Below are positions 1 to 49,306 of a stretch of 49,306 nt of DNA, piece after piece. The DNA is from a virus. Position numbers and translations under genes: made by a program. Under the pieces are notes generated by a model. It was given only the letters and a program-made list of their open reading frames with translations. It made no database searches and was not told the origin of the DNA. Every line of letters begins with the position of its first letter. Within the stretch, counting starts at the first letter, position 1. The stretch spans positions 1 to 49,306 of the IMG/VR virus record IMGVR_UViG_3300028608_000420; one strand, written 5' to 3'.

Positions 1-148
1 CTGGGTATTCCCAGTGATCAACGTCCCTAGCCATAGGTTCAAATACCCTCATGTGTACCAGGAACTTAACCTGTCCAGCCGTAATCTGGACTAGGTTAAT
101 CCTATGATCTGCTTTGTACTGTACGGAGACTCTAGGTTGTTGGCTCAT
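1..148 (-). CDS. Hypothetical protein, N-terminal part only
   Basis: The reading frame begins at an ATG (148-146) and stays open to the left edge, so only about 49 residues are visible (starting MSQQPRVSVQYKADHRINLV). The start overlaps the stop codon of the endonuclease gene in an ATGA arrangement and has an AAAGGGG ribosome binding site 6 bases upstream, which supports translational coupling. No motif can be recognised in the visible part, and the rest of the gene lies outside the window. Confidence 0.6.
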   Translation of the reverse strand, partial: MSQQPRVSVQYKADHRINLVQITAGQVKFLVHMRVFEPMARDVDHWEYP

Positions 149-837
149 AGTATGCCCCTTTCTCTTAGAGCTTTCTCATCCCACACCTCTAGGTCTATGT
201 CGGGGTAAGTTTCCCTGAATGCCTTGAGAACCCTGATGGATTTATCATTCATCCATCCCTTGACTTCTACTATCTTAGTGTGGCCATTACTACATATACA
301 AAAGTCTGGACAGTAAGTATGACCGTCATTCAAGGTGTATCTGGTGTTCTCGTAGTCCCAGTCAAGACCCAATCTATCCATGTACACAGCCACTTTTAAT
401 TCCCAGCTAGACCGTAGTGTAAACTCCCTGCCTAGTCTGCAAGTATAAAGGAACACCTTTCCGTGCGCTGGCTTCTTGCCGTACATGGGATTAAGCTCTC
501 CTACTAGCTTCCCCTTAACTGATGCCCCTATGGCTGCCTTGTGCTCTTCTGACAGCTTCATACCAGTCCTTGACTCTGATATACGCTTTTTAGTCTTATC
601 AGAACGCTTTCTACCCACATTCATTGTACGCATCCTATCAGCATGGTGGTCAGGTAGCTTCTTGCCTTTAGTAGGGTTCTGCTTCCTTAGCCTACTCTTG
701 GCTGATTCAGTCATCATGCTAGCATCTGGATATAACTCTCTGTACTGGGCAGAGGTCATTCCGTGTGTAGCCAAGTGCTTCTCGGCTATCACCCCATACC
801 ACTTTTCACAAACCCTACACATTACTTTGTCATCCAT
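145..837 (-). CDS. NUMOD3-containing PD-(D/E)XK homing-type endonuclease
   Basis: A 230-residue protein built like a free-standing homing endonuclease. Residues 7-25 carry a C-x2-C...H-x3-H zinc-finger-like motif of the kind found at the N terminus of some phage endonucleases. Residues about 60-120 contain repeated basic segments (RISESRTGMKLSEEHKAAIG, then GELNPMYGKKP) typical of NUMOD3 DNA-binding modules. The C-terminal half has WDYENTRY, YCPDF and IVEVKG, a plausible PD-(D/E)XK site with D, E and K at the expected spacing. It has its own RBS (GAGGAGAGATACTAG before ATG). It is probably a selfish element; I do not know its target site. An HNH-type nuclease is less likely because no HNH motif is seen. 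Confidence 0.75.
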   Translation of the reverse strand: MDDKVMCRVCEKWYGVIAEKHLATHGMTSAQYRELYPDASMMTESAKSRLRKQNPTKGKKLPDHHADRMRTMNVGRKRSDKTKKRISESRTGMKLSEEHKAAIGASVKGKLVGELNPMYGKKPAHGKVFLYTCRLGREFTLRSSWELKVAVYMDRLGLDWDYENTRYTLNDGHTYCPDFCICSNGHTKIVEVKGWMNDKSIRVLKAFRETYPDIDLEVWDEKALRERGIL

Positions 838-904
838 CTAGTATCTCTCCTCACTATGTCTCTATAGTAAGAAAAATCCACATAGATGGATGACCACTAA
901 TATC

Positions 905-2260
905 CTACATTTCACCTTTTCCCCTAGTCAAAATACACCAACACGCATGCTCCCACTCCTTGGTAAAGCGATCCGTATTGTCCTGAGCCCCTGTGATACG
1001 GTGGATAGTCTCGTGGAGCAATACCTTGAACGTAAGCTCCTTAGAGGACAGAATATCACGTCTCAACCACGTAAGGTCATCCTTGGGTACATACAAACCA
1101 GCCCAGTGGTCGTTACCATGCTCGTCCACTACCTTATCAGAGACACGAACCGTACCGTAATCCCCGTAGTAGAGCTTGATGAGCCGCTTAGCCCAACCAA
1201 GGTTACCGTTCTCTTCGGCTGTAGGCTTCGTGTGCTTGTTCTTAGGCTTGTCTACTAAGCCTTCGATCTGATCCGATGGCTTGATACCCAGGATATCGCT
1301 AAAGAACTGCTTCCAGTTAGATGGAACGGTGGTAAGAAGCTTGTAGCGACGGTATCTTGCCTGTGCATCAGAGTCAGTTCCAGTTGCAATAGCTACTTGG
1401 GTACCGAATACTGCTTGCCCAGCCTTCTTCCACACGTCCTTCACATCGTAGTATGGGTAGTAGTAGTTGGCTGGCAACTGTGCTTCCACCGTAGTATCGT
1501 CAGCTACCAAGCCCTGCAATAGGGCTTCGATAAGATGCTGGCTCTTAAGCTCCAGTATCATCTTCTTTACGCTGTCCTTAAGCTTGTTATGATTAATGCT
1601 GGTACGGTCACGGTTCATTAGCTCGGGGTCAGTGAAGTTATATCCAAATACGGTAGGTGTCTCAGTGATCATGACACCGTTCACGTACACTACGTTCTCA
1701 TAATCGTCGAGGATACTGTCAACCTTTACCAGCTCCTCATCAATACCCTCCAGCACCGCGAAGTAGGTCTTAGCCTTCTCCAGTATCTCTTCAGTGCACC
1801 GTATCCGGAACTCAGTACCCTGATTCCACTCTACATCCTCTATGTAGAAGACCAGTGCGTTAAGTTCAGGGTCAAGGCTACTAGGCTCTAGCTCAGGCTT
1901 GATGAACATGCCATTCGTAAGAATCTCGCACTCCATACCCAGACGTCTAGCAACAGCCATAGCAGCTTTCATGCCCTCACCATACTGACCAGGAGCTCCA
2001 GCTACGTCAGCCTGTTCACTTTCTCCGATAAGCAGCTTACCTCTGGTAAAGCCATCAGGGGTATTTTTGATAACGGCTAGTATCTCTCCGTCCACACCAC
2101 CCACAATTGGTGTAGCTTCGATGCTGATCTCGTTACCCAAGATCGTCTTAGCGAATACAGCGTTTTGCAGGAACTCCTTTACGACCTCCAGCATACCCCA
2201 ATGACGCAGATTATTAGCGCTAATACCCGTCTCAAACCGTTGTACTGTCCCTTTACTCAT
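905..2260 (-). CDS. GHKL (Hsp90/MORC-type) ATPase with C-terminal HExxH metallopeptidase-like domain
   Basis: The 451-residue product starts after a strong AAAGGAGAG ribosome binding site. The N-terminal 200 residues show the GHKL nucleotide-binding signatures: an N box EFLQNA (residues about 29-34), a G1-like NTPDGF and a lid motif GQYGEGMKAAM. The last 40 residues contain HETIH, an HExxH zinc site, followed by TGAQDNTDRFTKEWEH, which may supply the third ligand and is typical of small zincins. The middle region is not recognised. This is an unusual domain pairing, suggesting ATP-dependent conformational control of a peptidase. Function in infection is unknown. Both domain calls rest on motifs only, and the metallopeptidase call is the weaker one. 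Confidence 0.7.
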   Translation of the reverse strand: MSKGTVQRFETGISANNLRHWGMLEVVKEFLQNAVFAKTILGNEISIEATPIVGGVDGEILAVIKNTPDGFTRGKLLIGESEQADVAGAPGQYGEGMKAAMAVARRLGMECEILTNGMFIKPELEPSSLDPELNALVFYIEDVEWNQGTEFRIRCTEEILEKAKTYFAVLEGIDEELVKVDSILDDYENVVYVNGVMITETPTVFGYNFTDPELMNRDRTSINHNKLKDSVKKMILELKSQHLIEALLQGLVADDTTVEAQLPANYYYPYYDVKDVWKKAGQAVFGTQVAIATGTDSDAQARYRRYKLLTTVPSNWKQFFSDILGIKPSDQIEGLVDKPKNKHTKPTAEENGNLGWAKRLIKLYYGDYGTVRVSDKVVDEHGNDHWAGLYVPKDDLTWLRRDILSSKELTFKVLLHETIHRITGAQDNTDRFTKEWEHACWCILTRGKGEM

Positions 2261-2435
2261 CCCACATCTCTCCTTTGATACTCGATAGTGTACTTGAGGG
2301 TACCCTCGTTGGGGGCACCGCTCAACCTTCCTCTATTTTGTTCGATTTCAGCACGGAAGTCAATCGTGTGTCTTATAGGTTGGATTATCCCCTACACCCT
2401 ACGCAAAAAAGAAAAAGAGGAAACGACGCGAACTG

Positions 2436-2714
2436 TCACGCTTTCGTACGTTCCCACTCTTCTCTAAGCATAATATCAACTTCCACCCTTGGCGCATTAC
2501 CTCCAAAGAATACCTGTATCTGATACAGTGTTACCTCCTTGCCCTCAGCATCGTAGCTGTGTACTGGTAATATGCTATCTTCCAGCTCTTGCAATAGCTT
2601 CTTTACAGCCGATAGCATAATAGGTGACAGGTCATACTCGGCATACCCCTTCAGTAAATTTGCTACATACACCCTTATCATCGACACATTGTTCTCCGCT
2701 TTGCTATTGAACAT
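2436..2714 (-). CDS. Hypothetical protein
   Basis: A 92-residue, mostly hydrophilic protein beginning MFNSKAENNV, with an RBS (TTGGAGGTATGTC before ATG). It is not recognised. It sits directly downstream of the terminator/promoter-like element at 2743-2776, so it may be the first gene of a transcript that continues into the GHKL gene. No cysteine motif, signal peptide or membrane segment is visible. Confidence 0.65.
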   Translation of the reverse strand: MFNSKAENNVSMIRVYVANLLKGYAEYDLSPIMLSAVKKLLQELEDSILPVHSYDAEGKEVTLYQIQVFFGGNAPRVEVDIMLREEWERTKA

Positions 2715-2742
2715 GACATACCTCCAACGTGGATTTTTTCAC

Positions 2743-2776
2743 ATAAATAAAGGAGAGAACCTGAAAGTTCTCTCCT
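2743..2776 (-). terminator. Rho-independent terminator overlapping a middle-promoter-like element
   Basis: On the minus strand a 9-bp stem GGAGAGAAC / GTTCTCTCC with a TTTCAG loop is followed by TTTATTTATG. It lies just after the phosphoesterase stop and should end that transcript. The same bases also read AGGAGA, 19 bases, TTTATTT, which fits the SPO1 middle promoter pattern and would drive the gene at 2436. A nearly identical copy occurs at 18921-18952. Confidence 0.75.
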
Positions 2777-2788
2777 TGGTAACACTTC

Positions 2789-3865
2789 TTAGTAATCGTG
2801 ATGGATGGTCTTAGGGAACGGTATCCACTCCGGTATGAAGCGCTTGATATTCCCCTCAGCATCCACGTGCAGGGTCACTATCCAGCCACCTACATGGGCT
2901 GCTAAACGTTTCCCACGCATCCACGGCGTCTGTGCCTCAAATGTACCAGCTTCGAGACAGTGTATACCCCTATAGTATAGGTAGATAGCTTTGTGGTGGT
3001 GCCCTGTGAGGTAGATGTTAGGCAGGTCATCCTGTGACATAGCTTCTACAGCCTTTTGTGAGTGGTAGGATAAAGCATATGCAGAACCATCCAGTGGGTG
3101 AACCATATCCATTGAGCAGTTTGGCGTTAGCATTATCCTTGCATGGTTCATTCCAAGGTAAACTAGGTCAGGACGCGCCTTGGCTATCGGCTTACCTATG
3201 TCGATGCCACCGCTCTTGAGGTGAGCATGGTCATGATTACCTGTGATGAACTCTGTTACAATGCCCTCACGATACGGGTAGTTCTCAATGATGTAGTCTA
3301 CCTGCTCATCAGCACCATGCTTAAAGATTTCATACTGGTGACCTACCCTCATACCAGAGCCTTCACTGATATCACCAGGGTTGTATACCTTTTTGATACC
3401 TTCTCTAGCGAAGATGTCATACATGGCATTCAGATGGGTTAGCTGCTGGTGCTTAGAACCCATATGCATGTCCGATGCAATACCGAACCGTATGACTTGA
3501 TCACCGTTCCAGTCTGCTTCGTAGTACTGATCCTCCCTAGCGGCGGCTTGCTTGCGTAGGTGTATAACAGAGTGATCAACCTCAATGTTGTAGCCTTTGC
3601 TCTGTAGAGCCTTAGCCGCAGACCACACAGAGTTGGCTATTACCTTGTCATCCAGCTTAACAATGACCTCACTAACTGTGACCGTAGGCTTCTTCTTAAG
3701 AATAGCCAGCAGTTCACCTTCTATATCAATAGAAGGCTCCTCACTCTTTTTCTTAGGGTTGAACCTACTATACACTGTAGTGTAGGGTACCTTAAGCTCA
3801 TCAGCTATCTGGCGGTAATTTCTGCCAGCGTCCTTAAGCTCTTTAGCCTTTTCAAACCAGGACAT
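2789..3865 (-). CDS. Calcineurin-like metallophosphoesterase with N-terminal helix-turn-helix
   Basis: 358 residues with RBS TTAAGGAGGGG. Residues 1-35 (WFEKAKELKDAGRNYRQIAD...YTTVYSRF) look like a helix-turn-helix of the recombinase/Xre sort. From about residue 125 come the metallophosphoesterase metal-binding blocks in order: SDMHMGS, NPGDISEGSG, GNHDH and GHHH. These bind two metal ions and hydrolyse phosphoesters. The protein is distinct from the SbcD-like exonuclease subunit at 41999. The DNA-binding head suggests a nucleic-acid substrate, but that is inference. Confidence 0.85.
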   Translation of the reverse strand: MSWFEKAKELKDAGRNYRQIADELKVPYTTVYSRFNPKKKSEEPSIDIEGELLAILKKKPTVTVSEVIVKLDDKVIANSVWSAAKALQSKGYNIEVDHSVIHLRKQAAAREDQYYEADWNGDQVIRFGIASDMHMGSKHQQLTHLNAMYDIFAREGIKKVYNPGDISEGSGMRVGHQYEIFKHGADEQVDYIIENYPYREGIVTEFITGNHDHAHLKSGGIDIGKPIAKARPDLVYLGMNHARIMLTPNCSMDMVHPLDGSAYALSYHSQKAVEAMSQDDLPNIYLTGHHHKAIYLYYRGIHCLEAGTFEAQTPWMRGKRLAAHVGGWIVTLHVDAEGNIKRFIPEWIPFPKTIHHDY

Positions 3866-3945
3866 AGAAATCCCCTCCTTAAATGCTTACACTGGAAATA
3901 TCAGGAAGAGCTCCAGTACAAGGATATAGGAAGGGATTGGGGTAG

Positions 3946-4542
3946 TCAGATTAGGGCTTCAAGTATACTGTCGATGACGTAATCCTCATCGTCGTCTCTA
4001 TTAGCAAAGTCTAGATCATCCACGTTTATGCAGATTTTCTTACTTTCTTTGTAACCCTCGTACCATTCTTCATACACTGTGTTCAGGTCATACCAGTACT
4101 GTAGGGATGCCGTCAGCTCAGACGCCCTACCACGCTTCATGATACGATTGACAGCAACCTGTGGAGAGCACTGTAGGTACACTACCAAGTCTGGTGGCAT
4201 TATCATAGACCTAAAGGTCTTGGACACATCACTGTACACCGCATAGTCAGTCTCGTTCATTATGCCAGTTCTATACTGTAGCAAGGAGAAGATGTCATTG
4301 ACCCTTATAGAAGCATCCATAACGCACTGTGCCATCTTCTCAGCTACTAGAGCCTGTTGGAACCTGCTGTGCATTAGGAATATCTGCATGTTAAAGGCGT
4401 GTCGGTGTGGGTTCTTGTAGTAGTCAGTGAGGTATGGATTGGTTTCCACAGGCTCAGGAAATAGCGGTAGGTTCTCCCTAGCCGCTATCTTCTCAGACAG
4501 TGTAGACTTACCTGCACCCACAACCCCTAAAATCTCAATCAT
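3946..4542 (-). CDS. Deoxynucleoside kinase (dNK family)
   Basis: 198 residues from the ATG at 4542, chosen because GGGAGGT lies 6 bases upstream and the P-loop follows immediately (MIEILGVVGAGKSTLSEKIA). Later motifs are VMDASIRVND, in the place of the ERS/DRS motif of deoxyadenosine/deoxyguanosine kinases, and YLQCSPQVAVNRIMKRGRASE, resembling the lid region. It should phosphorylate deoxynucleosides to feed phage DNA synthesis. The start overlaps the upstream RNase M5-like gene by 8 bases. Substrate preference cannot be read from sequence. Confidence 0.85.
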   Translation of the reverse strand: MIEILGVVGAGKSTLSEKIAARENLPLFPEPVETNPYLTDYYKNPHRHAFNMQIFLMHSRFQQALVAEKMAQCVMDASIRVNDIFSLLQYRTGIMNETDYAVYSDVSKTFRSMIMPPDLVVYLQCSPQVAVNRIMKRGRASELTASLQYWYDLNTVYEEWYEGYKESKKICINVDDLDFANRDDDEDYVIDSILEALI

Positions 4543-4885
4543 TGATGTACCTCCCCAGTAGTTCTTTAAGATAGGCAACAGAGCAGTACTCAATGCCATA
4601 TTTATATCCCTTACCTAATCTGAGGAACCTAGCCCTCAAAGGGTCAGGTCTAATACGCTCTATGCCAGAGTACCATCCACACACTACTTCCTCTATCTGA
4701 TCCCCTGCTGTGTCAGGATCGGACAGTAGGTAGGTGTCTCCCTCTTCCATAGCCTTGTTTATCTGTGCCTTGATGCTGTTGTTAAACTTAGTGCCATTAA
4801 GCACAACGGTAGTGACAGACTCCTGCGGATACGCCCTCTTGATAGCATCATGGTCACTCCAGCCCTCTACAATGAATGTCACCAT
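4535..4885 (-). CDS. RNase M5-like Toprim domain protein
   Basis: A 116-residue protein beginning MVTFIVEGWSDHDAIKRAYP. It is essentially one Toprim domain: the acidic residue in FIVEG, then LSDPDTAGDQI, the DxDxxG-type metal site, and a final GYKYGIEYCSVAYLKEL that parallels the LGVEHA segment of RNase M5. RNase M5 matures 5S rRNA in Bacillota. The protein lacks the extra C-terminal part of cellular RnmV (about 180 residues). The ATG at 4885 was chosen because longer starts would overlap the preceding gene heavily; its RBS is weak. Another small Toprim nuclease cannot be excluded. Confidence 0.7.
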   Translation of the reverse strand: MVTFIVEGWSDHDAIKRAYPQESVTTVVLNGTKFNNSIKAQINKAMEEGDTYLLSDPDTAGDQIEEVVCGWYSGIERIRPDPLRARFLRLGKGYKYGIEYCSVAYLKELLGRYIND

Positions 4886-4892
4886 ATAGGGC

Positions 4893-5423
4893 TCACTTAA
4901 TGTCAACCATGAGTACCGCGCCACCGTCTTGAGGTAGCCATCGTACTCCGGTAACAAAAGGCATCTGTAGCAGCAGTTTAGTAATGACTTTATGGAATCG
5001 TGGGTTATCGTCACCCTCTGGTAGGAACTGGAACAGATTGGCGGTCATAGGTACCCTGGTAGCTATTTTAATGAACGAATGGGAGACATCTAAGAAGGTT
5101 ACCTTAGATTCTCCCCCACAGTTCTTAATAGCCAGCTCTACCCAGTTCATAGCTTCTGTGACCGGAACTGGCTTAGTCTCAGCCTTAAGCCTAATAGCAT
5201 CGCTCTCCAGCCTTTGTACTCCGGATATGACCTTAGCCTTACGCTCTTCCATAGCTTTCTGCTGCTGTTGTTTGTTGTAAGTGGTAGGGTCTGACGTAGG
5301 CACATCAGCCTGTCGCTGTCTCCATGCTTCCCTAGCACTCTCGTCTGTGAGTGATGGGGTAGACATAGGCGCTGACCCCTTAGCGGTGAATCCATCATCG
5401 TTTAGTTTAGGAAAATCAGACAT
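4893..5423 (-). CDS. Hypothetical protein
   Basis: 176 residues, not recognised. The first 60 residues are hydrophilic and rich in Q, K and S (YNKQQQQKAMEERKAK), likely disordered or coiled. Residues 85-176 look like a small alpha/beta domain (VTFLDVSHSFIKIATRVPMT). The start overlaps the sigma-factor stop (TAATG), so translation is probably coupled to it. Confidence 0.7.
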   Translation of the reverse strand: MSDFPKLNDDGFTAKGSAPMSTPSLTDESAREAWRQRQADVPTSDPTTYNKQQQQKAMEERKAKVISGVQRLESDAIRLKAETKPVPVTEAMNWVELAIKNCGGESKVTFLDVSHSFIKIATRVPMTANLFQFLPEGDDNPRFHKVITKLLLQMPFVTGVRWLPQDGGAVLMVDIK

Positions 5424-5974
5424 TAGTACATGTCCCTCCCATACTTTTCTTTGTGTTGCTCATGTACTTCCTTAAGCTTCTTAATCAGAAAGTACAGCCT
5501 AGCGTGTAGCCTGTCCGGTGGCACTCCCTCTTCTTCGGCTAGTTCCTTTAGGGTCTTCTTATGAATCAGAATACCCACCATGAGCTCCCTGTGCTTATCC
5601 CCCAGCTCTATGCTAGGGTCTATGCTGTGAAGGTCGATTATCCGGTTGAATAGTTCCTCATACGATTCGTCCTCAACTACAAAGTCCTCACCGTAGGATT
5701 CTCTATTGACGTTCTTAAGGTATTTGGTGATATGATGGTAGGTTCTCAAGTCCAACATTCTCTTAATGTAGTAGGGGAAGTCCACTCCCCTATTAGGGTC
5801 GAACTCTGATACCAGTTGGAGAAATATCTCCCCTATGGTAGACCAGAGCTCCTCCCTATCTGCATTATTCATCATCTTGTCCTTGAACTTCTTGTATACA
5901 GCCCGTCGCAAGGGCTCATACTTATCGAACAGGTACTCGGGTTCAAGATGTGTAGGGGGATCTAGTTTCTTCAT
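5423..5974 (-). CDS. Sigma-70-like RNA polymerase sigma factor
   Basis: 183 residues. The N-terminal half fits sigma region 2 (EYLFDKYEPLRRAVYKKFKD, then EELWSTIGEIFLQLVSEFDP and PYYIKRMLDLRTYHHITKYL). The C-terminal half fits region 4 with a helix-turn-helix (ELMVGILIHKKTLKELAEEE...RLHARLYFLIKKLK). It would redirect host RNA polymerase to phage promoters. The start overlaps the preceding gene (ATGA). It lies at the far end of the replication module, as sigma genes do in SPO1-like phages. Which of the two sigma factors in the window reads the AGGAGA/TTTNTTT promoters cannot be told. Confidence 0.8.
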   Translation of the reverse strand: MKKLDPPTHLEPEYLFDKYEPLRRAVYKKFKDKMMNNADREELWSTIGEIFLQLVSEFDPNRGVDFPYYIKRMLDLRTYHHITKYLKNVNRESYGEDFVVEDESYEELFNRIIDLHSIDPSIELGDKHRELMVGILIHKKTLKELAEEEGVPPDRLHARLYFLIKKLKEVHEQHKEKYGRDMY

Positions 5975-6276
5975 CGTTCTATCTCCAGCCTATCGTCGCC
6001 GCATACGAGTGAGTTATAGTTACTGCATGTGTTGATACGACCACTGTAGGATCTGCCATAGTAACTATAGGACACTCTAACAAAGTGTTCCGTCACTTCT
6101 TCGATAGTCACAACTCTAGCTTCTCCCCTACCGCTCTTGAACAGAGCACGGCGACCTACATGCTTTCTGTAAGTATCACGTAACTCTCTGAACTTACGAG
6201 CTGCCTCACTGTTCTCACCAGGCATATCAGACAAATACGCTTTGGCATTAGCCAACTCTTCCATAAACTTTTTCAT
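5971..6276 (-). CDS. Hypothetical protein
   Basis: 101 residues, basic N-terminal helix-rich half (FRELRDTYRKHVGRRALFKS) and a C-terminal part rich in Y, S and R (SYSYYGRSYSGRINT). Not recognised. RBS AGGAGG lies 7 bases before the ATG. The RBS sits in the loop and the ATG in the stem of an 11-bp inverted repeat, so its translation may be controlled by RNA folding. Its stop overlaps the sigma-factor start. Confidence 0.7.
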   Translation of the reverse strand: MKKFMEELANAKAYLSDMPGENSEAARKFRELRDTYRKHVGRRALFKSGRGEARVVTIEEVTEHFVRVSYSYYGRSYSGRINTCSNYNSLVCGDDRLEIER

Positions 6277-6319
6277 ACCGCCATCCTCCTAGTTGTGGGA
6301 ATGGCGGTATGAGCCGCCA
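6274..6319 (-). promoter_or_regulatory. Two mutually exclusive RNA hairpins around an RBS
   Basis: On the minus strand CATACCGCCAT (6311-6301) pairs perfectly with ATGGCGGTATG (6284-6274), placing the AGGAGG of the downstream gene in a 16-base loop and its ATG in the stem. The same upstream arm can instead pair with TGGCGG just after the ligase stop (6319-6314), freeing the RBS. There is no U-tract, so it is not a typical terminator. Confidence 0.5.
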
Positions 6320-6322
6320 CCC

Positions 6323-7642
6323 TTATTTATCGTCTCTGAACTTCTTGAAGATAGGGAAGCGTAGAGAGTGCCCACCGTCATCATTCAGTGTGCTACCAAA
6401 GTTTTTAATCTCGATAGTACGATTGATCAAGTCTGTACGCCTAGCCCACAGCTCATCGCGTTCAGGACGCTTAAAGCCAGAGCCTACGTTAACCTTGAAC
6501 AGTCCACCTGTGACATAGGGCATTCCATCTGGTAGCTGGGAGATAATGTCTGCATCTGACAGCTCCACTACCAACGCCCCTAAAGTACCTTCAAGGTCAG
6601 TACCTTCCTTGCCTTCTTCTACACCTACCACAGTGAGGTCAATCGTGTGGAACTTCTTAACCTTCTGGATTGCGTAGCCCTTCTTAAATTCATACACCGC
6701 ATCCAAGTCCTTGACCATAGAGCCCTCATAACCCTGCTTAACGAACTCATCGTGCTCAGCCGTTACAGACAGGTCTACGTACTTAGCTGTACCATCGTAT
6801 ACTTGGTATGGCACAAGCACAAGGCTAGAAGATGCACTAATCTGATCCTCTAGGTTCCATAGACGCTCCAGACGTTGCCAGTAAGGAGTGACACCTACAC
6901 CGGACTCGAACTCTTCAATACTGATCATATCAAAGATATGCAGTACCCCATCCTTGCCCTTAACCTTCTTGAAGGCTTGCTTCTGTGTACCGCTGAATGT
7001 ACCATCCCTGTCCATGATCTCACCATCGTAGATGTATCCGGCTGGCAGGTTGGATAGCTCTTCCTCGATACCATCATAGCCCTCGATAAGGTTACCATTG
7101 CGGCTCTTACCCTCAACACGTACACGGTCGTGGTTGAAGCCTAGGAAGCGATACCCATCCATCTTAGGGTTCGTTATGAACCGCTTAGGATACTTCTTAA
7201 GCTTCTCAGCCAGCATGCAGGAGAAGGTAGGGATAAAGTCTTTACCAAACACTTTATTGATTGTTTTGTCAGTGATACCAATCTTCAAGTCCTTCTGTAG
7301 GACTTTGACGTACCACTTGTATTCCTCAGCAGTACATCCACTAAGGAATGTGGACACGACTGCAAGAGCTTCGTTACCAGTAATACTACGTGTGCTCAGG
7401 TCTTTCATCATGACCCTAAACATGTTGTATCTGGTGTCAGGAGTGGCTCCCTTGCCCTCAGGCTTAATCTTAGGGTCTTTCTTCAAGTAGAAGAGGATAA
7501 AGGGATTGTAACACTGAAACAACAGCTCCCGAAGTACAGGATTGTCTACCCCTTGAGCCAGGTAGTCCTCCTTAGCCGTTCTGGAGGTGGTACTTCCAAT
7601 GCCCTCGAACAAATAAAAGGCTTGCTTAATAAAGTTTTCCAT
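6323..7642 (-). CDS. ATP-dependent DNA ligase
   Basis: 439 residues from the ATG at 7642, which has AAGGAGG 11 bases upstream. The nucleotidyltransferase motif I is KMDGYR, with the adenylated lysine at about residue 160, followed by KSRNGN, a DGEIMDRDG block (motif IIIa region) and KDLDAVYEFKKGYAIQKVKK, which supplies the motif IV/V lysines. A C-terminal OB-fold segment follows (DLTVVGVEEG, GLFKVNVGSGF). It seals nicks during replication with ATP, like T4/T7-type ligases. A hairpin follows the stop. Confidence 0.93.
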   Translation of the reverse strand: MENFIKQAFYLFEGIGSTTSRTAKEDYLAQGVDNPVLRELLFQCYNPFILFYLKKDPKIKPEGKGATPDTRYNMFRVMMKDLSTRSITGNEALAVVSTFLSGCTAEEYKWYVKVLQKDLKIGITDKTINKVFGKDFIPTFSCMLAEKLKKYPKRFITNPKMDGYRFLGFNHDRVRVEGKSRNGNLIEGYDGIEEELSNLPAGYIYDGEIMDRDGTFSGTQKQAFKKVKGKDGVLHIFDMISIEEFESGVGVTPYWQRLERLWNLEDQISASSSLVLVPYQVYDGTAKYVDLSVTAEHDEFVKQGYEGSMVKDLDAVYEFKKGYAIQKVKKFHTIDLTVVGVEEGKEGTDLEGTLGALVVELSDADIISQLPDGMPYVTGGLFKVNVGSGFKRPERDELWARRTDLINRTIEIKNFGSTLNDDGGHSLRFPIFKKFRDDK

Positions 7643-7674
7643 GTGATATGATTCCTCCTTAGAATGTACGAACA

Positions 7675-7890
7675 TCACCCTGAGCACTTTATGTGTGAGT
7701 GGTAATAAAAGAACTGACCCCCACTTGACCCTACCGTATAATTGCATGATAACCCCACTTGTATGTTAGACTCACACATAGCACAGTGATGGTCTTTCCT
7801 AGTTTTGGTTATGACCCGATCTAGGGTAAAGTCGTTATTGTACATATAGACCTTACCCAAGTCCTCATCATTATTTACAAAACGTGTCAT
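7675..7890 (-). CDS. Small zinc-ribbon-like hypothetical protein
   Basis: 71 residues. CAMC at about residues 36-39 and a late H-x-H-x2-C (HSHIKC) could bind one zinc. The start overlaps the exonuclease stop, and AGGTGAGGA is close upstream, so the two are likely translated together. No function can be assigned. Confidence 0.65.
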   Translation of the reverse strand: MTRFVNNDEDLGKVYMYNNDFTLDRVITKTRKDHHCAMCESNIQVGLSCNYTVGSSGGQFFYYHSHIKCSG

Positions 7891-8849
7891 TCCTCACCTA
7901 AACCATTGAATGGGGTGATGAACGGCAGATAATTAGCAAGGATACTGACAAACTGCCAGCGAGCTAGGAATGCCTTAAAGTCTCCACTTCGTACCTCATG
8001 GTTGGTGGTCATGTCCTTCACCATATCCTCCTCTACGTCAGAGAAGTCGATGTACTTAAGATTCATGATTTTGTGATTACGACCCAAAATAGCTTGAACC
8101 TTAGGATCGAATAGCACCTGAGTACGTTTGGACTTCACCAGCTTGGCTTTAGTATCACCAGTAGCAGCAAGAATGTTGTCGATATGCCCATATAAGTCCA
8201 TAAGGCTCTTGGCAGTTTTATCCCCAATACCTGGAACACCGTCAATATTATCGCTTGAGTCACCAAGTAAAGCACGATAGCCCATGTAAGCATTCTGAGT
8301 CACCCCTGTGTACTCGAAGAAGTTAAGAGGACTGATGATCATATCCTTGTATAAGTTGTACAAAGATACGTCCTCACCAACAAGCTGGAACATATCCTTA
8401 TCTGATGTAACGATCATCTTGTGACCATCCATCATCTTACACACGCCAGCTATGAGGTCATCCGCTTCCCACCCACTCTTTACTACCTTTCCGTCTTCCT
8501 TCTTAGGATTGTACTTGAGACTATTGACCCCAATGGCTGGAAGAATCTCATGCAGCAGCTCTATTTGCTTGAATAGCCCCTCGAACTTAGCCTTTTCCTC
8601 TGGGTCATCCTTACCATACGTCCGGTTGGCTTTGTATTCAGGGTAAATGTCTTTACGCCATTGTGCCTTGCCGCCATCCCACGCCACAATAACCCTCGTA
8701 GTCTCTGGGAATTTATCCAGATAACCCTTCAGTGAGTTCAGGAAACCCAGCATAACTCCTGTAGGCTCACCCTGCTTAGTTGTAAGACTGCCTTGTGGCG
8801 TGTGAAAGGCTCGATAGGCTACGTTGTTTCCATCTACTAGTAGAATCAC
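7887..8849 (-). CDS. 5'-3' exonuclease / flap endonuclease (FEN family)
   Basis: 320 residues starting with GTG after AGGAGGTAATAAG. The FEN/PIN motifs appear in order: LLVDGNNVAYRAFH, VAWDGGKAQWRKDIYPEYKANR, WEADDLIAGV, VTSDKDMFQLV and RALLGDSSDNIDGVPGIGDK, the last being the helix-hairpin-helix with metal-binding aspartates. It should remove RNA primers and flaps as T5/T7 and Pol I-type 5' nucleases do. The polymerase at 12545 lacks a 5' nuclease domain, so this protein probably supplies that activity. Confidence 0.95.
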   Translation of the reverse strand: MILLVDGNNVAYRAFHTPQGSLTTKQGEPTGVMLGFLNSLKGYLDKFPETTRVIVAWDGGKAQWRKDIYPEYKANRTYGKDDPEEKAKFEGLFKQIELLHEILPAIGVNSLKYNPKKEDGKVVKSGWEADDLIAGVCKMMDGHKMIVTSDKDMFQLVGEDVSLYNLYKDMIISPLNFFEYTGVTQNAYMGYRALLGDSSDNIDGVPGIGDKTAKSLMDLYGHIDNILAATGDTKAKLVKSKRTQVLFDPKVQAILGRNHKIMNLKYIDFSDVEEDMVKDMTTNHEVRSGDFKAFLARWQFVSILANYLPFITPFNGLGEE

Positions 8850-8853
8850 CTTA

Positions 8854-9102
8854 TTACCTCCTGTTTACTGAGAATTTGCTTGACAGTGGATTATTCCACT
8901 TAAAGGTATTCGACATACCCGCCTTGCTTTTTCTAGCGGCTGTGTAGTCCTCGGCTGTCATGGCAATGAATACAGCCGCCACTCCAGAGTATGCTAGCAT
9001 AGCTTCTCTAGCATCCCTTTCGTTGTCCGTATGAGCCACTAGCCAGATGTACTGCTCATCGTGAGTACGACAGTGACAGAACATCCTATGGGTCTTTGCC
9101 AT
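8854..9102 (-). CDS. Hypothetical protein
   Basis: 82 residues from the ATG at 9102, chosen for GAGAGGTG 6 bases upstream; a GTG three codons earlier would leave no room for an RBS. The sequence starts MAKTHRMFCHCRTHDEQYIW and includes an alanine-rich central stretch (YSGVAAVFIAMTAEDYTAAR). CHC plus H may be a metal site. Not recognised. Confidence 0.65.
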   Translation of the reverse strand: MAKTHRMFCHCRTHDEQYIWLVAHTDNERDAREAMLAYSGVAAVFIAMTAEDYTAARKSKAGMSNTFKWNNPLSSKFSVNRR

Positions 9103-9118
9103 ATCCCTCACCTCTCGA

Positions 9119-9153
9119 ATAATAAAAGCGAGGGAGTCAGAATCGACTCCCTC
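9119..9153 (-). terminator. Rho-independent terminator
   Basis: Minus-strand stem GAGGGAGTC / GACTCCCTC with a GATTCT loop, followed by GCTTTTATTATT. It lies just after the HD-hydrolase stop. Confidence 0.8.
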
Positions 9154-9158
9154 TAGTA

Positions 9159-9956
9159 TTACTTACTATTAACCCTGGTCTTCAAATCATCTATGACGAC
9201 GCTAATTTGCTTTTTGGTGATAAGGAACTTACCGTCAGCATCCATCAGGTCAATTTTAGGTACCACAATACCCTTCTTCTTGGCTTGGTCTACTAACTTA
9301 CCTAAGAAAGATAGCTGCCCCTCTGTAGGGTCTTCGTCAAAGGTAGGTGGCTTATATCCTAGCTGGGCTTCACGTTGGGTCACGTCCACTTCAATAATGG
9401 CACGGCTAGCTAGGAAGTCGCACATGTGTACGAATTTCTGAGCTGGTGTAGACGGCAACTCCAGTATGACGTCTGACTCCTTCTTAGTATCAACATTCCA
9501 TGGCCCCATATGGGTCATAACCAGGTCGTTGATCCTATCCCATGCCGCTGTTCCCCACTCGTCCAGATCATCCGGTCTAAGGGATTCCCTAGGAAGCAAT
9601 GGGTGAATGTGTAGGGTGTGGGTTGGTTCCTGATCAAACCCTTGTTTGCAGGCATCGTGTATGAGGATGGCTACACGAATCTCATCACACTCGTCCTCAG
9701 TGAATGCACTACCAAAGAAGGGGTGATTAAGCACCTCTTCACTGACACGGAATACTGCCTTAACGTGCCTGACCAAACCTCCCATACCCAAGCTGAGCTT
9801 TGGATGATACTTACCACTACTAGATGCTGGCATGAACCAGAAATAGTCAGGGAACTTATCAAGGGCAGCCACAGCCATAGCTTTGTATTGCTCTCCCTTG
9901 ACGCAAGACAGCTCATAGCTGAATTCATGCTGGGGGTCTATCTTGAACTGTTTCAT
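9159..9956 (-). CDS. HD-domain phosphohydrolase
   Basis: 265 residues. HD-superfamily metal ligands are visible in order: GGLVRHV (first His), LIHDACKQG (the HD pair), MTHMGPW and HMCDFLASR (final Asp). Such enzymes hydrolyse phosphate esters of nucleotides, cyclic nucleotides or (p)ppGpp; the substrate is not evident. The C-terminal 60 residues, with DLMDADGKFLITKKQI, are not recognised. It overlaps the DUF1653-like gene by 4 bases. Confidence 0.8.
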   Translation of the reverse strand: MKQFKIDPQHEFSYELSCVKGEQYKAMAVAALDKFPDYFWFMPASSSGKYHPKLSLGMGGLVRHVKAVFRVSEEVLNHPFFGSAFTEDECDEIRVAILIHDACKQGFDQEPTHTLHIHPLLPRESLRPDDLDEWGTAAWDRINDLVMTHMGPWNVDTKKESDVILELPSTPAQKFVHMCDFLASRAIIEVDVTQREAQLGYKPPTFDEDPTEGQLSFLGKLVDQAKKKGIVVPKIDLMDADGKFLITKKQISVVIDDLKTRVNSK

Positions 9957-10228
9957 CCTCTTAACCCCTTCACTATGGAAATTGTACCGCTGCCGATGAA
10001 TATATCTTTGTGCTCATTCAAGGCAGTAAAGCGTGGTACTTCGCTTCCGTCACCATGGTTAACATATTCCGAGAACATAGCCACAGGTCTATTCCAGACC
10101 TCGTTTGTCTCAAGACTCATGTATACTATGGTCTTCTCCTCAGTCTCGGAGTTAGTACTCCATGCTATTACTACATAGTGGCCGCCCTTATAGTGCCGAA
10201 GTACTAGCCCAGGTAATAATGGTGTCAT
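9953..10228 (-). CDS. DUF1653-like protein
   Basis: 91 residues from the second of two close ATGs, because the first would directly abut AGGAGG. The pattern YKGGHYVVIAWSTNSETEEK...VYMSL...VWNRPVAMFSEYVN...PRFTAL follows the short DUF1653 family (KGxHYxV, WxRPxxMF, RF). The role of this family is unknown. It is translated together with the HD hydrolase (stop overlaps start). Confidence 0.7.
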   Translation of the reverse strand: MTPLLPGLVLRHYKGGHYVVIAWSTNSETEEKTIVYMSLETNEVWNRPVAMFSEYVNHGDGSEVPRFTALNEHKDIFIGSGTISIVKGLRG

Positions 10229-10246
10229 TTTCATCCTCCTTTAGCA

Positions 10247-10275
10247 TAGAAAAGGGAGGGCGTGAGCCCTCCCTT
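10247..10275 (-). terminator. Rho-independent terminator after SSB
   Basis: Minus-strand stem AAGGGAGGGC / GCCCTCCCTT with a TCAC loop, followed by TTCTATG. It ends the SSB transcript. Confidence 0.8.
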
Positions 10276-10292
10276 AGCTGATGGGGTAATAA

Positions 10293-11219
10293 TTACTTAT
10301 TACCTCTGCGGCGTTGTAGGGCTGCTTGGATTTCGTCTTGCAACGCATCCTGTTCAGCGTCCTTAGCACCCTTGTCGCCCTTGTCGGCTTCGGTATCCGG
10401 ATCGTAGTCGGGGTCGGAGATATCGACAGGCTTACCGCTGTCAGGCTTCTCTTCCCCTTCTTCCTCCGAGTTACTACCGCTGTTAGGATCTTCGCCATTC
10501 ATGATAGCTTCGATCTCAGCCGCAGTCTTAACCTTAGCCAGAGACTTAAGGTCGTTAAGGGCTTCCTGCCATAGGTCGAAGCCTACAGCGGTTTCCTTAC
10601 GAGCCGCCTTAACGTCATAGCTGGTGTTGAACTGTCCGCTACCCGTCTTGGTAATGATAAGGTCAAGTCCATCAGCTACGTCAAGGATGATATCACCGTA
10701 GTCAGGGTCTACAAGTAGACCGAGTACCGCTTTGAATACCTCCACGCCGGAACCGAGTACCTTTACTGGGGACTCTTCGTCACCAGACTCCTTATTGATC
10801 CATTTACCATCGCCGTCTTTCTCGTACTTAGACAAGTCTTCAGCACGGTCGATAGCGTTGAAGTAGACACGCTTCTTGCGGTATACGGACTTGGCTTGCT
10901 TATCGTAGTTGTCGTCTTTCTTCTTAGACATCTTCTTAAGCTGTGAAGACAGCTCGCAGACAGGGCAGTATGCGTTCTCATTGTGCGTCTTAGGACACAC
11001 CAGCATAGTACCTTTGGAGTTCTTGTCGGTTTTGCCTACACCGTAGTGTACCCAAACCTCTACGTAGAACTCGTTGGGGTCATCCTTACCAGGTAGCAGA
11101 CGTACCTGATTACGCCCATCCTTGATGTCTACGAAAGACATACCACCGCCACCACCGCCACGCGGTTGGTTAAGCTCACCCAGTCTAGCCGCTAATGCTG
11201 CAATGTTCAACTTCGCCAT
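10293..11219 (-). CDS. Single-stranded DNA-binding protein, T4 gp32-type
   Basis: 308 residues from the ATG at 11219, which has AGGAGG 8 bases upstream; an upstream in-frame extension has no RBS. It has a glycine run (RGGGGGGM) near residue 25, a zinc-finger-like cluster CPKTHNENAYCPVC as in gp32, and a long acidic tail (SNSEEEGEEKPDSGK, then repeated D/E) ending in a short basic segment. gp32-type proteins coat single strands and recruit replication proteins through their acidic tail. It has its own terminator and a promoter-like element upstream, fitting a highly expressed gene. Confidence 0.88.
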   Translation of the reverse strand: MAKLNIAALAARLGELNQPRGGGGGGMSFVDIKDGRNQVRLLPGKDDPNEFYVEVWVHYGVGKTDKNSKGTMLVCPKTHNENAYCPVCELSSQLKKMSKKKDDNYDKQAKSVYRKKRVYFNAIDRAEDLSKYEKDGDGKWINKESGDEESPVKVLGSGVEVFKAVLGLLVDPDYGDIILDVADGLDLIITKTGSGQFNTSYDVKAARKETAVGFDLWQEALNDLKSLAKVKTAAEIEAIMNGEDPNSGSNSEEEGEEKPDSGKPVDISDPDYDPDTEADKGDKGAKDAEQDALQDEIQAALQRRRGNK

Positions 11220-11311
11220 GAATACATTCCTCCTGTGGGCTTCGATACCGGAACGATGTCCTTCGATAACGCCCTGATATGTGTGGTTGAGCCTCAACGA
11301 CTCAGACACCT

Positions 11312-11342
11312 AATAAAATCGGGGCTGGGCAAACATTCCCCC
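11312..11342 (-). promoter_or_regulatory. Middle-promoter-like element for SSB
   Basis: Minus strand GGGGGA, 18 bases, TTTTATT. It is a weaker match to AGGAGA-N18-TTTNTTT than the copies before the polymerase or helicase, but it is placed about 95 bases before the SSB start. Confidence 0.4.
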
Positions 11343-11360
11343 GCACATAGGAAAGATGGC

Positions 11361-11397
11361 ATAAAAAAGCCCGAATGGGCATGGTCACCCACTCGGG
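11361..11397 (-). terminator. Rho-independent terminator
   Basis: Minus-strand stem CCCGAGTGGG / GCCCATTCGGG with a short loop, then CTTTTTTATG. No gene ends immediately before it, so it may attenuate a transcript entering from the palindrome region. Confidence 0.8.
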
Positions 11398-11453
11398 AGA
11401 GTCTGATTATATGGAACTGCATGAAATGTGCTGTGGTCATAGGACGATCGACT

Positions 11454-11516
11454 TTTAAATACTTACGAAGTAAGTATTTAAATAATCTTTTTTAAATACT
11501 TTAAAGAGTACTTTTA
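11454..11516. repeat. AT-rich 13-bp palindrome with related repeats
   Basis: Perfect arms TTTAAATACTTAC (11454-11466) and GTAAGTATTTAAA (11470-11482) are split by GAA. A further TTTAAATACTTTAAA follows at 11491-11505 and a looser inverted copy around 11504-11516. The spacing and composition suit an operator array or an origin element rather than a terminator, as no U-tract follows. Confidence 0.6.
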
Positions 11517-11530
11517 AGACTAAGAAAACA

Positions 11531-11557
11531 TAAAAAAGGAGCCTATTGAAGGCTCCT
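11531..11557 (-). terminator. Rho-independent terminator overlapping a stop codon
   Basis: Minus-strand AGGAGCC / GGCTCCT stem followed by TTTTTTATG. The stop codon of the gene at 11543 lies inside the hairpin. Confidence 0.8.
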
Positions 11558-11827
11558 ATTGACCAACAGTCTAACCCAGGCTTTATCGAATGTGGCTATT
11601 CGACCATCGTAGACCATGTCGTCGAGGTAGTCTGCTATGTACCCCTTGGGTAAAGACGGATCATTTGCTATTGTATTGGTTAGGTACTCAGCTAAGGCTT
11701 GGCGTTCCGTAGCTGACCATTTCTCATATACGAAAGGCTCTCCAGTTGGCAAGTGGATGCCCATACTCCTTACCAGTGCTACCCAGTCTATGCTGTCAAA
11801 GTCTGGTGGATTGCTCATAGGGTTCAT
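11543..11827 (-). CDS. Hypothetical protein
   Basis: 94 residues, not recognised; the centre is helical and acidic (YEKWSATERQALAEYLTNTI). It begins right after the stop of the gene at 11829 and is probably translated with it; the ATG four codons later (MSNPPDF) is an alternative start. Its stop is embedded in the terminator. Confidence 0.65.
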   Translation of the reverse strand: MNPMSNPPDFDSIDWVALVRSMGIHLPTGEPFVYEKWSATERQALAEYLTNTIANDPSLPKGYIADYLDDMVYDGRIATFDKAWVRLLVNRSLQ

Positions 11828-11828
11828 A

Positions 11829-12020
11829 TTAGTCTGTAAGACCGTCCTCTACTCCCATACATTCTTGGGCTTTGTTGTCAGGATCATTAGGCACAGTAGG
11901 ATTCTTTATCTCTTCAACTTCAAAACCTCTAGCTAACCAGCTAGCCAGGTACTTCTCTGTACATTCAATTCTAGCTCCATTAGTCTTGTTAATCATTACA
12001 TACTTCTTCTCACTACTCAT
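11829..12020 (-). CDS. Small hypothetical protein
   Basis: 63 residues beginning MSSEKKYVMINKTNGARIEC, with RBS GGGAGGAAGCTGA. Residues 20-40 (CTEKYLASWLARGFEVEEIK) resemble the short beta-helix-beta pattern of small phage proteins but match no family I know. It is the first gene after a 325-base non-coding stretch. Confidence 0.65.
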   Translation of the reverse strand: MSSEKKYVMINKTNGARIECTEKYLASWLARGFEVEEIKNPTVPNDPDNKAQECMGVEDGLTD

Positions 12021-12345
12021 TCAGCTTCCTCCCAATTGTTAGATTTTGGCTCTGGTTCAGCTTATTCGATTTTTCCCCGAATCATGACTGTTCATTCGCG
12101 GAAGTATGTACTCTTGACTGACCAAAGCTGCATAATTGGGTACGTCATTGTATTCGTACACTCCTTCTTTATCCCTGATTCTGCTCCGAACGGCTACTGC
12201 TACTGTCACCGTTTCACAATTCCAATTTTTTCCAATTCATCCCGATCCGTCAAGTCGGGTTTCCTACTGTTTCTTAGTCAACTTCGAGGACGTTCCGCCA
12301 AAACAGTATCAGGGAGGTACCGCTAGGATACCACCCCGAAAACTA
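12021..12345. other. Non-coding region
   Basis: No frame with an RBS is present on either strand. It contains two copies of TTCCAATT close together (about 12217-12238), a weak CCCGA/TCGGG hairpin around 12240-12260 and a partial inverted repeat GGTATCC/GGTACC around 12315-12331. It is presumably the leader of the gene at 11829, but no convincing promoter was found. Confidence 0.5.
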
Positions 12346-12543
12346 TTACTTTATAGATCTCTTCCGTAGGGAATCGTCCAAAAACTGCTGGACGTGTAAA
12401 GGTATCTCATGGGTGCCAAAGTGGTAGTGCCAGTCGTCTTTGAACACACCTATGTGGATATCAACCAAGTAGGAGGAAGATGTAGAAATCTTCCTACCCA
12501 CCTCTTCCATAAGAATCTGCTCAGTACGAACCTCGTCTGCCAC
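12346..12543 (-). CDS. Small hypothetical protein
   Basis: 65 residues starting from a GTG at 12543 right after the polymerase stop, with AAAGGGG 9 bases upstream inside the polymerase gene. Acidic, with an aromatic/histidine segment (FKDDWHYHFGTHEIPLHVQQ). Not recognised. Reading through from the polymerase is likely as there is no terminator between them. Confidence 0.6.
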   Translation of the reverse strand: MADEVRTEQILMEEVGRKISTSSSYLVDIHIGVFKDDWHYHFGTHEIPLHVQQFLDDSLRKRSIK

Positions 12544-12544
12544 C

Positions 12545-15367
12545 TTAAGCAGCCCCTTTCCAGTACCCGTGGACGTAGTTAGGTATCTTGATACCCTTTT
12601 CCTCAGCATCCTTGAATGCCTTAGCTTCCTTCTCCTTCTTCTTAGAGAGCTGAGCCTGTAGGAATCCGTCTACGCCGTGCTCTTCGATATCCTCAATGGT
12701 GCATTCAAATGCTTCCCCATAAGAGTAGCCGATTTCCATTTCAGATACGATAGGCACGTCACCAAGGAACTGATAGAACTCGTCGTACTCTGCAAGGTTC
12801 TCCATGATATGCTTAACCCTCTTAGCCACAATAACGACTTCATCCTTAGGACAATCCAGAACGATAGAGTCATGTACTGTGATGCAGATTACGCTACGCA
12901 TATTGTTCTCCCTGAGCCACTTATTGATCTGTATAAGAGACATGAGTGTACAGTCGGAACCTGTGCTTTGAATAGGTGCGTTAACAGCTTGACGCTCTGC
13001 CTCAGATGCTACGGAGCGGTCTGTAGAGTCCAACCCAGGTAGGTGTCTGATACGGTTTGTGAGAGTCTTCACAAACTTGTTACGCTTCGCAAAGCGTTTG
13101 ATATCACTGATCCACTTCTGTACGGAAGGGAACCTAGCGAAGTACTTCTCAATGAACTGTTCACATTCCTGAACAGACATGTTTATACCCTCTGCACGTA
13201 AGTCCTCAGACAGCCCCTTAGCAGACTCTTGGTAAACGATACCGAACTGTACTTTCTTAGAAGCTGTACGTTGGTCTTTCGTTACTTCAGAAATGTCTAT
13301 GCCGAACGCATCAGCAGCAATAGCTTTATGCAAGTCAGCACCGGAACGATACAAGGCGATAAGGTTTTTGTCCTGTGAGAATACTGCTAGGATGCGAAGC
13401 TCTAGCTGAGAGTAGTCAAACTGGACTATGACGCCGTCCTCGCCAAACCTACTAACGAATAGATTCTTTATCTCGTGCCAGTATTGGAACAGCATTATAT
13501 CGGAAATCTTACGTGGGAACTGTTGAGCATTAGGATCATCTGACGATAGACGTCCAGTAACCGTTCCGTGAAGATTGTAGTTCGGATGCACGAAACCATC
13601 AGAGTCCAGCATAGCACGCATTCCAGCTACAAAGTTGTTATTGAGGTGGTTGACCTTACGGAACTCCTGCAACAACTCAGCAATAGGATGCTGGCTTGCT
13701 AGTATCTTCAATGAGTCATCATTGGTGGAGTAGTGCTCTGATGTAGGCATCCCACCCATCCGTACGTGCTCTTCACCCTTGTCCGTGAGAATAGGTGTGC
13801 TTAGTTCAAGACGATTGAACAGTAGCTCCCCTAGCTGGTTCCGTGAACCGAAGTTAAATACCGTACCACCCTTGGAAGGATCATACTTCTTATACTTCTC
13901 GAACTTAGCCTGTTGTGAGTCGGTACGCTCAGCCTTCTTGATAGTGCCGATACCGCAACGCTCTTCCCACATAGCCTGCCACTCACGTTCCATTTCAACT
14001 ACCTCAGGGAACTGATGTAGCTTCTCGTTTAGACGTTCTATCTCCTTAGGGTATTCACCACACAGGAAGTCCAGCCAATCTAAGTCCACCTTAATGCCAT
14101 CAAACTCTATGTCAAGCAGAGTATGGTGAGCTGGCATCATTAGGTGTTTCCATAGCCAGAGCTTCTCAGGATCGTCCTCTATCAGAGGTAGGAACTTGAC
14201 CAATAACCTCTGATTAACGTCACAGTCGTCTGCAAGATACACCTTTAGTATATCCCAAGGTATGAGATCATAGTTACCTTCGTCCTCACCCTTCGGTATA
14301 TGGTCTGCCATTGCATCGTCATACCCACCCATGTCCGTTTCCAGCCATGCTAGGTCTTTCAGACCGTGTGTACCCTTTTCCTCTGTGACTGCCAAGTAGT
14401 GCATCAGCATAGTATCCCAAGCAAAGTTCTCCACCCAGATGTCTAGCTGTCTCCGTAACCACTTCATATCGAATTTGCCGTTGTGTGCGACAAACTCTAG
14501 GTCAGACCGCTCAAACAGAAAACGCAGGAATTTCACTATGGTTCCTATCTGGTGACCTATAAACGGTGTCTCCCTGTGATATAGAGGGATCGCTGAACCG
14601 TATCCTGGTCTATCTGAGAAACCAATAGCGGCTATCTTAACACGCTCGGATTCAGGGAATAATGCTCTGTTCCTATCAGACATCTGAGTCTTATCCAAGA
14701 ACGGGTTAGTCTTCACCGTCTCTAAGTCAACTACGACTCTGGTGCCAGTTGGTAGATTCATAAGGCGTTGAATCTCATCAATGGCATCCTCATAGGTCTC
14801 ACAGTACAGACGTTCCTTGTCATATGCTATAGCATCAGGAGGTGCCTCACCACTGAGTATAGCTTCCAAGTTAATCATGTCCTTGGAGAACAAGTCTAGG
14901 TACTTTGGCTGTTTGAGCACTAGATTAGGATGAATGATAGGGAACAGCTTCATGCCATCCTTCTCTACCAACTTCCCTCTGTGCTTAGTGATACCAGTGA
15001 TCCCCATTAGAGCCTTCATGGACATGTTACCTGTTGGTATGATGATTTCAGGCTTGATGATGTCTATCTCAGCAAATAGGTAATCCTGACATGCCTTTAC
15101 CTCGTCCATTAAAGGCATCCTGTCCTCAGGAGTCGTACACTTTACTACGGCTGTGTAATAGATATCATCAACGTCGATACCTACCTCACCTAAAGCAGCC
15201 CTAAACATTTTTCCAGCCTTGCCGCCCATGTACTCGTTGCGTACTGACTCCCGCTCGAATGGATTTTCCTGTACTACCATGATACGGGCACCCTTCTTAC
15301 CTTTACCCATCTGCATGATGTTCGTACATGTGTCGGCTAGCCTACACTGTGTGCACGGCTTATCCAA
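12545..15367 (-). CDS. Family A DNA polymerase with 3'-5' exonuclease and N-terminal uracil-DNA-glycosylase-like domain
   Basis: 940 residues. Residues 1-175 resemble family 4 (Fe-S) uracil-DNA glycosylases: cysteines at 5, 8, 77 and 93 in the C-x2-C...C-x15-C pattern and a late HPN. The usual GEAPG active-site motif is replaced by QENPF. Residues 210-395 carry the exonuclease motifs VVDLET (D214, E216), AHNGKFD (D300) and LADDCD. The polymerase domain has motif A FDYSQLELR, motif B RTASKKVQFGIVY and motif C VHDS. No 5' nuclease domain is present; the separate protein at 7887 supplies it. A promoter-like element lies upstream. This is the phage replicase. Confidence 0.96.
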   Translation of the reverse strand: MDKPCTQCRLADTCTNIMQMGKGKKGARIMVVQENPFERESVRNEYMGGKAGKMFRAALGEVGIDVDDIYYTAVVKCTTPEDRMPLMDEVKACQDYLFAEIDIIKPEIIIPTGNMSMKALMGITGITKHRGKLVEKDGMKLFPIIHPNLVLKQPKYLDLFSKDMINLEAILSGEAPPDAIAYDKERLYCETYEDAIDEIQRLMNLPTGTRVVVDLETVKTNPFLDKTQMSDRNRALFPESERVKIAAIGFSDRPGYGSAIPLYHRETPFIGHQIGTIVKFLRFLFERSDLEFVAHNGKFDMKWLRRQLDIWVENFAWDTMLMHYLAVTEEKGTHGLKDLAWLETDMGGYDDAMADHIPKGEDEGNYDLIPWDILKVYLADDCDVNQRLLVKFLPLIEDDPEKLWLWKHLMMPAHHTLLDIEFDGIKVDLDWLDFLCGEYPKEIERLNEKLHQFPEVVEMEREWQAMWEERCGIGTIKKAERTDSQQAKFEKYKKYDPSKGGTVFNFGSRNQLGELLFNRLELSTPILTDKGEEHVRMGGMPTSEHYSTNDDSLKILASQHPIAELLQEFRKVNHLNNNFVAGMRAMLDSDGFVHPNYNLHGTVTGRLSSDDPNAQQFPRKISDIMLFQYWHEIKNLFVSRFGEDGVIVQFDYSQLELRILAVFSQDKNLIALYRSGADLHKAIAADAFGIDISEVTKDQRTASKKVQFGIVYQESAKGLSEDLRAEGINMSVQECEQFIEKYFARFPSVQKWISDIKRFAKRNKFVKTLTNRIRHLPGLDSTDRSVASEAERQAVNAPIQSTGSDCTLMSLIQINKWLRENNMRSVICITVHDSIVLDCPKDEVVIVAKRVKHIMENLAEYDEFYQFLGDVPIVSEMEIGYSYGEAFECTIEDIEEHGVDGFLQAQLSKKKEKEAKAFKDAEEKGIKIPNYVHGYWKGAA

Positions 15368-15391
15368 TGTATCACACTCCCTTCTCTGATT

Positions 15392-15422
15392 AAATAAACT
15401 CCGAGTGCCGGAATCGTCCCTT
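15392..15422 (-). promoter_or_regulatory. Middle-promoter-like element for DNA polymerase
   Basis: Minus strand AAGGGA, 18 bases, TTTATTT, ending about 25 bases before the polymerase ATG. It shares GATTCC...ACTCGG...TTTATTTA with the element before the helicase gene, which supports a real conserved signal rather than a terminator. Confidence 0.55.
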
Positions 15423-15435
15423 ACGTACTAAAGAC

Positions 15436-15470
15436 GCAAAGAAGCCCTAGAGGGTTATCCCCCTAGGACT
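15436..15470 (-). terminator. Rho-independent terminator after HU
   Basis: Minus-strand stem AGTCCTAG / CTAGGGCT with a loop of about 12 bases, followed by TCTTTGCGTCTTT. It follows the HU stop. Confidence 0.6.
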
Positions 15471-15493
15471 CCTACCGCGCCGGATGGCCGATA

Positions 15494-15805
15494 TTATTCT
15501 TTATCCGCTTTGGCGAAGTCCTCATACTTGAGTCCTTCTACCGCCGTTTTGAGCTTCTCGCCCGCTTTGCAGCTTACGCCGACTGTAGGATCGATATCCA
15601 TAGCCACGTTTTTGATCGGATCGAAGCCCTTACGAGCCGCACGACCGACAGGTTTGATGGTAACGAAGCCCGTAAGCTGTACCTTTTCGCCTTTAGCAAG
15701 CGTTTCATGGGTTACTTCTTCCAGCGAGTTAATCGCCTTAGACACATCTACCTGTGTCAACCCAGTTTTACCAGCGATAGCCTTGATCATCTCTTGCTTA
15801 TTCAT
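15494..15805 (-). CDS. HU-family DNA-bending protein
   Basis: 103 residues with RBS GAGGAGG. The HU fold is clear: MNKQEMIKAIAGKTGLTQVD (helices 1-2), then GEKVQLTGFVTIKPVGRAAR with the F-x-GFG-like turn changed to LTGFVT, and a DNA-binding arm with K and P. The C terminus is extended by about 10 residues relative to cellular HU. SPO1 encodes such a protein (TF1). It would bend or compact phage DNA. It is a monocistronic unit with its own terminator. Confidence 0.92.
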   Translation of the reverse strand: MNKQEMIKAIAGKTGLTQVDVSKAINSLEEVTHETLAKGEKVQLTGFVTIKPVGRAARKGFDPIKNVAMDIDPTVGVSCKAGEKLKTAVEGLKYEDFAKADKE

Positions 15806-15906
15806 TGTTGTATCCTCCTCAGGATTGTATGGGATAAAGGGTTATGGGAGTCGATCATGCAGTCAATACTGTGTGTCCGTTACTCCCTTGCGACCCTTTC
15901 TGACCT

Positions 15907-15954
15907 AAAAAAATCAGGCTTGCAAAACTTCTCACCAATCGGTGCCGTAAAGCC
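15907..15954 (-). terminator. Possible terminator after DUF1599-like gene
   Basis: Minus strand GGCTT ... AAGCC with a small CACC/GGTG helix inside, followed by TGATTTTTTTAGG. The short outer stem makes this less certain than the others. Confidence 0.45.
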
Positions 15955-15975
15955 GTTTTTGTTATACAAAGTGTA

Positions 15976-16683
15976 CTATTTCTGTAAGAATGGAATCCGG
16001 CTCCGTAGGTACAGCGGTACGTTTCGCTCCACCCATATGTTGAAGCATAATGGAAACTTCTCACGCACGTACGTCATGTAGAGCAGACAGTAATTAGCCA
16101 GATCAGCAACAGCATCAATCTTACTGTCCCCTACAGCTTCAGCAAGTACCGTTCCGTCTAGTAAGCCCTTCTCAATGAAGGCAAGGGTTCGGGTAGCATC
16201 TTCTAGCTCGGTGTCGGTCATCTTATCCAGACGATCATACTTCCGATCAATGTTAGCCATGATGCCCCTGTACTCTCCCTTACCTTTCCAAGACGAACCA
16301 TAGTCCTTCTCCTTGTCATACTGGATTGCCATGAGCAAGGTTACGACATCAGGAATCTTAGAGTTGTCTGGCAGGTCTACTAACCCATCAGACCAAGCTA
16401 CCATGTTGTAGCCTAACTCCTGCAAATGGGCACTTCTAGCATCCTGCTCGAAGAACTCCTTATCTGTTAAATCAGGTACCAGTTCAGCAGCAACCCAGCT
16501 TACCGATCCATGGTACATACTGGTTGGCTCGTTGTCCTTCAGCAGGTAATGCAGCCTACCCTCACTAGCCCTGCACCACTCTAGGTCGTTGTCCCCAACA
16601 TACCTAGCAAACCCAGCATCTTCCACAAGCATCTTACGTCCCTTGTAGGTGACTTCATCACCCATTTGGTAAATCTGTGTCAT
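15976..16683 (-). CDS. DUF1599-like protein (nucleotide-modification-associated domain)
   Basis: 235 residues with GGGGAGG 9 bases before the ATG. The C-terminal half has EKDYGSSWKGKGEYRG...RKYDRLDKM and later DSKIDAVADLANYCLLYMTY, the arrangement of the DUF1599/Nmad1 family, which occurs near phage base-modification genes. The N-terminal 100 residues are unrecognised (VTYKGRKMLVED). It overlaps the HAD-like gene and lies two genes from the TS-like enzyme, consistent with work on nucleotides. Confidence 0.7.
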   Translation of the reverse strand: MTQIYQMGDEVTYKGRKMLVEDAGFARYVGDNDLEWCRASEGRLHYLLKDNEPTSMYHGSVSWVAAELVPDLTDKEFFEQDARSAHLQELGYNMVAWSDGLVDLPDNSKIPDVVTLLMAIQYDKEKDYGSSWKGKGEYRGIMANIDRKYDRLDKMTDTELEDATRTLAFIEKGLLDGTVLAEAVGDSKIDAVADLANYCLLYMTYVREKFPLCFNIWVERNVPLYLRSRIPFLQK

Positions 16684-17122
16684 CCTTGTATGCCTCCCCG
16701 TAGATAAACTCTTCGATGGCTAGCCAATCAACCTTGAACATGATGTTTTTATCGTCGATGTAGAAGTCGGCACCTAGCTTACGAGCTACGTTCGGGGCAT
16801 ATTTCTGGTTAATCTCAGGTAACTGGTCATTAATGACCTCGAATACCTCAAGAATATCCTTATGCTGTAGAAACTCGATAGCCTCATCTAAGGCTTTGCC
16901 CGACCGACATGTCCACAACTGTAAACGCACACCGTCATTATACAGACGTTTGAGCACTCTATCTGCATGTGGCTGGAGTGTCATCGGGTAGGTGTGCATA
17001 TCAGGTTGTCCGGTGATGGTACCATCGAAGTCCACCGCCAGTACTAAATCTCCCTGAATGTAAGGCTTTGCCTTACGCACCACATTGTGAGCTGGTGTAG
17101 GGGTAGTGTGAAGTCTATCCAT
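16658..17122 (-). CDS. HAD-superfamily phosphatase-like protein
   Basis: 154 residues with RBS TTTGGAGG. HAD motifs are VDFDGTI (nucleophile and acid D30/D32-type pair), WTCRSG (motif II) and ADFYIDDKNI (motif IV). The family removes phosphates from small molecules; a 5'-nucleotidase-type role would fit the surrounding nucleotide genes, but this is inference. Its 3' end overlaps the DUF1599-like start. Confidence 0.8.
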   Translation of the reverse strand: MDRLHTTPTPAHNVVRKAKPYIQGDLVLAVDFDGTITGQPDMHTYPMTLQPHADRVLKRLYNDGVRLQLWTCRSGKALDEAIEFLQHKDILEVFEVINDQLPEINQKYAPNVARKLGADFYIDDKNIMFKVDWLAIEEFIYGEAYKDDTDLPNG

Positions 17123-17135
17123 GTAGTAACCTCCA

Positions 17136-17183
17136 AAAAAGTAATAGGGAAGAGTAGATCACCGAAGCGACCTCTCTTCCCTA
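17136..17183. terminator. Bidirectional terminator hairpin
   Basis: Stem TAGGGAAGAG (17145-17154) / CTCTTCCCTA (17174-17183). On the minus strand it is followed by TTACTTTTTT. It ends the transcript of the Ig-like protein gene. Confidence 0.75.
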
Positions 17184-17213
17184 TAAAAGAACCGGAAACC
17201 GTCAACTCTGCAC

Positions 17214-17687
17214 TTATCCTACAGGTGGACTGGCTACGATTGTCTGTGATACAACCGCATCTACATGCCCAATCGCCTTGATGATGATAGAGTACTGTCC
17301 AGCCGCTGTGAATGCTGTAGCCAAGATCGTCATCTTACCGTTGAGTACGGTAAAGCTGCCGCTTGATAGCTCAGTTCCATTCACCAGCACTTTGCTGATA
17401 GAGTCCTGCCATTTCAAGTTAGTGGCAAAGGACAGGTCTACATCCGCCCCTTGTACTACCGACATGGTAGTGATCTGTGGTGCTCTTGGAACGAATAGAA
17501 GCGCTCTATCAGACTGGATAGTGACCGTGGACGTATCAAAAGTGTGGTACTCAACTGGCTTTACGTTGAATGTACCAGCAGCTTCAATAAGTCTGGCTAG
17601 ATCGGTGTCAAGCCCTTCGATACTGAAGGTAATACCATCAGGGTTGACATCAATCTTAACCTTAGTCAATACAGTGGATTCTGCCAT
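17214..17687 (-). CDS. Ig-like (DUF1533/HID-type) domain protein
   Basis: 157 residues with RBS AAAGGGGGAG. Residues 70-155 resemble the DUF1533/hemoglobin-interacting-domain fold: WQDSISKVLVNGTELSSGSF, then GKMTILATAFTAAGQYSIII, then GHVDAVVSQTI. Such domains occur in surface and virion proteins. No signal peptide or anchor is present. It lies just downstream of the TS-like gene, an odd place for a structural protein; it may decorate the virion. Confidence 0.65.
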   Translation of the reverse strand: MAESTVLTKVKIDVNPDGITFSIEGLDTDLARLIEAAGTFNVKPVEYHTFDTSTVTIQSDRALLFVPRAPQITTMSVVQGADVDLSFATNLKWQDSISKVLVNGTELSSGSFTVLNGKMTILATAFTAAGQYSIIIKAIGHVDAVVSQTIVASPPVG

Positions 17688-17690
17688 TGT

Positions 17691-18893
17691 TTACTCCCCC
17701 TTTCGTTCGATATAATCAATAATATCGGACGAAAGGTGCTTATACTGTGATCTAAATGATTCAGTATGGTTGGAGTGTTCCTCAGAGGTAAGATATCTCT
17801 TAGAGAGGAATCTCAAGCACGATACCTTCCAACTGCAATCCGGCATATGGCTAAGAGCCAGCAGCATAATCTCAGCCTGGTTACGCTTATGAGCCTGGTA
17901 TGCGATCATGGAGTACAGCGTCAGTTGCAGGTACTTGTCCTGAATATGGCTGACGATGTGCATGATGCCCCTAGCAGCCTGTGGCATGAGATACGTCTCA
18001 TCAGCGCTTACTAGCTGATCCAGCTCACGGAAGTAGCTGTTGACAATGTCGTGCCACTCTTCCAGTGTAGAAGAGATACGTGGCTCGTCAATGAAGGTAT
18101 ACTGTTCTACAATAGGTGTGCTCATGGATGGCATCCAGATACCATCATGATCGTATGCCTTCAGTATCTTGTCCGTTTCCTTGTATCCATAGTCATCCAG
18201 ATACATATGAAGGGAATCAGTGACTTGGCAGTAGGTTCCAATGCCCACCCCTAGCCAAGATGCCATAGCTTCTTGTATAGTGGCGAATTGAGCAAGGTTG
18301 GCACCGAACGTACCCCAATGCAGGTCATTAGAGCGGTTGTCCACGTTGATCTCAAGCTTACCATCACGTATCTTGAACTTAATGTTCAGGTTACATGCAA
18401 TGTCCTTACCCTTCTGGACGTTGGTATACTCGTAGCTATCGAAGCGTGGATCGCCGATAAAGGCTACTGCCTGACGAGTATCAGGGTCTTCCTTTAGCTT
18501 CATATAGCAGTCGTAGAGCTGATCAATGGGGTTGAATATGAAACCTCTTGCATCGTTCTTACCCCAAGAGCGAAGCCGCTCACCGTAGGGAGCATTGAAG
18601 TATTCACCATCATCGCTGAACTGAGCTATGCTTGAGTTATACTGGCTAAGCCACTTGACATCCGACCGCCCAGCCAGAATCCATAAGGCTTCTGCTAGCT
18701 GGAAGAACGGATTGATGACGCGACCGCGAAGGAACGTTACTCGATTCCTAGGGTCTTCATACTCGAAAATCACCGGACGCAGTTCTGTGGTGCGTTTGCC
18801 CCTTGGAGAATGCTCCTTACCAAAGTTGATAAGATCGAGCATAGAGTCCATGTATAGCTGGCTCGGGTTATTGCCTGAATATAATCTACCCAT
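17691..18893 (-). CDS. Thymidylate synthase-like enzyme (dTMP synthase or dUMP hydroxymethylase)
   Basis: 400 residues from the ATG at 18893, chosen for GAGGAGG 6 bases upstream. TS-family features: AEALWILAGRSDVKWL, GERLRSWG in the place of YGxQWR, the catalytic cysteine C167 in DIACNLNIKF, NRSNDLHWGTFGANL (R187, S188, D190, N199) and VTDSLHMYLDD (the His-x-Tyr block). Retention of the substrate-contacting Asn rather than Asp argues for dUMP over dCMP. It is longer than TS (about 264) with an extra 100 C-terminal residues. Whether it methylates or hydroxymethylates dUMP cannot be decided. Confidence 0.85.
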   Translation of the reverse strand: MGRLYSGNNPSQLYMDSMLDLINFGKEHSPRGKRTTELRPVIFEYEDPRNRVTFLRGRVINPFFQLAEALWILAGRSDVKWLSQYNSSIAQFSDDGEYFNAPYGERLRSWGKNDARGFIFNPIDQLYDCYMKLKEDPDTRQAVAFIGDPRFDSYEYTNVQKGKDIACNLNIKFKIRDGKLEINVDNRSNDLHWGTFGANLAQFATIQEAMASWLGVGIGTYCQVTDSLHMYLDDYGYKETDKILKAYDHDGIWMPSMSTPIVEQYTFIDEPRISSTLEEWHDIVNSYFRELDQLVSADETYLMPQAARGIMHIVSHIQDKYLQLTLYSMIAYQAHKRNQAEIMLLALSHMPDCSWKVSCLRFLSKRYLTSEEHSNHTESFRSQYKHLSSDIIDYIERKGE

Positions 18894-18920
18894 ATTATAC
18901 CTCCTCATGAATGTTCACAT

Positions 18921-18952
18921 AAATAAAGGAGAGAACCCGAAAGTTCTCTCCC
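18921..18952 (-). terminator. Terminator/middle-promoter-like composite before TS-like gene
   Basis: Stem GGAGAGAAC / GTTCTCTCC followed on the minus strand by TTTATTTATG, after the Nudix stop. The same bases read GGGAGA, 19 bases, TTTATTT. It matches the copy at 2743 at 35 of 36 positions. Confidence 0.7.
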
Positions 18953-18977
18953 ATCTATGTCAACGCCCTTAGGACGG

Positions 18978-19544
18978 TTAACGCAGGTGACTGATATACG
19001 TAGTACGAAGCATCATGGCATGCACTAGAGGGTCTTTACACCCAATGGCTTCCGTGAACGGTACCCACTTGCAGTAGGCTCCCACTTCACCCTGTGTACC
19101 GTCACCAGTAGCTTCACATGGCTCGATACCGTCTTGGTCTAGGTCAATAGCGAAGATGTACTGAACAGTGTCTGAGCCCTTGCTAGGACGAAGGATACCC
19201 AAGTCCATGACCTGATCCGCAGTAGCTTTCCAGCCACCTTCCTCCGCTAGCTCTTCAATAGCGATCTGTGCAACGCTCTTACCAGCCTTATCCACAAGAC
19301 CAGTAATGGAGCAGAGCTGTAAGTCGCTACCGTGACTAGGGGTCACCTCTACCCGAAGCAGGTATTCCAGTACCCCTGGCCAAGCTATGCCCTTGTTTCT
19401 ACGGAAGGGTAGAATAGCCACTCCCTGACCGTCCGATTTAGGCTGATGGGAGTATTCGTACCACCCATCCACCCTACGAATCTCCTGCCAGTTGCTTTTG
19501 AACAGTACTTCATATTCCTTAGGCTGAGTTTGGTCTGTGTGCAT
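18978..19544 (-). CDS. Nudix hydrolase with degenerate Nudix box
   Basis: 188 residues from the ATG at 19544, placed 8 bases after GGAGGT. The Nudix box is recognisable as GLVDKAGKSVAQIAIEELAE followed by EGGW: the catalytic EExxEE glutamates are kept but the usual Arg is Glu and the first Glu is Lys. Similar proteins cleave ADP-ribose or NAD-like substrates. It directly follows the NMNAT gene, mirroring NadM-Nudix arrangements in cyanobacteria, so ADP-ribose or NAD turnover is the best guess. A terminator follows. Confidence 0.8.
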   Translation of the reverse strand: MHTDQTQPKEYEVLFKSNWQEIRRVDGWYEYSHQPKSDGQGVAILPFRRNKGIAWPGVLEYLLRVEVTPSHGSDLQLCSITGLVDKAGKSVAQIAIEELAEEGGWKATADQVMDLGILRPSKGSDTVQYIFAIDLDQDGIEPCEATGDGTQGEVGAYCKWVPFTEAIGCKDPLVHAMMLRTTYISHLR

Positions 19545-19546
19545 TC

Positions 19547-20134
19547 TCACATACCTCCATCTGGCAACATAGAGTCGCCAATGTGCTTGTATGCAGGAGT
19601 GCTCATTAGCTCAGCACGGAGACGGTCAAAGTGCTTATGAAGACGAGGGTTAGCATATTCCATCCACCGATGGCGCATACCCCGTACCAAGAAGTCCCTC
19701 ATGGTAGTAGCACTCATCTTGATGTTAGATCTGGATACGATGACCTCAGTGATAGCCTTGATGTCCTCAGGATCGAACCAGTTGCTACGAGCTTCATCAT
19801 TGCCATAGATCATAGCTTCCGGTGTCTTGTAGACCGCCTGTTCCACATTACGTAGAACATATCTGCCCCATTCAGGGTTGATATCATCCTCATGGGTCAT
19901 ATCAGGCAGAGCCTTAACGATGACGTTGGTTTCGTAAATCTCCTGTATCATTTCGATACGGGTAGCAATGTTGAATGGATTCCGTGGGCTATCCCCAGTT
20001 TCTTGAGCTGACCCCACTAGGATCAGTACACGATCGCACAGCTTAAGGGCTGTATTGATCATGTGTTCATGGCCAACGTGGATATGCTGGAACCGACCAA
20101 CCACCAATCCTAAATCATATGGTTTATGTGTCAT
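19547..20134 (-). CDS. nadM: Nicotinamide mononucleotide adenylyltransferase (NMNAT)
   Basis: 195 residues from the ATG at 20134, with AGGAGG 8 bases upstream; a longer in-frame start has no RBS. The HxGH nucleotidyltransferase motif is VGRFQHIHVGHEHM, with His in place of the usual Pro of GRFQPxHxGH. KMSATTMRDFL is the ISSTxxR-type ATP site. The NadM type is favoured by its short length. It makes NAD+ from NMN and ATP, taking the product of the Nampt encoded just upstream. Confidence 0.88.
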   Translation of the reverse strand: MTHKPYDLGLVVGRFQHIHVGHEHMINTALKLCDRVLILVGSAQETGDSPRNPFNIATRIEMIQEIYETNVIVKALPDMTHEDDINPEWGRYVLRNVEQAVYKTPEAMIYGNDEARSNWFDPEDIKAITEVIVSRSNIKMSATTMRDFLVRGMRHRWMEYANPRLHKHFDRLRAELMSTPAYKHIGDSMLPDGGM

Positions 20135-20138
20135 ATTA

Positions 20139-21554
20139 CTACCTCCTGACGTTGTGCTTAATGCGGAGTGCGTCAATCTTGTCCGCAATAGCCGGATGGA
20201 TACGAATGATTTCTTGTGTAGGGTCTTGTTGGGCTGTGATAGCTTGGATATCATCCCACGACTGCTTCTGATAGAACGGCTTGTCTAGACCAGGAGCCCA
20301 TTCATAGATGGTTTTGTACTGACCTTGCAGAGCCGATTCTTCGCTATCGTAAGGTACGACAGTCAGCGCCCCCAAGCTGTTCATAGCCACGTTTACACGT
20401 CCTGGGATAGACTGTTTCAGTGGCGTCATGCCGAACTTCATACGGTCTGCACCGTTGCTGTAAGCCGTCTTCATAGCCCAACCGTGGGTATCACGATCAA
20501 TGTGTTTGTAGAAGCCCCCACCAATTCCGTAGAATACGAAGTCTAATGGGATTCCCATGGACTCAAAGAATACATCAGCTTTCTTAGCGTTATCGAAGCT
20601 CATGTTCTCCCCGATAATGACGCTAACGTTTCTGATACCAGACGACTTACACTTCTTGTAGATAGCTACTGCCTGTCCCCAAGTATCTCCACTGTCGGGA
20701 CGCATAACTATGTGTACGTTGTGGCTCCGACCTACAGCAGCCAGTGTGACCAAGTACTCGTTGATAACACGGTCTGCATCGTAAGTATCAATCGGTTGGG
20801 CTACGATTACGCCACCGTCTTCACTGGTAACGATAATAGCACGTTTCAATCCATAAAACTCATCATCAAATTGTTGCAGTACCTTGTGAGCTGAAGCAGG
20901 GATGCTACCTACTTGTGCTCCAGGGGTATGGTACTTGGCACTCAGGTCATCGGTTCCAAGCAGACGTAGGTTCCAAGCAGTACCCGACCAGTAAGCTGTT
21001 TCCAAGGAAGTGTTGCCCCTATAGCCGAAGAAATGGAACTTCCATAGGAAGGAGTCATCGTAGCCGTACTCTCTTTGCTTACGCTCAAGATAGCGACGCA
21101 TATGGAAGGCGTTGGTAGCGCAACCGGATGAGAAGGCATTGTGCATATACCGTGGCTCCCACCATGTTACAAGCTCCCCAAAGTCCTTAACCGTGTTGCT
21201 AATTTGGCTGAACGGCGTACCTGCTGGGCACCATGTACCATCAGGCAAGGCTTCCACACGCAGTGGTAGGTTGCCATTGAATTCCTTAAGAATGATATTC
21301 CACTTCTCAAGGATACGCTTAGGGTTAAGCCCCTGTGCTTCGGAGGTTCTCTTAAAGCTGAATACCTCTTCCTCGGTGACAGGCTCTAGCAGAACATCAC
21401 CAACCGTCTCATTGTGACCATACAGAATTTGGCCTTCTGTACGATTGTATAGGTGACTTACCTCCCAGTCGGTATTCTCCTTTAGTCCCTGATGGGACAC
21501 GTTGTACGAATCGGTATGCTCCAGCCGATTCTTACGAATGTCTCTGATCCCCAT
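20139..21554 (-). CDS. nadV: Nicotinamide phosphoribosyltransferase (Nampt/NadV)
   Basis: 471 residues, the usual length of the family. Motifs in order: HTDSYNVSHQ (N-terminal substrate loop), FHFFGYRGNTS (DFGxRG region, with Phe for Asp), GSIPASAHKVL (catalytic His), VMRPDSGD (PRPP/phosphate site) and YGIGGGFYKHIDRDT (C-terminal phosphate loop). It converts nicotinamide and PRPP to NMN. The gene heads a three-gene operon with NMNAT and Nudix, following a terminator/promoter-like element. The operon equals the NARP2-type NAD+ reconstitution pathway described for phages. Confidence 0.92.
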   Translation of the reverse strand: MGIRDIRKNRLEHTDSYNVSHQGLKENTDWEVSHLYNRTEGQILYGHNETVGDVLLEPVTEEEVFSFKRTSEAQGLNPKRILEKWNIILKEFNGNLPLRVEALPDGTWCPAGTPFSQISNTVKDFGELVTWWEPRYMHNAFSSGCATNAFHMRRYLERKQREYGYDDSFLWKFHFFGYRGNTSLETAYWSGTAWNLRLLGTDDLSAKYHTPGAQVGSIPASAHKVLQQFDDEFYGLKRAIIVTSEDGGVIVAQPIDTYDADRVINEYLVTLAAVGRSHNVHIVMRPDSGDTWGQAVAIYKKCKSSGIRNVSVIIGENMSFDNAKKADVFFESMGIPLDFVFYGIGGGFYKHIDRDTHGWAMKTAYSNGADRMKFGMTPLKQSIPGRVNVAMNSLGALTVVPYDSEESALQGQYKTIYEWAPGLDKPFYQKQSWDDIQAITAQQDPTQEIIRIHPAIADKIDALRIKHNVRR

Positions 21555-21594
21555 GAATCATCACTCCCCATATCGAAATGTCATCTTTCGACAT

Positions 21595-21626
21595 GAAAAA
21601 AGGAGAGAACCCGAAAGTTCTCTCCC
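21595..21626 (-). terminator. Terminator/middle-promoter-like composite before the NAD operon
   Basis: Stem GGAGAGAAC / GTTCTCTCC followed on the minus strand by TTTTTTC. It also reads GGGAGA, 19 bases, TTTTTTC, a weaker -10 than the copies at 2743 and 18921. It separates the gene at 21646 from the NAD operon. Confidence 0.7.
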
Positions 21627-21645
21627 TCGTAACCGCTTCTGAGCA

Positions 21646-21900
21646 TTAGACGTTACGGATAACGTCCCCTTGCTCTAGCTGGTGTACAATCTCCGCGTAG
21701 TACTCTATAGCCTTTGGCAGGTTTGCTAGGGTCTTATCGACCAAGTTAGCAGCACCCGATACCCTTGTGCCATCAGTATCTACGGGATAGGCAATGACTT
21801 TAAACGTACCCTCATTAAGGTCTACCTTAACGGAGTCGGACTTATAGCCGTCAGCCTGTTCTACATAAGGATTAACGTTCCTTACAATTGTGTGAGCCAT
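21646..21900 (-). CDS. Hypothetical protein
   Basis: 84 residues with RBS GGGAGG. The sequence suggests beta strands then one helix (VKVDLNEGTFKVIAYPVDTD, then LPKAIEYYAEIVHQLEQGD). It is not recognised. A terminator follows. Confidence 0.65.
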   Translation of the reverse strand: MAHTIVRNVNPYVEQADGYKSDSVKVDLNEGTFKVIAYPVDTDGTRVSGAANLVDKTLANLPKAIEYYAEIVHQLEQGDVIRNV

Positions 21901-21961
21901 CCCACAGCACCTCCCATGATTAGTCTAATATTAATATCAGACCAACCATAGTAGGATAATA

Positions 21962-22240
21962 TCACCGACTGGTTCTATAGAAGCCCACACCCCACATCAA
22001 TAGGTGCATCAGTAATACTGCAACTAAGGCATAAGCTGCACTTGTCCAGTCATTACCATCGTAGAAAATGTACACTAGGCAACCCATGAAAGCCACCGTA
22101 CACATAAAGGCTACAAATCCTAGCCCATTCCAAGCATCAGCTATGGATTTCATAAGCACACCTACCACGAACCCTGACACAACTAGGGACACTCCAAATG
22201 CGATGCCCCTCAGTATATACTTCGGCACAGCCAGTATCAT
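21962..22240 (-). CDS. Small integral membrane protein
   Basis: 92 residues with about three membrane segments: ILRGIAFGVSLVVSGFVVGV, LGFVAFMCTVAFMGCLVYIF and AAYALVAVLLMHLLMWGVGF. Function unknown. The RBS is distant (GGAAGGG about 15 bases from ATG). It follows the 39-residue membrane protein at 22286, and both lie next to the plus-strand block, so they might belong functionally with its membrane proteins. Confidence 0.65.
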   Translation of the reverse strand: MILAVPKYILRGIAFGVSLVVSGFVVGVLMKSIADAWNGLGFVAFMCTVAFMGCLVYIFYDGNDWTSAAYALVAVLLMHLLMWGVGFYRTSR

Positions 22241-22285
22241 ACCGAATCGCTTCCCTTCCTCTTTTTCTTTTTTGTACCTCTGGTT

Positions 22286-22405
22286 CTAGGACGCCCACGC
22301 TACTAGGAGTTTCAGGGCATATACGAGAGCTAATCCGATAAGAGCCTGAATCAGCATGGTCTTACCTAGCTTGGAGCGATCTACGTTCCTTGCCCACTTC
22401 CTCAT
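22286..22405 (-). CDS. 39-residue single-span membrane protein
   Basis: Begins MRKWARNVDRSKLGKTMLIQ and continues with a hydrophobic span to a final AWAS. The AGGAGGTGTCCAT ribosome binding site is strong. It is the leftmost gene transcribed away from the plus-strand block. Function unknown. Confidence 0.65.
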   Translation of the reverse strand: MRKWARNVDRSKLGKTMLIQALIGLALVYALKLLVAWAS

Positions 22406-22683
22406 ATGGACACCTCCTCCCATTCAGTTTTCCCCACTCTGACCCCAGAAATTCCGAGATACCTATTCCTGACGGTTAGGAATGTCTGACGACCTCCCGC
22501 CATAAAATGTGGAGAAGTCATCAAGACCCCACCGAATGACACGTCATCTTTTAATCACGACGGTTGATAGTACGTCCGACCCTTGGCTCACTAGCATCAC
22601 GACCCCTGTGACCATCGTTCGGGTTTTATCTTCTTCGTGGGGTGACATCGTGTGGTGTTGAAAATTAAAGGAGGGTTGTCAGG
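22406..22683. promoter_or_regulatory. Divergent intergenic region
   Basis: A 278-base gap between divergent genes, so it should carry promoters for both. An inverted repeat ATTCCT-N7-AGGAAT (22465-22483) and two TCACGAC repeats (in 22550-22610) are seen. No convincing -35/-10 pair was found on either strand. A centromere (parC) for the ParMR pair could also lie here. Confidence 0.45.
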
Positions 22684-23133
22684 ATGAGTGGTCTGATAGT
22701 CCGATGTGGCGGGAACGTGGTCTATGAGAGACCGACAGTACAAAGCCGATGGACAGGAGAACTTGAAGAGAATCGTAAGCAGTTCGTAAGCAAATCGTCA
22801 CGTTGGATGGCAGCAGCTATGGGTTCTGTATACTCATTTAAGCTAGCTACCTCAGCATCCGCCGCTGTAGCAGTTGTTAGCCAGGGTGATAAGATCAGAG
22901 AAGGCTTCATGCAGATAATTGACGTATTCACAGCTATTGCAGAGCCTATCCTGTGGTTCTATGCTGTCACAGCATGTGTGCTCATGGCTACTGGCAAGAA
23001 TAAGGACTTGGGCTGGGATAGGCTTAAAAGGGTTGGTTACTCATACATCTTCATAGCCCTGCTCCCTACCTTCTTCGCATTCCTACGCTGGATGGCTGAA
23101 ATGCTTAAGGGTGCGATTGATGGCATGGTGTAA
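22684..23133 (+). CDS. VirB2/TrbC-like two-helix membrane protein
   Basis: 149 residues with AAAGGAGGG upstream. After a basic N-terminal 45 residues come a weakly hydrophobic stretch (residues 50-75), then two strong membrane segments (AEPILWFYAVTACVLMATG and GYSYIFIALLPTFFAFLRWM) joined by a polar loop KNKDLGWDRLKR. This layout is like VirB2/TrbC pilin subunits and small T4SS membrane proteins in Bacillota, but sequence evidence is thin. It opens the plus-strand block, 100 bases before the actin gene. Confidence 0.55.
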   Translation: MSGLIVRCGGNVVYERPTVQSRWTGELEENRKQFVSKSSRWMAAAMGSVYSFKLATSASAAVAVVSQGDKIREGFMQIIDVFTAIAEPILWFYAVTACVLMATGKNKDLGWDRLKRVGYSYIFIALLPTFFAFLRWMAEMLKGAIDGMV

Positions 23134-23142
23134 CACATACTG

Positions 23143-23162
23143 TGCTCTTTGACAACTGAATA
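23143..23162 (+). promoter_or_regulatory. boxA-like antitermination site
   Basis: TGCTCTTTGACAACTGAATA resembles the boxA of Bacillota rRNA leaders (TGCTCTTTGAAAACT), where NusB and S10 bind RNA. It lies in the 103-base leader between the first and second genes of the block. TTGACA inside it could pass for a -35 box, but no -10 follows at 16-18 bases. Confidence 0.5.
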
Positions 23163-23187
23163 CTGCCTGTGGCGAGAGAAGATTTTG

Positions 23188-23220
23188 TGTGTGACACTTT
23201 TTTCATAGTGTTATTACACA
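23188..23220 (+). repeat. Inverted repeat before the ParM-like gene
   Basis: TGTGTGACACT ... AGTGTTATTACACA forms an imperfect hairpin ending 3 bases before the GGGAGG of the actin gene. It could be an operator or centromere site for the ParR-like protein, or a translation control hairpin. Confidence 0.45.
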
Positions 23221-23236
23221 AGGGAGGTTAAGCCTT

Positions 23237-24304
23237 ATGAAATTGAGCTCGATTGACTTAGGATTTCTCTACACGAAGGCTATCATCAACGGTAAGCGCA
23301 TCATTACCAAATCTGTAGTAGGAGACGGTAAGAAGCTGGAGTTCAGGGACTTGGATATGACCAGTGATGAAGATAAACTCAAGACTGACTTCATTACGTT
23401 CAGGGATGGCATGCTGGACTACTTCATATCCGACTTGGCTATAGAGCAATCGGACACCATCTACCACTCCTTAAAGGACGACAGGTTCAACTCGGACGCT
23501 ATCAAAATCCTAGTCGGCACCATGTTTGGTCTAGGACTAGGCTATGGTCAGCATCAGACCAACGTAGTGTCTGGATTACCTGCAAGCCACTATGGTAAGT
23601 TTAAGGATCAGATCAAGTCCTTATTTATGGGGCAAGGTCAAGGCTTACACACCTTCAACGTAGGCTGGGAGCGAGTAGCTGGCTTCGATAGGATGCAGGT
23701 AGAGTTCAAGCCACAATCGGCTATGGGTCAGGTACGTACTATGGAAGGGCGCTTCCTACCCCAACCTCACGGTGCTGCTATGAGTCGCATACTGGCTGAG
23801 GATGGCACGATTGCCGATAAGGTACTGGCAGGTAAGACGGTTGCTGTGATAGACCCAGGGTTCGGTACATCCGATGTATACGTCCTGTCTGCTCTATCCC
23901 CAGTTGAGCGACTAACCTTCTCTGTCAACGTGGCTATGAACACAGCCTACACTCTAATATCCAACAAGATACGGGACGCCTTCGGTGTAACGCTCCCCCT
24001 CTACAAAATTGAGGCGGTTGTGCGATCCTGTAAGTTTATCAAGGATGGCGTAGAACATGATATGTCTCAGGTGATTATTTGGGCATTCAGGTCTACTGCG
24101 CAACAGCTAGTAGCTGAAATCCACAACCACTGGAAGAATACTCACGAAATAGACCACATTCTAGTGGCTGGTGGTGGAGGTGCTGCTCTGTACCCTTATA
24201 TCCTCAACGAGTTCAGGAGCATAGAGCTGTTATTAAACAGCCAATGGTCGATCGTGGAAGGGTATAACCGTTGGGGCAAACGGACTTGGAAGGATGTAGT
24301 GTAG
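23237..24304 (+). CDS. parM: ParM-like actin (Alp) filament protein
   Basis: 355 residues with RBS AAGGGAGG. Actin-fold nucleotide motifs: IDLGFLYTKA (phosphate 1, residues 6-15), AVIDPGFGTSDVYVL (phosphate 2, around residue 205) and ILVAGGGGAAL (adenosine motif, around 310), followed by NRWGKR at the end. Length and motifs fit ParM/Alp proteins that push plasmid copies apart; a phage actin (Alp6A) is known. Next to it is a ParR-like adaptor gene, 1 base apart, which supports a segregation pair. Confidence 0.88.
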   Translation: MKLSSIDLGFLYTKAIINGKRIITKSVVGDGKKLEFRDLDMTSDEDKLKTDFITFRDGMLDYFISDLAIEQSDTIYHSLKDDRFNSDAIKILVGTMFGLGLGYGQHQTNVVSGLPASHYGKFKDQIKSLFMGQGQGLHTFNVGWERVAGFDRMQVEFKPQSAMGQVRTMEGRFLPQPHGAAMSRILAEDGTIADKVLAGKTVAVIDPGFGTSDVYVLSALSPVERLTFSVNVAMNTAYTLISNKIRDAFGVTLPLYKIEAVVRSCKFIKDGVEHDMSQVIIWAFRSTAQQLVAEIHNHWKNTHEIDHILVAGGGGAALYPYILNEFRSIELLLNSQWSIVEGYNRWGKRTWKDVV

Positions 24305-24305
24305 T

Positions 24306-24656
24306 ATGGCGAAGCAGCACACGTTCAAGACTACCAAAAAGACCACATGGTTGGATGGTATACTGGATGGTGCGGAAGATAAGAGTGACCTCATTCGTGA
24401 GCTACTCATCGAAGCCCTATCAATGAGAGGGATTGCCGCACCTAGCAGTCAGACAAAGGTAATACAATCGACACACATAAGTCAGACTCACGTAACACAA
24501 TCTTCCCCTACGGTTACGAAGACTGAGACATTTCACGTCACACCAACCCCTCATGGTAACATTGAGTACCTTGAGGAGCCGCAGATCACATCTAAGCCAG
24601 TAGCCGTAGAGGACTTGGACAAGAAGCTATCCGGAATGGATGATAACTTCTCCTAA
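24306..24656 (+). CDS. ParR-like centromere-binding adaptor
   Basis: 116 residues starting 1 base after the actin stop. Residues 10-45 (KTTWLDGILDGAEDKSDLIR then ELLIEALSMRG) look like the ribbon-helix-helix DNA-binding head of ParR. The rest is a low-complexity T/S/Q/H-rich linker and an acidic C terminus (EDLDKKLSGMDDNFS) that could contact the filament end, as ParR C termini do. Call rests on position and RHH-like pattern; confidence is moderate. Confidence 0.65.
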   Translation: MAKQHTFKTTKKTTWLDGILDGAEDKSDLIRELLIEALSMRGIAAPSSQTKVIQSTHISQTHVTQSSPTVTKTETFHVTPTPHGNIEYLEEPQITSKPVAVEDLDKKLSGMDDNFS

Positions 24657-24668
24657 GGAGGTTCTCTT

Positions 24669-24818
24669 ATGGACAATAAGAAAATGGAAGCCCGACCAAT
24701 CAGCAAGAAGACTCTGTATATCGCTTGCGGTATCACTGTCACCGTTGGGATGGGAGCCATCAAGCTAGTAGCCACAGCCATTAACAAGGTTGTGGCTGTT
24801 TTATTGGAGGTGAACTAG
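24669..24818 (+). CDS. 49-residue membrane protein
   Basis: Starts MDNKKMEARPISKKTLYIAC after AAGGAGG. Residues 15-45 form a hydrophobic span (LYIACGITVTVGMGAIKLVA). One of three consecutive tiny membrane proteins between ParR and the ATPase. Function unknown; a membrane partner of the ATPase is possible. Confidence 0.65.
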   Translation: MDNKKMEARPISKKTLYIACGITVTVGMGAIKLVATAINKVVAVLLEVN

Positions 24819-24819
24819 G

Positions 24820-24960
24820 ATGCACATAGTTCACATTGTCAAGACTGTAGCGAAATATGCTCTCATCCTAGGTCTGATCAATTACGTAGGAGGAGACTAC
24901 GTAGTAGGAATGCTTAAGGAGCTTGGGTATCACATAGGGGGAATGGTGGGTCATGGTTAA
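24820..24960 (+). CDS. 46-residue membrane-associated protein
   Basis: Starts MHIVHIVKTVAKYALILGLI, with GGAGGTGAACTAGG upstream inside the previous gene. A single hydrophobic region covers residues 9-30, then GMLKELGYHIGGMVGHG. Its end overlaps the next start by 8 bases. Not recognised. Confidence 0.6.
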   Translation: MHIVHIVKTVAKYALILGLINYVGGDYVVGMLKELGYHIGGMVGHG

Positions 24961-25234
24961 GTCCAACAGCACCACACGAACCCTACTATATACTGCCTTA
25001 TATGTTGGAATGTGCATCGCTGCCCCTGACCTGCCACTAGGAGCTTTAAAGCTAGTGGCGTCGTCCGTAGGGCAGTTTGTGTTTGGAGTAACAAAAGGTA
25101 CTGCTGGAAGCGTCATGCAGGAGCTACCTAATAAAGCCTTAGAAGATGTTAAGGACACTCCTAGAGCCCTCTTAGAATTACCTAAGAAGCTATGGGAAAA
25201 CCTTAACCCCTTCGATGGCAAGTTCAACGAATAG
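24953..25234 (+). CDS. Small membrane-associated protein
   Basis: 93 residues. The N-terminal half is hydrophobic (LLYTALYVGMCIAAPDLPLG, then ALKLVASSVGQFVFGVTKG), the C-terminal half amphipathic (LEDVKDTPRALLELPKKLWE). RBS GGGGGAATGG. Not recognised. It ends 10 bases before the ATPase start. Confidence 0.65.
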   Translation: MVKSNSTTRTLLYTALYVGMCIAAPDLPLGALKLVASSVGQFVFGVTKGTAGSVMQELPNKALEDVKDTPRALLELPKKLWENLNPFDGKFNE

Positions 25235-25244
25235 GAGGTGTGAT

Positions 25245-27953
25245 ATGCAGGTCAATATCATCCATCCGCTGACAAAGCAGAAGATACAAGTGTTCGCCAA
25301 GGAGGAAATTGCCTATACGATCCTAGAAATTGCCCCATCTAAGATGACGTCCAACAGTAACGTTCGGTGGCTAGTGTCGGAGTTTGCTAGACTCTTCACT
25401 CCCCTACACAAACGTATTAATCTCACGGGTGGCATGATTGTCTATACACCCGAGGTAAATGTGTGGTGGGAAGTCTTCCTGCATAAGGGGCAGATAAAGT
25501 TCTACCTCATTGTGCCAGACAAGGACGACATTAAGCACTCCCTGATAAGACAAGTCATGAAGACATGGAAACAGGCTAACGTCAAAGAGGTGAACGACTA
25601 TATACCTGGGTTCACCCCAGACAACACATCAATATCTAAGCTCACCCTCAAACACCATACTGTGTTGTCCCTAGACACCCAGAATCCCCACTACTCCCCA
25701 CTGGAAGCACTACTCAATGCCAAACACTACATTAAAGAGGATGATATTGCCCTATTACAGATTGGCATGCGTCCTATGGGGTCTGGATGGAACGACACCG
25801 CCGCTGATCTCTATGACAAGATTAAAAAGGATGGTAAAGTCCCTAGAAAGAAAGGCAAGCGCATAAGCAAGGGCGATGTCATCCATCAGATCATGTATGC
25901 TATAGGAGTCGTAGCTGAGGAAGTGATGAACCTCCTAGGGGACTTCCTAATACCAGGATGGGAAAGCGACAAGGGTATGTCTGAAGCCATTAAGGGTAGG
26001 AATGGTGAGCTAGATGCCACCTGCACCAGACATAAGACACGCTCTGATGCTTTCAGTACTGAGATACGTGTTGTTGCACGGTCTGAGGATTCTGACCGAC
26101 GCAGGTCTATTATACGAGCCATAGTGTCAGGCTTCGATCCCTTAGAAGGGGATAACAAACTGGAGGAACAGTCAGTATTGCCTAAGAAGTTGGCGGCAGA
26201 GATACAGAAGGTCACGGAGCGTAGAATGACTCTAAAAATCAATGGTGATATACTGTGTGCCCTTGAGCTGGCTAAGATAATAAACGTACCAGATCAGAAG
26301 GCTCAGATAGAGCATTACAATGAGTTGAGCTTAGTATCTCACAGAGGGGAAGCCGATGTACCTAAGGAAATATTCATTGATGATGGCGGAGTACCCTTCG
26401 CCACCTACGAGGACAATGACGGAGCCCATAAGGTCATCTATTTCAATGCCACCAATAAGAACCTATTCTGCATGCCAAGGGTCATCATAGGGGAACCTGG
26501 AACTGGTAAGACCACCCTATGTGTTGGAGACACCATTGAGTCCTTCCTAAGAGGTTACGGAGGTGTAGTAGTTGATGCTGCTGACGGAAAGCTAGCCAGC
26601 AGAATACTATCCCTCGTCCCTCCTGAGCTTAAACACAAGGTCAAAATCATAGACTTTACTAATACAGAGTACCCCATTGGCTTGGGCTGGAACGAGATAT
26701 TCACAAGAGTAAAGAACACCGATGTCATAGAAGACCTCATTGTGGAGGAGATATTCGCCTTCATATATTTAGTTACCAAAACTGAGCTGAATATGAGGTC
26801 GAAACAGTGGGTAGAGAATGCTATTAAAGCCACCTTCACCACACCGGACGCTACTCTACAGGACGTTGAGAGCATGCTGAACAACGCTGAGTATAGAGCT
26901 AGAATTATCCCTACTATTGCTGATCCTGAGCTACGTTCGGACTGGATGTACTACCATGAGAAGCTCAAGCCCGAGGAGCGTAAGACTATATATGACGAAG
27001 CGTGGAGACGGCTTGCCCCTGTTATGCGTAAGAAAGCGCTTAAGAATTTCATACTCCAGAAACCCAAAAAGGACAGTAACGGTGACTATCTTTTCGATAT
27101 ACGGAAGTGGATGGACGAAGGCTGTCTTGTACTCGTCAAAGCCAACGAGACGCTAGGAGAAACCCTACAGACTGCCTTAGTCTCCTTCCTAATCTCCAAG
27201 CTGAATCTGGCTATGGTTAGCCGTGAGGATATATCCGATGAGGATGATAGGCACCCTTGCTTCCTACGCCTTGATGAGCCTGATCACTATATCAAAGGCA
27301 GTGAACGCTGGAGGAATATGCTCACCCGTTTCAGGAAGTACAGATGCGGACTCAACCTATACTTCCATGGATGGCAGCAACTTAAAGAAGCTGATAAGGA
27401 TTTACCCAAAATCATACGCAAGGCTGGCCCACACTACATCGTGTTCCAGACCGATGAGGATAATCTACTAGACCTTAAGCCAGTTATAGAGCCGGAGTTT
27501 AAGGTGCATGAAGTAGCTAAGGGCATGCCTCAATACCATGCTGTTATCAGGCTTAAGATGTACAACGATAAGGGCGATGTGGTACCTGCATTTATGGCAA
27601 AGGCTCTGGATATGCCTGAGAAGCGGTTCACTAAGTATGATAACAGTGACTTGTTTGACTGGTCTGCTAAGGAACTAGGTCGTCCTAGGGATGAGGTTAT
27701 GGCTGAGATATTCTCTATGAGGAATGGAGTGGAGTTCGATGCCTTAGACGTAGAGGACACTACTACCGATGGTGATGGCGACCTAAATGAGAATCCAGTA
27801 GATGACGTAGAGGATGAGGAAGAGAAGCGCCGCCATGCTATCAAGGTTATCCAACATGAGGTTGCTAAGTTCATTGAAGCCCAGATAGCCAGAGGTGAAG
27901 ATCCTGATGAAGACCTTATAAGAGAGATGGATGACCTACTGGAGGAGGGCTGA
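25245..27953 (+). CDS. VirD4/FtsK/HerA-type DNA translocase ATPase
   Basis: 902 residues from the ATG at 25245 (TAGGAGGTGTGAT upstream; an earlier in-frame start lacks an RBS and overlaps the preceding gene). The N-terminal 400 residues are unrecognised, without obvious membrane spans. Walker A is IIGEPGTGKTTL near residue 416 and Walker B is FLRLDEP near 675. The layout (large N-terminal region, then ATPase, then acidic tail DVEDEEEKRR) recalls conjugative coupling or type IV secretion ATPases of Bacillota plasmids. It could pump DNA or protein at the membrane. It is coupled to a replication-relaxation-like gene. Confidence 0.75.
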   Translation: MQVNIIHPLTKQKIQVFAKEEIAYTILEIAPSKMTSNSNVRWLVSEFARLFTPLHKRINLTGGMIVYTPEVNVWWEVFLHKGQIKFYLIVPDKDDIKHSLIRQVMKTWKQANVKEVNDYIPGFTPDNTSISKLTLKHHTVLSLDTQNPHYSPLEALLNAKHYIKEDDIALLQIGMRPMGSGWNDTAADLYDKIKKDGKVPRKKGKRISKGDVIHQIMYAIGVVAEEVMNLLGDFLIPGWESDKGMSEAIKGRNGELDATCTRHKTRSDAFSTEIRVVARSEDSDRRRSIIRAIVSGFDPLEGDNKLEEQSVLPKKLAAEIQKVTERRMTLKINGDILCALELAKIINVPDQKAQIEHYNELSLVSHRGEADVPKEIFIDDGGVPFATYEDNDGAHKVIYFNATNKNLFCMPRVIIGEPGTGKTTLCVGDTIESFLRGYGGVVVDAADGKLASRILSLVPPELKHKVKIIDFTNTEYPIGLGWNEIFTRVKNTDVIEDLIVEEIFAFIYLVTKTELNMRSKQWVENAIKATFTTPDATLQDVESMLNNAEYRARIIPTIADPELRSDWMYYHEKLKPEERKTIYDEAWRRLAPVMRKKALKNFILQKPKKDSNGDYLFDIRKWMDEGCLVLVKANETLGETLQTALVSFLISKLNLAMVSREDISDEDDRHPCFLRLDEPDHYIKGSERWRNMLTRFRKYRCGLNLYFHGWQQLKEADKDLPKIIRKAGPHYIVFQTDEDNLLDLKPVIEPEFKVHEVAKGMPQYHAVIRLKMYNDKGDVVPAFMAKALDMPEKRFTKYDNSDLFDWSAKELGRPRDEVMAEIFSMRNGVEFDALDVEDTTTDGDGDLNENPVDDVEDEEEKRRHAIKVIQHEVAKFIEAQIARGEDPDEDLIREMDDLLEEG

Positions 27954-27954
27954 T

Positions 27955-28764
27955 ATGAGCCGTTACAACCGCCCCGAAGTGAAGCAGATTACTAAGCAAT
28001 GGGTAAAGGAGAACTGCAAGAATATCACAGAGAGGGACATGGGTCTGTTGCGTATACTGGCTGGCAACAAACGCAGGTTACTACGTAGGGATCAAATAGA
28101 ACTCCTCTATCCAGAGTTTGCTAGCACCGACAGGCTCAACAAGCGTATTAAGACCCTGTTCCAGATGCATGTCATAGACAAGGTCTACCCTCCGGTTGGC
28201 ATAGGAGAGGGCACAAGCAAGCAACACATATGCTTGGACAGGGCTGGTATCATCCTCCTTGAGCTGGACAAATATAACAAGCCTATCGGAGCTGACCGAT
28301 CCCTACCCCTTGGCTGGGAACATAAGGTGATGCTGAACGACTACGAGTGCTCTATGATTCAGATAATGAGAGACTTAGGAGGTGAAATACTACTATACGA
28401 AGTAGAGGAGCCACACCTTTATGGGGACAACAGGATCATCCCAGACATTATGTGTCTATTCAAGTGCAATGGAAAAGGATACGTATTTTTCATTGAGGTG
28501 GACATGGGCACAGAAGACATCCCCTACATCAAGTCGAAGCTGGAAGCCTATAAAGATTATTACATGTCCCAGCAATGGGTTAGTAAGCCCTGGGCTAAGA
28601 TGTTCAAGACACGTACCTTCCCCAGGGTACTGTTCCTAACCGAAAATGGCAGAGACAAGAGAGTCAGTACCCTAGAAGAATATACAAAGGACTCCAGCAT
28701 CAGGTTCATGTATGAGACTCATAATGGCTTTAGAAAACTCATGGAGGAAATTATAAAAGGCTAA
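27955..28764 (+). CDS. Replication-relaxation family protein (winged helix plus nuclease-like domain)
   Basis: 269 residues from the ATG at 27955 (GGAGGAGGGCTGAT upstream). The N terminus (ITERDMGLLRILAGNKRRLL then RRDQIELLYPEF) looks like the winged helix of Bacillota plasmid Replic_Relax proteins. The middle has PDIMCLFKCNGKGYVFFIEVD, a PD-(D/E)xK-like layout with D and E at suitable spacing but no clear lysine. Such proteins often occur next to VirD4/FtsK-like ATPases on plasmids; a relaxase or accessory role is possible. The stop lies in a palindromic terminator. Confidence 0.7.
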   Translation: MSRYNRPEVKQITKQWVKENCKNITERDMGLLRILAGNKRRLLRRDQIELLYPEFASTDRLNKRIKTLFQMHVIDKVYPPVGIGEGTSKQHICLDRAGIILLELDKYNKPIGADRSLPLGWEHKVMLNDYECSMIQIMRDLGGEILLYEVEEPHLYGDNRIIPDIMCLFKCNGKGYVFFIEVDMGTEDIPYIKSKLEAYKDYYMSQQWVSKPWAKMFKTRTFPRVLFLTENGRDKRVSTLEEYTKDSSIRFMYETHNGFRKLMEEIIKG

Positions 28765-28780
28765 CCAATTGGTTAGCCTT
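28757..28780. terminator. Palindromic bidirectional terminator at convergent gene ends
   Basis: A perfect palindrome AAGGCTAACC-AATT-GGTTAGCCTT. The plus-strand stop (28762-28764) and the minus-strand stop (28773-28775) both lie inside it. It terminates both converging transcripts. Confidence 0.85.
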
Positions 28781-29186
28781 GTTTCATGATGTCTACCATA
28801 GTAGTATCCACGTATAATCCCACTCCGGTATGGTTGTTCTCCTGCCTAAGAACTGTCTTAAGCTCCACTACTCTTTCTAGCTTCCATACGTTGATGCGCT
28901 CCTCAGACACCAAGCTAGGGTTATATCCACCAGTCTCTATCTCGATGTGGTACCCGTGGTCATTGAGGAACTTCCTAAGGAACTCAATGCGTTCCCCACG
29001 GTCGGAAAGGGTTTCCAACCTCCGAGAGAGGTCGTCCACGGAAATTCCTAGAGACTCGACAATGGTCTTGATAGCTTCCTCCCTGACTCGACAGACTTCC
29101 GTTCCCGCCGCTTCGATGAAGGCTTGCATGGGGTTAGTCAGGGCTACTAACTCACGATCCCCTAATCTGGTTCTGAATGTCTTCAC
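28773..29186 (-). CDS. Hypothetical protein
   Basis: 137 residues from a GTG at 29186 that shares a base with the preceding stop (TAGTG) and has GGGGAGGA at a normal distance; an ATG two codons earlier is too close to the RBS. Helical and charged (VCRVREEAIKTIVESLGISV, then SRRLETLSDRGERIEFLRKF). Not recognised. Confidence 0.65.
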   Translation of the reverse strand: MKTFRTRLGDRELVALTNPMQAFIEAAGTEVCRVREEAIKTIVESLGISVDDLSRRLETLSDRGERIEFLRKFLNDHGYHIEIETGGYNPSLVSEERINVWKLERVVELKTVLRQENNHTGVGLYVDTTMVDIMKQG

Positions 29187-29521
29187 TACCATTCCTCCCC
29201 AGTAATGAAGGTTTTAAGCTCTGGGTACTTCTTGCTCTTCTTGATGTAGGGATGACAAGAAGACATTAGTAAGTCATACCTGTGCTCATCCAATACATTA
29301 GATAGGACAAAGTTCTCCAGTAGGTTGCAGATAGACTGTACTATCTCCTCCATTATCACCAAGTCCTTGTAGTTGAGCTGTAGCCCATTCTTGTAGTACT
29401 CAGACTCAGGATACATGCGGATAATAACGAGTTGGTCATTACCCTTCCTCATTAGGATTTCCCAACCGTCCTTACCTGAGTCCCAGGTAAAGGTAATCTC
29501 CTTATGTGCAACACCTGCCAT
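29186..29521 (-). CDS. Hypothetical protein
   Basis: 111 residues with GGAGGTG upstream. The first half suggests beta strands (EITFTWDSGKDGWEILMRK then NDQLVIIRMYPE), the second helices (YKDLVIMEEIVQSICNLLEN). Not recognised. Its stop is coupled to the next gene (TAGTG). Confidence 0.65.
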   Translation of the reverse strand: MAGVAHKEITFTWDSGKDGWEILMRKGNDQLVIIRMYPESEYYKNGLQLNYKDLVIMEEIVQSICNLLENFVLSNVLDEHRYDLLMSSCHPYIKKSKKYPELKTFITGEEW

Positions 29522-29532
29522 TACAACACCTC

Positions 29533-30450
29533 CTATAGGAATAGGGTCTTACCGCAATGGTGGCATGGTCGCTCAGTCTCCGTATCCGTTAGGTAGAACT
29601 TACCGTCTTCCTCACCTTTCTTATACAGAACTGGACGCATGCCTAGAGGATGATCAGCAGACCCTACAGACTGGTGCCTTACTCTTGGGCTCTCATCCCA
29701 CTCTACCACTTCTATGGTAAGACGCTTCACCTTAATAAAATCGGAGAGGTCAGAAAGAAACTCCTGCTGGTATTTATTTCTTATCCTCCAAGTCCGATCG
29801 GGTACAGAGGGCTCATAGAAGTGCTTGAAGGACTCTAGGGACTTAGGTGATAAGGCTTCCCACTTCGTAACCTCTGATTTATATAGAAGGTCATGTATGG
29901 GCAAGAACATCACAATAACGTGTCCTACGTAGTTCTTCATCATCTCTACCATCTCAAATACATCTAGCTTACCTACAAGATGAGGGTACCAGGGTATCTC
30001 CAAGGTCTGGAAGATTTTCTTAGACTTTGCCATATGCATCATTTCGATCAGGGCAGAAGGGTCGGAAGCTTCTGGAGCTAGGCGATTCCTTATAAAAGGG
30101 TCTAGAAACTCCATAGAGACTTGGATGGAGGATCGTGGAACCTTTGATATCTCTGTGACCAGATCACTAGGAATGACCTTATTTGTACACACATTCACCG
30201 GAATCTTATACTCCAGGCATAGCTCTATCTTATCCCTACAATACTCCACAGGTTCAGAGAACATCACTGGCGTTAAGGTGTCAAGACCACTTAAGATCAA
30301 GTGTAACTCGTCAAAGGACAGCTTATCGGCGTTCCACACATAGGGAACGCCGTTCATGGATAACACCTGTATATCATGGCAGGTACAGAACTCTTTGTGT
30401 ATTGGTTTACGTAGCTTGATAGCCTTTCTAACCACCGGAACTCTTAACAT
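29533..30450 (-). CDS. Radical-SAM-like barrel protein lacking the cluster-binding motif
   Basis: 305 residues with GGAGGTAAGG upstream. The run of strands and loops matches a radical SAM barrel: VMFSEPVEYCRDKIELCLEY, VNVCTNKVI, SSIQVSMEFLDPFIRNRLAP, IFQTLEIPWYPHLVGKLDVF and VIVMFLPI. However the [4Fe-4S] cysteine motif CxxxCxxC is absent; only CTC occurs near residue 22. A CHHC motif at the very C terminus could bind zinc. It may be a non-catalytic relative or an enzyme of a different chemistry. The fold call is by pattern only. Confidence 0.5.
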   Translation of the reverse strand: MLRVPVVRKAIKLRKPIHKEFCTCHDIQVLSMNGVPYVWNADKLSFDELHLILSGLDTLTPVMFSEPVEYCRDKIELCLEYKIPVNVCTNKVIPSDLVTEISKVPRSSIQVSMEFLDPFIRNRLAPEASDPSALIEMMHMAKSKKIFQTLEIPWYPHLVGKLDVFEMVEMMKNYVGHVIVMFLPIHDLLYKSEVTKWEALSPKSLESFKHFYEPSVPDRTWRIRNKYQQEFLSDLSDFIKVKRLTIEVVEWDESPRVRHQSVGSADHPLGMRPVLYKKGEEDGKFYLTDTETERPCHHCGKTLFL

Positions 30451-30472
30451 GGTTAATCCTTACCTCCTTGTG

Positions 30473-30509
30473 TATAAAAAGGGACGACACTTTTCAGTAT
30501 CGCCCTTTT
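30473..30509 (-). terminator. Rho-independent terminator
   Basis: Minus-strand hairpin AAAAGGGCGATAC / GTGTCGTCCCTTTTT with a TGAAAA loop. It follows the stop of the gene at 30521. Confidence 0.75.
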
Positions 30510-30520
30510 AAGTGACCATA

Positions 30521-30988
30521 TTATTCGTATGATTTCTTCAGCACCATGATAAGACGCATACGAGTGATGCTCTCATTACCATAGTCCTTCCACTCAACGC
30601 TACGCTGGGATGCTAATGCTTTCAGCTCAGGCAACGTCATAGCCTTAAAGTCTGGTGCTCCAGCAGGGTTACTGCCACCAGCCTTAGGGGTGGATGATGT
30701 CTTATTGGCTTCGGGCTTAGCCGATTGCTGGGTTTTGTTAGCCGCTGGCTTATTGTCAGCAGGCTTTTTAGCCTGGCTAGAAGGCTTGTTGGCTGTAGTG
30801 GCTGGTGTAGCTGCCGTTTCCGTTTTAGGCTTGACCTTAGGTGGCGCTATGAATGCTCCCTCTGCTTTCTGCTTACATTGCGCCTTTACGTCACATTGCT
30901 TGCACTCAGGAACAGTATCGTCATGGGCGATACCAAAACATGAACTGGCTTTAAGAGCTTCCAGTAACTTCGATTCTACGTTAATCAT
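30521..30988 (-). CDS. LEM/SAP-like C-terminal domain protein with Cys-rich N terminus
   Basis: 155 residues. The N terminus has CFGIAHDDTVPECKQCDVKA then QCKQ, a four-cysteine candidate metal site. Residues 50-110 are a low-complexity K/P/A/T/N linker. The last 45 residues (MTLPELKALASQRSVEWKDY then GNESITRMRLIMVLKKSYE) are a small helical domain like LEM/HeH or SAP modules, and the same pattern occurs twice in the protein at 32550. It is preceded by a promoter-like element. Probably a DNA- or nucleoprotein-binding accessory protein. Confidence 0.65.
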   Translation of the reverse strand: MINVESKLLEALKASSCFGIAHDDTVPECKQCDVKAQCKQKAEGAFIAPPKVKPKTETAATPATTANKPSSQAKKPADNKPAANKTQQSAKPEANKTSSTPKAGGSNPAGAPDFKAMTLPELKALASQRSVEWKDYGNESITRMRLIMVLKKSYE

Positions 30989-31029
30989 GTACCCACATTC
31001 CCCTCTCTTTTCGTTGAGCTGTACTGATT

Positions 31030-31062
31030 AAACAAATCGAGAGAACACAACTGTTCTCCCGA
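31030..31062 (-). promoter_or_regulatory. Middle-promoter-like element overlapping a terminator
   Basis: Minus strand GGGAGA, 18 bases, TTTGTTT; with A and TT at the extra positions of the SPO1 consensus. The stem CGGGAGAACAG / TGTTCTCTCG lies after the sigma-factor stop and is followed by ATTTGTTTAATC, so it may also terminate that transcript. It is placed to start transcription of the gene at 30521. Confidence 0.55.
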
Positions 31063-31076
31063 CTGTCCGTGTATGA

Positions 31077-31697
31077 TTACTGTTCCAAGGCAACTCTAGC
31101 CTTCTCCCTAATCTCAGCCATAGCGGTGTCATACTGCTTAGTCGTAATTCCCAAAGCACGAATGATATGTTTCATGCGAACGGTGTTATCCTTAGGTATA
31201 TTGGCTTTATGACCTTGGGACTTTATCATTTCCTTACGCTGGATGTCAGCCCATACCTCAAACAAAGTACGTTCACTAGGCTGGATGAGCTCCTCCAATA
31301 GGAGCCTAGATGTTTCACCGATCAGCATAGCCCTCAGGTTCGCTAATCCATCCTCTCTATACATACGCTCCACTGTATCTTCGGTATTCTTGTCCTCAAT
31401 AAAGTGAGCGGCATCGTCAATGTCCATAGTAGACTTACGGCTCCTTGCACATTGCTTTACTCTGCGGAATAATGACTTACGGAAGATAGGGCCAAACTCA
31501 TCCATGTCCTTTCCACGCTCTACACACCACTTTTGCCAGCAGTCGTATAGCTTAATCATACCTTCCTGACAAAGGTCATCATAGGATATAGACGAGTCCA
31601 CTCTGGTATTCTCTATCTGCTGTCTAGCAGCAAACTTGATTAGGTTTTCAAACTGCGCTACCGCTTGCTCCCATGTAATCTTCAGCGCTATCTGCAT
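31077..31697 (-). CDS. Phage sigma-like transcription factor
   Basis: 206 residues with GAGGGGGACAG upstream. Residues 10-90 look like sigma region 2 (YDDLCQEGMIKLYDCWQKWC, then IFRKSLFRRVKQCARSRKST). The C terminus (NTVRMKHIIRALGITTKQYD then TAMAEIREKARVALEQ) has a helix-turn-helix-like region 4. It differs from the sigma-like protein at 5423 and could be a second stage-specific factor, as SPO1 uses gp28 and gp33/gp34. Sigma identity is inferred. Confidence 0.75.
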   Translation of the reverse strand: MQIALKITWEQAVAQFENLIKFAARQQIENTRVDSSISYDDLCQEGMIKLYDCWQKWCVERGKDMDEFGPIFRKSLFRRVKQCARSRKSTMDIDDAAHFIEDKNTEDTVERMYREDGLANLRAMLIGETSRLLLEELIQPSERTLFEVWADIQRKEMIKSQGHKANIPKDNTVRMKHIIRALGITTKQYDTAMAEIREKARVALEQ

Positions 31698-31709
31698 TTA
31701 CTGTCCCCC

Positions 31710-32006
31710 TCAGTAGTTGGATGCTGCCTGTGTCATAAAGCAGTCCATATTCTCAGATCCTTCTGTAAGGAGGGATGCCATTTTCAGACTCTTAGCCTTA
31801 TCAAGCTTAAAGCCCTTACCGACAACCCACTCACTGCCAGTATTCTTTCTCCACCAACGCTGAGCCGACACCTTAGTCTCTCCAGTATCAGCATCTACAA
31901 CGACCAGTACACGATACTTCTGTGTATTGGAGATAGGAATCTCACCGATCTCCATAAGAATCGTGTCCCTCAGCAAGCTGCTAACCTCTGTCTTAGTCTC
32001 TTTCAT
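31710..32006 (-). CDS. Hypothetical protein
   Basis: 98 residues from the ATG at 32006 (GGGGGAGAGTGTGAGT upstream); an open frame extends further upstream but without an RBS. Beta-rich centre (YRVLVVVDADTGETKVSAQR), C terminus rich in K and S. Not recognised. It lies immediately upstream of the sigma-like gene, 12 bases apart. Confidence 0.65.
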   Translation of the reverse strand: MKETKTEVSSLLRDTILMEIGEIPISNTQKYRVLVVVDADTGETKVSAQRWWRKNTGSEWVVGKGFKLDKAKSLKMASLLTEGSENMDCFMTQAASNY

Positions 32007-32228
32007 ACTCACACTCTCCCCCATGCTCAGGTTACCAAAGCCAGTGGCGGAATACCAACATGCTCTTGGTTCTTTCATTTTGCCAGATTTTTCCTTCGTT
32101 GGCAACTCCCCCCTCTGTAGAGTGAGGTGGGCAGGTAAAGGTAGTTGAGTGTTCATGATTTCTACCTATTCGACTGGATTAGACGTGGTACGACAAAATT
32201 CGACGGCGTTCGACAACCACATACCCAC

Positions 32229-32471
32229 TCACATAGGCTCCCCATCAATTGAGTAGTACTGGGGATTGTACACAGCTCTGCCAAGAGACTCCTCATGCAG
32301 GTACATACCATCATGTGTGAATCCCTTAAAGGTGCTCCTAGTAAACTGATCCTTAGGTATGTGACCTGACCCTTTGAACTGCCTACGTTGCTCATCCATG
32401 TGCTCCTTCATACCTTCCTTAGCATCCTCGTGCGCTTTTACAAACAGTAAGCTTAACAGAACACGCATCAT
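32229..32471 (-). CDS. Small hypothetical protein
   Basis: 80 residues from the ATG at 32471 with AAAGGGGGAAG upstream. The first 12 residues are hydrophobic (MMRVLLSLLFVK), too short for a typical signal peptide, and the rest is charged (HEDAKEGMKEHMDEQRRQFK). Not recognised. A non-coding 220-base stretch separates it from the gene at 31710, where TTGCCA-N17-CAAAAT near 32080 may be a promoter. Confidence 0.6.
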   Translation of the reverse strand: MMRVLLSLLFVKAHEDAKEGMKEHMDEQRRQFKGSGHIPKDQFTRSTFKGFTHDGMYLHEESLGRAVYNPQYYSIDGEPM

Positions 32472-32492
32472 AGAGACTTCCCCCTTTGGCAA

Positions 32493-32524
32493 TAAAAAAG
32501 AGGATGACCCGAAAGTCATCCCCT
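32493..32524 (-). terminator. Terminator with promoter-like reading
   Basis: Stem GGATGAC / GTCATCC with loop TTTCGG, then TCTTTTTTATT on the minus strand, after the stop at 32550. It also reads AGGGGA, 19 bases, TTTTTTA, a weak version of the middle promoter pattern in front of the gene at 32229. Confidence 0.7.
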
Positions 32525-32549
32525 TAAGTGCCATTGGTAGGATTACCGA

Positions 32550-33239
32550 TTAGTCAGCCAGAGCCCCTACCGTCTTGAGAGCCATAATAGCCCGCATACG
32601 GTCAATCGGCTCGTTGCCGGACTTCTTAACGTTGAGCTTACGCTCGGTAATCATCTCAAACAGCTTGTCGGTAGTAAGATCACCGAACTTACCCTTCTTC
32701 TTGGAGTCGCCCTTAGGCTTGAACTGATCAGGGAAGAAGTGGCGGTGCATAGACTGTGCGATACGCATCCGGTGTATGGAAGCGTGGTACGTACCAGTCC
32801 ATTCCAGCTTCAACCCCTTAGCGAAGTACTCCAGCGTAGGAGTGTCGATATCCTTGATGAACTCCTTAAGCTCATCTAGTGTCTCGAACTCTGGTAAGGC
32901 TTCGGCTAGCTCTTCCGGCGTAGCCTTGATTTCCTCTTCTCCTAGAGCAGAGTACTCGCCGCCTTTACCGCCGTTAGCAGCCCCAGCACCTTCATCGGTA
33001 CCACCAGCCCCCTTATCGTCTCCACCGCCGTTAACATCTTTATCGCCCTCTGCGCCATCCCCACCGCCAGTACCAGTACCTCCCTCATCCAATGGGATAA
33101 GCTGTACTTGGTCAGCATACTTGCCGCCTTCGGATACGTCCTTGGTCGTTACTTTTGCTACCCCGAGAAGAGTGGCTACCTCTGCCAGCGTAGTCGCTAC
33201 GCTCTCACCAATTTGATACCCTTGCTTTGCTACCGTCAT
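32550..33239 (-). CDS. Acidic/Gly-rich protein with two LEM/SAP-like domains
   Basis: 229 residues. Residues 50-100 are a Gly/Asp/Ala-rich disordered linker. Two similar helical segments follow: PTLEYFAKGLKLEWTGTYHA then SIHRMRIAQSMHRHFF (about 135-170), and TDKLFEMITERKLNVKKSGN then EPIDRMRAIMALK (about 190-225). Both match the C-terminal segment of the protein at 30521 (pattern W/K...I-x-RMR-x2-x-A/M). Possibly DNA- or protein-binding modules in replication or transcription. A terminator follows. Confidence 0.65.
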   Translation of the reverse strand: MTVAKQGYQIGESVATTLAEVATLLGVAKVTTKDVSEGGKYADQVQLIPLDEGGTGTGGGDGAEGDKDVNGGGDDKGAGGTDEGAGAANGGKGGEYSALGEEEIKATPEELAEALPEFETLDELKEFIKDIDTPTLEYFAKGLKLEWTGTYHASIHRMRIAQSMHRHFFPDQFKPKGDSKKKGKFGDLTTDKLFEMITERKLNVKKSGNEPIDRMRAIMALKTVGALAD

Positions 33240-33405
33240 TTAAATCACAGCTCCTTCGCATGTTTTAGTGGATGGGCGTTGTGCCCTCCGTCAACCTTGT
33301 TCTCATTTTTTCCCACTTGTGGGAGAAAATCAACCCCCACTGGAGTAAAAAGAGTACCTAGTCTACCAAACACGCAAGGACGGACTTTAACGGTAGTACA
33401 TTGGA
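33240..33405. other. Non-coding gap
   Basis: It contains a TCCCAC-TT-GTGGGA hairpin (33322-33335) that lacks a T-tract on the minus strand, so it reads as an operator rather than a terminator. No gene or clear promoter is visible. Confidence 0.4.
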
Positions 33406-33951
33406 CTAAGGGTTCTTGACACTCACTTGGAGTTGGAATGCCCGAATAACGTCACCTTTACTTACATGTTCAATGAAGTCATCCAAAATACACACAACGC
33501 GTGTATCATGCCCTACTTTGGTGATGATGAAATAGTTGAATCTAGGGTCAATCCAACCCTTAGCCTCCATAATAAGACGGAAGTCGTAGGCACTTATCAT
33601 CAGATAGTCTGGTGCGAAGTTTTTACTAAAGATTAGCAGCTCCCTCATACCAGTGCGCTGTGCGTCCCCTTGTACTTGCTTCCAGTACTTTTCTATCTCT
33701 CCAGTACCCTTCAGTAGGTGATCGAACTCCCACTCTTCACGCTTCTTAAGCTCAGTGACCCAAGGGTAAATAGAAGTAGGGGGAGTTACAATATCTCCTG
33801 CCACACGGTTATCCTCTGCCCAGTGAAGCCCTCCAGACATTGGAGTCCTATGGAAGTCCTCACCCCACCAGGAACCTAGCTTCTTGGCTATCTTCCTCTC
33901 ATATTCTGATCCCTTGTGCTTGCTATTAATTCTAGGCTTTTTGTCTGCCAT
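33406..33951 (-). CDS. Holliday-junction-resolvase-like PD-(D/E)XK nuclease
   Basis: 181 residues with GAGGTCATTGAT upstream. The sequence KGSEYERKIAKKLGSWWG, HRTPMSGGLHWAED, VAGDIVTPP and TELKKREEW follows the Hjc/phage resolvase pattern, with candidate metal residues E (SEYER), D (AGD), E and K (ELK). It would cut recombination or replication intermediates. Its place in the replication module matches the resolvase position in Herelleviridae. Confidence 0.8.
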   Translation of the reverse strand: MADKKPRINSKHKGSEYERKIAKKLGSWWGEDFHRTPMSGGLHWAEDNRVAGDIVTPPTSIYPWVTELKKREEWEFDHLLKGTGEIEKYWKQVQGDAQRTGMRELLIFSKNFAPDYLMISAYDFRLIMEAKGWIDPRFNYFIITKVGHDTRVVCILDDFIEHVSKGDVIRAFQLQVSVKNP

Positions 33952-34040
33952 ATCAATGACCTCTTTTCATGTGTTGAGTGTAATATTAGACATAGGATGA
34001 CTGACCCATGATGATCTTATATAACTATCCTCAACAATGA

Positions 34041-34065
34041 AAATAGGGAGCCCTAGTAGGCTCCC
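34041..34065 (-). terminator. Rho-independent terminator
   Basis: Minus-strand stem GGGAGCC / GGCTCCC with TACTAG loop, followed by TATTTTC, just after the SPFH lipoprotein stop. Confidence 0.75.
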
Positions 34066-34082
34066 CAAATGCTTATGACGTA

Positions 34083-35051
34083 TTACTTCTTCGGTTCGGC
34101 ACCTACAGCAGGAATCTGGATCATAGTAGACCCATTACCCTGTACAAGAGTATCCGGCAGGTTAACCTTACCACTAGCCAGTGCGTCGATCCATGCTTTC
34201 TCATTCTGAACCTTCATAAGCTCAATCTGAGTCTGCATAGTAGCCTGACGTGCCGTGGCGCTAGCCGCTTCCTGAGTGGCTACCTTAACCTCGTTCTCAG
34301 CCTTCTCTAGCTCCCGCTTATTGGTTTCAGCCTGTGCCGCAGTAGTCTCAGCTTCAATAAACTTCTTATTGATAGCTTCCTGAATCTCTGCTTGCAGGTA
34401 CTTCATGTCCCCAATGTAGCCGATGTTCGACAAGGTGATACCCTTAGCCTTGAAGTAAGGCTCCACCTGCTTACGCACATGGTCGATTACGGAGGTTTTA
34501 TCCGCACGAATATCAGCAATAGTCATGGTGGAGTATTTCTCCAACAGTACAGAGCCGATCTTATTTCGTACCTCCGAGTCAGTAACCTCTGCTAGAGGTT
34601 TGCCCGCATATTGGTACAGGAAGGTAGCTGTATCCTCTTCAAGGATTTGAGCCGTAGCGGACATACCTTGATTGAACTTTACGGAGTCCTTAGACTCACC
34701 GATAAAAGCACCCTCACTAGCCCATTCGCGGGTAGCTGGAGCACGATCTACCACGATTACACGAACCGTATCCATCCACTCACCAGACCACCCACGGCGA
34801 CCAGTTTGTACCCATTTATGCGGTACCTCGATCCGCTTAGTGGCTACCTGAGCTGCTTTAAGGAAGTCTACAGACTCAAACTGCGCTTGGTCTGATGTAG
34901 CTCCCTCCAGTGGCACTACAAACGCCGTCTGGTTAGCTTCAATGGTTACGAACTCCGGTGTGTTGTAAGGCTTACGGCAACCTGCCAGCACCACTACCAC
35001 CAGTGTTAGCATCATCAACGTTAGTACGAGTTTCAATTTCCTGTTCTTCAT
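34083..35051 (-). CDS. SPFH/prohibitin-like lipoprotein
   Basis: 322 residues with a lipoprotein signal peptide: KNRKLKLVLTLMMLTLVVVV then LAGC as lipobox, so the mature protein would be anchored on the outside of the membrane. Residues 35-200 resemble the SPFH/Band 7 domain (ATSDQAQFESVDFLKAAQ, then VRVIVVDRAPATREW, VTDSEVRNKIGSVLLEKYS). A long coiled coil follows (EAETTAAQAETNKRELEKAE). SPFH proteins form membrane scaffolds. For a phage this is unusual; it could alter the host envelope or protect the infected cell. An adjacent small membrane protein may be a partner. Confidence 0.75.
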   Translation of the reverse strand: MKNRKLKLVLTLMMLTLVVVVLAGCRKPYNTPEFVTIEANQTAFVVPLEGATSDQAQFESVDFLKAAQVATKRIEVPHKWVQTGRRGWSGEWMDTVRVIVVDRAPATREWASEGAFIGESKDSVKFNQGMSATAQILEEDTATFLYQYAGKPLAEVTDSEVRNKIGSVLLEKYSTMTIADIRADKTSVIDHVRKQVEPYFKAKGITLSNIGYIGDMKYLQAEIQEAINKKFIEAETTAAQAETNKRELEKAENEVKVATQEAASATARQATMQTQIELMKVQNEKAWIDALASGKVNLPDTLVQGNGSTMIQIPAVGAEPKK

Positions 35052-35054
35052 AGC

Positions 35055-35345
35055 TTACTCGACCCCTCTGTTCTGTTTATTGTATTTGTAGAGCTGTTTG
35101 AAGTAGCCCAAGAAGAGGGCTACGAACGTCACCACATACAATACCCAGAACCATCTGAATAGGTCTTGTGTGCCTTTGAACTGGGCGTATGCTGCATCGC
35201 TATCCTGCAATTGTGATACTGCGGAGTCAGCTACGACCATAGGCGCTATTCTGTTGTTGATGTAGCTGAGGATACCGCAGATAACAAAGAGCAGGATAAT
35301 CCTGATGTACGGAAATTTAGGCTTCCGTACTGTTGTCTGCGTCAA
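35055..35345 (-). CDS. Two-span membrane protein
   Basis: 96 residues, starting at a TTG at 35345 that is 8 bases after AAGGGGG; a GTG three codons earlier would abut it. Membrane segments: YIRIILLFVICGILSYINNR and WFWVLYVVTFVALFLGYFKQ, joined by a polar loop. It is directly upstream of the SPFH gene (3 bases between them) and overlaps the previous one. A partner of the SPFH lipoprotein is plausible. Function unknown. Confidence 0.6.
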   Translation of the reverse strand: MTQTTVRKPKFPYIRIILLFVICGILSYINNRIAPMVVADSAVSQLQDSDAAYAQFKGTQDLFRWFWVLYVVTFVALFLGYFKQLYKYNKQNRGVE

Positions 35346-35790
35346 TTGGTACACCCCCTTCTACTACTTCGGCAGTAGCTTCGGCTGTGTCTTCCTCTTT
35401 TTCTTTTTGTGCTTCCGGCTCTGGAGGTCTGCCGTACATCAGCTCTACAAAAGGCAACGATAGCTCATTGAGCTTCTCATCTGTAGCCAGTCCCAAGTCC
35501 TTGACAAGGGATAGCAGAGTGTTTGTGGTGATATACAGCATACGAAGCTTCTCGTCCTGTTGGGCGGTAGCGCCTTTTACCAAGTCGAATGCTTCCTTAC
35601 GTGTAATCATGCCACTCCAGTAAGCATGCTCCTGCTTACGAGCCTTCTCCATCTGCTTGGCAGTAGGTTGGTGTACTCCACCTGCTTCTGCTACAGCAGC
35701 GTTAACTGCTGCTTGCTTGCCGCTTTCAGCAGGTAAGGTGCCTAGCACCTCAGCGGAAACCTTAGGTTTGTTAGCGTTACGCTTAGCCAT
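35317..35790 (-). CDS. Hypothetical protein
   Basis: 157 residues, alanine-rich start (QAAVNAAVAEAGGVHQPTAK), helical middle (AYWSGMITRKEAFDLVKGAT) and an acidic tail (EPEAQKEKEEDTAEATAEVV). No family recognised. RBS GGAGGTGCC. It overlaps dUTPase upstream and the membrane-protein gene downstream, so all are likely one transcript. Confidence 0.65.
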   Translation of the reverse strand: MAKRNANKPKVSAEVLGTLPAESGKQAAVNAAVAEAGGVHQPTAKQMEKARKQEHAYWSGMITRKEAFDLVKGATAQQDEKLRMLYITTNTLLSLVKDLGLATDEKLNELSLPFVELMYGRPPEPEAQKEKEEDTAEATAEVVEGGVPIDADNSTEA

Positions 35791-36340
35791 TTACAGGCAC
35801 CTCCGTCTCCGCTACACCGTTAGCCACTTGGCTATTGCCTGAGCTACCGAAACCGCTTACCCCACGAACCGTCTCAGACAGGTCGCTAGGGGAATCCACT
35901 GGTGTCAGTACCGCCTTGATACGCGGCAGGATAACCATTTGGAACAGGTATTCTCCCCGCTTAACTGTTACAGGCGCTTCGCCTACGTTGGTGACCACTG
36001 TGCGTATATTGCCACGATAGTCAGGGTCGATAGTGCGACACAACAGGTCTAGCAACAGCTTAGAGGTGCTGCTACGGGAGTCCAGAAAACCTAATACGGT
36101 TTCAGGCATTTCCACATAGATGCCAGTCTTAAGCATAATGCGCTGACCAGGCTGGATGGTTACCTCCGCTACCTCAGGGTCGTAGAACGGAATGTCCAGA
36201 CCAGCGGCATGAGGATTTGCATAGAAGAGTCTCGGAGTTACTACATCCGGCTCTACTTTCAGCTCATCCGTAACCACGGTAGCATCTTCCTTAATTGCTT
36301 TCTCCCACTCGGAGTGGTACTTAATTGGTACTTGCCACAT
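35783..36340 (-). CDS. dut: dUTPase (trimeric type)
   Basis: 185 residues with AAGGAGGAG upstream. All five dUTPase motifs are seen: AAGLDIPF (1), LDSRSSTSK (2), IDPDYRGNIRTVV (3, with D and Y for uracil binding), GEYLFQMVI (4) and RGVSGFGSSG (5). It converts dUTP to dUMP, keeping uracil out of DNA and feeding the TS-like enzyme. An N-terminal extension of about 35 residues is unusual but minor. Confidence 0.93.
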   Translation of the reverse strand: MWQVPIKYHSEWEKAIKEDATVVTDELKVEPDVVTPRLFYANPHAAGLDIPFYDPEVAEVTIQPGQRIMLKTGIYVEMPETVLGFLDSRSSTSKLLLDLLCRTIDPDYRGNIRTVVTNVGEAPVTVKRGEYLFQMVILPRIKAVLTPVDSPSDLSETVRGVSGFGSSGNSQVANGVAETEVPVNG

Positions 36341-36411
36341 GTGCTCTCCTCCTTCAGCGATTTCAGACTAACAAAAGCCGACACAGGGAAAATCGTCTCC
36401 CTCCGTAAATC

Positions 36412-37446
36412 TCATGTCCATCCCTTAAGCCTAGCCTTAACACCGAACATTTCATTGTACTTGATAGAATTTGTGAGACACTCTAAAACTCCCTTACGTC
36501 CAAGACTGTTAGGGTCTGCATCCTTCGGTAGCTTAGCTATCCAAACCTCATCATAATGCTTGTATAATCTGTCTGCTGTGGATATGGCGTTCTTCAAGGC
36601 ATCCCCATCTAACATAACAGTAACAGCATCTATCTTATCCTTGTTAACGACTAGCTTCATAAACTGGGCATCAGACATATGCTTACCATGTAGACAGCAT
36701 CCTACATCACCAATGGTATATTGATCCATCTTACCCTCACATACGACTGCCATACGCTCCTGCAACACAAAGTCTATGTTGCCTACTATGTCCGACTTAT
36801 CGAGCGCCCTTACTCCACTAGCTATCTGTTCTTCATCCAATGAAGGATTCATAACCTTACGGTAAAATTTCTTACGTATGATGTCCTTTGGAGCTGGTAG
36901 CCAAGTCCTGGCTTGCCAGTACACTAGCTCACCCTGCTCAAAGTCGGGCATTATGATACGGTTGGCATAGTCCCCTTCTGCACAGTATCCGATATAGTAC
37001 CTCTCAGCCATTTTAGGGGTTATGCCACGACTGCGTAGGTAGTTTGTGGCTGTCTGTCCTGCCTTACCTTTTGCTTCCTCTATTAGGATGAATTCATCAG
37101 GGAGAGGATATATATGCTTTGGGGTTTCTATAACCGATGGTACATTAAGCAGTCGGTTATATATCTCCTGCTGTATATCATCAGGGAGCATTATCTCATA
37201 TCCAGCATAGTCCCTGTAAACAGCAAGAGCATCATTCCATGGTATCTGGGCATAATCCGCTATGAATGTGATCAGACTGCCAGTGGTTTCACAGTTATGG
37301 CAATAAAACACTTGCCTGTCCATATGCACGAACAGCCTATCCTTGTGGTCATGACAGAATGGGCACTTGTAGCTGTATTGAAGTCCTCGGCTAGTGTTGT
37401 GTGGGGTGCCGCCACCCAATGCAGAGTCTAGATAGTCTACTATCAT
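36412..37446 (-). CDS. DnaG-like DNA primase
   Basis: 344 residues with ATGGAGGTGG upstream. CHC2-type zinc motif with C28, C31, C49 and C52 (KCPFC ... FYCHNC), an RNA-polymerase-like middle and a Toprim domain: VVCEGKMDQY near 233 and VTVMLDGDA near 277. It makes RNA primers at the fork. It is shorter than cellular DnaG (about 600) and lacks an obvious helicase-binding domain, as in other phage primases. Confidence 0.93.
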   Translation of the reverse strand: MIVDYLDSALGGGTPHNTSRGLQYSYKCPFCHDHKDRLFVHMDRQVFYCHNCETTGSLITFIADYAQIPWNDALAVYRDYAGYEIMLPDDIQQEIYNRLLNVPSVIETPKHIYPLPDEFILIEEAKGKAGQTATNYLRSRGITPKMAERYYIGYCAEGDYANRIIMPDFEQGELVYWQARTWLPAPKDIIRKKFYRKVMNPSLDEEQIASGVRALDKSDIVGNIDFVLQERMAVVCEGKMDQYTIGDVGCCLHGKHMSDAQFMKLVVNKDKIDAVTVMLDGDALKNAISTADRLYKHYDEVWIAKLPKDADPNSLGRKGVLECLTNSIKYNEMFGVKARLKGWT

Positions 37447-37457
37447 ATTGCCACCTC

Positions 37458-37497
37458 CATAAAAAGACCTTCCGACTATAATAAAATCGGAAGGTCT
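37458..37497 (-). terminator. Rho-independent terminator
   Basis: Minus-strand stem AGACCTTCCGA / TCGGAAGGTCT, loop of 11 bases, then TTTTTATGG. It follows the P-loop gene stop and precedes the primase. Confidence 0.85.
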
Positions 37498-37509
37498 GTG
37501 AATCTGCTC

Positions 37510-38220
37510 TTACGTATGAGTTCTCTTGCCTTCGCCGTCAATGCCGTCATAGGGATGCCTAGGCATCCAACCTATAGGCTGTGAGCTACCTATCTCATAT
37601 ACTCCATGGCCATTCCCACCTATGGCTGTCATGACCAGTGCAAAGCAGGTATCTATACGCTCTTCCGTGGAACCGGATACTTCTGTGTACCTGATGTTGT
37701 TGAGGTGTAGGAATCCTGTAACAGCCCTGTAGATTTCCATCTGGTCATCAACTGTCTCATTCCTAACCCCATCCTGCACAATGTCACCTGTAGGGGGGAA
37801 TACTATGATCATGTTGAACCAGTTAGTCTTCTTTAGAGCCTTCATATAGAGCTCCTCTAGGAACTTATACTCGGCTCTGTTAGGCAACCGTGGCTTCTCA
37901 TGCTTACCCCTATCCTCTCGGGCAATCTTGGCATCTAACATACGCTTGCCGAAGACGTAAGAAGACATAGCAGGAGTGTCGGATAGCATGATGGTATTTG
38001 TCTCAGCCACAGCTATGTCCCTGCTGTTCTGATTCTCATATATGGTGAGCTGTTCATGGAGGTCTACAGGCACTCCATAGGTGCTGATATAGTGGCGGGC
38101 ATACTCCTTGCTCGTCTCGGCATTGTACCTAGCCTGTTTGAGCTTAGACTCCAGTCCGGTACACACTGTTGTCTTGTAGCTACTAGGGGCACCACAAATA
38201 TTAAGCTTCAGCTTACTCAT
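37510..38220 (-). CDS. P-loop kinase-like protein, NadR-kinase/AAA_28-like
   Basis: 236 residues from the ATG at 38220, which overlaps the preceding gene's stop by 8 bases. Walker A is ICGAPSSYKTTV (residues 6-17); ETSKEYARHYISTYG, QLTIYENQNSRDIAVAET and IMLSDTPAMSSYVFGKR follow the layout of the nicotinamide-riboside kinase half of NadR. With a Nampt-NMNAT operon in the genome this could make NMN from nicotinamide riboside, but the group also holds nucleic-acid and other small-molecule kinases. The C-terminal 50 residues are unrecognised. Confidence 0.65.
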   Translation of the reverse strand: MSKLKLNICGAPSSYKTTVCTGLESKLKQARYNAETSKEYARHYISTYGVPVDLHEQLTIYENQNSRDIAVAETNTIMLSDTPAMSSYVFGKRMLDAKIAREDRGKHEKPRLPNRAEYKFLEELYMKALKKTNWFNMIIVFPPTGDIVQDGVRNETVDDQMEIYRAVTGFLHLNNIRYTEVSGSTEERIDTCFALVMTAIGGNGHGVYEIGSSQPIGWMPRHPYDGIDGEGKRTHT

Positions 38221-38818
38221 GTACGATACCACACCTTTCCATCATCATGTTATACTTGTCCTGGGTAGAGTGACCATCCCAATTAGGCTTTATCTCAGGC
38301 AATCTACCCATGTCAAAGTCATCCGGCACATGATAGGTGATCCTACCATCGAACAGTGAGATAACCCGCTTCCAGCCATCCCAGTTATTGTCGGTATCAT
38401 AGTACCATCCACAAGGTAGATTATCAGGGTCTTTAGCGGTAGGGCTTCCAGCCACTTTCAGGTATCCATTGAACTCCCTCCATGCCTTATTTGCATACAT
38501 TGCTGTATACAAAGCCAGCATGTTTCTCTCCCAGTATGCTCCATCCTTTTGCTCTTCTAGGGAGAGCTCAGGACTCCATACGTAAGCTTTCATTTTGTAC
38601 TTAGGGGCGAACATCACGGTATTGAATCTGTGGTCAGGGAATTCCTCTAAGATTACCTTGGAAGACCACCCTCCTACTTCCACCCTCATCACCGTGTAAG
38701 TTTCCATTGGAATTAAGCCAGCTTGCACAGCTTGTACAGGCTCGAAGTCATGCCCCTGAGAGTTAGTAAATACTACCTTTGTCCCCTGAGGGGAGTAAAT
38801 GTCCATAGACTCTATCAT
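38213..38818 (-). CDS. Hypothetical protein
   Basis: 201 residues with GAGGAGGATGAGG upstream. Beta-rich with many aromatics (VMRVEVGGWSSKVILEEFPD, then CGWYYDTDNNWDGWKRVISL). Not recognised. It overlaps the kinase-like gene by 8 bases. Confidence 0.65.
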   Translation of the reverse strand: MIESMDIYSPQGTKVVFTNSQGHDFEPVQAVQAGLIPMETYTVMRVEVGGWSSKVILEEFPDHRFNTVMFAPKYKMKAYVWSPELSLEEQKDGAYWERNMLALYTAMYANKAWREFNGYLKVAGSPTAKDPDNLPCGWYYDTDNNWDGWKRVISLFDGRITYHVPDDFDMGRLPEIKPNWDGHSTQDKYNMMMERCGIVHE

Positions 38819-38849
38819 TCCTCATCCTCCTCTATTTTACATACAATCC

Positions 38850-39026
38850 TCATGGCACTATCAGACCGTCCTTAACGCATATACCTTCCAACTGTCCAGT
38901 GCTGACGTATTCAGCGCCCTTACTTTTGCACTCAGATACGTCATGCTGCACTGAACATCTAGCCAGCATCAACACTAATACCAACAGCCCAATTAGGACT
39001 AATATGGGGAAGCCATTTTGCTTCAT
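38850..39026 (-). CDS. 58-residue membrane-anchored protein
   Basis: Starts at an ATG inside the SbcC stop (ATGA) with GAGGAGGATATGGC upstream. Residues 6-22 form a hydrophobic signal anchor (PILVLIGLLVLVLMLARC), and residues 24-58 hold three cysteines in all (ARCS, SECK, GICV), compatible with an extracellular disulphide-bonded peptide. Not recognised. Confidence 0.6.
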   Translation of the reverse strand: MKQNGFPILVLIGLLVLVLMLARCSVQHDVSECKSKGAEYVSTGQLEGICVKDGLIVP

Positions 39027-40957
39027 GCCATATCCTCCTCGATAGCTGTCTTACCAGCAGACTTAATCATGCGCACCGACTTACTGAATAGCTGCTTAAG
39101 GGAGTCATTATGGGTAATGACCATGATAGTACCACACTGGCTAGCCTTCTCTTTAAGGAGCTGGATAACGTTCTCACAGCCTATACCATCCAGACCCTCA
39201 AAGCACTCGTCATAGACGATCAGGTCTAGCTTCTTGCTAGTACGAGACAGTACCAAGTCCTGTAGTGCCATGTTAATGGCTATATCCACACGGCGCTTCT
39301 CTCCACCGGAGTTACCGTCATAGCCTTCATCACCATTTTTGTTATCAACGTCTACCTTGAACTTATCCTTCTTCTGTCCCTTATTGGCGCCGGACTTAAC
39401 TTCCTGCTGGGTATTGAAGGTAACCTCAATGGAGTTTCCTGCCAGCTTGGTTAGGTAGTAGTTGCATCGTTCATTCAGGAATGGGGTAACGGAATCAAGC
39501 AATACGCTTTTGATACCCTGGTTACCATAGGCTTCCACCCAGAACTTGTATTTATCGCGCTCTACTTCCTTCTCAGCTACTTCCTTCTCATGAATCTCTA
39601 TGCAACCGTCGATGTTCTTAATCTTGAATAGAGTGTCCTCAATAACACTGGTGTACGTAGTGTTCATAAGGTCAATCTGCTCTTGAATAAGCTTGTGGGT
39701 ACGGTTGATGGAGTCATCCAGTGACTTACGCTTGTTCTGTATCTGCTTTATCTCACTGTTGATCTGTAAGATATTCCAGTTTATATCCTGTAGATCATTC
39801 TCAGCCTTAGGCTTACCTTCCAACCGCTTGTTAGACTTCTCAATGAGTCCTTCCAACGTCCCTATCTCTTGACGCTGAGACTCCAGCTCCGTTTTAGATT
39901 TTGCGATAGCATCTTCTAGGTGCTTTTCTATGTGGGAGGTGTCGTCCAAAGGCAAAGCCTGACCGCAGGTTTCGCACGATTTAGGGATATTCTTGCCGTT
40001 ACGGATGTCGTGTAGCTTTTGTGTATCTGTTTCTGCCTTCCGTTTCAGCCGCATACCCTCATTCATAGCAGACTTCTGTAAACCCACTAGCTCATTCCTT
40101 TGATCCTCAAACTCCTTAAAGGAGTCTACACGTTCCTTGGCCTTAGGTACTAGCCGCTCAAGAGTAGCCCTCTCGCTTACCAGGTCATCAGGGTGCTCCA
40201 GAGCGTCTATCTCAGTTTGGTAGCCATCTAACTCGGCTTCCAGTTCCGTTATACGGGCTGATGTCTTCTCCCCTAGCTCAGCTTCCTTAGCCTGAAGTTC
40301 CTCTACCTGCTGCTCCCAGTTAGCTTTGATACCCCTGTCCTTGTTTAGATCAGATTCCAGACCATTGATCTCGGTATTAAGACCGTCTACCTTCTCTTTA
40401 GCCTTCTCCTGTGCCAGACGGAAGATATCAATCTGTAGCATCTGCTCCAGTATCTTCTTCTGCTCAGCGTCCGTAGTAGATGCGAACAGCTTAGTGATAC
40501 CCTGACCAAACATAACAGAGTTGGTAAACGTCAGATAGTCCATGCCTATAATCTCTTCTATCATGGCTGTAGTGTCCGTGTCTGATTTACCAGTTATGTT
40601 CTCTTCATTACGGAACAGTAGAACATGGTTGCCATGCTGGGCATGCTTACGATGCCTTGTGATCTCATATACATCACCAGTCACATCATCAATGAGCTGT
40701 ATGCAGACCCTCGCGTTCTTACCAACCTTACGATTGATAACACTGTCAGCCTTCAGTCCACGTATTGTCTGTCCAAAGAAGCCCCATGTAAGAGTCTCTG
40801 AGAAGAACGTAGACTTACCTGACCCATTACTTTCAAATGTATCCTCATCTTGGTTGTCGCCCGTAATAAGCACAAGACCCTTATCGTTTAGGGTAGTTGT
40901 GGCTTGGGCAATGGACATAAAGTTCTCGGCGGCTAATAAACCTACCTTAAGTGCCAT
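39023..40957 (-). CDS. sbcC: SbcC/Rad50-like recombination ATPase
   Basis: 644 residues from the ATG at 40957 (GAGGGGTGATTTT upstream). The ABC-type head is split by a coiled coil: Walker A ESNGSGKSTFF near residue 45, a zinc hook CETC near 325, signature SGGEKRRVDIAI near 550 and Walker B IVYDECFEGLD near 580. It pairs with the SbcD-like nuclease at 41999 (T4 gp46/47 equivalents) to process DNA ends in recombination-dependent replication. Confidence 0.95.
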   Translation of the reverse strand: MALKVGLLAAENFMSIAQATTTLNDKGLVLITGDNQDEDTFESNGSGKSTFFSETLTWGFFGQTIRGLKADSVINRKVGKNARVCIQLIDDVTGDVYEITRHRKHAQHGNHVLLFRNEENITGKSDTDTTAMIEEIIGMDYLTFTNSVMFGQGITKLFASTTDAEQKKILEQMLQIDIFRLAQEKAKEKVDGLNTEINGLESDLNKDRGIKANWEQQVEELQAKEAELGEKTSARITELEAELDGYQTEIDALEHPDDLVSERATLERLVPKAKERVDSFKEFEDQRNELVGLQKSAMNEGMRLKRKAETDTQKLHDIRNGKNIPKSCETCGQALPLDDTSHIEKHLEDAIAKSKTELESQRQEIGTLEGLIEKSNKRLEGKPKAENDLQDINWNILQINSEIKQIQNKRKSLDDSINRTHKLIQEQIDLMNTTYTSVIEDTLFKIKNIDGCIEIHEKEVAEKEVERDKYKFWVEAYGNQGIKSVLLDSVTPFLNERCNYYLTKLAGNSIEVTFNTQQEVKSGANKGQKKDKFKVDVDNKNGDEGYDGNSGGEKRRVDIAINMALQDLVLSRTSKKLDLIVYDECFEGLDGIGCENVIQLLKEKASQCGTIMVITHNDSLKQLFSKSVRMIKSAGKTAIEEDMA

Positions 40958-40973
40958 AAAATCACCCCTCGGT

Positions 40974-41011
40974 AAAAAGAAAACGTGAGAGTCAGAATTG
41001 ACCCCCACGTT
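40974..41011 (-). terminator. Rho-independent terminator
   Basis: Minus-strand hairpin AACGTGGGGGTCA / TGACTCTCACGTT with ATTC loop and a T-rich tail (TTCTTTTT). It follows the stop of the gene at 41019. Confidence 0.75.
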
Positions 41012-41018
41012 GTGTAAC

Positions 41019-41261
41019 CTACTTGAGCATTCCCCAGCTTCGGTAGGTATCTATATAGGTATTAATATTGTACAGTGTCTTCTCGGACGTATCCTTCATT
41101 ATGGCATGATACATAAGTTCCTCGGGGAACTTAGGGGCGACGGTAGCCCATGTCCTTCGCCTATGACTGAGCTCCTTGGCCATAGCCGACCTTAGAAGGT
41201 CTAGCTGTAGCGGAGTGAGCTCAACGGTGATAGATTCCTTATTTTGAGAGACAAGTTTCAT
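41019..41261 (-). CDS. Hypothetical protein
   Basis: 80 residues from the ATG at 41261 with AAAGGAGGGG upstream. A beta start (LVSQNKESITVELTPLQLDL) then helices (LRSAMAKELSHRRRTW). It is not recognised. Confidence 0.65.
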   Translation of the reverse strand: MKLVSQNKESITVELTPLQLDLLRSAMAKELSHRRRTWATVAPKFPEELMYHAIMKDTSEKTLYNINTYIDTYRSWGMLK

Positions 41262-41308
41262 GGTAACCCCTCCTTTGATAACAAAATCAAGCAGGGGAGG
41301 CACTATGT

Positions 41309-41659
41309 CTAATGCTTACCCCTAGGCTGAGGTATGGAGAGCTTCTTAAGCTCGCTTAAGGGTACGTCCTCGAACCATATTTTATTAGCTTGACGTACAT
41401 AGTACTCGTTGGTGTTAGCCCACCCACAGTATCCTGTACACCTCCACTTGTCCTCACCGAAAGGCTTCCTGTAGATAGACCATTCCCCGCACCATGGACA
41501 CCATAGCACCCGCTCATTCTTTTCTAGCTTCCAGCTAGGAGGTTCTTCCTTAGGTCGGTTGAATACCATCCAACCCCCACTCTTGATATGACCCGCCTTG
41601 GACAACATGGTGATTGGCTTACGTTGGATCTTTATCGGTGTTCTCACTACTGATGACAT
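41309..41659 (-). CDS. Zinc-ribbon hypothetical protein
   Basis: 116 residues from the ATG at 41659, with GGAGGTG upstream inside the previous gene. A zinc ribbon is formed by CPWC near residue 54 and a later CTGYC (about 73-77). The rest is W- and K-rich. Not recognised; overlaps the gene at 41619 by 41 bases. Confidence 0.65.
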   Translation of the reverse strand: MSSVVRTPIKIQRKPITMLSKAGHIKSGGWMVFNRPKEEPPSWKLEKNERVLWCPWCGEWSIYRKPFGEDKWRCTGYCGWANTNEYYVRQANKIWFEDVPLSELKKLSIPQPRGKH

Positions 41660-41999
41660 CCTTAGACACCTCCAATGACTTAGCAAACCTGCCGTCCCTA
41701 TCCCAGGTGATAGTACTTAACACCAGTCCTCTTAGGAATTGCTGCTCTGTGAAGACATACATATGCAGGTCTGGATTCTTACGGTCAAATCCATCCGGGT
41801 CTAGAACTGTTACATTCCAGTCATTAGACCACTCCGTTATAGTTCTCAGGGAAAGATACTCAGTCCCCTTAGCGTTAGGGTCTTCCATGACGTAGACTCC
41901 ATACAGGAGAGCTACCTCACAGGTATCACAGGTGTAGTGGTCGGAATGGATTTTCTCCATTCCACCATTACAATTAGGACAATTCCCATTGGCTCCCAT
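41619..41999 (-). CDS. Zinc-ribbon hypothetical protein
   Basis: 126 residues starting MGANGNCPNCNGGMEKIHSD; CPNC and CDTC 17 residues apart form a zinc ribbon. The middle has W- and D-rich beta segments (EWSNDWNVTVLDPDGFDRKN). Function unknown. It immediately follows the SbcD stop codon, sharing one base, and has AGGAGTG upstream. Confidence 0.65.
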   Translation of the reverse strand: MGANGNCPNCNGGMEKIHSDHYTCDTCEVALLYGVYVMEDPNAKGTEYLSLRTITEWSNDWNVTVLDPDGFDRKNPDLHMYVFTEQQFLRGLVLSTITWDRDGRFAKSLEVSKDVISSENTDKDPT

Positions 42000-43060
42000 T
42001 ACATCACACTCCTGATAAGCTCCAGTCCTACTTCCTTGGCTTCTGGGTTATTCTCGTCAGCATACTTGCTTACGATCTCCTCAAAGCCCATACCGATTTT
42101 TACATCGCTCCGCTCTTGCTCTACATACTCTCTGCGGAGCTCTACTTTGTAGAGAAGGTTAGCAGGGATTAAACCCTGTTGATACGCCTCCAACTGCTCT
42201 GGAGTGACCACGAATCGTACGTAGTCCCCATTGGCGGCTAACTCCCTTAGGAGTTCATCATGAACCGCTGTAGGATGTCCAGTAATAGTGTGAAACTTGG
42301 GACTGGGGATTGGCACGAAGTCGATATCATACCTCTTGCTCGTATCCACAACCCAAAAGCCCTTATCTTCACCCTCGTCCCCAAAGCTATGCTCCAGTGG
42401 AGCACCGCAATAGAAGACATGCTCATATCCTCCTATCTTTTGAGCCTTATGAAAGTGCCCACCGATTATATACTTGAATATATCCGGTCTTAAGTCCTCC
42501 ACATCAAAGGCGTCTGCCATAGGGTAGTTACCACTTCCGACGAACGCCCCCGAAACACCTAGATGGAATAATAAAATCTGCGGGATGTCTTTTTTCTCCA
42601 CCCCTGCAATGAAGTCCTTAACCAACTGAGCATTCTTGCTATAAGGGGCTAGAACTAACTCCACCAAGCCATTTTCACCACTGATCATATGGGTGCCGAC
42701 GGTGTCATACACCCAGACGTCCTTTAGCTTCTTAAAGGCGTGTATGGAGTTCTCCGGCACATCAGAGTTATCATACTGGTCATGGTTGCCAGCAATCATG
42801 ATGACCTCAATACCATCACCATAGAACTTCTCTATCTCGTCGTAGATAGCATTGAAGACCACCGTATCAACCCTACCGCGAACGTGATACAAGTCCCCAG
42901 AGAATAGGAAGTAGTTAATACCGTTCTCCTTACACCACGTTCTAATGTAGGAAAGGCTTGCCACGATGTGGTCAAGCCGTGTAGAGCCAGTAATATCGGA
43001 CTTGTCATTAAACTCCTTGTAGATGTGACCGTGAAGGTCTGCGGATGCTGCTAACCTCAT
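41999..43060 (-). CDS. sbcD: SbcD/Mre11-like exonuclease subunit
   Basis: 353 residues with TAGGAGGGGTATAA upstream. Metallophosphoesterase blocks in order: SADLHGH, SGDLYH, AGNHDQYD, LLFHLGVSG and GGHFHKAQ. It cleaves DNA ends with the SbcC-like ATPase encoded four genes downstream. It starts inside the end of the YyaC-like gene. Confidence 0.93.
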   Translation of the reverse strand: MRLAASADLHGHIYKEFNDKSDITGSTRLDHIVASLSYIRTWCKENGINYFLFSGDLYHVRGRVDTVVFNAIYDEIEKFYGDGIEVIMIAGNHDQYDNSDVPENSIHAFKKLKDVWVYDTVGTHMISGENGLVELVLAPYSKNAQLVKDFIAGVEKKDIPQILLFHLGVSGAFVGSGNYPMADAFDVEDLRPDIFKYIIGGHFHKAQKIGGYEHVFYCGAPLEHSFGDEGEDKGFWVVDTSKRYDIDFVPIPSPKFHTITGHPTAVHDELLRELAANGDYVRFVVTPEQLEAYQQGLIPANLLYKVELRREYVEQERSDVKIGMGFEEIVSKYADENNPEAKEVGLELIRSVM

Positions 43061-43592
43061 TTATACCCCTCCTAAGTTTTCGTTCTGTCTCCCTCTTGCA
43101 CTTAATAAAAGAAACGATCCCCTCACCAATAGTCTCCTGCATGCGCATTACAAGACTCAGCCTAGTGTTCTGGAGTACGAAGTACTCCATGAAGCCACCA
43201 ACATTCACTATACCAGTGATACTGGCGTGACCCCATTCCCCTAAATCCTTGTTTACGCCAGCCCCAGGCTTTAAAGGCTTATCAGACATGCTAATGTATC
43301 CCACAGAGGACACCTGCCCAAGACAAGCATCAATGGCTATGACGAACTTATTCTTAGGTATTTTGGTTTCTGATAGGTTCATACCGTGGACAGGATTATC
43401 CAGATTTCCTAGGTGACTAATACGCTTCTTGCTAAGGTAGGAACCTACCAGTGGCCCAAGTGAGTCACCAGTAGACCTATCAGTACCAATACAAAGGAAC
43501 AGTATATCCTTTACTAACACGTTGGGAGGTACAATGTCGTGTAGAGCCTTGTATACTTGGTGAGATTCGTCCATTCCTTTATAGTATTTCAT
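43008..43592 (-). CDS. yyaC: YyaC-like (DUF1256) putative peptidase
   Basis: 194 residues from the ATG at 43592 (GAAAGGGTGATTGTT upstream). The sequence follows the YyaC family, GPR-like sporulation proteins, closely: FLCIGTDRSTGDSLGPLVGS, HLGNLDNPVHGMNL, IAIDACLGQ, KPGAGVNKDLGEWGHASITG and IVNVGGFMEYFVLQNTRL. In Bacillus this protein belongs to spore formation. A phage copy suggests handling of host sporulation or a re-used peptidase. The C-terminal 50 residues are basic and phage-specific. Confidence 0.85.
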   Translation of the reverse strand: MKYYKGMDESHQVYKALHDIVPPNVLVKDILFLCIGTDRSTGDSLGPLVGSYLSKKRISHLGNLDNPVHGMNLSETKIPKNKFVIAIDACLGQVSSVGYISMSDKPLKPGAGVNKDLGEWGHASITGIVNVGGFMEYFVLQNTRLSLVMRMQETIGEGIVSFIKCKRETERKLRRGINEVSSIRRPSRSHLQGV

Positions 43593-43597
43593 AACAA

Positions 43598-43834
43598 TCA
43601 CCCTTTCTTAGGCTTGAGCACCTTAGCCAGCTCTGAGCCCACCATATGGATTTCCCATTCTAACTTAGCATGACCCTTTTTCATTCCCTTTGCTATTGCT
43701 TTGTGGATGTCATCTGCCGTACATACACGACCTTTGACTGTTCTATATTCAAAGCTAGACAGTACTTCGTCCATCGACAATGATCCCCGTATCGCCGCCC
43801 ATGCCATCTGTGAGGTTGAGTTGTATCTTGGCAT
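43598..43834 (-). CDS. Small hypothetical protein
   Basis: 78 residues from the ATG at 43834 (GGAGGG 10 bases upstream, inside the YkgJ-like gene). Basic and helical (DDIHKAIAKGMKKGHAKLEW). It overlaps the upstream gene by 80 bases. Not recognised. Confidence 0.6.
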   Translation of the reverse strand: MPRYNSTSQMAWAAIRGSLSMDEVLSSFEYRTVKGRVCTADDIHKAIAKGMKKGHAKLEWEIHMVGSELAKVLKPKKG

Positions 43835-44285
43835 CTTGTTCAGCCCTCCTAACCTTTTCATCCTCTACGTCAACAATGTACCCGCAATCGTCAGAGTACC
43901 AGAGCATGGTCTCATTCGGTAGGACACCATACCATGGGTACCCTGAGCACACTCTAGGTCGGGTTTCATGCACCGTACACAGCCCTTTCTCCTTGTCTAG
44001 CCTATCGCAGGTGTAGAAGTACATATCCTTGTAAGGATCTTCTGGCTTACCTGGCCAGTTCTGTCTAGCCCATTCTTCATTCGACTCAATCTTAGGATTG
44101 ATAGCGAATGCTTCTTCCTTGGTGATAGGTGTCCAGTTTTCATGGACAAATTTAGCATCACCACCATATTTAGCTGATTCTGCTATGCGTTCCGGACTCA
44201 TGGGGATATGTATCGCTTCGCAGCATTTCCCGCACATACCACACTTGCCACGTAGATTGGACATTATTTCCTCTATGCGATCCAC
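43755..44285 (-). CDS. YkgJ-like CxxCxxCC metal-binding protein
   Basis: 176 residues starting at GTG after GGAGGTAAAGAATA. CGMCGKCCEA (residues 15-24) is the CxxCxxCC core of the YkgJ family, followed by the later FYTCDRL, LCTVHETRPRVCSGYP and DDCGY cysteines. The family binds zinc or Fe-S and its function is unclear. A cellular origin is likely. Confidence 0.8.
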   Translation of the reverse strand: MDRIEEIMSNLRGKCGMCGKCCEAIHIPMSPERIAESAKYGGDAKFVHENWTPITKEEAFAINPKIESNEEWARQNWPGKPEDPYKDMYFYTCDRLDKEKGLCTVHETRPRVCSGYPWYGVLPNETMLWYSDDCGYIVDVEDEKVRRAEQDAKIQLNLTDGMGGDTGIIVDGRSTV

Positions 44286-44506
44286 TATTCTTTACCTCCT
44301 TTGATTACCCCAAATGGGTGCTTAGTGGGGCGTATCCAGCGTCGTCTTCGGTGACCGTATTTGCCAACCCCTACCCACCACAGCTCAAGCTCCAATGGAA
44401 TCAAGGATTCCATCACAGTTATACGTTCGATGAGGAAGCCCATACCATCAGGCTCCTCACCTTTGTAGTCTAGGTAGACTGGTACTCTCATGCCTTTTCT
44501 CAGCAT
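44285..44506 (-). CDS. Small basic hypothetical protein
   Basis: 73 residues with GTAGGAGG upstream. Beta-rich (MRVPVYLDYKGEEPDGMGFL) and with a basic, Trp-containing end (KYGHRRRRWIRPTKHP). It may bind nucleic acid. Coupled with the YkgJ-like gene. Confidence 0.6.
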   Translation of the reverse strand: MLRKGMRVPVYLDYKGEEPDGMGFLIERITVMESLIPLELELWWVGVGKYGHRRRRWIRPTKHPFGVIKGGKE

Positions 44507-44516
44507 GATATCCCTC

Positions 44517-44798
44517 CTACAACAGATCGAACACTATAGCCCGCATTTGTCTGTCCATACGGTCGAAGTGAACATCGTTCATAAATGAACCACAGGTATC
44601 AGTGGTGATCTTTATGATACCCTTCATGTGAGTCAGAACAAACTCGTTAGTATTTACATACAACTGCAAGTTTATGGGGCGACCAGATTCGTGCATAAGA
44701 GAGTACCAAGACTTATCAGCACTATGAGCTAGAGTAGTCCAACCCCTGCTTTTAGCCTTTTCCAGTATCTCTTCTGGAGTAAACTCATTGTTAGCCAT
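44517..44798 (-). CDS. Hypothetical protein
   Basis: 93 residues from the second of two start codons (ATG at 44798, AGGAGGTACGTG upstream). It follows the 39-residue gene with a one-base overlap (TGATG). Sequence is helix then beta (FTPEEILEKAKSRGWTTLAH, then LYVNTNEFVLTHMKGIIKIT). Not recognised. Confidence 0.65.
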   Translation of the reverse strand: MANNEFTPEEILEKAKSRGWTTLAHSADKSWYSLMHESGRPINLQLYVNTNEFVLTHMKGIIKITTDTCGSFMNDVHFDRMDRQMRAIVFDLL

Positions 44799-44917
44799 CA
44801 CGTACCTCCTGTTGGTAAAGGCTCCCTAGAGTCGAAGCCCTTCCTCTTAAGCTTCTTAGCCAGACGCTCCATGCGCTCTTTCCACTTAGCAGCTAGCTTT
44901 CGTTGATAAGGCTTCAT
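44798..44917 (-). CDS. 39-residue basic protein
   Basis: MKPYQRKLAAKWKERMERLA then KKLKRKGFDSREPLPTGGT, with AGGAGGGGTTAT upstream. Very basic, likely one amphipathic helix. Function unknown. Confidence 0.55.
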   Translation of the reverse strand: MKPYQRKLAAKWKERMERLAKKLKRKGFDSREPLPTGGT

Positions 44918-44927
44918 ATAACCCCTC

Positions 44928-45131
44928 CTAGAACTCCAAGTCCACTTCTGAGTATAAGGATAGCTGCTCCAGCTCTTTTAAGCGTCTGTTTACGTTGCGT
45001 AGTTCAGTCACCAGAGCAGATACATCCTTACCTTCTTTACTACGAGCTATCTCGCCGGATAGTTCAGTCTTACGCATGGTGGACTTATTGTAAAGCTCTA
45101 GGATTTGCCACAATTTGTATACTTTGCCCAC
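44928..45131 (-). CDS. Small helical hypothetical protein
   Basis: 67 residues starting at GTG after AGGAGGTCACCACT. A likely helical hairpin or coiled coil (LSGEIARSKEGKDVSALVTE, then LRNVNRRLKELEQLSLYSEV). Not recognised. Confidence 0.6.
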   Translation of the reverse strand: MGKVYKLWQILELYNKSTMRKTELSGEIARSKEGKDVSALVTELRNVNRRLKELEQLSLYSEVDLEF

Positions 45132-45143
45132 AGTGGTGACCTC

Positions 45144-45716
45144 CTATAATTCTACTAAGGGAGCTTCCTCGCATTCATATCCTAGGTCTTCTATGATCTG
45201 ACGCAGGATGGACAGGTGACAGATATCCCTTTTCAGTGGATGACAATAGCATGCGATTGCCACCGTCTTGCCATCCTTGAGATACCTCAGCAAGCGCACA
45301 AATGCTTCCTTTGAATCCTCCCTAACCTCCCACTCATCTAACAGAGACTCTGTGTAACGTTCGAACCATCCACCTAGTTTACCTTTCTCTCTGTTGTGCA
45401 TTTTGGTGAACGTCACTAAGTCCCTACTAGGAGCTAATCCTGGCTCATGTATCCACCAGCGGAAGTATGTCTCACCCTTTGGCTTCCCTACAGCAAATAG
45501 CTGTACGTCTACCTGCTCCATCACAGTGCGGTTATGGATACAGCAGAGTATAACTCTCCCCTTCTTCTCCACCTCGCCTAATTTAATCGGGGTTCGCTTG
45601 AATTGTCTCGGTAAGTCCCTATTACACCTAAGACAACGATGTAGCCACCCCGCTGAGAATACCTCTACGAAGTGGCCACGATCAGCGCAATAGGGGCAAT
45701 TGATCTTAATCTGCAT
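45144..45716 (-). CDS. Zinc-ribbon protein with DUF4326/DUF488-like C-terminal domain
   Basis: 190 residues. CPYC and CLRC near residues 8-31 form a zinc ribbon. From about residue 95 comes DLVTFTKMHNREKGKLGGWF, and near the end VAIACYCHPLKRDICHLSIL; the pattern C-Y/W-C-x-P...CH is that of DUF4326 and DUF488-type proteins. Their role is unknown. RBS is weak (TGAGGGC). Confidence 0.6.
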   Translation of the reverse strand: MQIKINCPYCADRGHFVEVFSAGWLHRCLRCNRDLPRQFKRTPIKLGEVEKKGRVILCCIHNRTVMEQVDVQLFAVGKPKGETYFRWWIHEPGLAPSRDLVTFTKMHNREKGKLGGWFERYTESLLDEWEVREDSKEAFVRLLRYLKDGKTVAIACYCHPLKRDICHLSILRQIIEDLGYECEEAPLVEL

Positions 45717-45721
45717 TGCCC

Positions 45722-46057
45722 TCAGCTCCTATTGAAATTGTTGTCTATGTGCCATACATGCACATGATGTTCCTTAAGGTACTCTATTCCCTCTGTGAGC
45801 CTATATTCCTGGTAGTACTCAACCGTCTCTACTTCGGCTTCTACTAGAGCCTTAGCACAGTTGATACATGGGGACAAGGACAGCACCACGTACCTAGGAT
45901 TGGACATCTTCCTTAGCAGGGCTATCTCAGCGTGGATGCAACCGCACTTACCACGTTCACCAGTACACTCTGTTTCATTATAATTGCTGGCTGTCGCTAT
46001 GAAGCCTTGGTGATCCATCCCTACCGCCATCACTAGCATCTGTTTGCACAGGCTCAC
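45722..46057 (-). CDS. Cytidine/dCMP deaminase-like protein
   Basis: 111 residues from a GTG (GGTGGGAAAGAC upstream). The zinc site is HAE in CIHAEIALLRK and C-x2-C in SLSPCINCAKAL, typical of the deaminase family, with extra cysteines (GERGKCGC). It is shorter than typical dCMP deaminases (about 140-190). It most likely forms dUMP from dCMP for the TS-like enzyme; cytidine or another substrate is possible. Confidence 0.8.
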   Translation of the reverse strand: MSLCKQMLVMAVGMDHQGFIATASNYNETECTGERGKCGCIHAEIALLRKMSNPRYVVLSLSPCINCAKALVEAEVETVEYYQEYRLTEGIEYLKEHHVHVWHIDNNFNRS

Positions 46058-46397
46058 GTCTTTCCCACCTCTCGCATATAAATATTGGATTCTCCATAAT
46101 GGTATGCTTACCAGATACTCTCTGTTCCCCCATTATGTGCAGGTCATATAGGAGGAATACGATTCCATCCTCACGTTCTACAATGACTTCGGTCAGAATC
46201 TCCGGTACATGGGCAGTATTGAACGCCAGCATCCTATACCCCTCTACACGAATCCTTAGCTTAGGTTCCATCTCTTCCGGTGTAGGAGGAGTACCCATCC
46301 AGTAGGATATATAGGTCATGTATTCCTCTATGAGACCCTCCTGAACCCTGATGTCTATACCCTCGGCTGTGATCTTGTTAAACTTGTGTTTATTCAC
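45978..46397 (-). CDS. Hypothetical protein
   Basis: 139 residues starting at GTG after GGAGGTGTACGTGAAGA. The centre suggests beta strands (PKLRIRVEGYRMLAFNTAHV). The C-terminal 30 residues, which overlap the deaminase by 80 bases, are polar (SDGGRDGSPRLHSDSQQL). Not recognised. Confidence 0.6.
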   Translation of the reverse strand: MNKHKFNKITAEGIDIRVQEGLIEEYMTYISYWMGTPPTPEEMEPKLRIRVEGYRMLAFNTAHVPEILTEVIVEREDGIVFLLYDLHIMGEQRVSGKHTIMENPIFICERWERREPVQTDASDGGRDGSPRLHSDSQQL

Positions 46398-46593
46398 TCT
46401 TCACGTACACCTCCCACATTAAGACCACAAAAACGTGGTATGGAATCATGGGCTCAAGTCCGCACTCTTTCCTATACCATTCCCATTGGGTGTCCATAAC
46501 CACCTTCTGATCCTCGGTCATACGTTTGTGTCTGTCCAAGAACCTGTTGGTAAGGTCATCCTTCATATCGTCAGGTATTTTAGCATAAAACAT
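46390..46593 (-). CDS. Small hypothetical protein
   Basis: 67 residues with AAGGAGGG upstream, helical and charged (MKDDLTNRFLDRHKRMTEDQ). Not recognised. Confidence 0.6.
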   Translation of the reverse strand: MFYAKIPDDMKDDLTNRFLDRHKRMTEDQKVVMDTQWEWYRKECGLEPMIPYHVFVVLMWEVYVKSE

Positions 46594-46607
46594 GAGCCCA
46601 TCCCTCC

Positions 46608-47135
46608 TTAGTATAACTCGGCTATTAGCCTTCCTACTTGAGTCACAGCTTCCGGATACAGTATGTTATATACTGGAACCTTGAGAGCTTCAGCCACTCG
46701 TATACCTTGACCAGTGCCGCCTAGATCAAATAGATTGTGTGGACAAGCTATCACAAAGTCTACTGGTTCTGGATCAGCCACTATGCCATAGTTGCGAGCA
46801 TGTAAGCTCTTAGCTCCGTCAGATAGTGCTCTGTAGTTAGGGTGATACCATTCAACACTTTTTGTCCACTGAGGGTGTATCTTCTTGTTGTAGGTGGTCA
46901 CATGAGCCTTCTCAGGTATCAATTTCTGGTTAAAGCCCTTCCAGGGTAGGAATAGGTGGAGCTTGGATGGGTCTCCCTTAGAAGACCCATACATAGCTGC
47001 CTGATCACACCCATAAGCCGCTCCGGTAGAAACCTCTACACCCAAACAAGTTAGTTCCTCAGCCCATAGGCTCATTAACTCATAATGGGTCGGGGATGGA
47101 CGACGAGTACCAATTATAGCAACCCTACGCCGCAT
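46608..47135 (-). CDS. SLOG/DprA-like Rossmann protein
   Basis: 175 residues; a Rossmann start MRRRVAIIGTRRPSPTHYEL, then GVEVSTGAAYGCDQAAMYGS, LHLFLPWKGFN, ACPHNLFDLGGTGQGIRVAE. The GTR, STGAAxGxD and GTG patterns match the DprA/LOG group, which binds nucleotides or single-stranded DNA. Its 11-base overlap with the helicase gene suggests coupling. No strong RBS is visible. Loading or nucleotide sensing in recombination is possible. Confidence 0.75.
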   Translation of the reverse strand: MRRRVAIIGTRRPSPTHYELMSLWAEELTCLGVEVSTGAAYGCDQAAMYGSSKGDPSKLHLFLPWKGFNQKLIPEKAHVTTYNKKIHPQWTKSVEWYHPNYRALSDGAKSLHARNYGIVADPEPVDFVIACPHNLFDLGGTGQGIRVAEALKVPVYNILYPEAVTQVGRLIAELY

Positions 47136-48459
47136 CGTTGTAGATAGCCGTCATTGTGGCTGTTGGGTAATCTATGTCACCATCTAAGGTAATACTAGCT
47201 TCCCCATCCCTGTGCTTGGCTATATGCCACCTCATGACACCATCACGTTTTTCCTCCACAGTCTGACACAGAGCGCACATGAAGTCGGCAATGTTAGCCT
47301 TGTTAAAGGCTTCCGCAAGGTCACCGATTGTGATAACCTTCTTATCCAAGGCACCTCTGTTAGCCTGTGATGCTGTCCAGACTGGGCAAGAGTACTCATC
47401 ACCCAAGTCACGCAGGTCAAGGTACACAGACTCCAGCTCGAAACGCTTATCAGCATATGTGCGTCTGGATTGAATGAGATCACCATAGTCAACGATGATA
47501 AGATCAGGCTTAAAGCCTTTCTCCATCCACAAGCGAGTAAGGTGAGAACGGATAGTATCGACAGTGCAATCGCCTGTCTTGTACTTCTTGATAATGAGCT
47601 TACCTTTGTTGTGCTTCTGAATATTCATCAGAGCGGTAAGAACCTTCTCAGAGTTATCCCTCATGTAGTTGAAGTCTTTCTTAGTCATACGTTGGTCATA
47701 ACGTTTCGATACCTGCTTCTCAGGCATTTCGAGCGTGTAGTGAACAACATTGAAGCCATCTAACACGGCTCCTGCACCTATGTTGATCAGTGCAAATGAC
47801 TTACCACGGTTTGGAGGGGCTATAATGACTCCAAGCTCACCATCACCTAGACCACCCTTGAGAACCTTATCAAGCCCGCTGAGTCCAGTTGGCACACGAC
47901 GAATACCATCAGTGCCAGTGGCATACAGTTTCATACGCTCCTCTGCTTCTGCAAAGTAGTCTGTACCTAAGTCTGATAAGTCGTCACCGACTCTAAGGGC
48001 TTTACCAACCCTCTCGTTGATAGATGCAAAGTCACCCCTCTCTAAGTCATCCACAGACTCCAAGATAGCGTGACGCATAGCGGCATCTTTACCAAACTGT
48101 ACCACAGAGTCCTTGATATACTCAGCGTCGGACAGGTCAGCGTCCAGAATATCAGCAATACAATCTTCGTATTGGTGGCGTATATCTTTCTTCTTCTTGT
48201 TGGGGTCTACCAGCTTCCGCATCTCTTCCCAGAGTACTTCCATGGTAGGAGCATTTACAGGTGTCTTCTTAAGCGAAGCCCTCTTTAGCTCATCCTCATA
48301 GTAGTCAATGAGGATGCGTGCCATGTCAATATGGACTTCCTTACGAAAGTACTTAGGCTGCAATACGTCCTTGTAGGCTGCAAAAAACGTCTTATCCCTC
48401 GCCATCATGGACAGTATCTTCATCTGGAATCCATCAGCAAACTGATACACATCAGACAT
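47125..48459 (-). CDS. DnaB-like replicative helicase
   Basis: 444 residues with AAGGAGGTGG upstream. A helical N-terminal domain is followed by the RecA-type motor: Walker A APPNRGKSFALI near 212-223, ADPGDLI-like Walker B LIIVDYGDLI near 318-327, CPVWTASQANRG (arginine/Q region) and KHRDGEAS. This is the T4 gp41/DnaB group that unwinds DNA at the fork and works with the primase at 36412. A promoter-like element precedes it. Confidence 0.93.
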   Translation of the reverse strand: MSDVYQFADGFQMKILSMMARDKTFFAAYKDVLQPKYFRKEVHIDMARILIDYYEDELKRASLKKTPVNAPTMEVLWEEMRKLVDPNKKKKDIRHQYEDCIADILDADLSDAEYIKDSVVQFGKDAAMRHAILESVDDLERGDFASINERVGKALRVGDDLSDLGTDYFAEAEERMKLYATGTDGIRRVPTGLSGLDKVLKGGLGDGELGVIIAPPNRGKSFALINIGAGAVLDGFNVVHYTLEMPEKQVSKRYDQRMTKKDFNYMRDNSEKVLTALMNIQKHNKGKLIIKKYKTGDCTVDTIRSHLTRLWMEKGFKPDLIIVDYGDLIQSRRTYADKRFELESVYLDLRDLGDEYSCPVWTASQANRGALDKKVITIGDLAEAFNKANIADFMCALCQTVEEKRDGVMRWHIAKHRDGEASITLDGDIDYPTATMTAIYNDAA

Positions 48460-48485
48460 AGTTGTGCCACCTCCTTTTCACCGCT

Positions 48486-48517
48486 AAATAAACCGAGTGA
48501 GGCGGGAATCCTCTCCT
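48486..48517 (-). promoter_or_regulatory. Middle-promoter-like element for the helicase gene
   Basis: Minus strand AGGAGA, 19 bases, TTTATTT, ending about 27 bases before the helicase ATG. It contains GATTCC and ACTCGG as in the polymerase element. A short TGAGG/CCTCA stem could also let it act as a weak terminator for the gene at 48523. Confidence 0.6.
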
Positions 48518-48522
48518 CAGTA

Positions 48523-49305
48523 TTATAATTCCATATTCTCTGGAATGTTAAAGTGCTTCTCAGTCGCCAGTACAGTTTCCTTAATCACATCCCGAAGGGA
48601 CGGAGACTTACTAATTCGTAGGAATTCGTTCCGGTACTCTTCTGCCTTAGGTGTCTCTGCTGATACCTCCTGTAGGATCTTGTCGAACCAAGGTACTGAC
48701 CACAGGTAGTAGGGGGAGAGTTCCTGCCATGACTGATAGATTCTCAGGGCTTTGTACTGTTTCTTATCCTCGAAGTTACTGTTCTTTACGTAGAACGCTA
48801 AGGATTCCACAGACGAGACTATATCGTTGATTACCTGCGTCCGTAGCGTGGTGGTTTCCCTTCCTCTTTTCTTTTTGTCGGCGTTCGTATCATAACGGTG
48901 CTTCTTGTGTAGGTCACCAAAGTACCTAACGAAATGCTTGATCGCATCTACAGAGTACATCATGGAAGGCTGAGGATATGAGAACTTACCATTCTCCCAA
49001 CGCTTAGCACGGTCGAACTGGGATTCTATATACAGCTTGGAGTCCCATTCCTTCATCCTGCATATCTCGTATACCCTCTCGAAGTGCTTCCAGTTTCTAT
49101 GACGAGTAGGATCGTTCTGTGACAGAGAGTAGTATCCACCCTTGCTGGTAGATCGAATCACCATCATGTCATAGTGTCTGGATATGTCTGTGATGTCATC
49201 TTCCTTAGTGTGTTCCTGCATTTCCTGTAGCTTGAGTTGCATCTTTATATCGAGTGGAAGCTTAATAGGTTGTCTATAGACCTTGATCGGCACCCTTTGC
49301 ACCAT
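48523..49305 (-). CDS. Hypothetical protein, possibly partial
   Basis: 260 residues from an ATG at the last bases of the window (MVQRVPIKVYRQPIKLPLDI), so no RBS can be seen and the gene may start further upstream. It is basic and helical, with KKHRYDTNADKKKRGRETTT and many Tyr/Trp. Its place just before the DnaB-like helicase would suit a helicase loader or initiator, but no motif supports this. Confidence 0.55.
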   Translation of the reverse strand: MVQRVPIKVYRQPIKLPLDIKMQLKLQEMQEHTKEDDITDISRHYDMMVIRSTSKGGYYSLSQNDPTRHRNWKHFERVYEICRMKEWDSKLYIESQFDRAKRWENGKFSYPQPSMMYSVDAIKHFVRYFGDLHKKHRYDTNADKKKRGRETTTLRTQVINDIVSSVESLAFYVKNSNFEDKKQYKALRIYQSWQELSPYYLWSVPWFDKILQEVSAETPKAEEYRNEFLRISKSPSLRDVIKETVLATEKHFNIPENMEL

Positions 49306-49306
49306 C

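Follow-up and report, generated by a model that had tools for sequence, protein, structure and literature searches.

Probable SPO1 gp28-class middle promoters in a herellevirus fragment and their apparent fusion with intrinsic terminators

The 49.3-kb virus fragment studied here (the window, meaning the whole stretch of DNA that was analyzed) carries a series of short elements that probably represent middle promoters of the SPO1 gp28 class, a large minority of them fused with intrinsic terminators, so that the stop of one unit and the start of the next would share one sequence. Across the phage group, about a quarter of the gp28 promoters appear to double as terminators. We infer gp28 binding, start sites, termination efficiency and timing from sequence. 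The original prediction had taken the elements for plain promoters; promoters they seem to be, but that reading was incomplete, as about half of the sites in the window are also intrinsic-terminator hairpins. The comparison defines the middle regulon for a classic group of sigma-cascade phages, with a consensus better than two hexamers, and makes an old question directly testable in SPO1: how phage units that lie close together are kept separate while being switched in time.

The virus fragment and its sigma factors

On sequence grounds, the window is a piece of an SPO1-like herellevirus, a virus akin to Bacillus phage SPO1. The minus strand runs collinear with both SPO1 (gp20.1 to gp34.x) and Exiguobacterium phage vB_EalM-132 (EalM-132). 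It had been proposed that one of two sigma-like proteins encoded here drives a middle-gene regulon; the likely driver is the gp28 orthologue (31077-31697), rather than the gp34-like protein (5423-5974). SPO1 gp28 is said to read the consensus AGGAGA-N17/18-TTTNTTT. It is the middle sigma factor of SPO1 (PMC3594737). The genes that matter for the argument are as follows.

31077-31697, minus strand: gp28 orthologue, presumed middle sigma factor (54-55% identity to SPO1 gp28, 54% by tblastn, E = 1.5e-71), syntenic between gp26.1 and gp27
30521-30988, minus strand: gp27 (the LEM-like gene of the original prediction), adjoining the gp28 orthologue
17691-18908, minus strand: gp29 orthologue, TS-like, a thymidylate synthase homologue (SPO1 annotation, dUMP hydroxymethylase)
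15494-15805, minus strand: TF1
12545-15367, minus strand: DNA polymerase
47125-48459, minus strand: helicase, SPO1 gp21.1 orthologue
5423-5974, minus strand: gp34 orthologue, late sigma factor (64% identity to SPO1 gp34; Sigma70_r2)
5971-6276, minus strand: gp33 orthologue
35783-36340, minus strand: dUTPase gene
39023-41008, minus strand: SbcC-like gene
32550-33239, minus strand: gp25.1-like gene
20139-21554, minus strand: nicotinamide/nicotinate phosphoribosyltransferase-like gene (NAD cluster)
19547-20254, minus strand: NMN adenylyltransferase-like gene (NAD cluster)
18978-19550, minus strand: weak Nudix match (NAD cluster)

The NAD salvage cluster (18978-21554, minus strand) lies inside the SPO1 gp29.2-gp29 region and resembles phage NAD-rebuilding pathways. 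The sole plus-strand operon of the window (23237-28764) encodes a ParM-like actin together with a protein of 912 aa (63% to SPO1 gp27.4) and one of the Replic_Relax type (58% to gp27.3). The homologous SPO1 gp27.9 operon is likewise inverted (48%, 63% and 58% identity), which suggests that this plasmid-type segregation/mobilisation cassette is old in the SPO1-like group. A Band_7/SPFH-domain protein (34083-35051) and a deoxynucleoside kinase (3946-4599) are also encoded. The longest-ORF starts at 18908 (17691-18908) and 32534 (32229-32534) abut or overlap elements, and ribosome-binding sites there indicate later ATGs.

The promoter signal and its distribution

Five elements had been listed on the minus strand as AGGAGA-N18/19-TTTNTTT (48486-48517, 15392-15422, 31030-31060, 18921-18952 and 2745-2776). 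All five are present, each with the two boxes of an SPO1 gp28-type promoter, but the strict form holds only at 48486-48517 and 2745-2776; 18921 and 31030 depart from it by one base (GGGAGA) and the polymerase site (15392) by two (AAGGGA). Spacers are 18 or 19 by the present count, in SPO1 too, versus 17/18 in the quoted consensus, probably a difference in counting. A third strict match, 43108-43138 (AGGAGA-N18-TTTCTTT), was absent from that list; it is probably due to chance, because it lies inside an ORF (43008-43601) and scores low (12.6 bits) in the model described below. Thus, the bare consensus alone is not decisive and can mislead. The motifs GATTCC and ACTCGG do occur in both the helicase and polymerase spacers, as had been pointed out, but they are out of register (ACTCGG stops 0 versus 2 bases short of the -10 box) and are not conserved in relatives; a shared functional element (a protein-binding or translational operator) was rejected on these grounds.

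A two-block promoter model was built from 25 sites upstream of orthologues in other phages, none of them from the window. The related phages were recovered via polymerase and helicase; a direct scan of viral contigs with gp28 gave no new gp28 relatives. Positions that had played no part in picking the training sites proved to be conserved: a TTT in the spacer, a C/G ahead of the -10 box and a start region resembling GTGA; the A that follows the -10 box had counted at half weight in the picking. In full, the signal reads aGGAGA-(a/g)AA-n-TTT...(C/G)nC-TTTwwTTA-(a)GTGAA, with a spacer of 18/19. When the whole window was searched, a check that the original prediction had called for, 11 sense sites and one antisense site scored at least 17 bits, versus 0.03 per strand in dinucleotide shuffles. 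Ten of the 11 sense sites are intergenic, including 32524, which overlaps merely an over-extended ORF start. Sense sites at this threshold precede the helicase, polymerase, gp27, the gp29-like synthase, TF1, dUTPase and the NAD operon. The predicted sites are given below (hairpin energies in kcal/mol).

48485..48517, minus strand: helicase promoter, gp28-type (AGGAGA 48512-48517, N19, TTTATTTA 48485-48492; 21.8 bits)
15391..15422, minus strand: DNA polymerase promoter, gp28-type (AAGGGA, N18, TTTATTTA; 17.8 bits)
31029..31060, minus strand: putative fused terminator/promoter between gp28 and gp27 (GGGAGA, N18, TTTGTTTA; 20.8 bits; hairpin -18.1)
18920..18952, minus strand: putative fused terminator/promoter before the TS-like gene (GGGAGA, N19, TTTATTTA; 32.0 bits; perfect hairpin)
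2744..2776, minus strand: putative fused terminator/promoter between 2789-3865 and 2436-2714 (AGGAGA, N19, TTTATTTA; 36.6 bits, the top-scoring site of the window; hairpin -17.6; a 97% repeat of 18922-18951)
21594..21626, minus strand: putative fused terminator/promoter before the NAD operon, 20139-21554 and later genes (GGGAGA, N19, TTTTTTCA; 27.7 bits; hairpin -18.3)
9120..9151, minus strand: putative fused terminator/promoter between 9159-9956 and 8854-9111 (GGGAGT, N18, TTTTATTA; 27.5 bits; hairpin -17.9)
32492..32524, minus strand: putative fused terminator/promoter after the gp25.1-like gene (AGGGGA, N19, TTTTTTAT; 19.6 bits; hairpin -16.8)
40975..41006, minus strand: weaker fused candidate before the SbcC-like gene (GGGGGT, N18, TTTCTTTT; 14.4 bits; hairpin -18.7)
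36369..36401, minus strand: dUTPase promoter, gp28-type (GGGAGA, N19, TTTTGTTA; 29.2 bits; counterparts in G004 and G003)
15906..15937, minus strand: TF1 promoter, gp28-type, without a strong hairpin (TGGTGA, N18, TTTTTTTA; 26.3 bits)
11311..11342, minus strand: probable gp28-type promoter before 10293-11309 (GGGGGA, N18, TTTTATTA; 15.4 bits)
23174..23205, plus strand: ParM-like operon promoter, gp28-type (GAGAGA, N18, TTTTTTCA; 18.7 bits)

Weaker elements suspected before the NAD operon (21594-21626) and the gene at 32229 (32492-32524) are real by this model. A 22-bit gp28-type site (29733-29765) inside the gp27.1-like gene (29533-30450) may be an internal promoter or a chance match.

A scan upstream of orthologues showed that sites recur at orthologous positions, before helicase, polymerase, gp27, TS, TF1, primase and dUTPase. 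Orthologous sites were found for helicase in EalM-132, G004, G003, G007 and G009, and for polymerase in EalM-132, G004, G003 and G009, plus the held-out contigs L001/L002. The TF1 site recurs in eight relatives, 62-113 nt from the start, and always has N18 across the nine phages; SPO1, phi18, SPO1L1 and SP8 carry a site before the orthologue of 10293-11309. At the gp28/gp27 boundary, the window has GGGAGA-N18-TTTGTTTA, SPO1 has AGGAGA-N18-TTTGTTTT and EalM-132 has TGGAGA-N18-TTTATTTA. Moreover, the lone plus-strand site (23174) precedes the lone plus-strand operon, and a 15.0-bit minus-strand site at 97389 of SPO1 precedes the homologous inverted gp27.9 operon.

Genome-wide, about 19-31 sites score 15 bits or more in each of SPO1, EalM-132, G004, LysYB1, G007 and G009, with almost none antisense, and contigs kept out of training (L001, L002 and L011) also show sites. 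Listeria phage A511, in which a search for a gp28 relative found none, has one site of at least 17 bits on both strands together. The gp28 model is enriched several hundredfold and in a strand-specific manner. This enrichment, together with the orthologous sites, argues that the earlier reading of the elements as SPO1-like middle promoters was largely correct, gp28 being the sigma factor; a middle regulon over replication and NAD genes is likewise consistent with sense-strand sites before replication, nucleotide and NAD genes. The late promoter consensus of SPO1 is CGTTAGA-N17-19-GATATT (PMC3601020). Late promoters read by gp34 were rejected, since the window has three weak 11/13 matches to this consensus, none at the listed sites; the late consensus does not separate the strands in SPO1 either.

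Hairpins within the promoters

A repeat search and a terminator scan revealed that three of the five elements first noted (2745, 18921 and 31030) are near-perfect to perfect inverted repeats followed by T-rich tails, and that these three, together with 21596 and 32494, make up one family of hairpins with T-tails. The fused sites in the window (2745, 9120, 18921, 21594, 31029 and 32492) have energies of -16.6 to -18.3 kcal/mol and 6-7 T in 8. The helicase site (48485..48517) forms an imperfect hairpin of -12.5 kcal/mol with upstream bases included. Of the 141 sites in seven gp28 phages, 33 form a hairpin of -10 kcal/mol or lower between the -35 and -10 boxes, not all of them independent events, since several G009 hairpins are near copies; the expectation is 3.1 (maximum 9) with the 3' half of the spacer shuffled and 6.9 (maximum 13) with halves swapped between sites. 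SPO1 has putative fused sites too, for example at 113269 and 100509. The hairpins have 8-11 pairs, contain GC, and have a loop of 3-6 nt and a U-rich tail, right after stop codons. Phage G009 has a number of almost identical fused hairpins (GGAGTGACTTTTATGAGTCGCTCC-TTTTATTA and its variants) at separate loci (L066-L073), as if spreading by copying, and the window holds three copies of its own fused hairpin.

Pairing is maintained as the stems change. Among 16 N19 hairpins from six phages, a comparison that spans loci and phages, 96.6% of cells pair, the covariation score is 0.642 versus 0.241 shuffled (0/500) and at most 0.165 when slid, and there are 36 double-change cells versus 11.7 shuffled. 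At non-hairpin sites, the inner stem positions are mostly unpaired. Taken together, these two results indicate that both promoter boxes and pairing are kept while stem bases change. Of 86 open promoters, 29 have a distinct terminator in the preceding 150 nt, as against none of the 33 fused sites (p = 2e-5; similar for 60-300 nt); at random positions the figure is about 6%. All 33 fused sites have positive terminator d-scores, with a median of 28 versus 20 for other terminators, which, with the missing upstream terminators, argues that the hairpin replaces a separate terminator. Termination may be partial, because -10 tails such as TTTATTTA are imperfect U-tracts.

Could the hairpin sites instead be ordinary intrinsic terminators with a purine-rich 5' arm and a T-tail that happen to look like the gp28 consensus, the promoters being the non-hairpin sites only? 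We consider this unlikely. Such terminators would indeed show a perfect hairpin and T-tail directly after stop codons; the copy at 21596 ends in a standard T6 tail, and the gp29.2-gp29 gap of EalM-132 and SPO1 holds a plain terminator. However, 38 of 363 sense hairpin terminators of gp28 phages carry the promoter signal, versus 4.5 (maximum 9) when base pairs were permuted within each stem with hairpin, loop and tail kept, and the signal is found in 0 of 232 antisense and 0 of 67 A511 hairpins. Fused sites also keep the downstream sequence proper to promoters. A GTGA-type downstream motif follows 19 of 44 terminators with a -35-like arm versus 38 of 271 others (p = 2e-5); this motif belonged to the trained model, but here the terminators were picked by arm only. 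Furthermore, at gp27 and TS the relatives have open promoters at the matching position: among the copies compared, the gp28/gp27 element is a hairpin in the window only, SPO1 (90196), EalM-132, G004 and phi18 having a promoter and no hairpin, and the TS locus has open promoters in G004, G003, G009 and LysYB1. For 2745, 18921 and 31030, plain terminators were a serious candidate and were rejected by the stem-permutation test and the orthologous open promoters. The sites at 32524 and 41006, with their weak -10 boxes, may be plain terminators; at the gp25.1 boundary (32492-32524), a hairpin occurs in the phages checked, good promoter boxes are limited to the window and G004, and the G004 site is fused.

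Less probable still is a reading in which all sites are promoters only and the dyad is a DNA recognition feature (e.g. a two-sided binding site or a cruciform) rather than an RNA terminator. The hairpin arms do fall on the -35 box and on the stretch next to the -10 box, but hairpin energies are bimodal, most promoters have no dyad, the second, upstream terminator often seen at open sites is never seen at fused ones, and the stems contain G-U pairs, acceptable in RNA but not in a DNA dyad. That the elements are promoters for host sigma-A, or arise by chance where intergenic DNA is rich in A/T, is hardly credible and is statistically refuted, since, apart from one good sigma-70-like match near the helicase site (48551-48522), such matches are no commoner than in shuffles, as against the strand-specific enrichment of the gp28 model.

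A proposed switch and its comparison with known systems

In the fused promoter/terminator reading, host core RNA polymerase with the phage gp28-type sigma (31077-31697) would read the elements. The 5' arm of the hairpin would comprise the -35 box and first spacer bases, and the 3' arm the last bases of the spacer; the conserved spacer TTT would be the loop, with the -10 box as the U-tract. As long as gp28 is absent, transcripts running in from the gene upstream would fold into the hairpin, and polymerase would halt within the -10 box; after gp28 synthesis, this same stretch of duplex would be bound as a promoter, with the next unit starting a few bases further downstream. The new transcript would lack the hairpin, because the latter lies upstream of the expected start. 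More tentatively, polymerase stopped at the -10 box might take up gp28 and start again where it stands, a terminate-and-reinitiate hand-over that would make each unit boundary an early-stop, middle-start switch; we regard this as possible but doubtful. In vitro, a polymerase that has stopped can remain on the DNA and, given sigma, initiate again at promoters close by (PMC6978380), and a hand-over to gp28, if true, would give a natural setting for reinitiation so far known in vitro. No precedent for overlapping terminator and promoter elements was found in the open literature, which is weak evidence as most older SPO1 papers lay outside the search.

The elements resemble SPO1 gp28 middle promoters in their boxes, in the orthologous sigma gene and in their orthologous positions, and the same model finds SPO1's own sites. 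They differ from the quoted SPO1 consensus in that the spacer TTT, the C/G before and the A after the -10 box, and the GTGA-like start are also present, the spacer is 18/19, and a quarter carry a terminator hairpin. With bacterial intrinsic (Rho-independent) terminators, they share the hairpin, loop, U-rich tail, place after stop codons and positive d-scores. In contrast to those terminators, a -35 box dictates the sequence of the fused 5' arm, and the U-tract has to match a -10 box, with a promoter start region after it. The virion RNA polymerase of phage N4, a single-subunit enzyme, reads an extruded DNA hairpin promoter. The N4 promoters likewise contain a hairpin, but the promoter here is of the sigma-type -35/-10 kind, and most copies have none. 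Tandem terminator-then-promoter boundaries also insulate one unit from the next. The TF1-pol boundary is of this kind: in the window, SPO1 and EalM-132, a distinct terminator is followed by an open promoter, and in the window the separate TF1 hairpin lies just upstream of the polymerase promoter (15391..15422). Another case is Kayvirus p98, which comes immediately after t97 (PMC7698491). In such boundaries the signals are separate and adjacent, whereas the fused elements are one sequence. Kayviruses, members of the same family, were reported to be without middle transcription (PMC7698491), which fits a restriction of this promoter class to gp28 phages.
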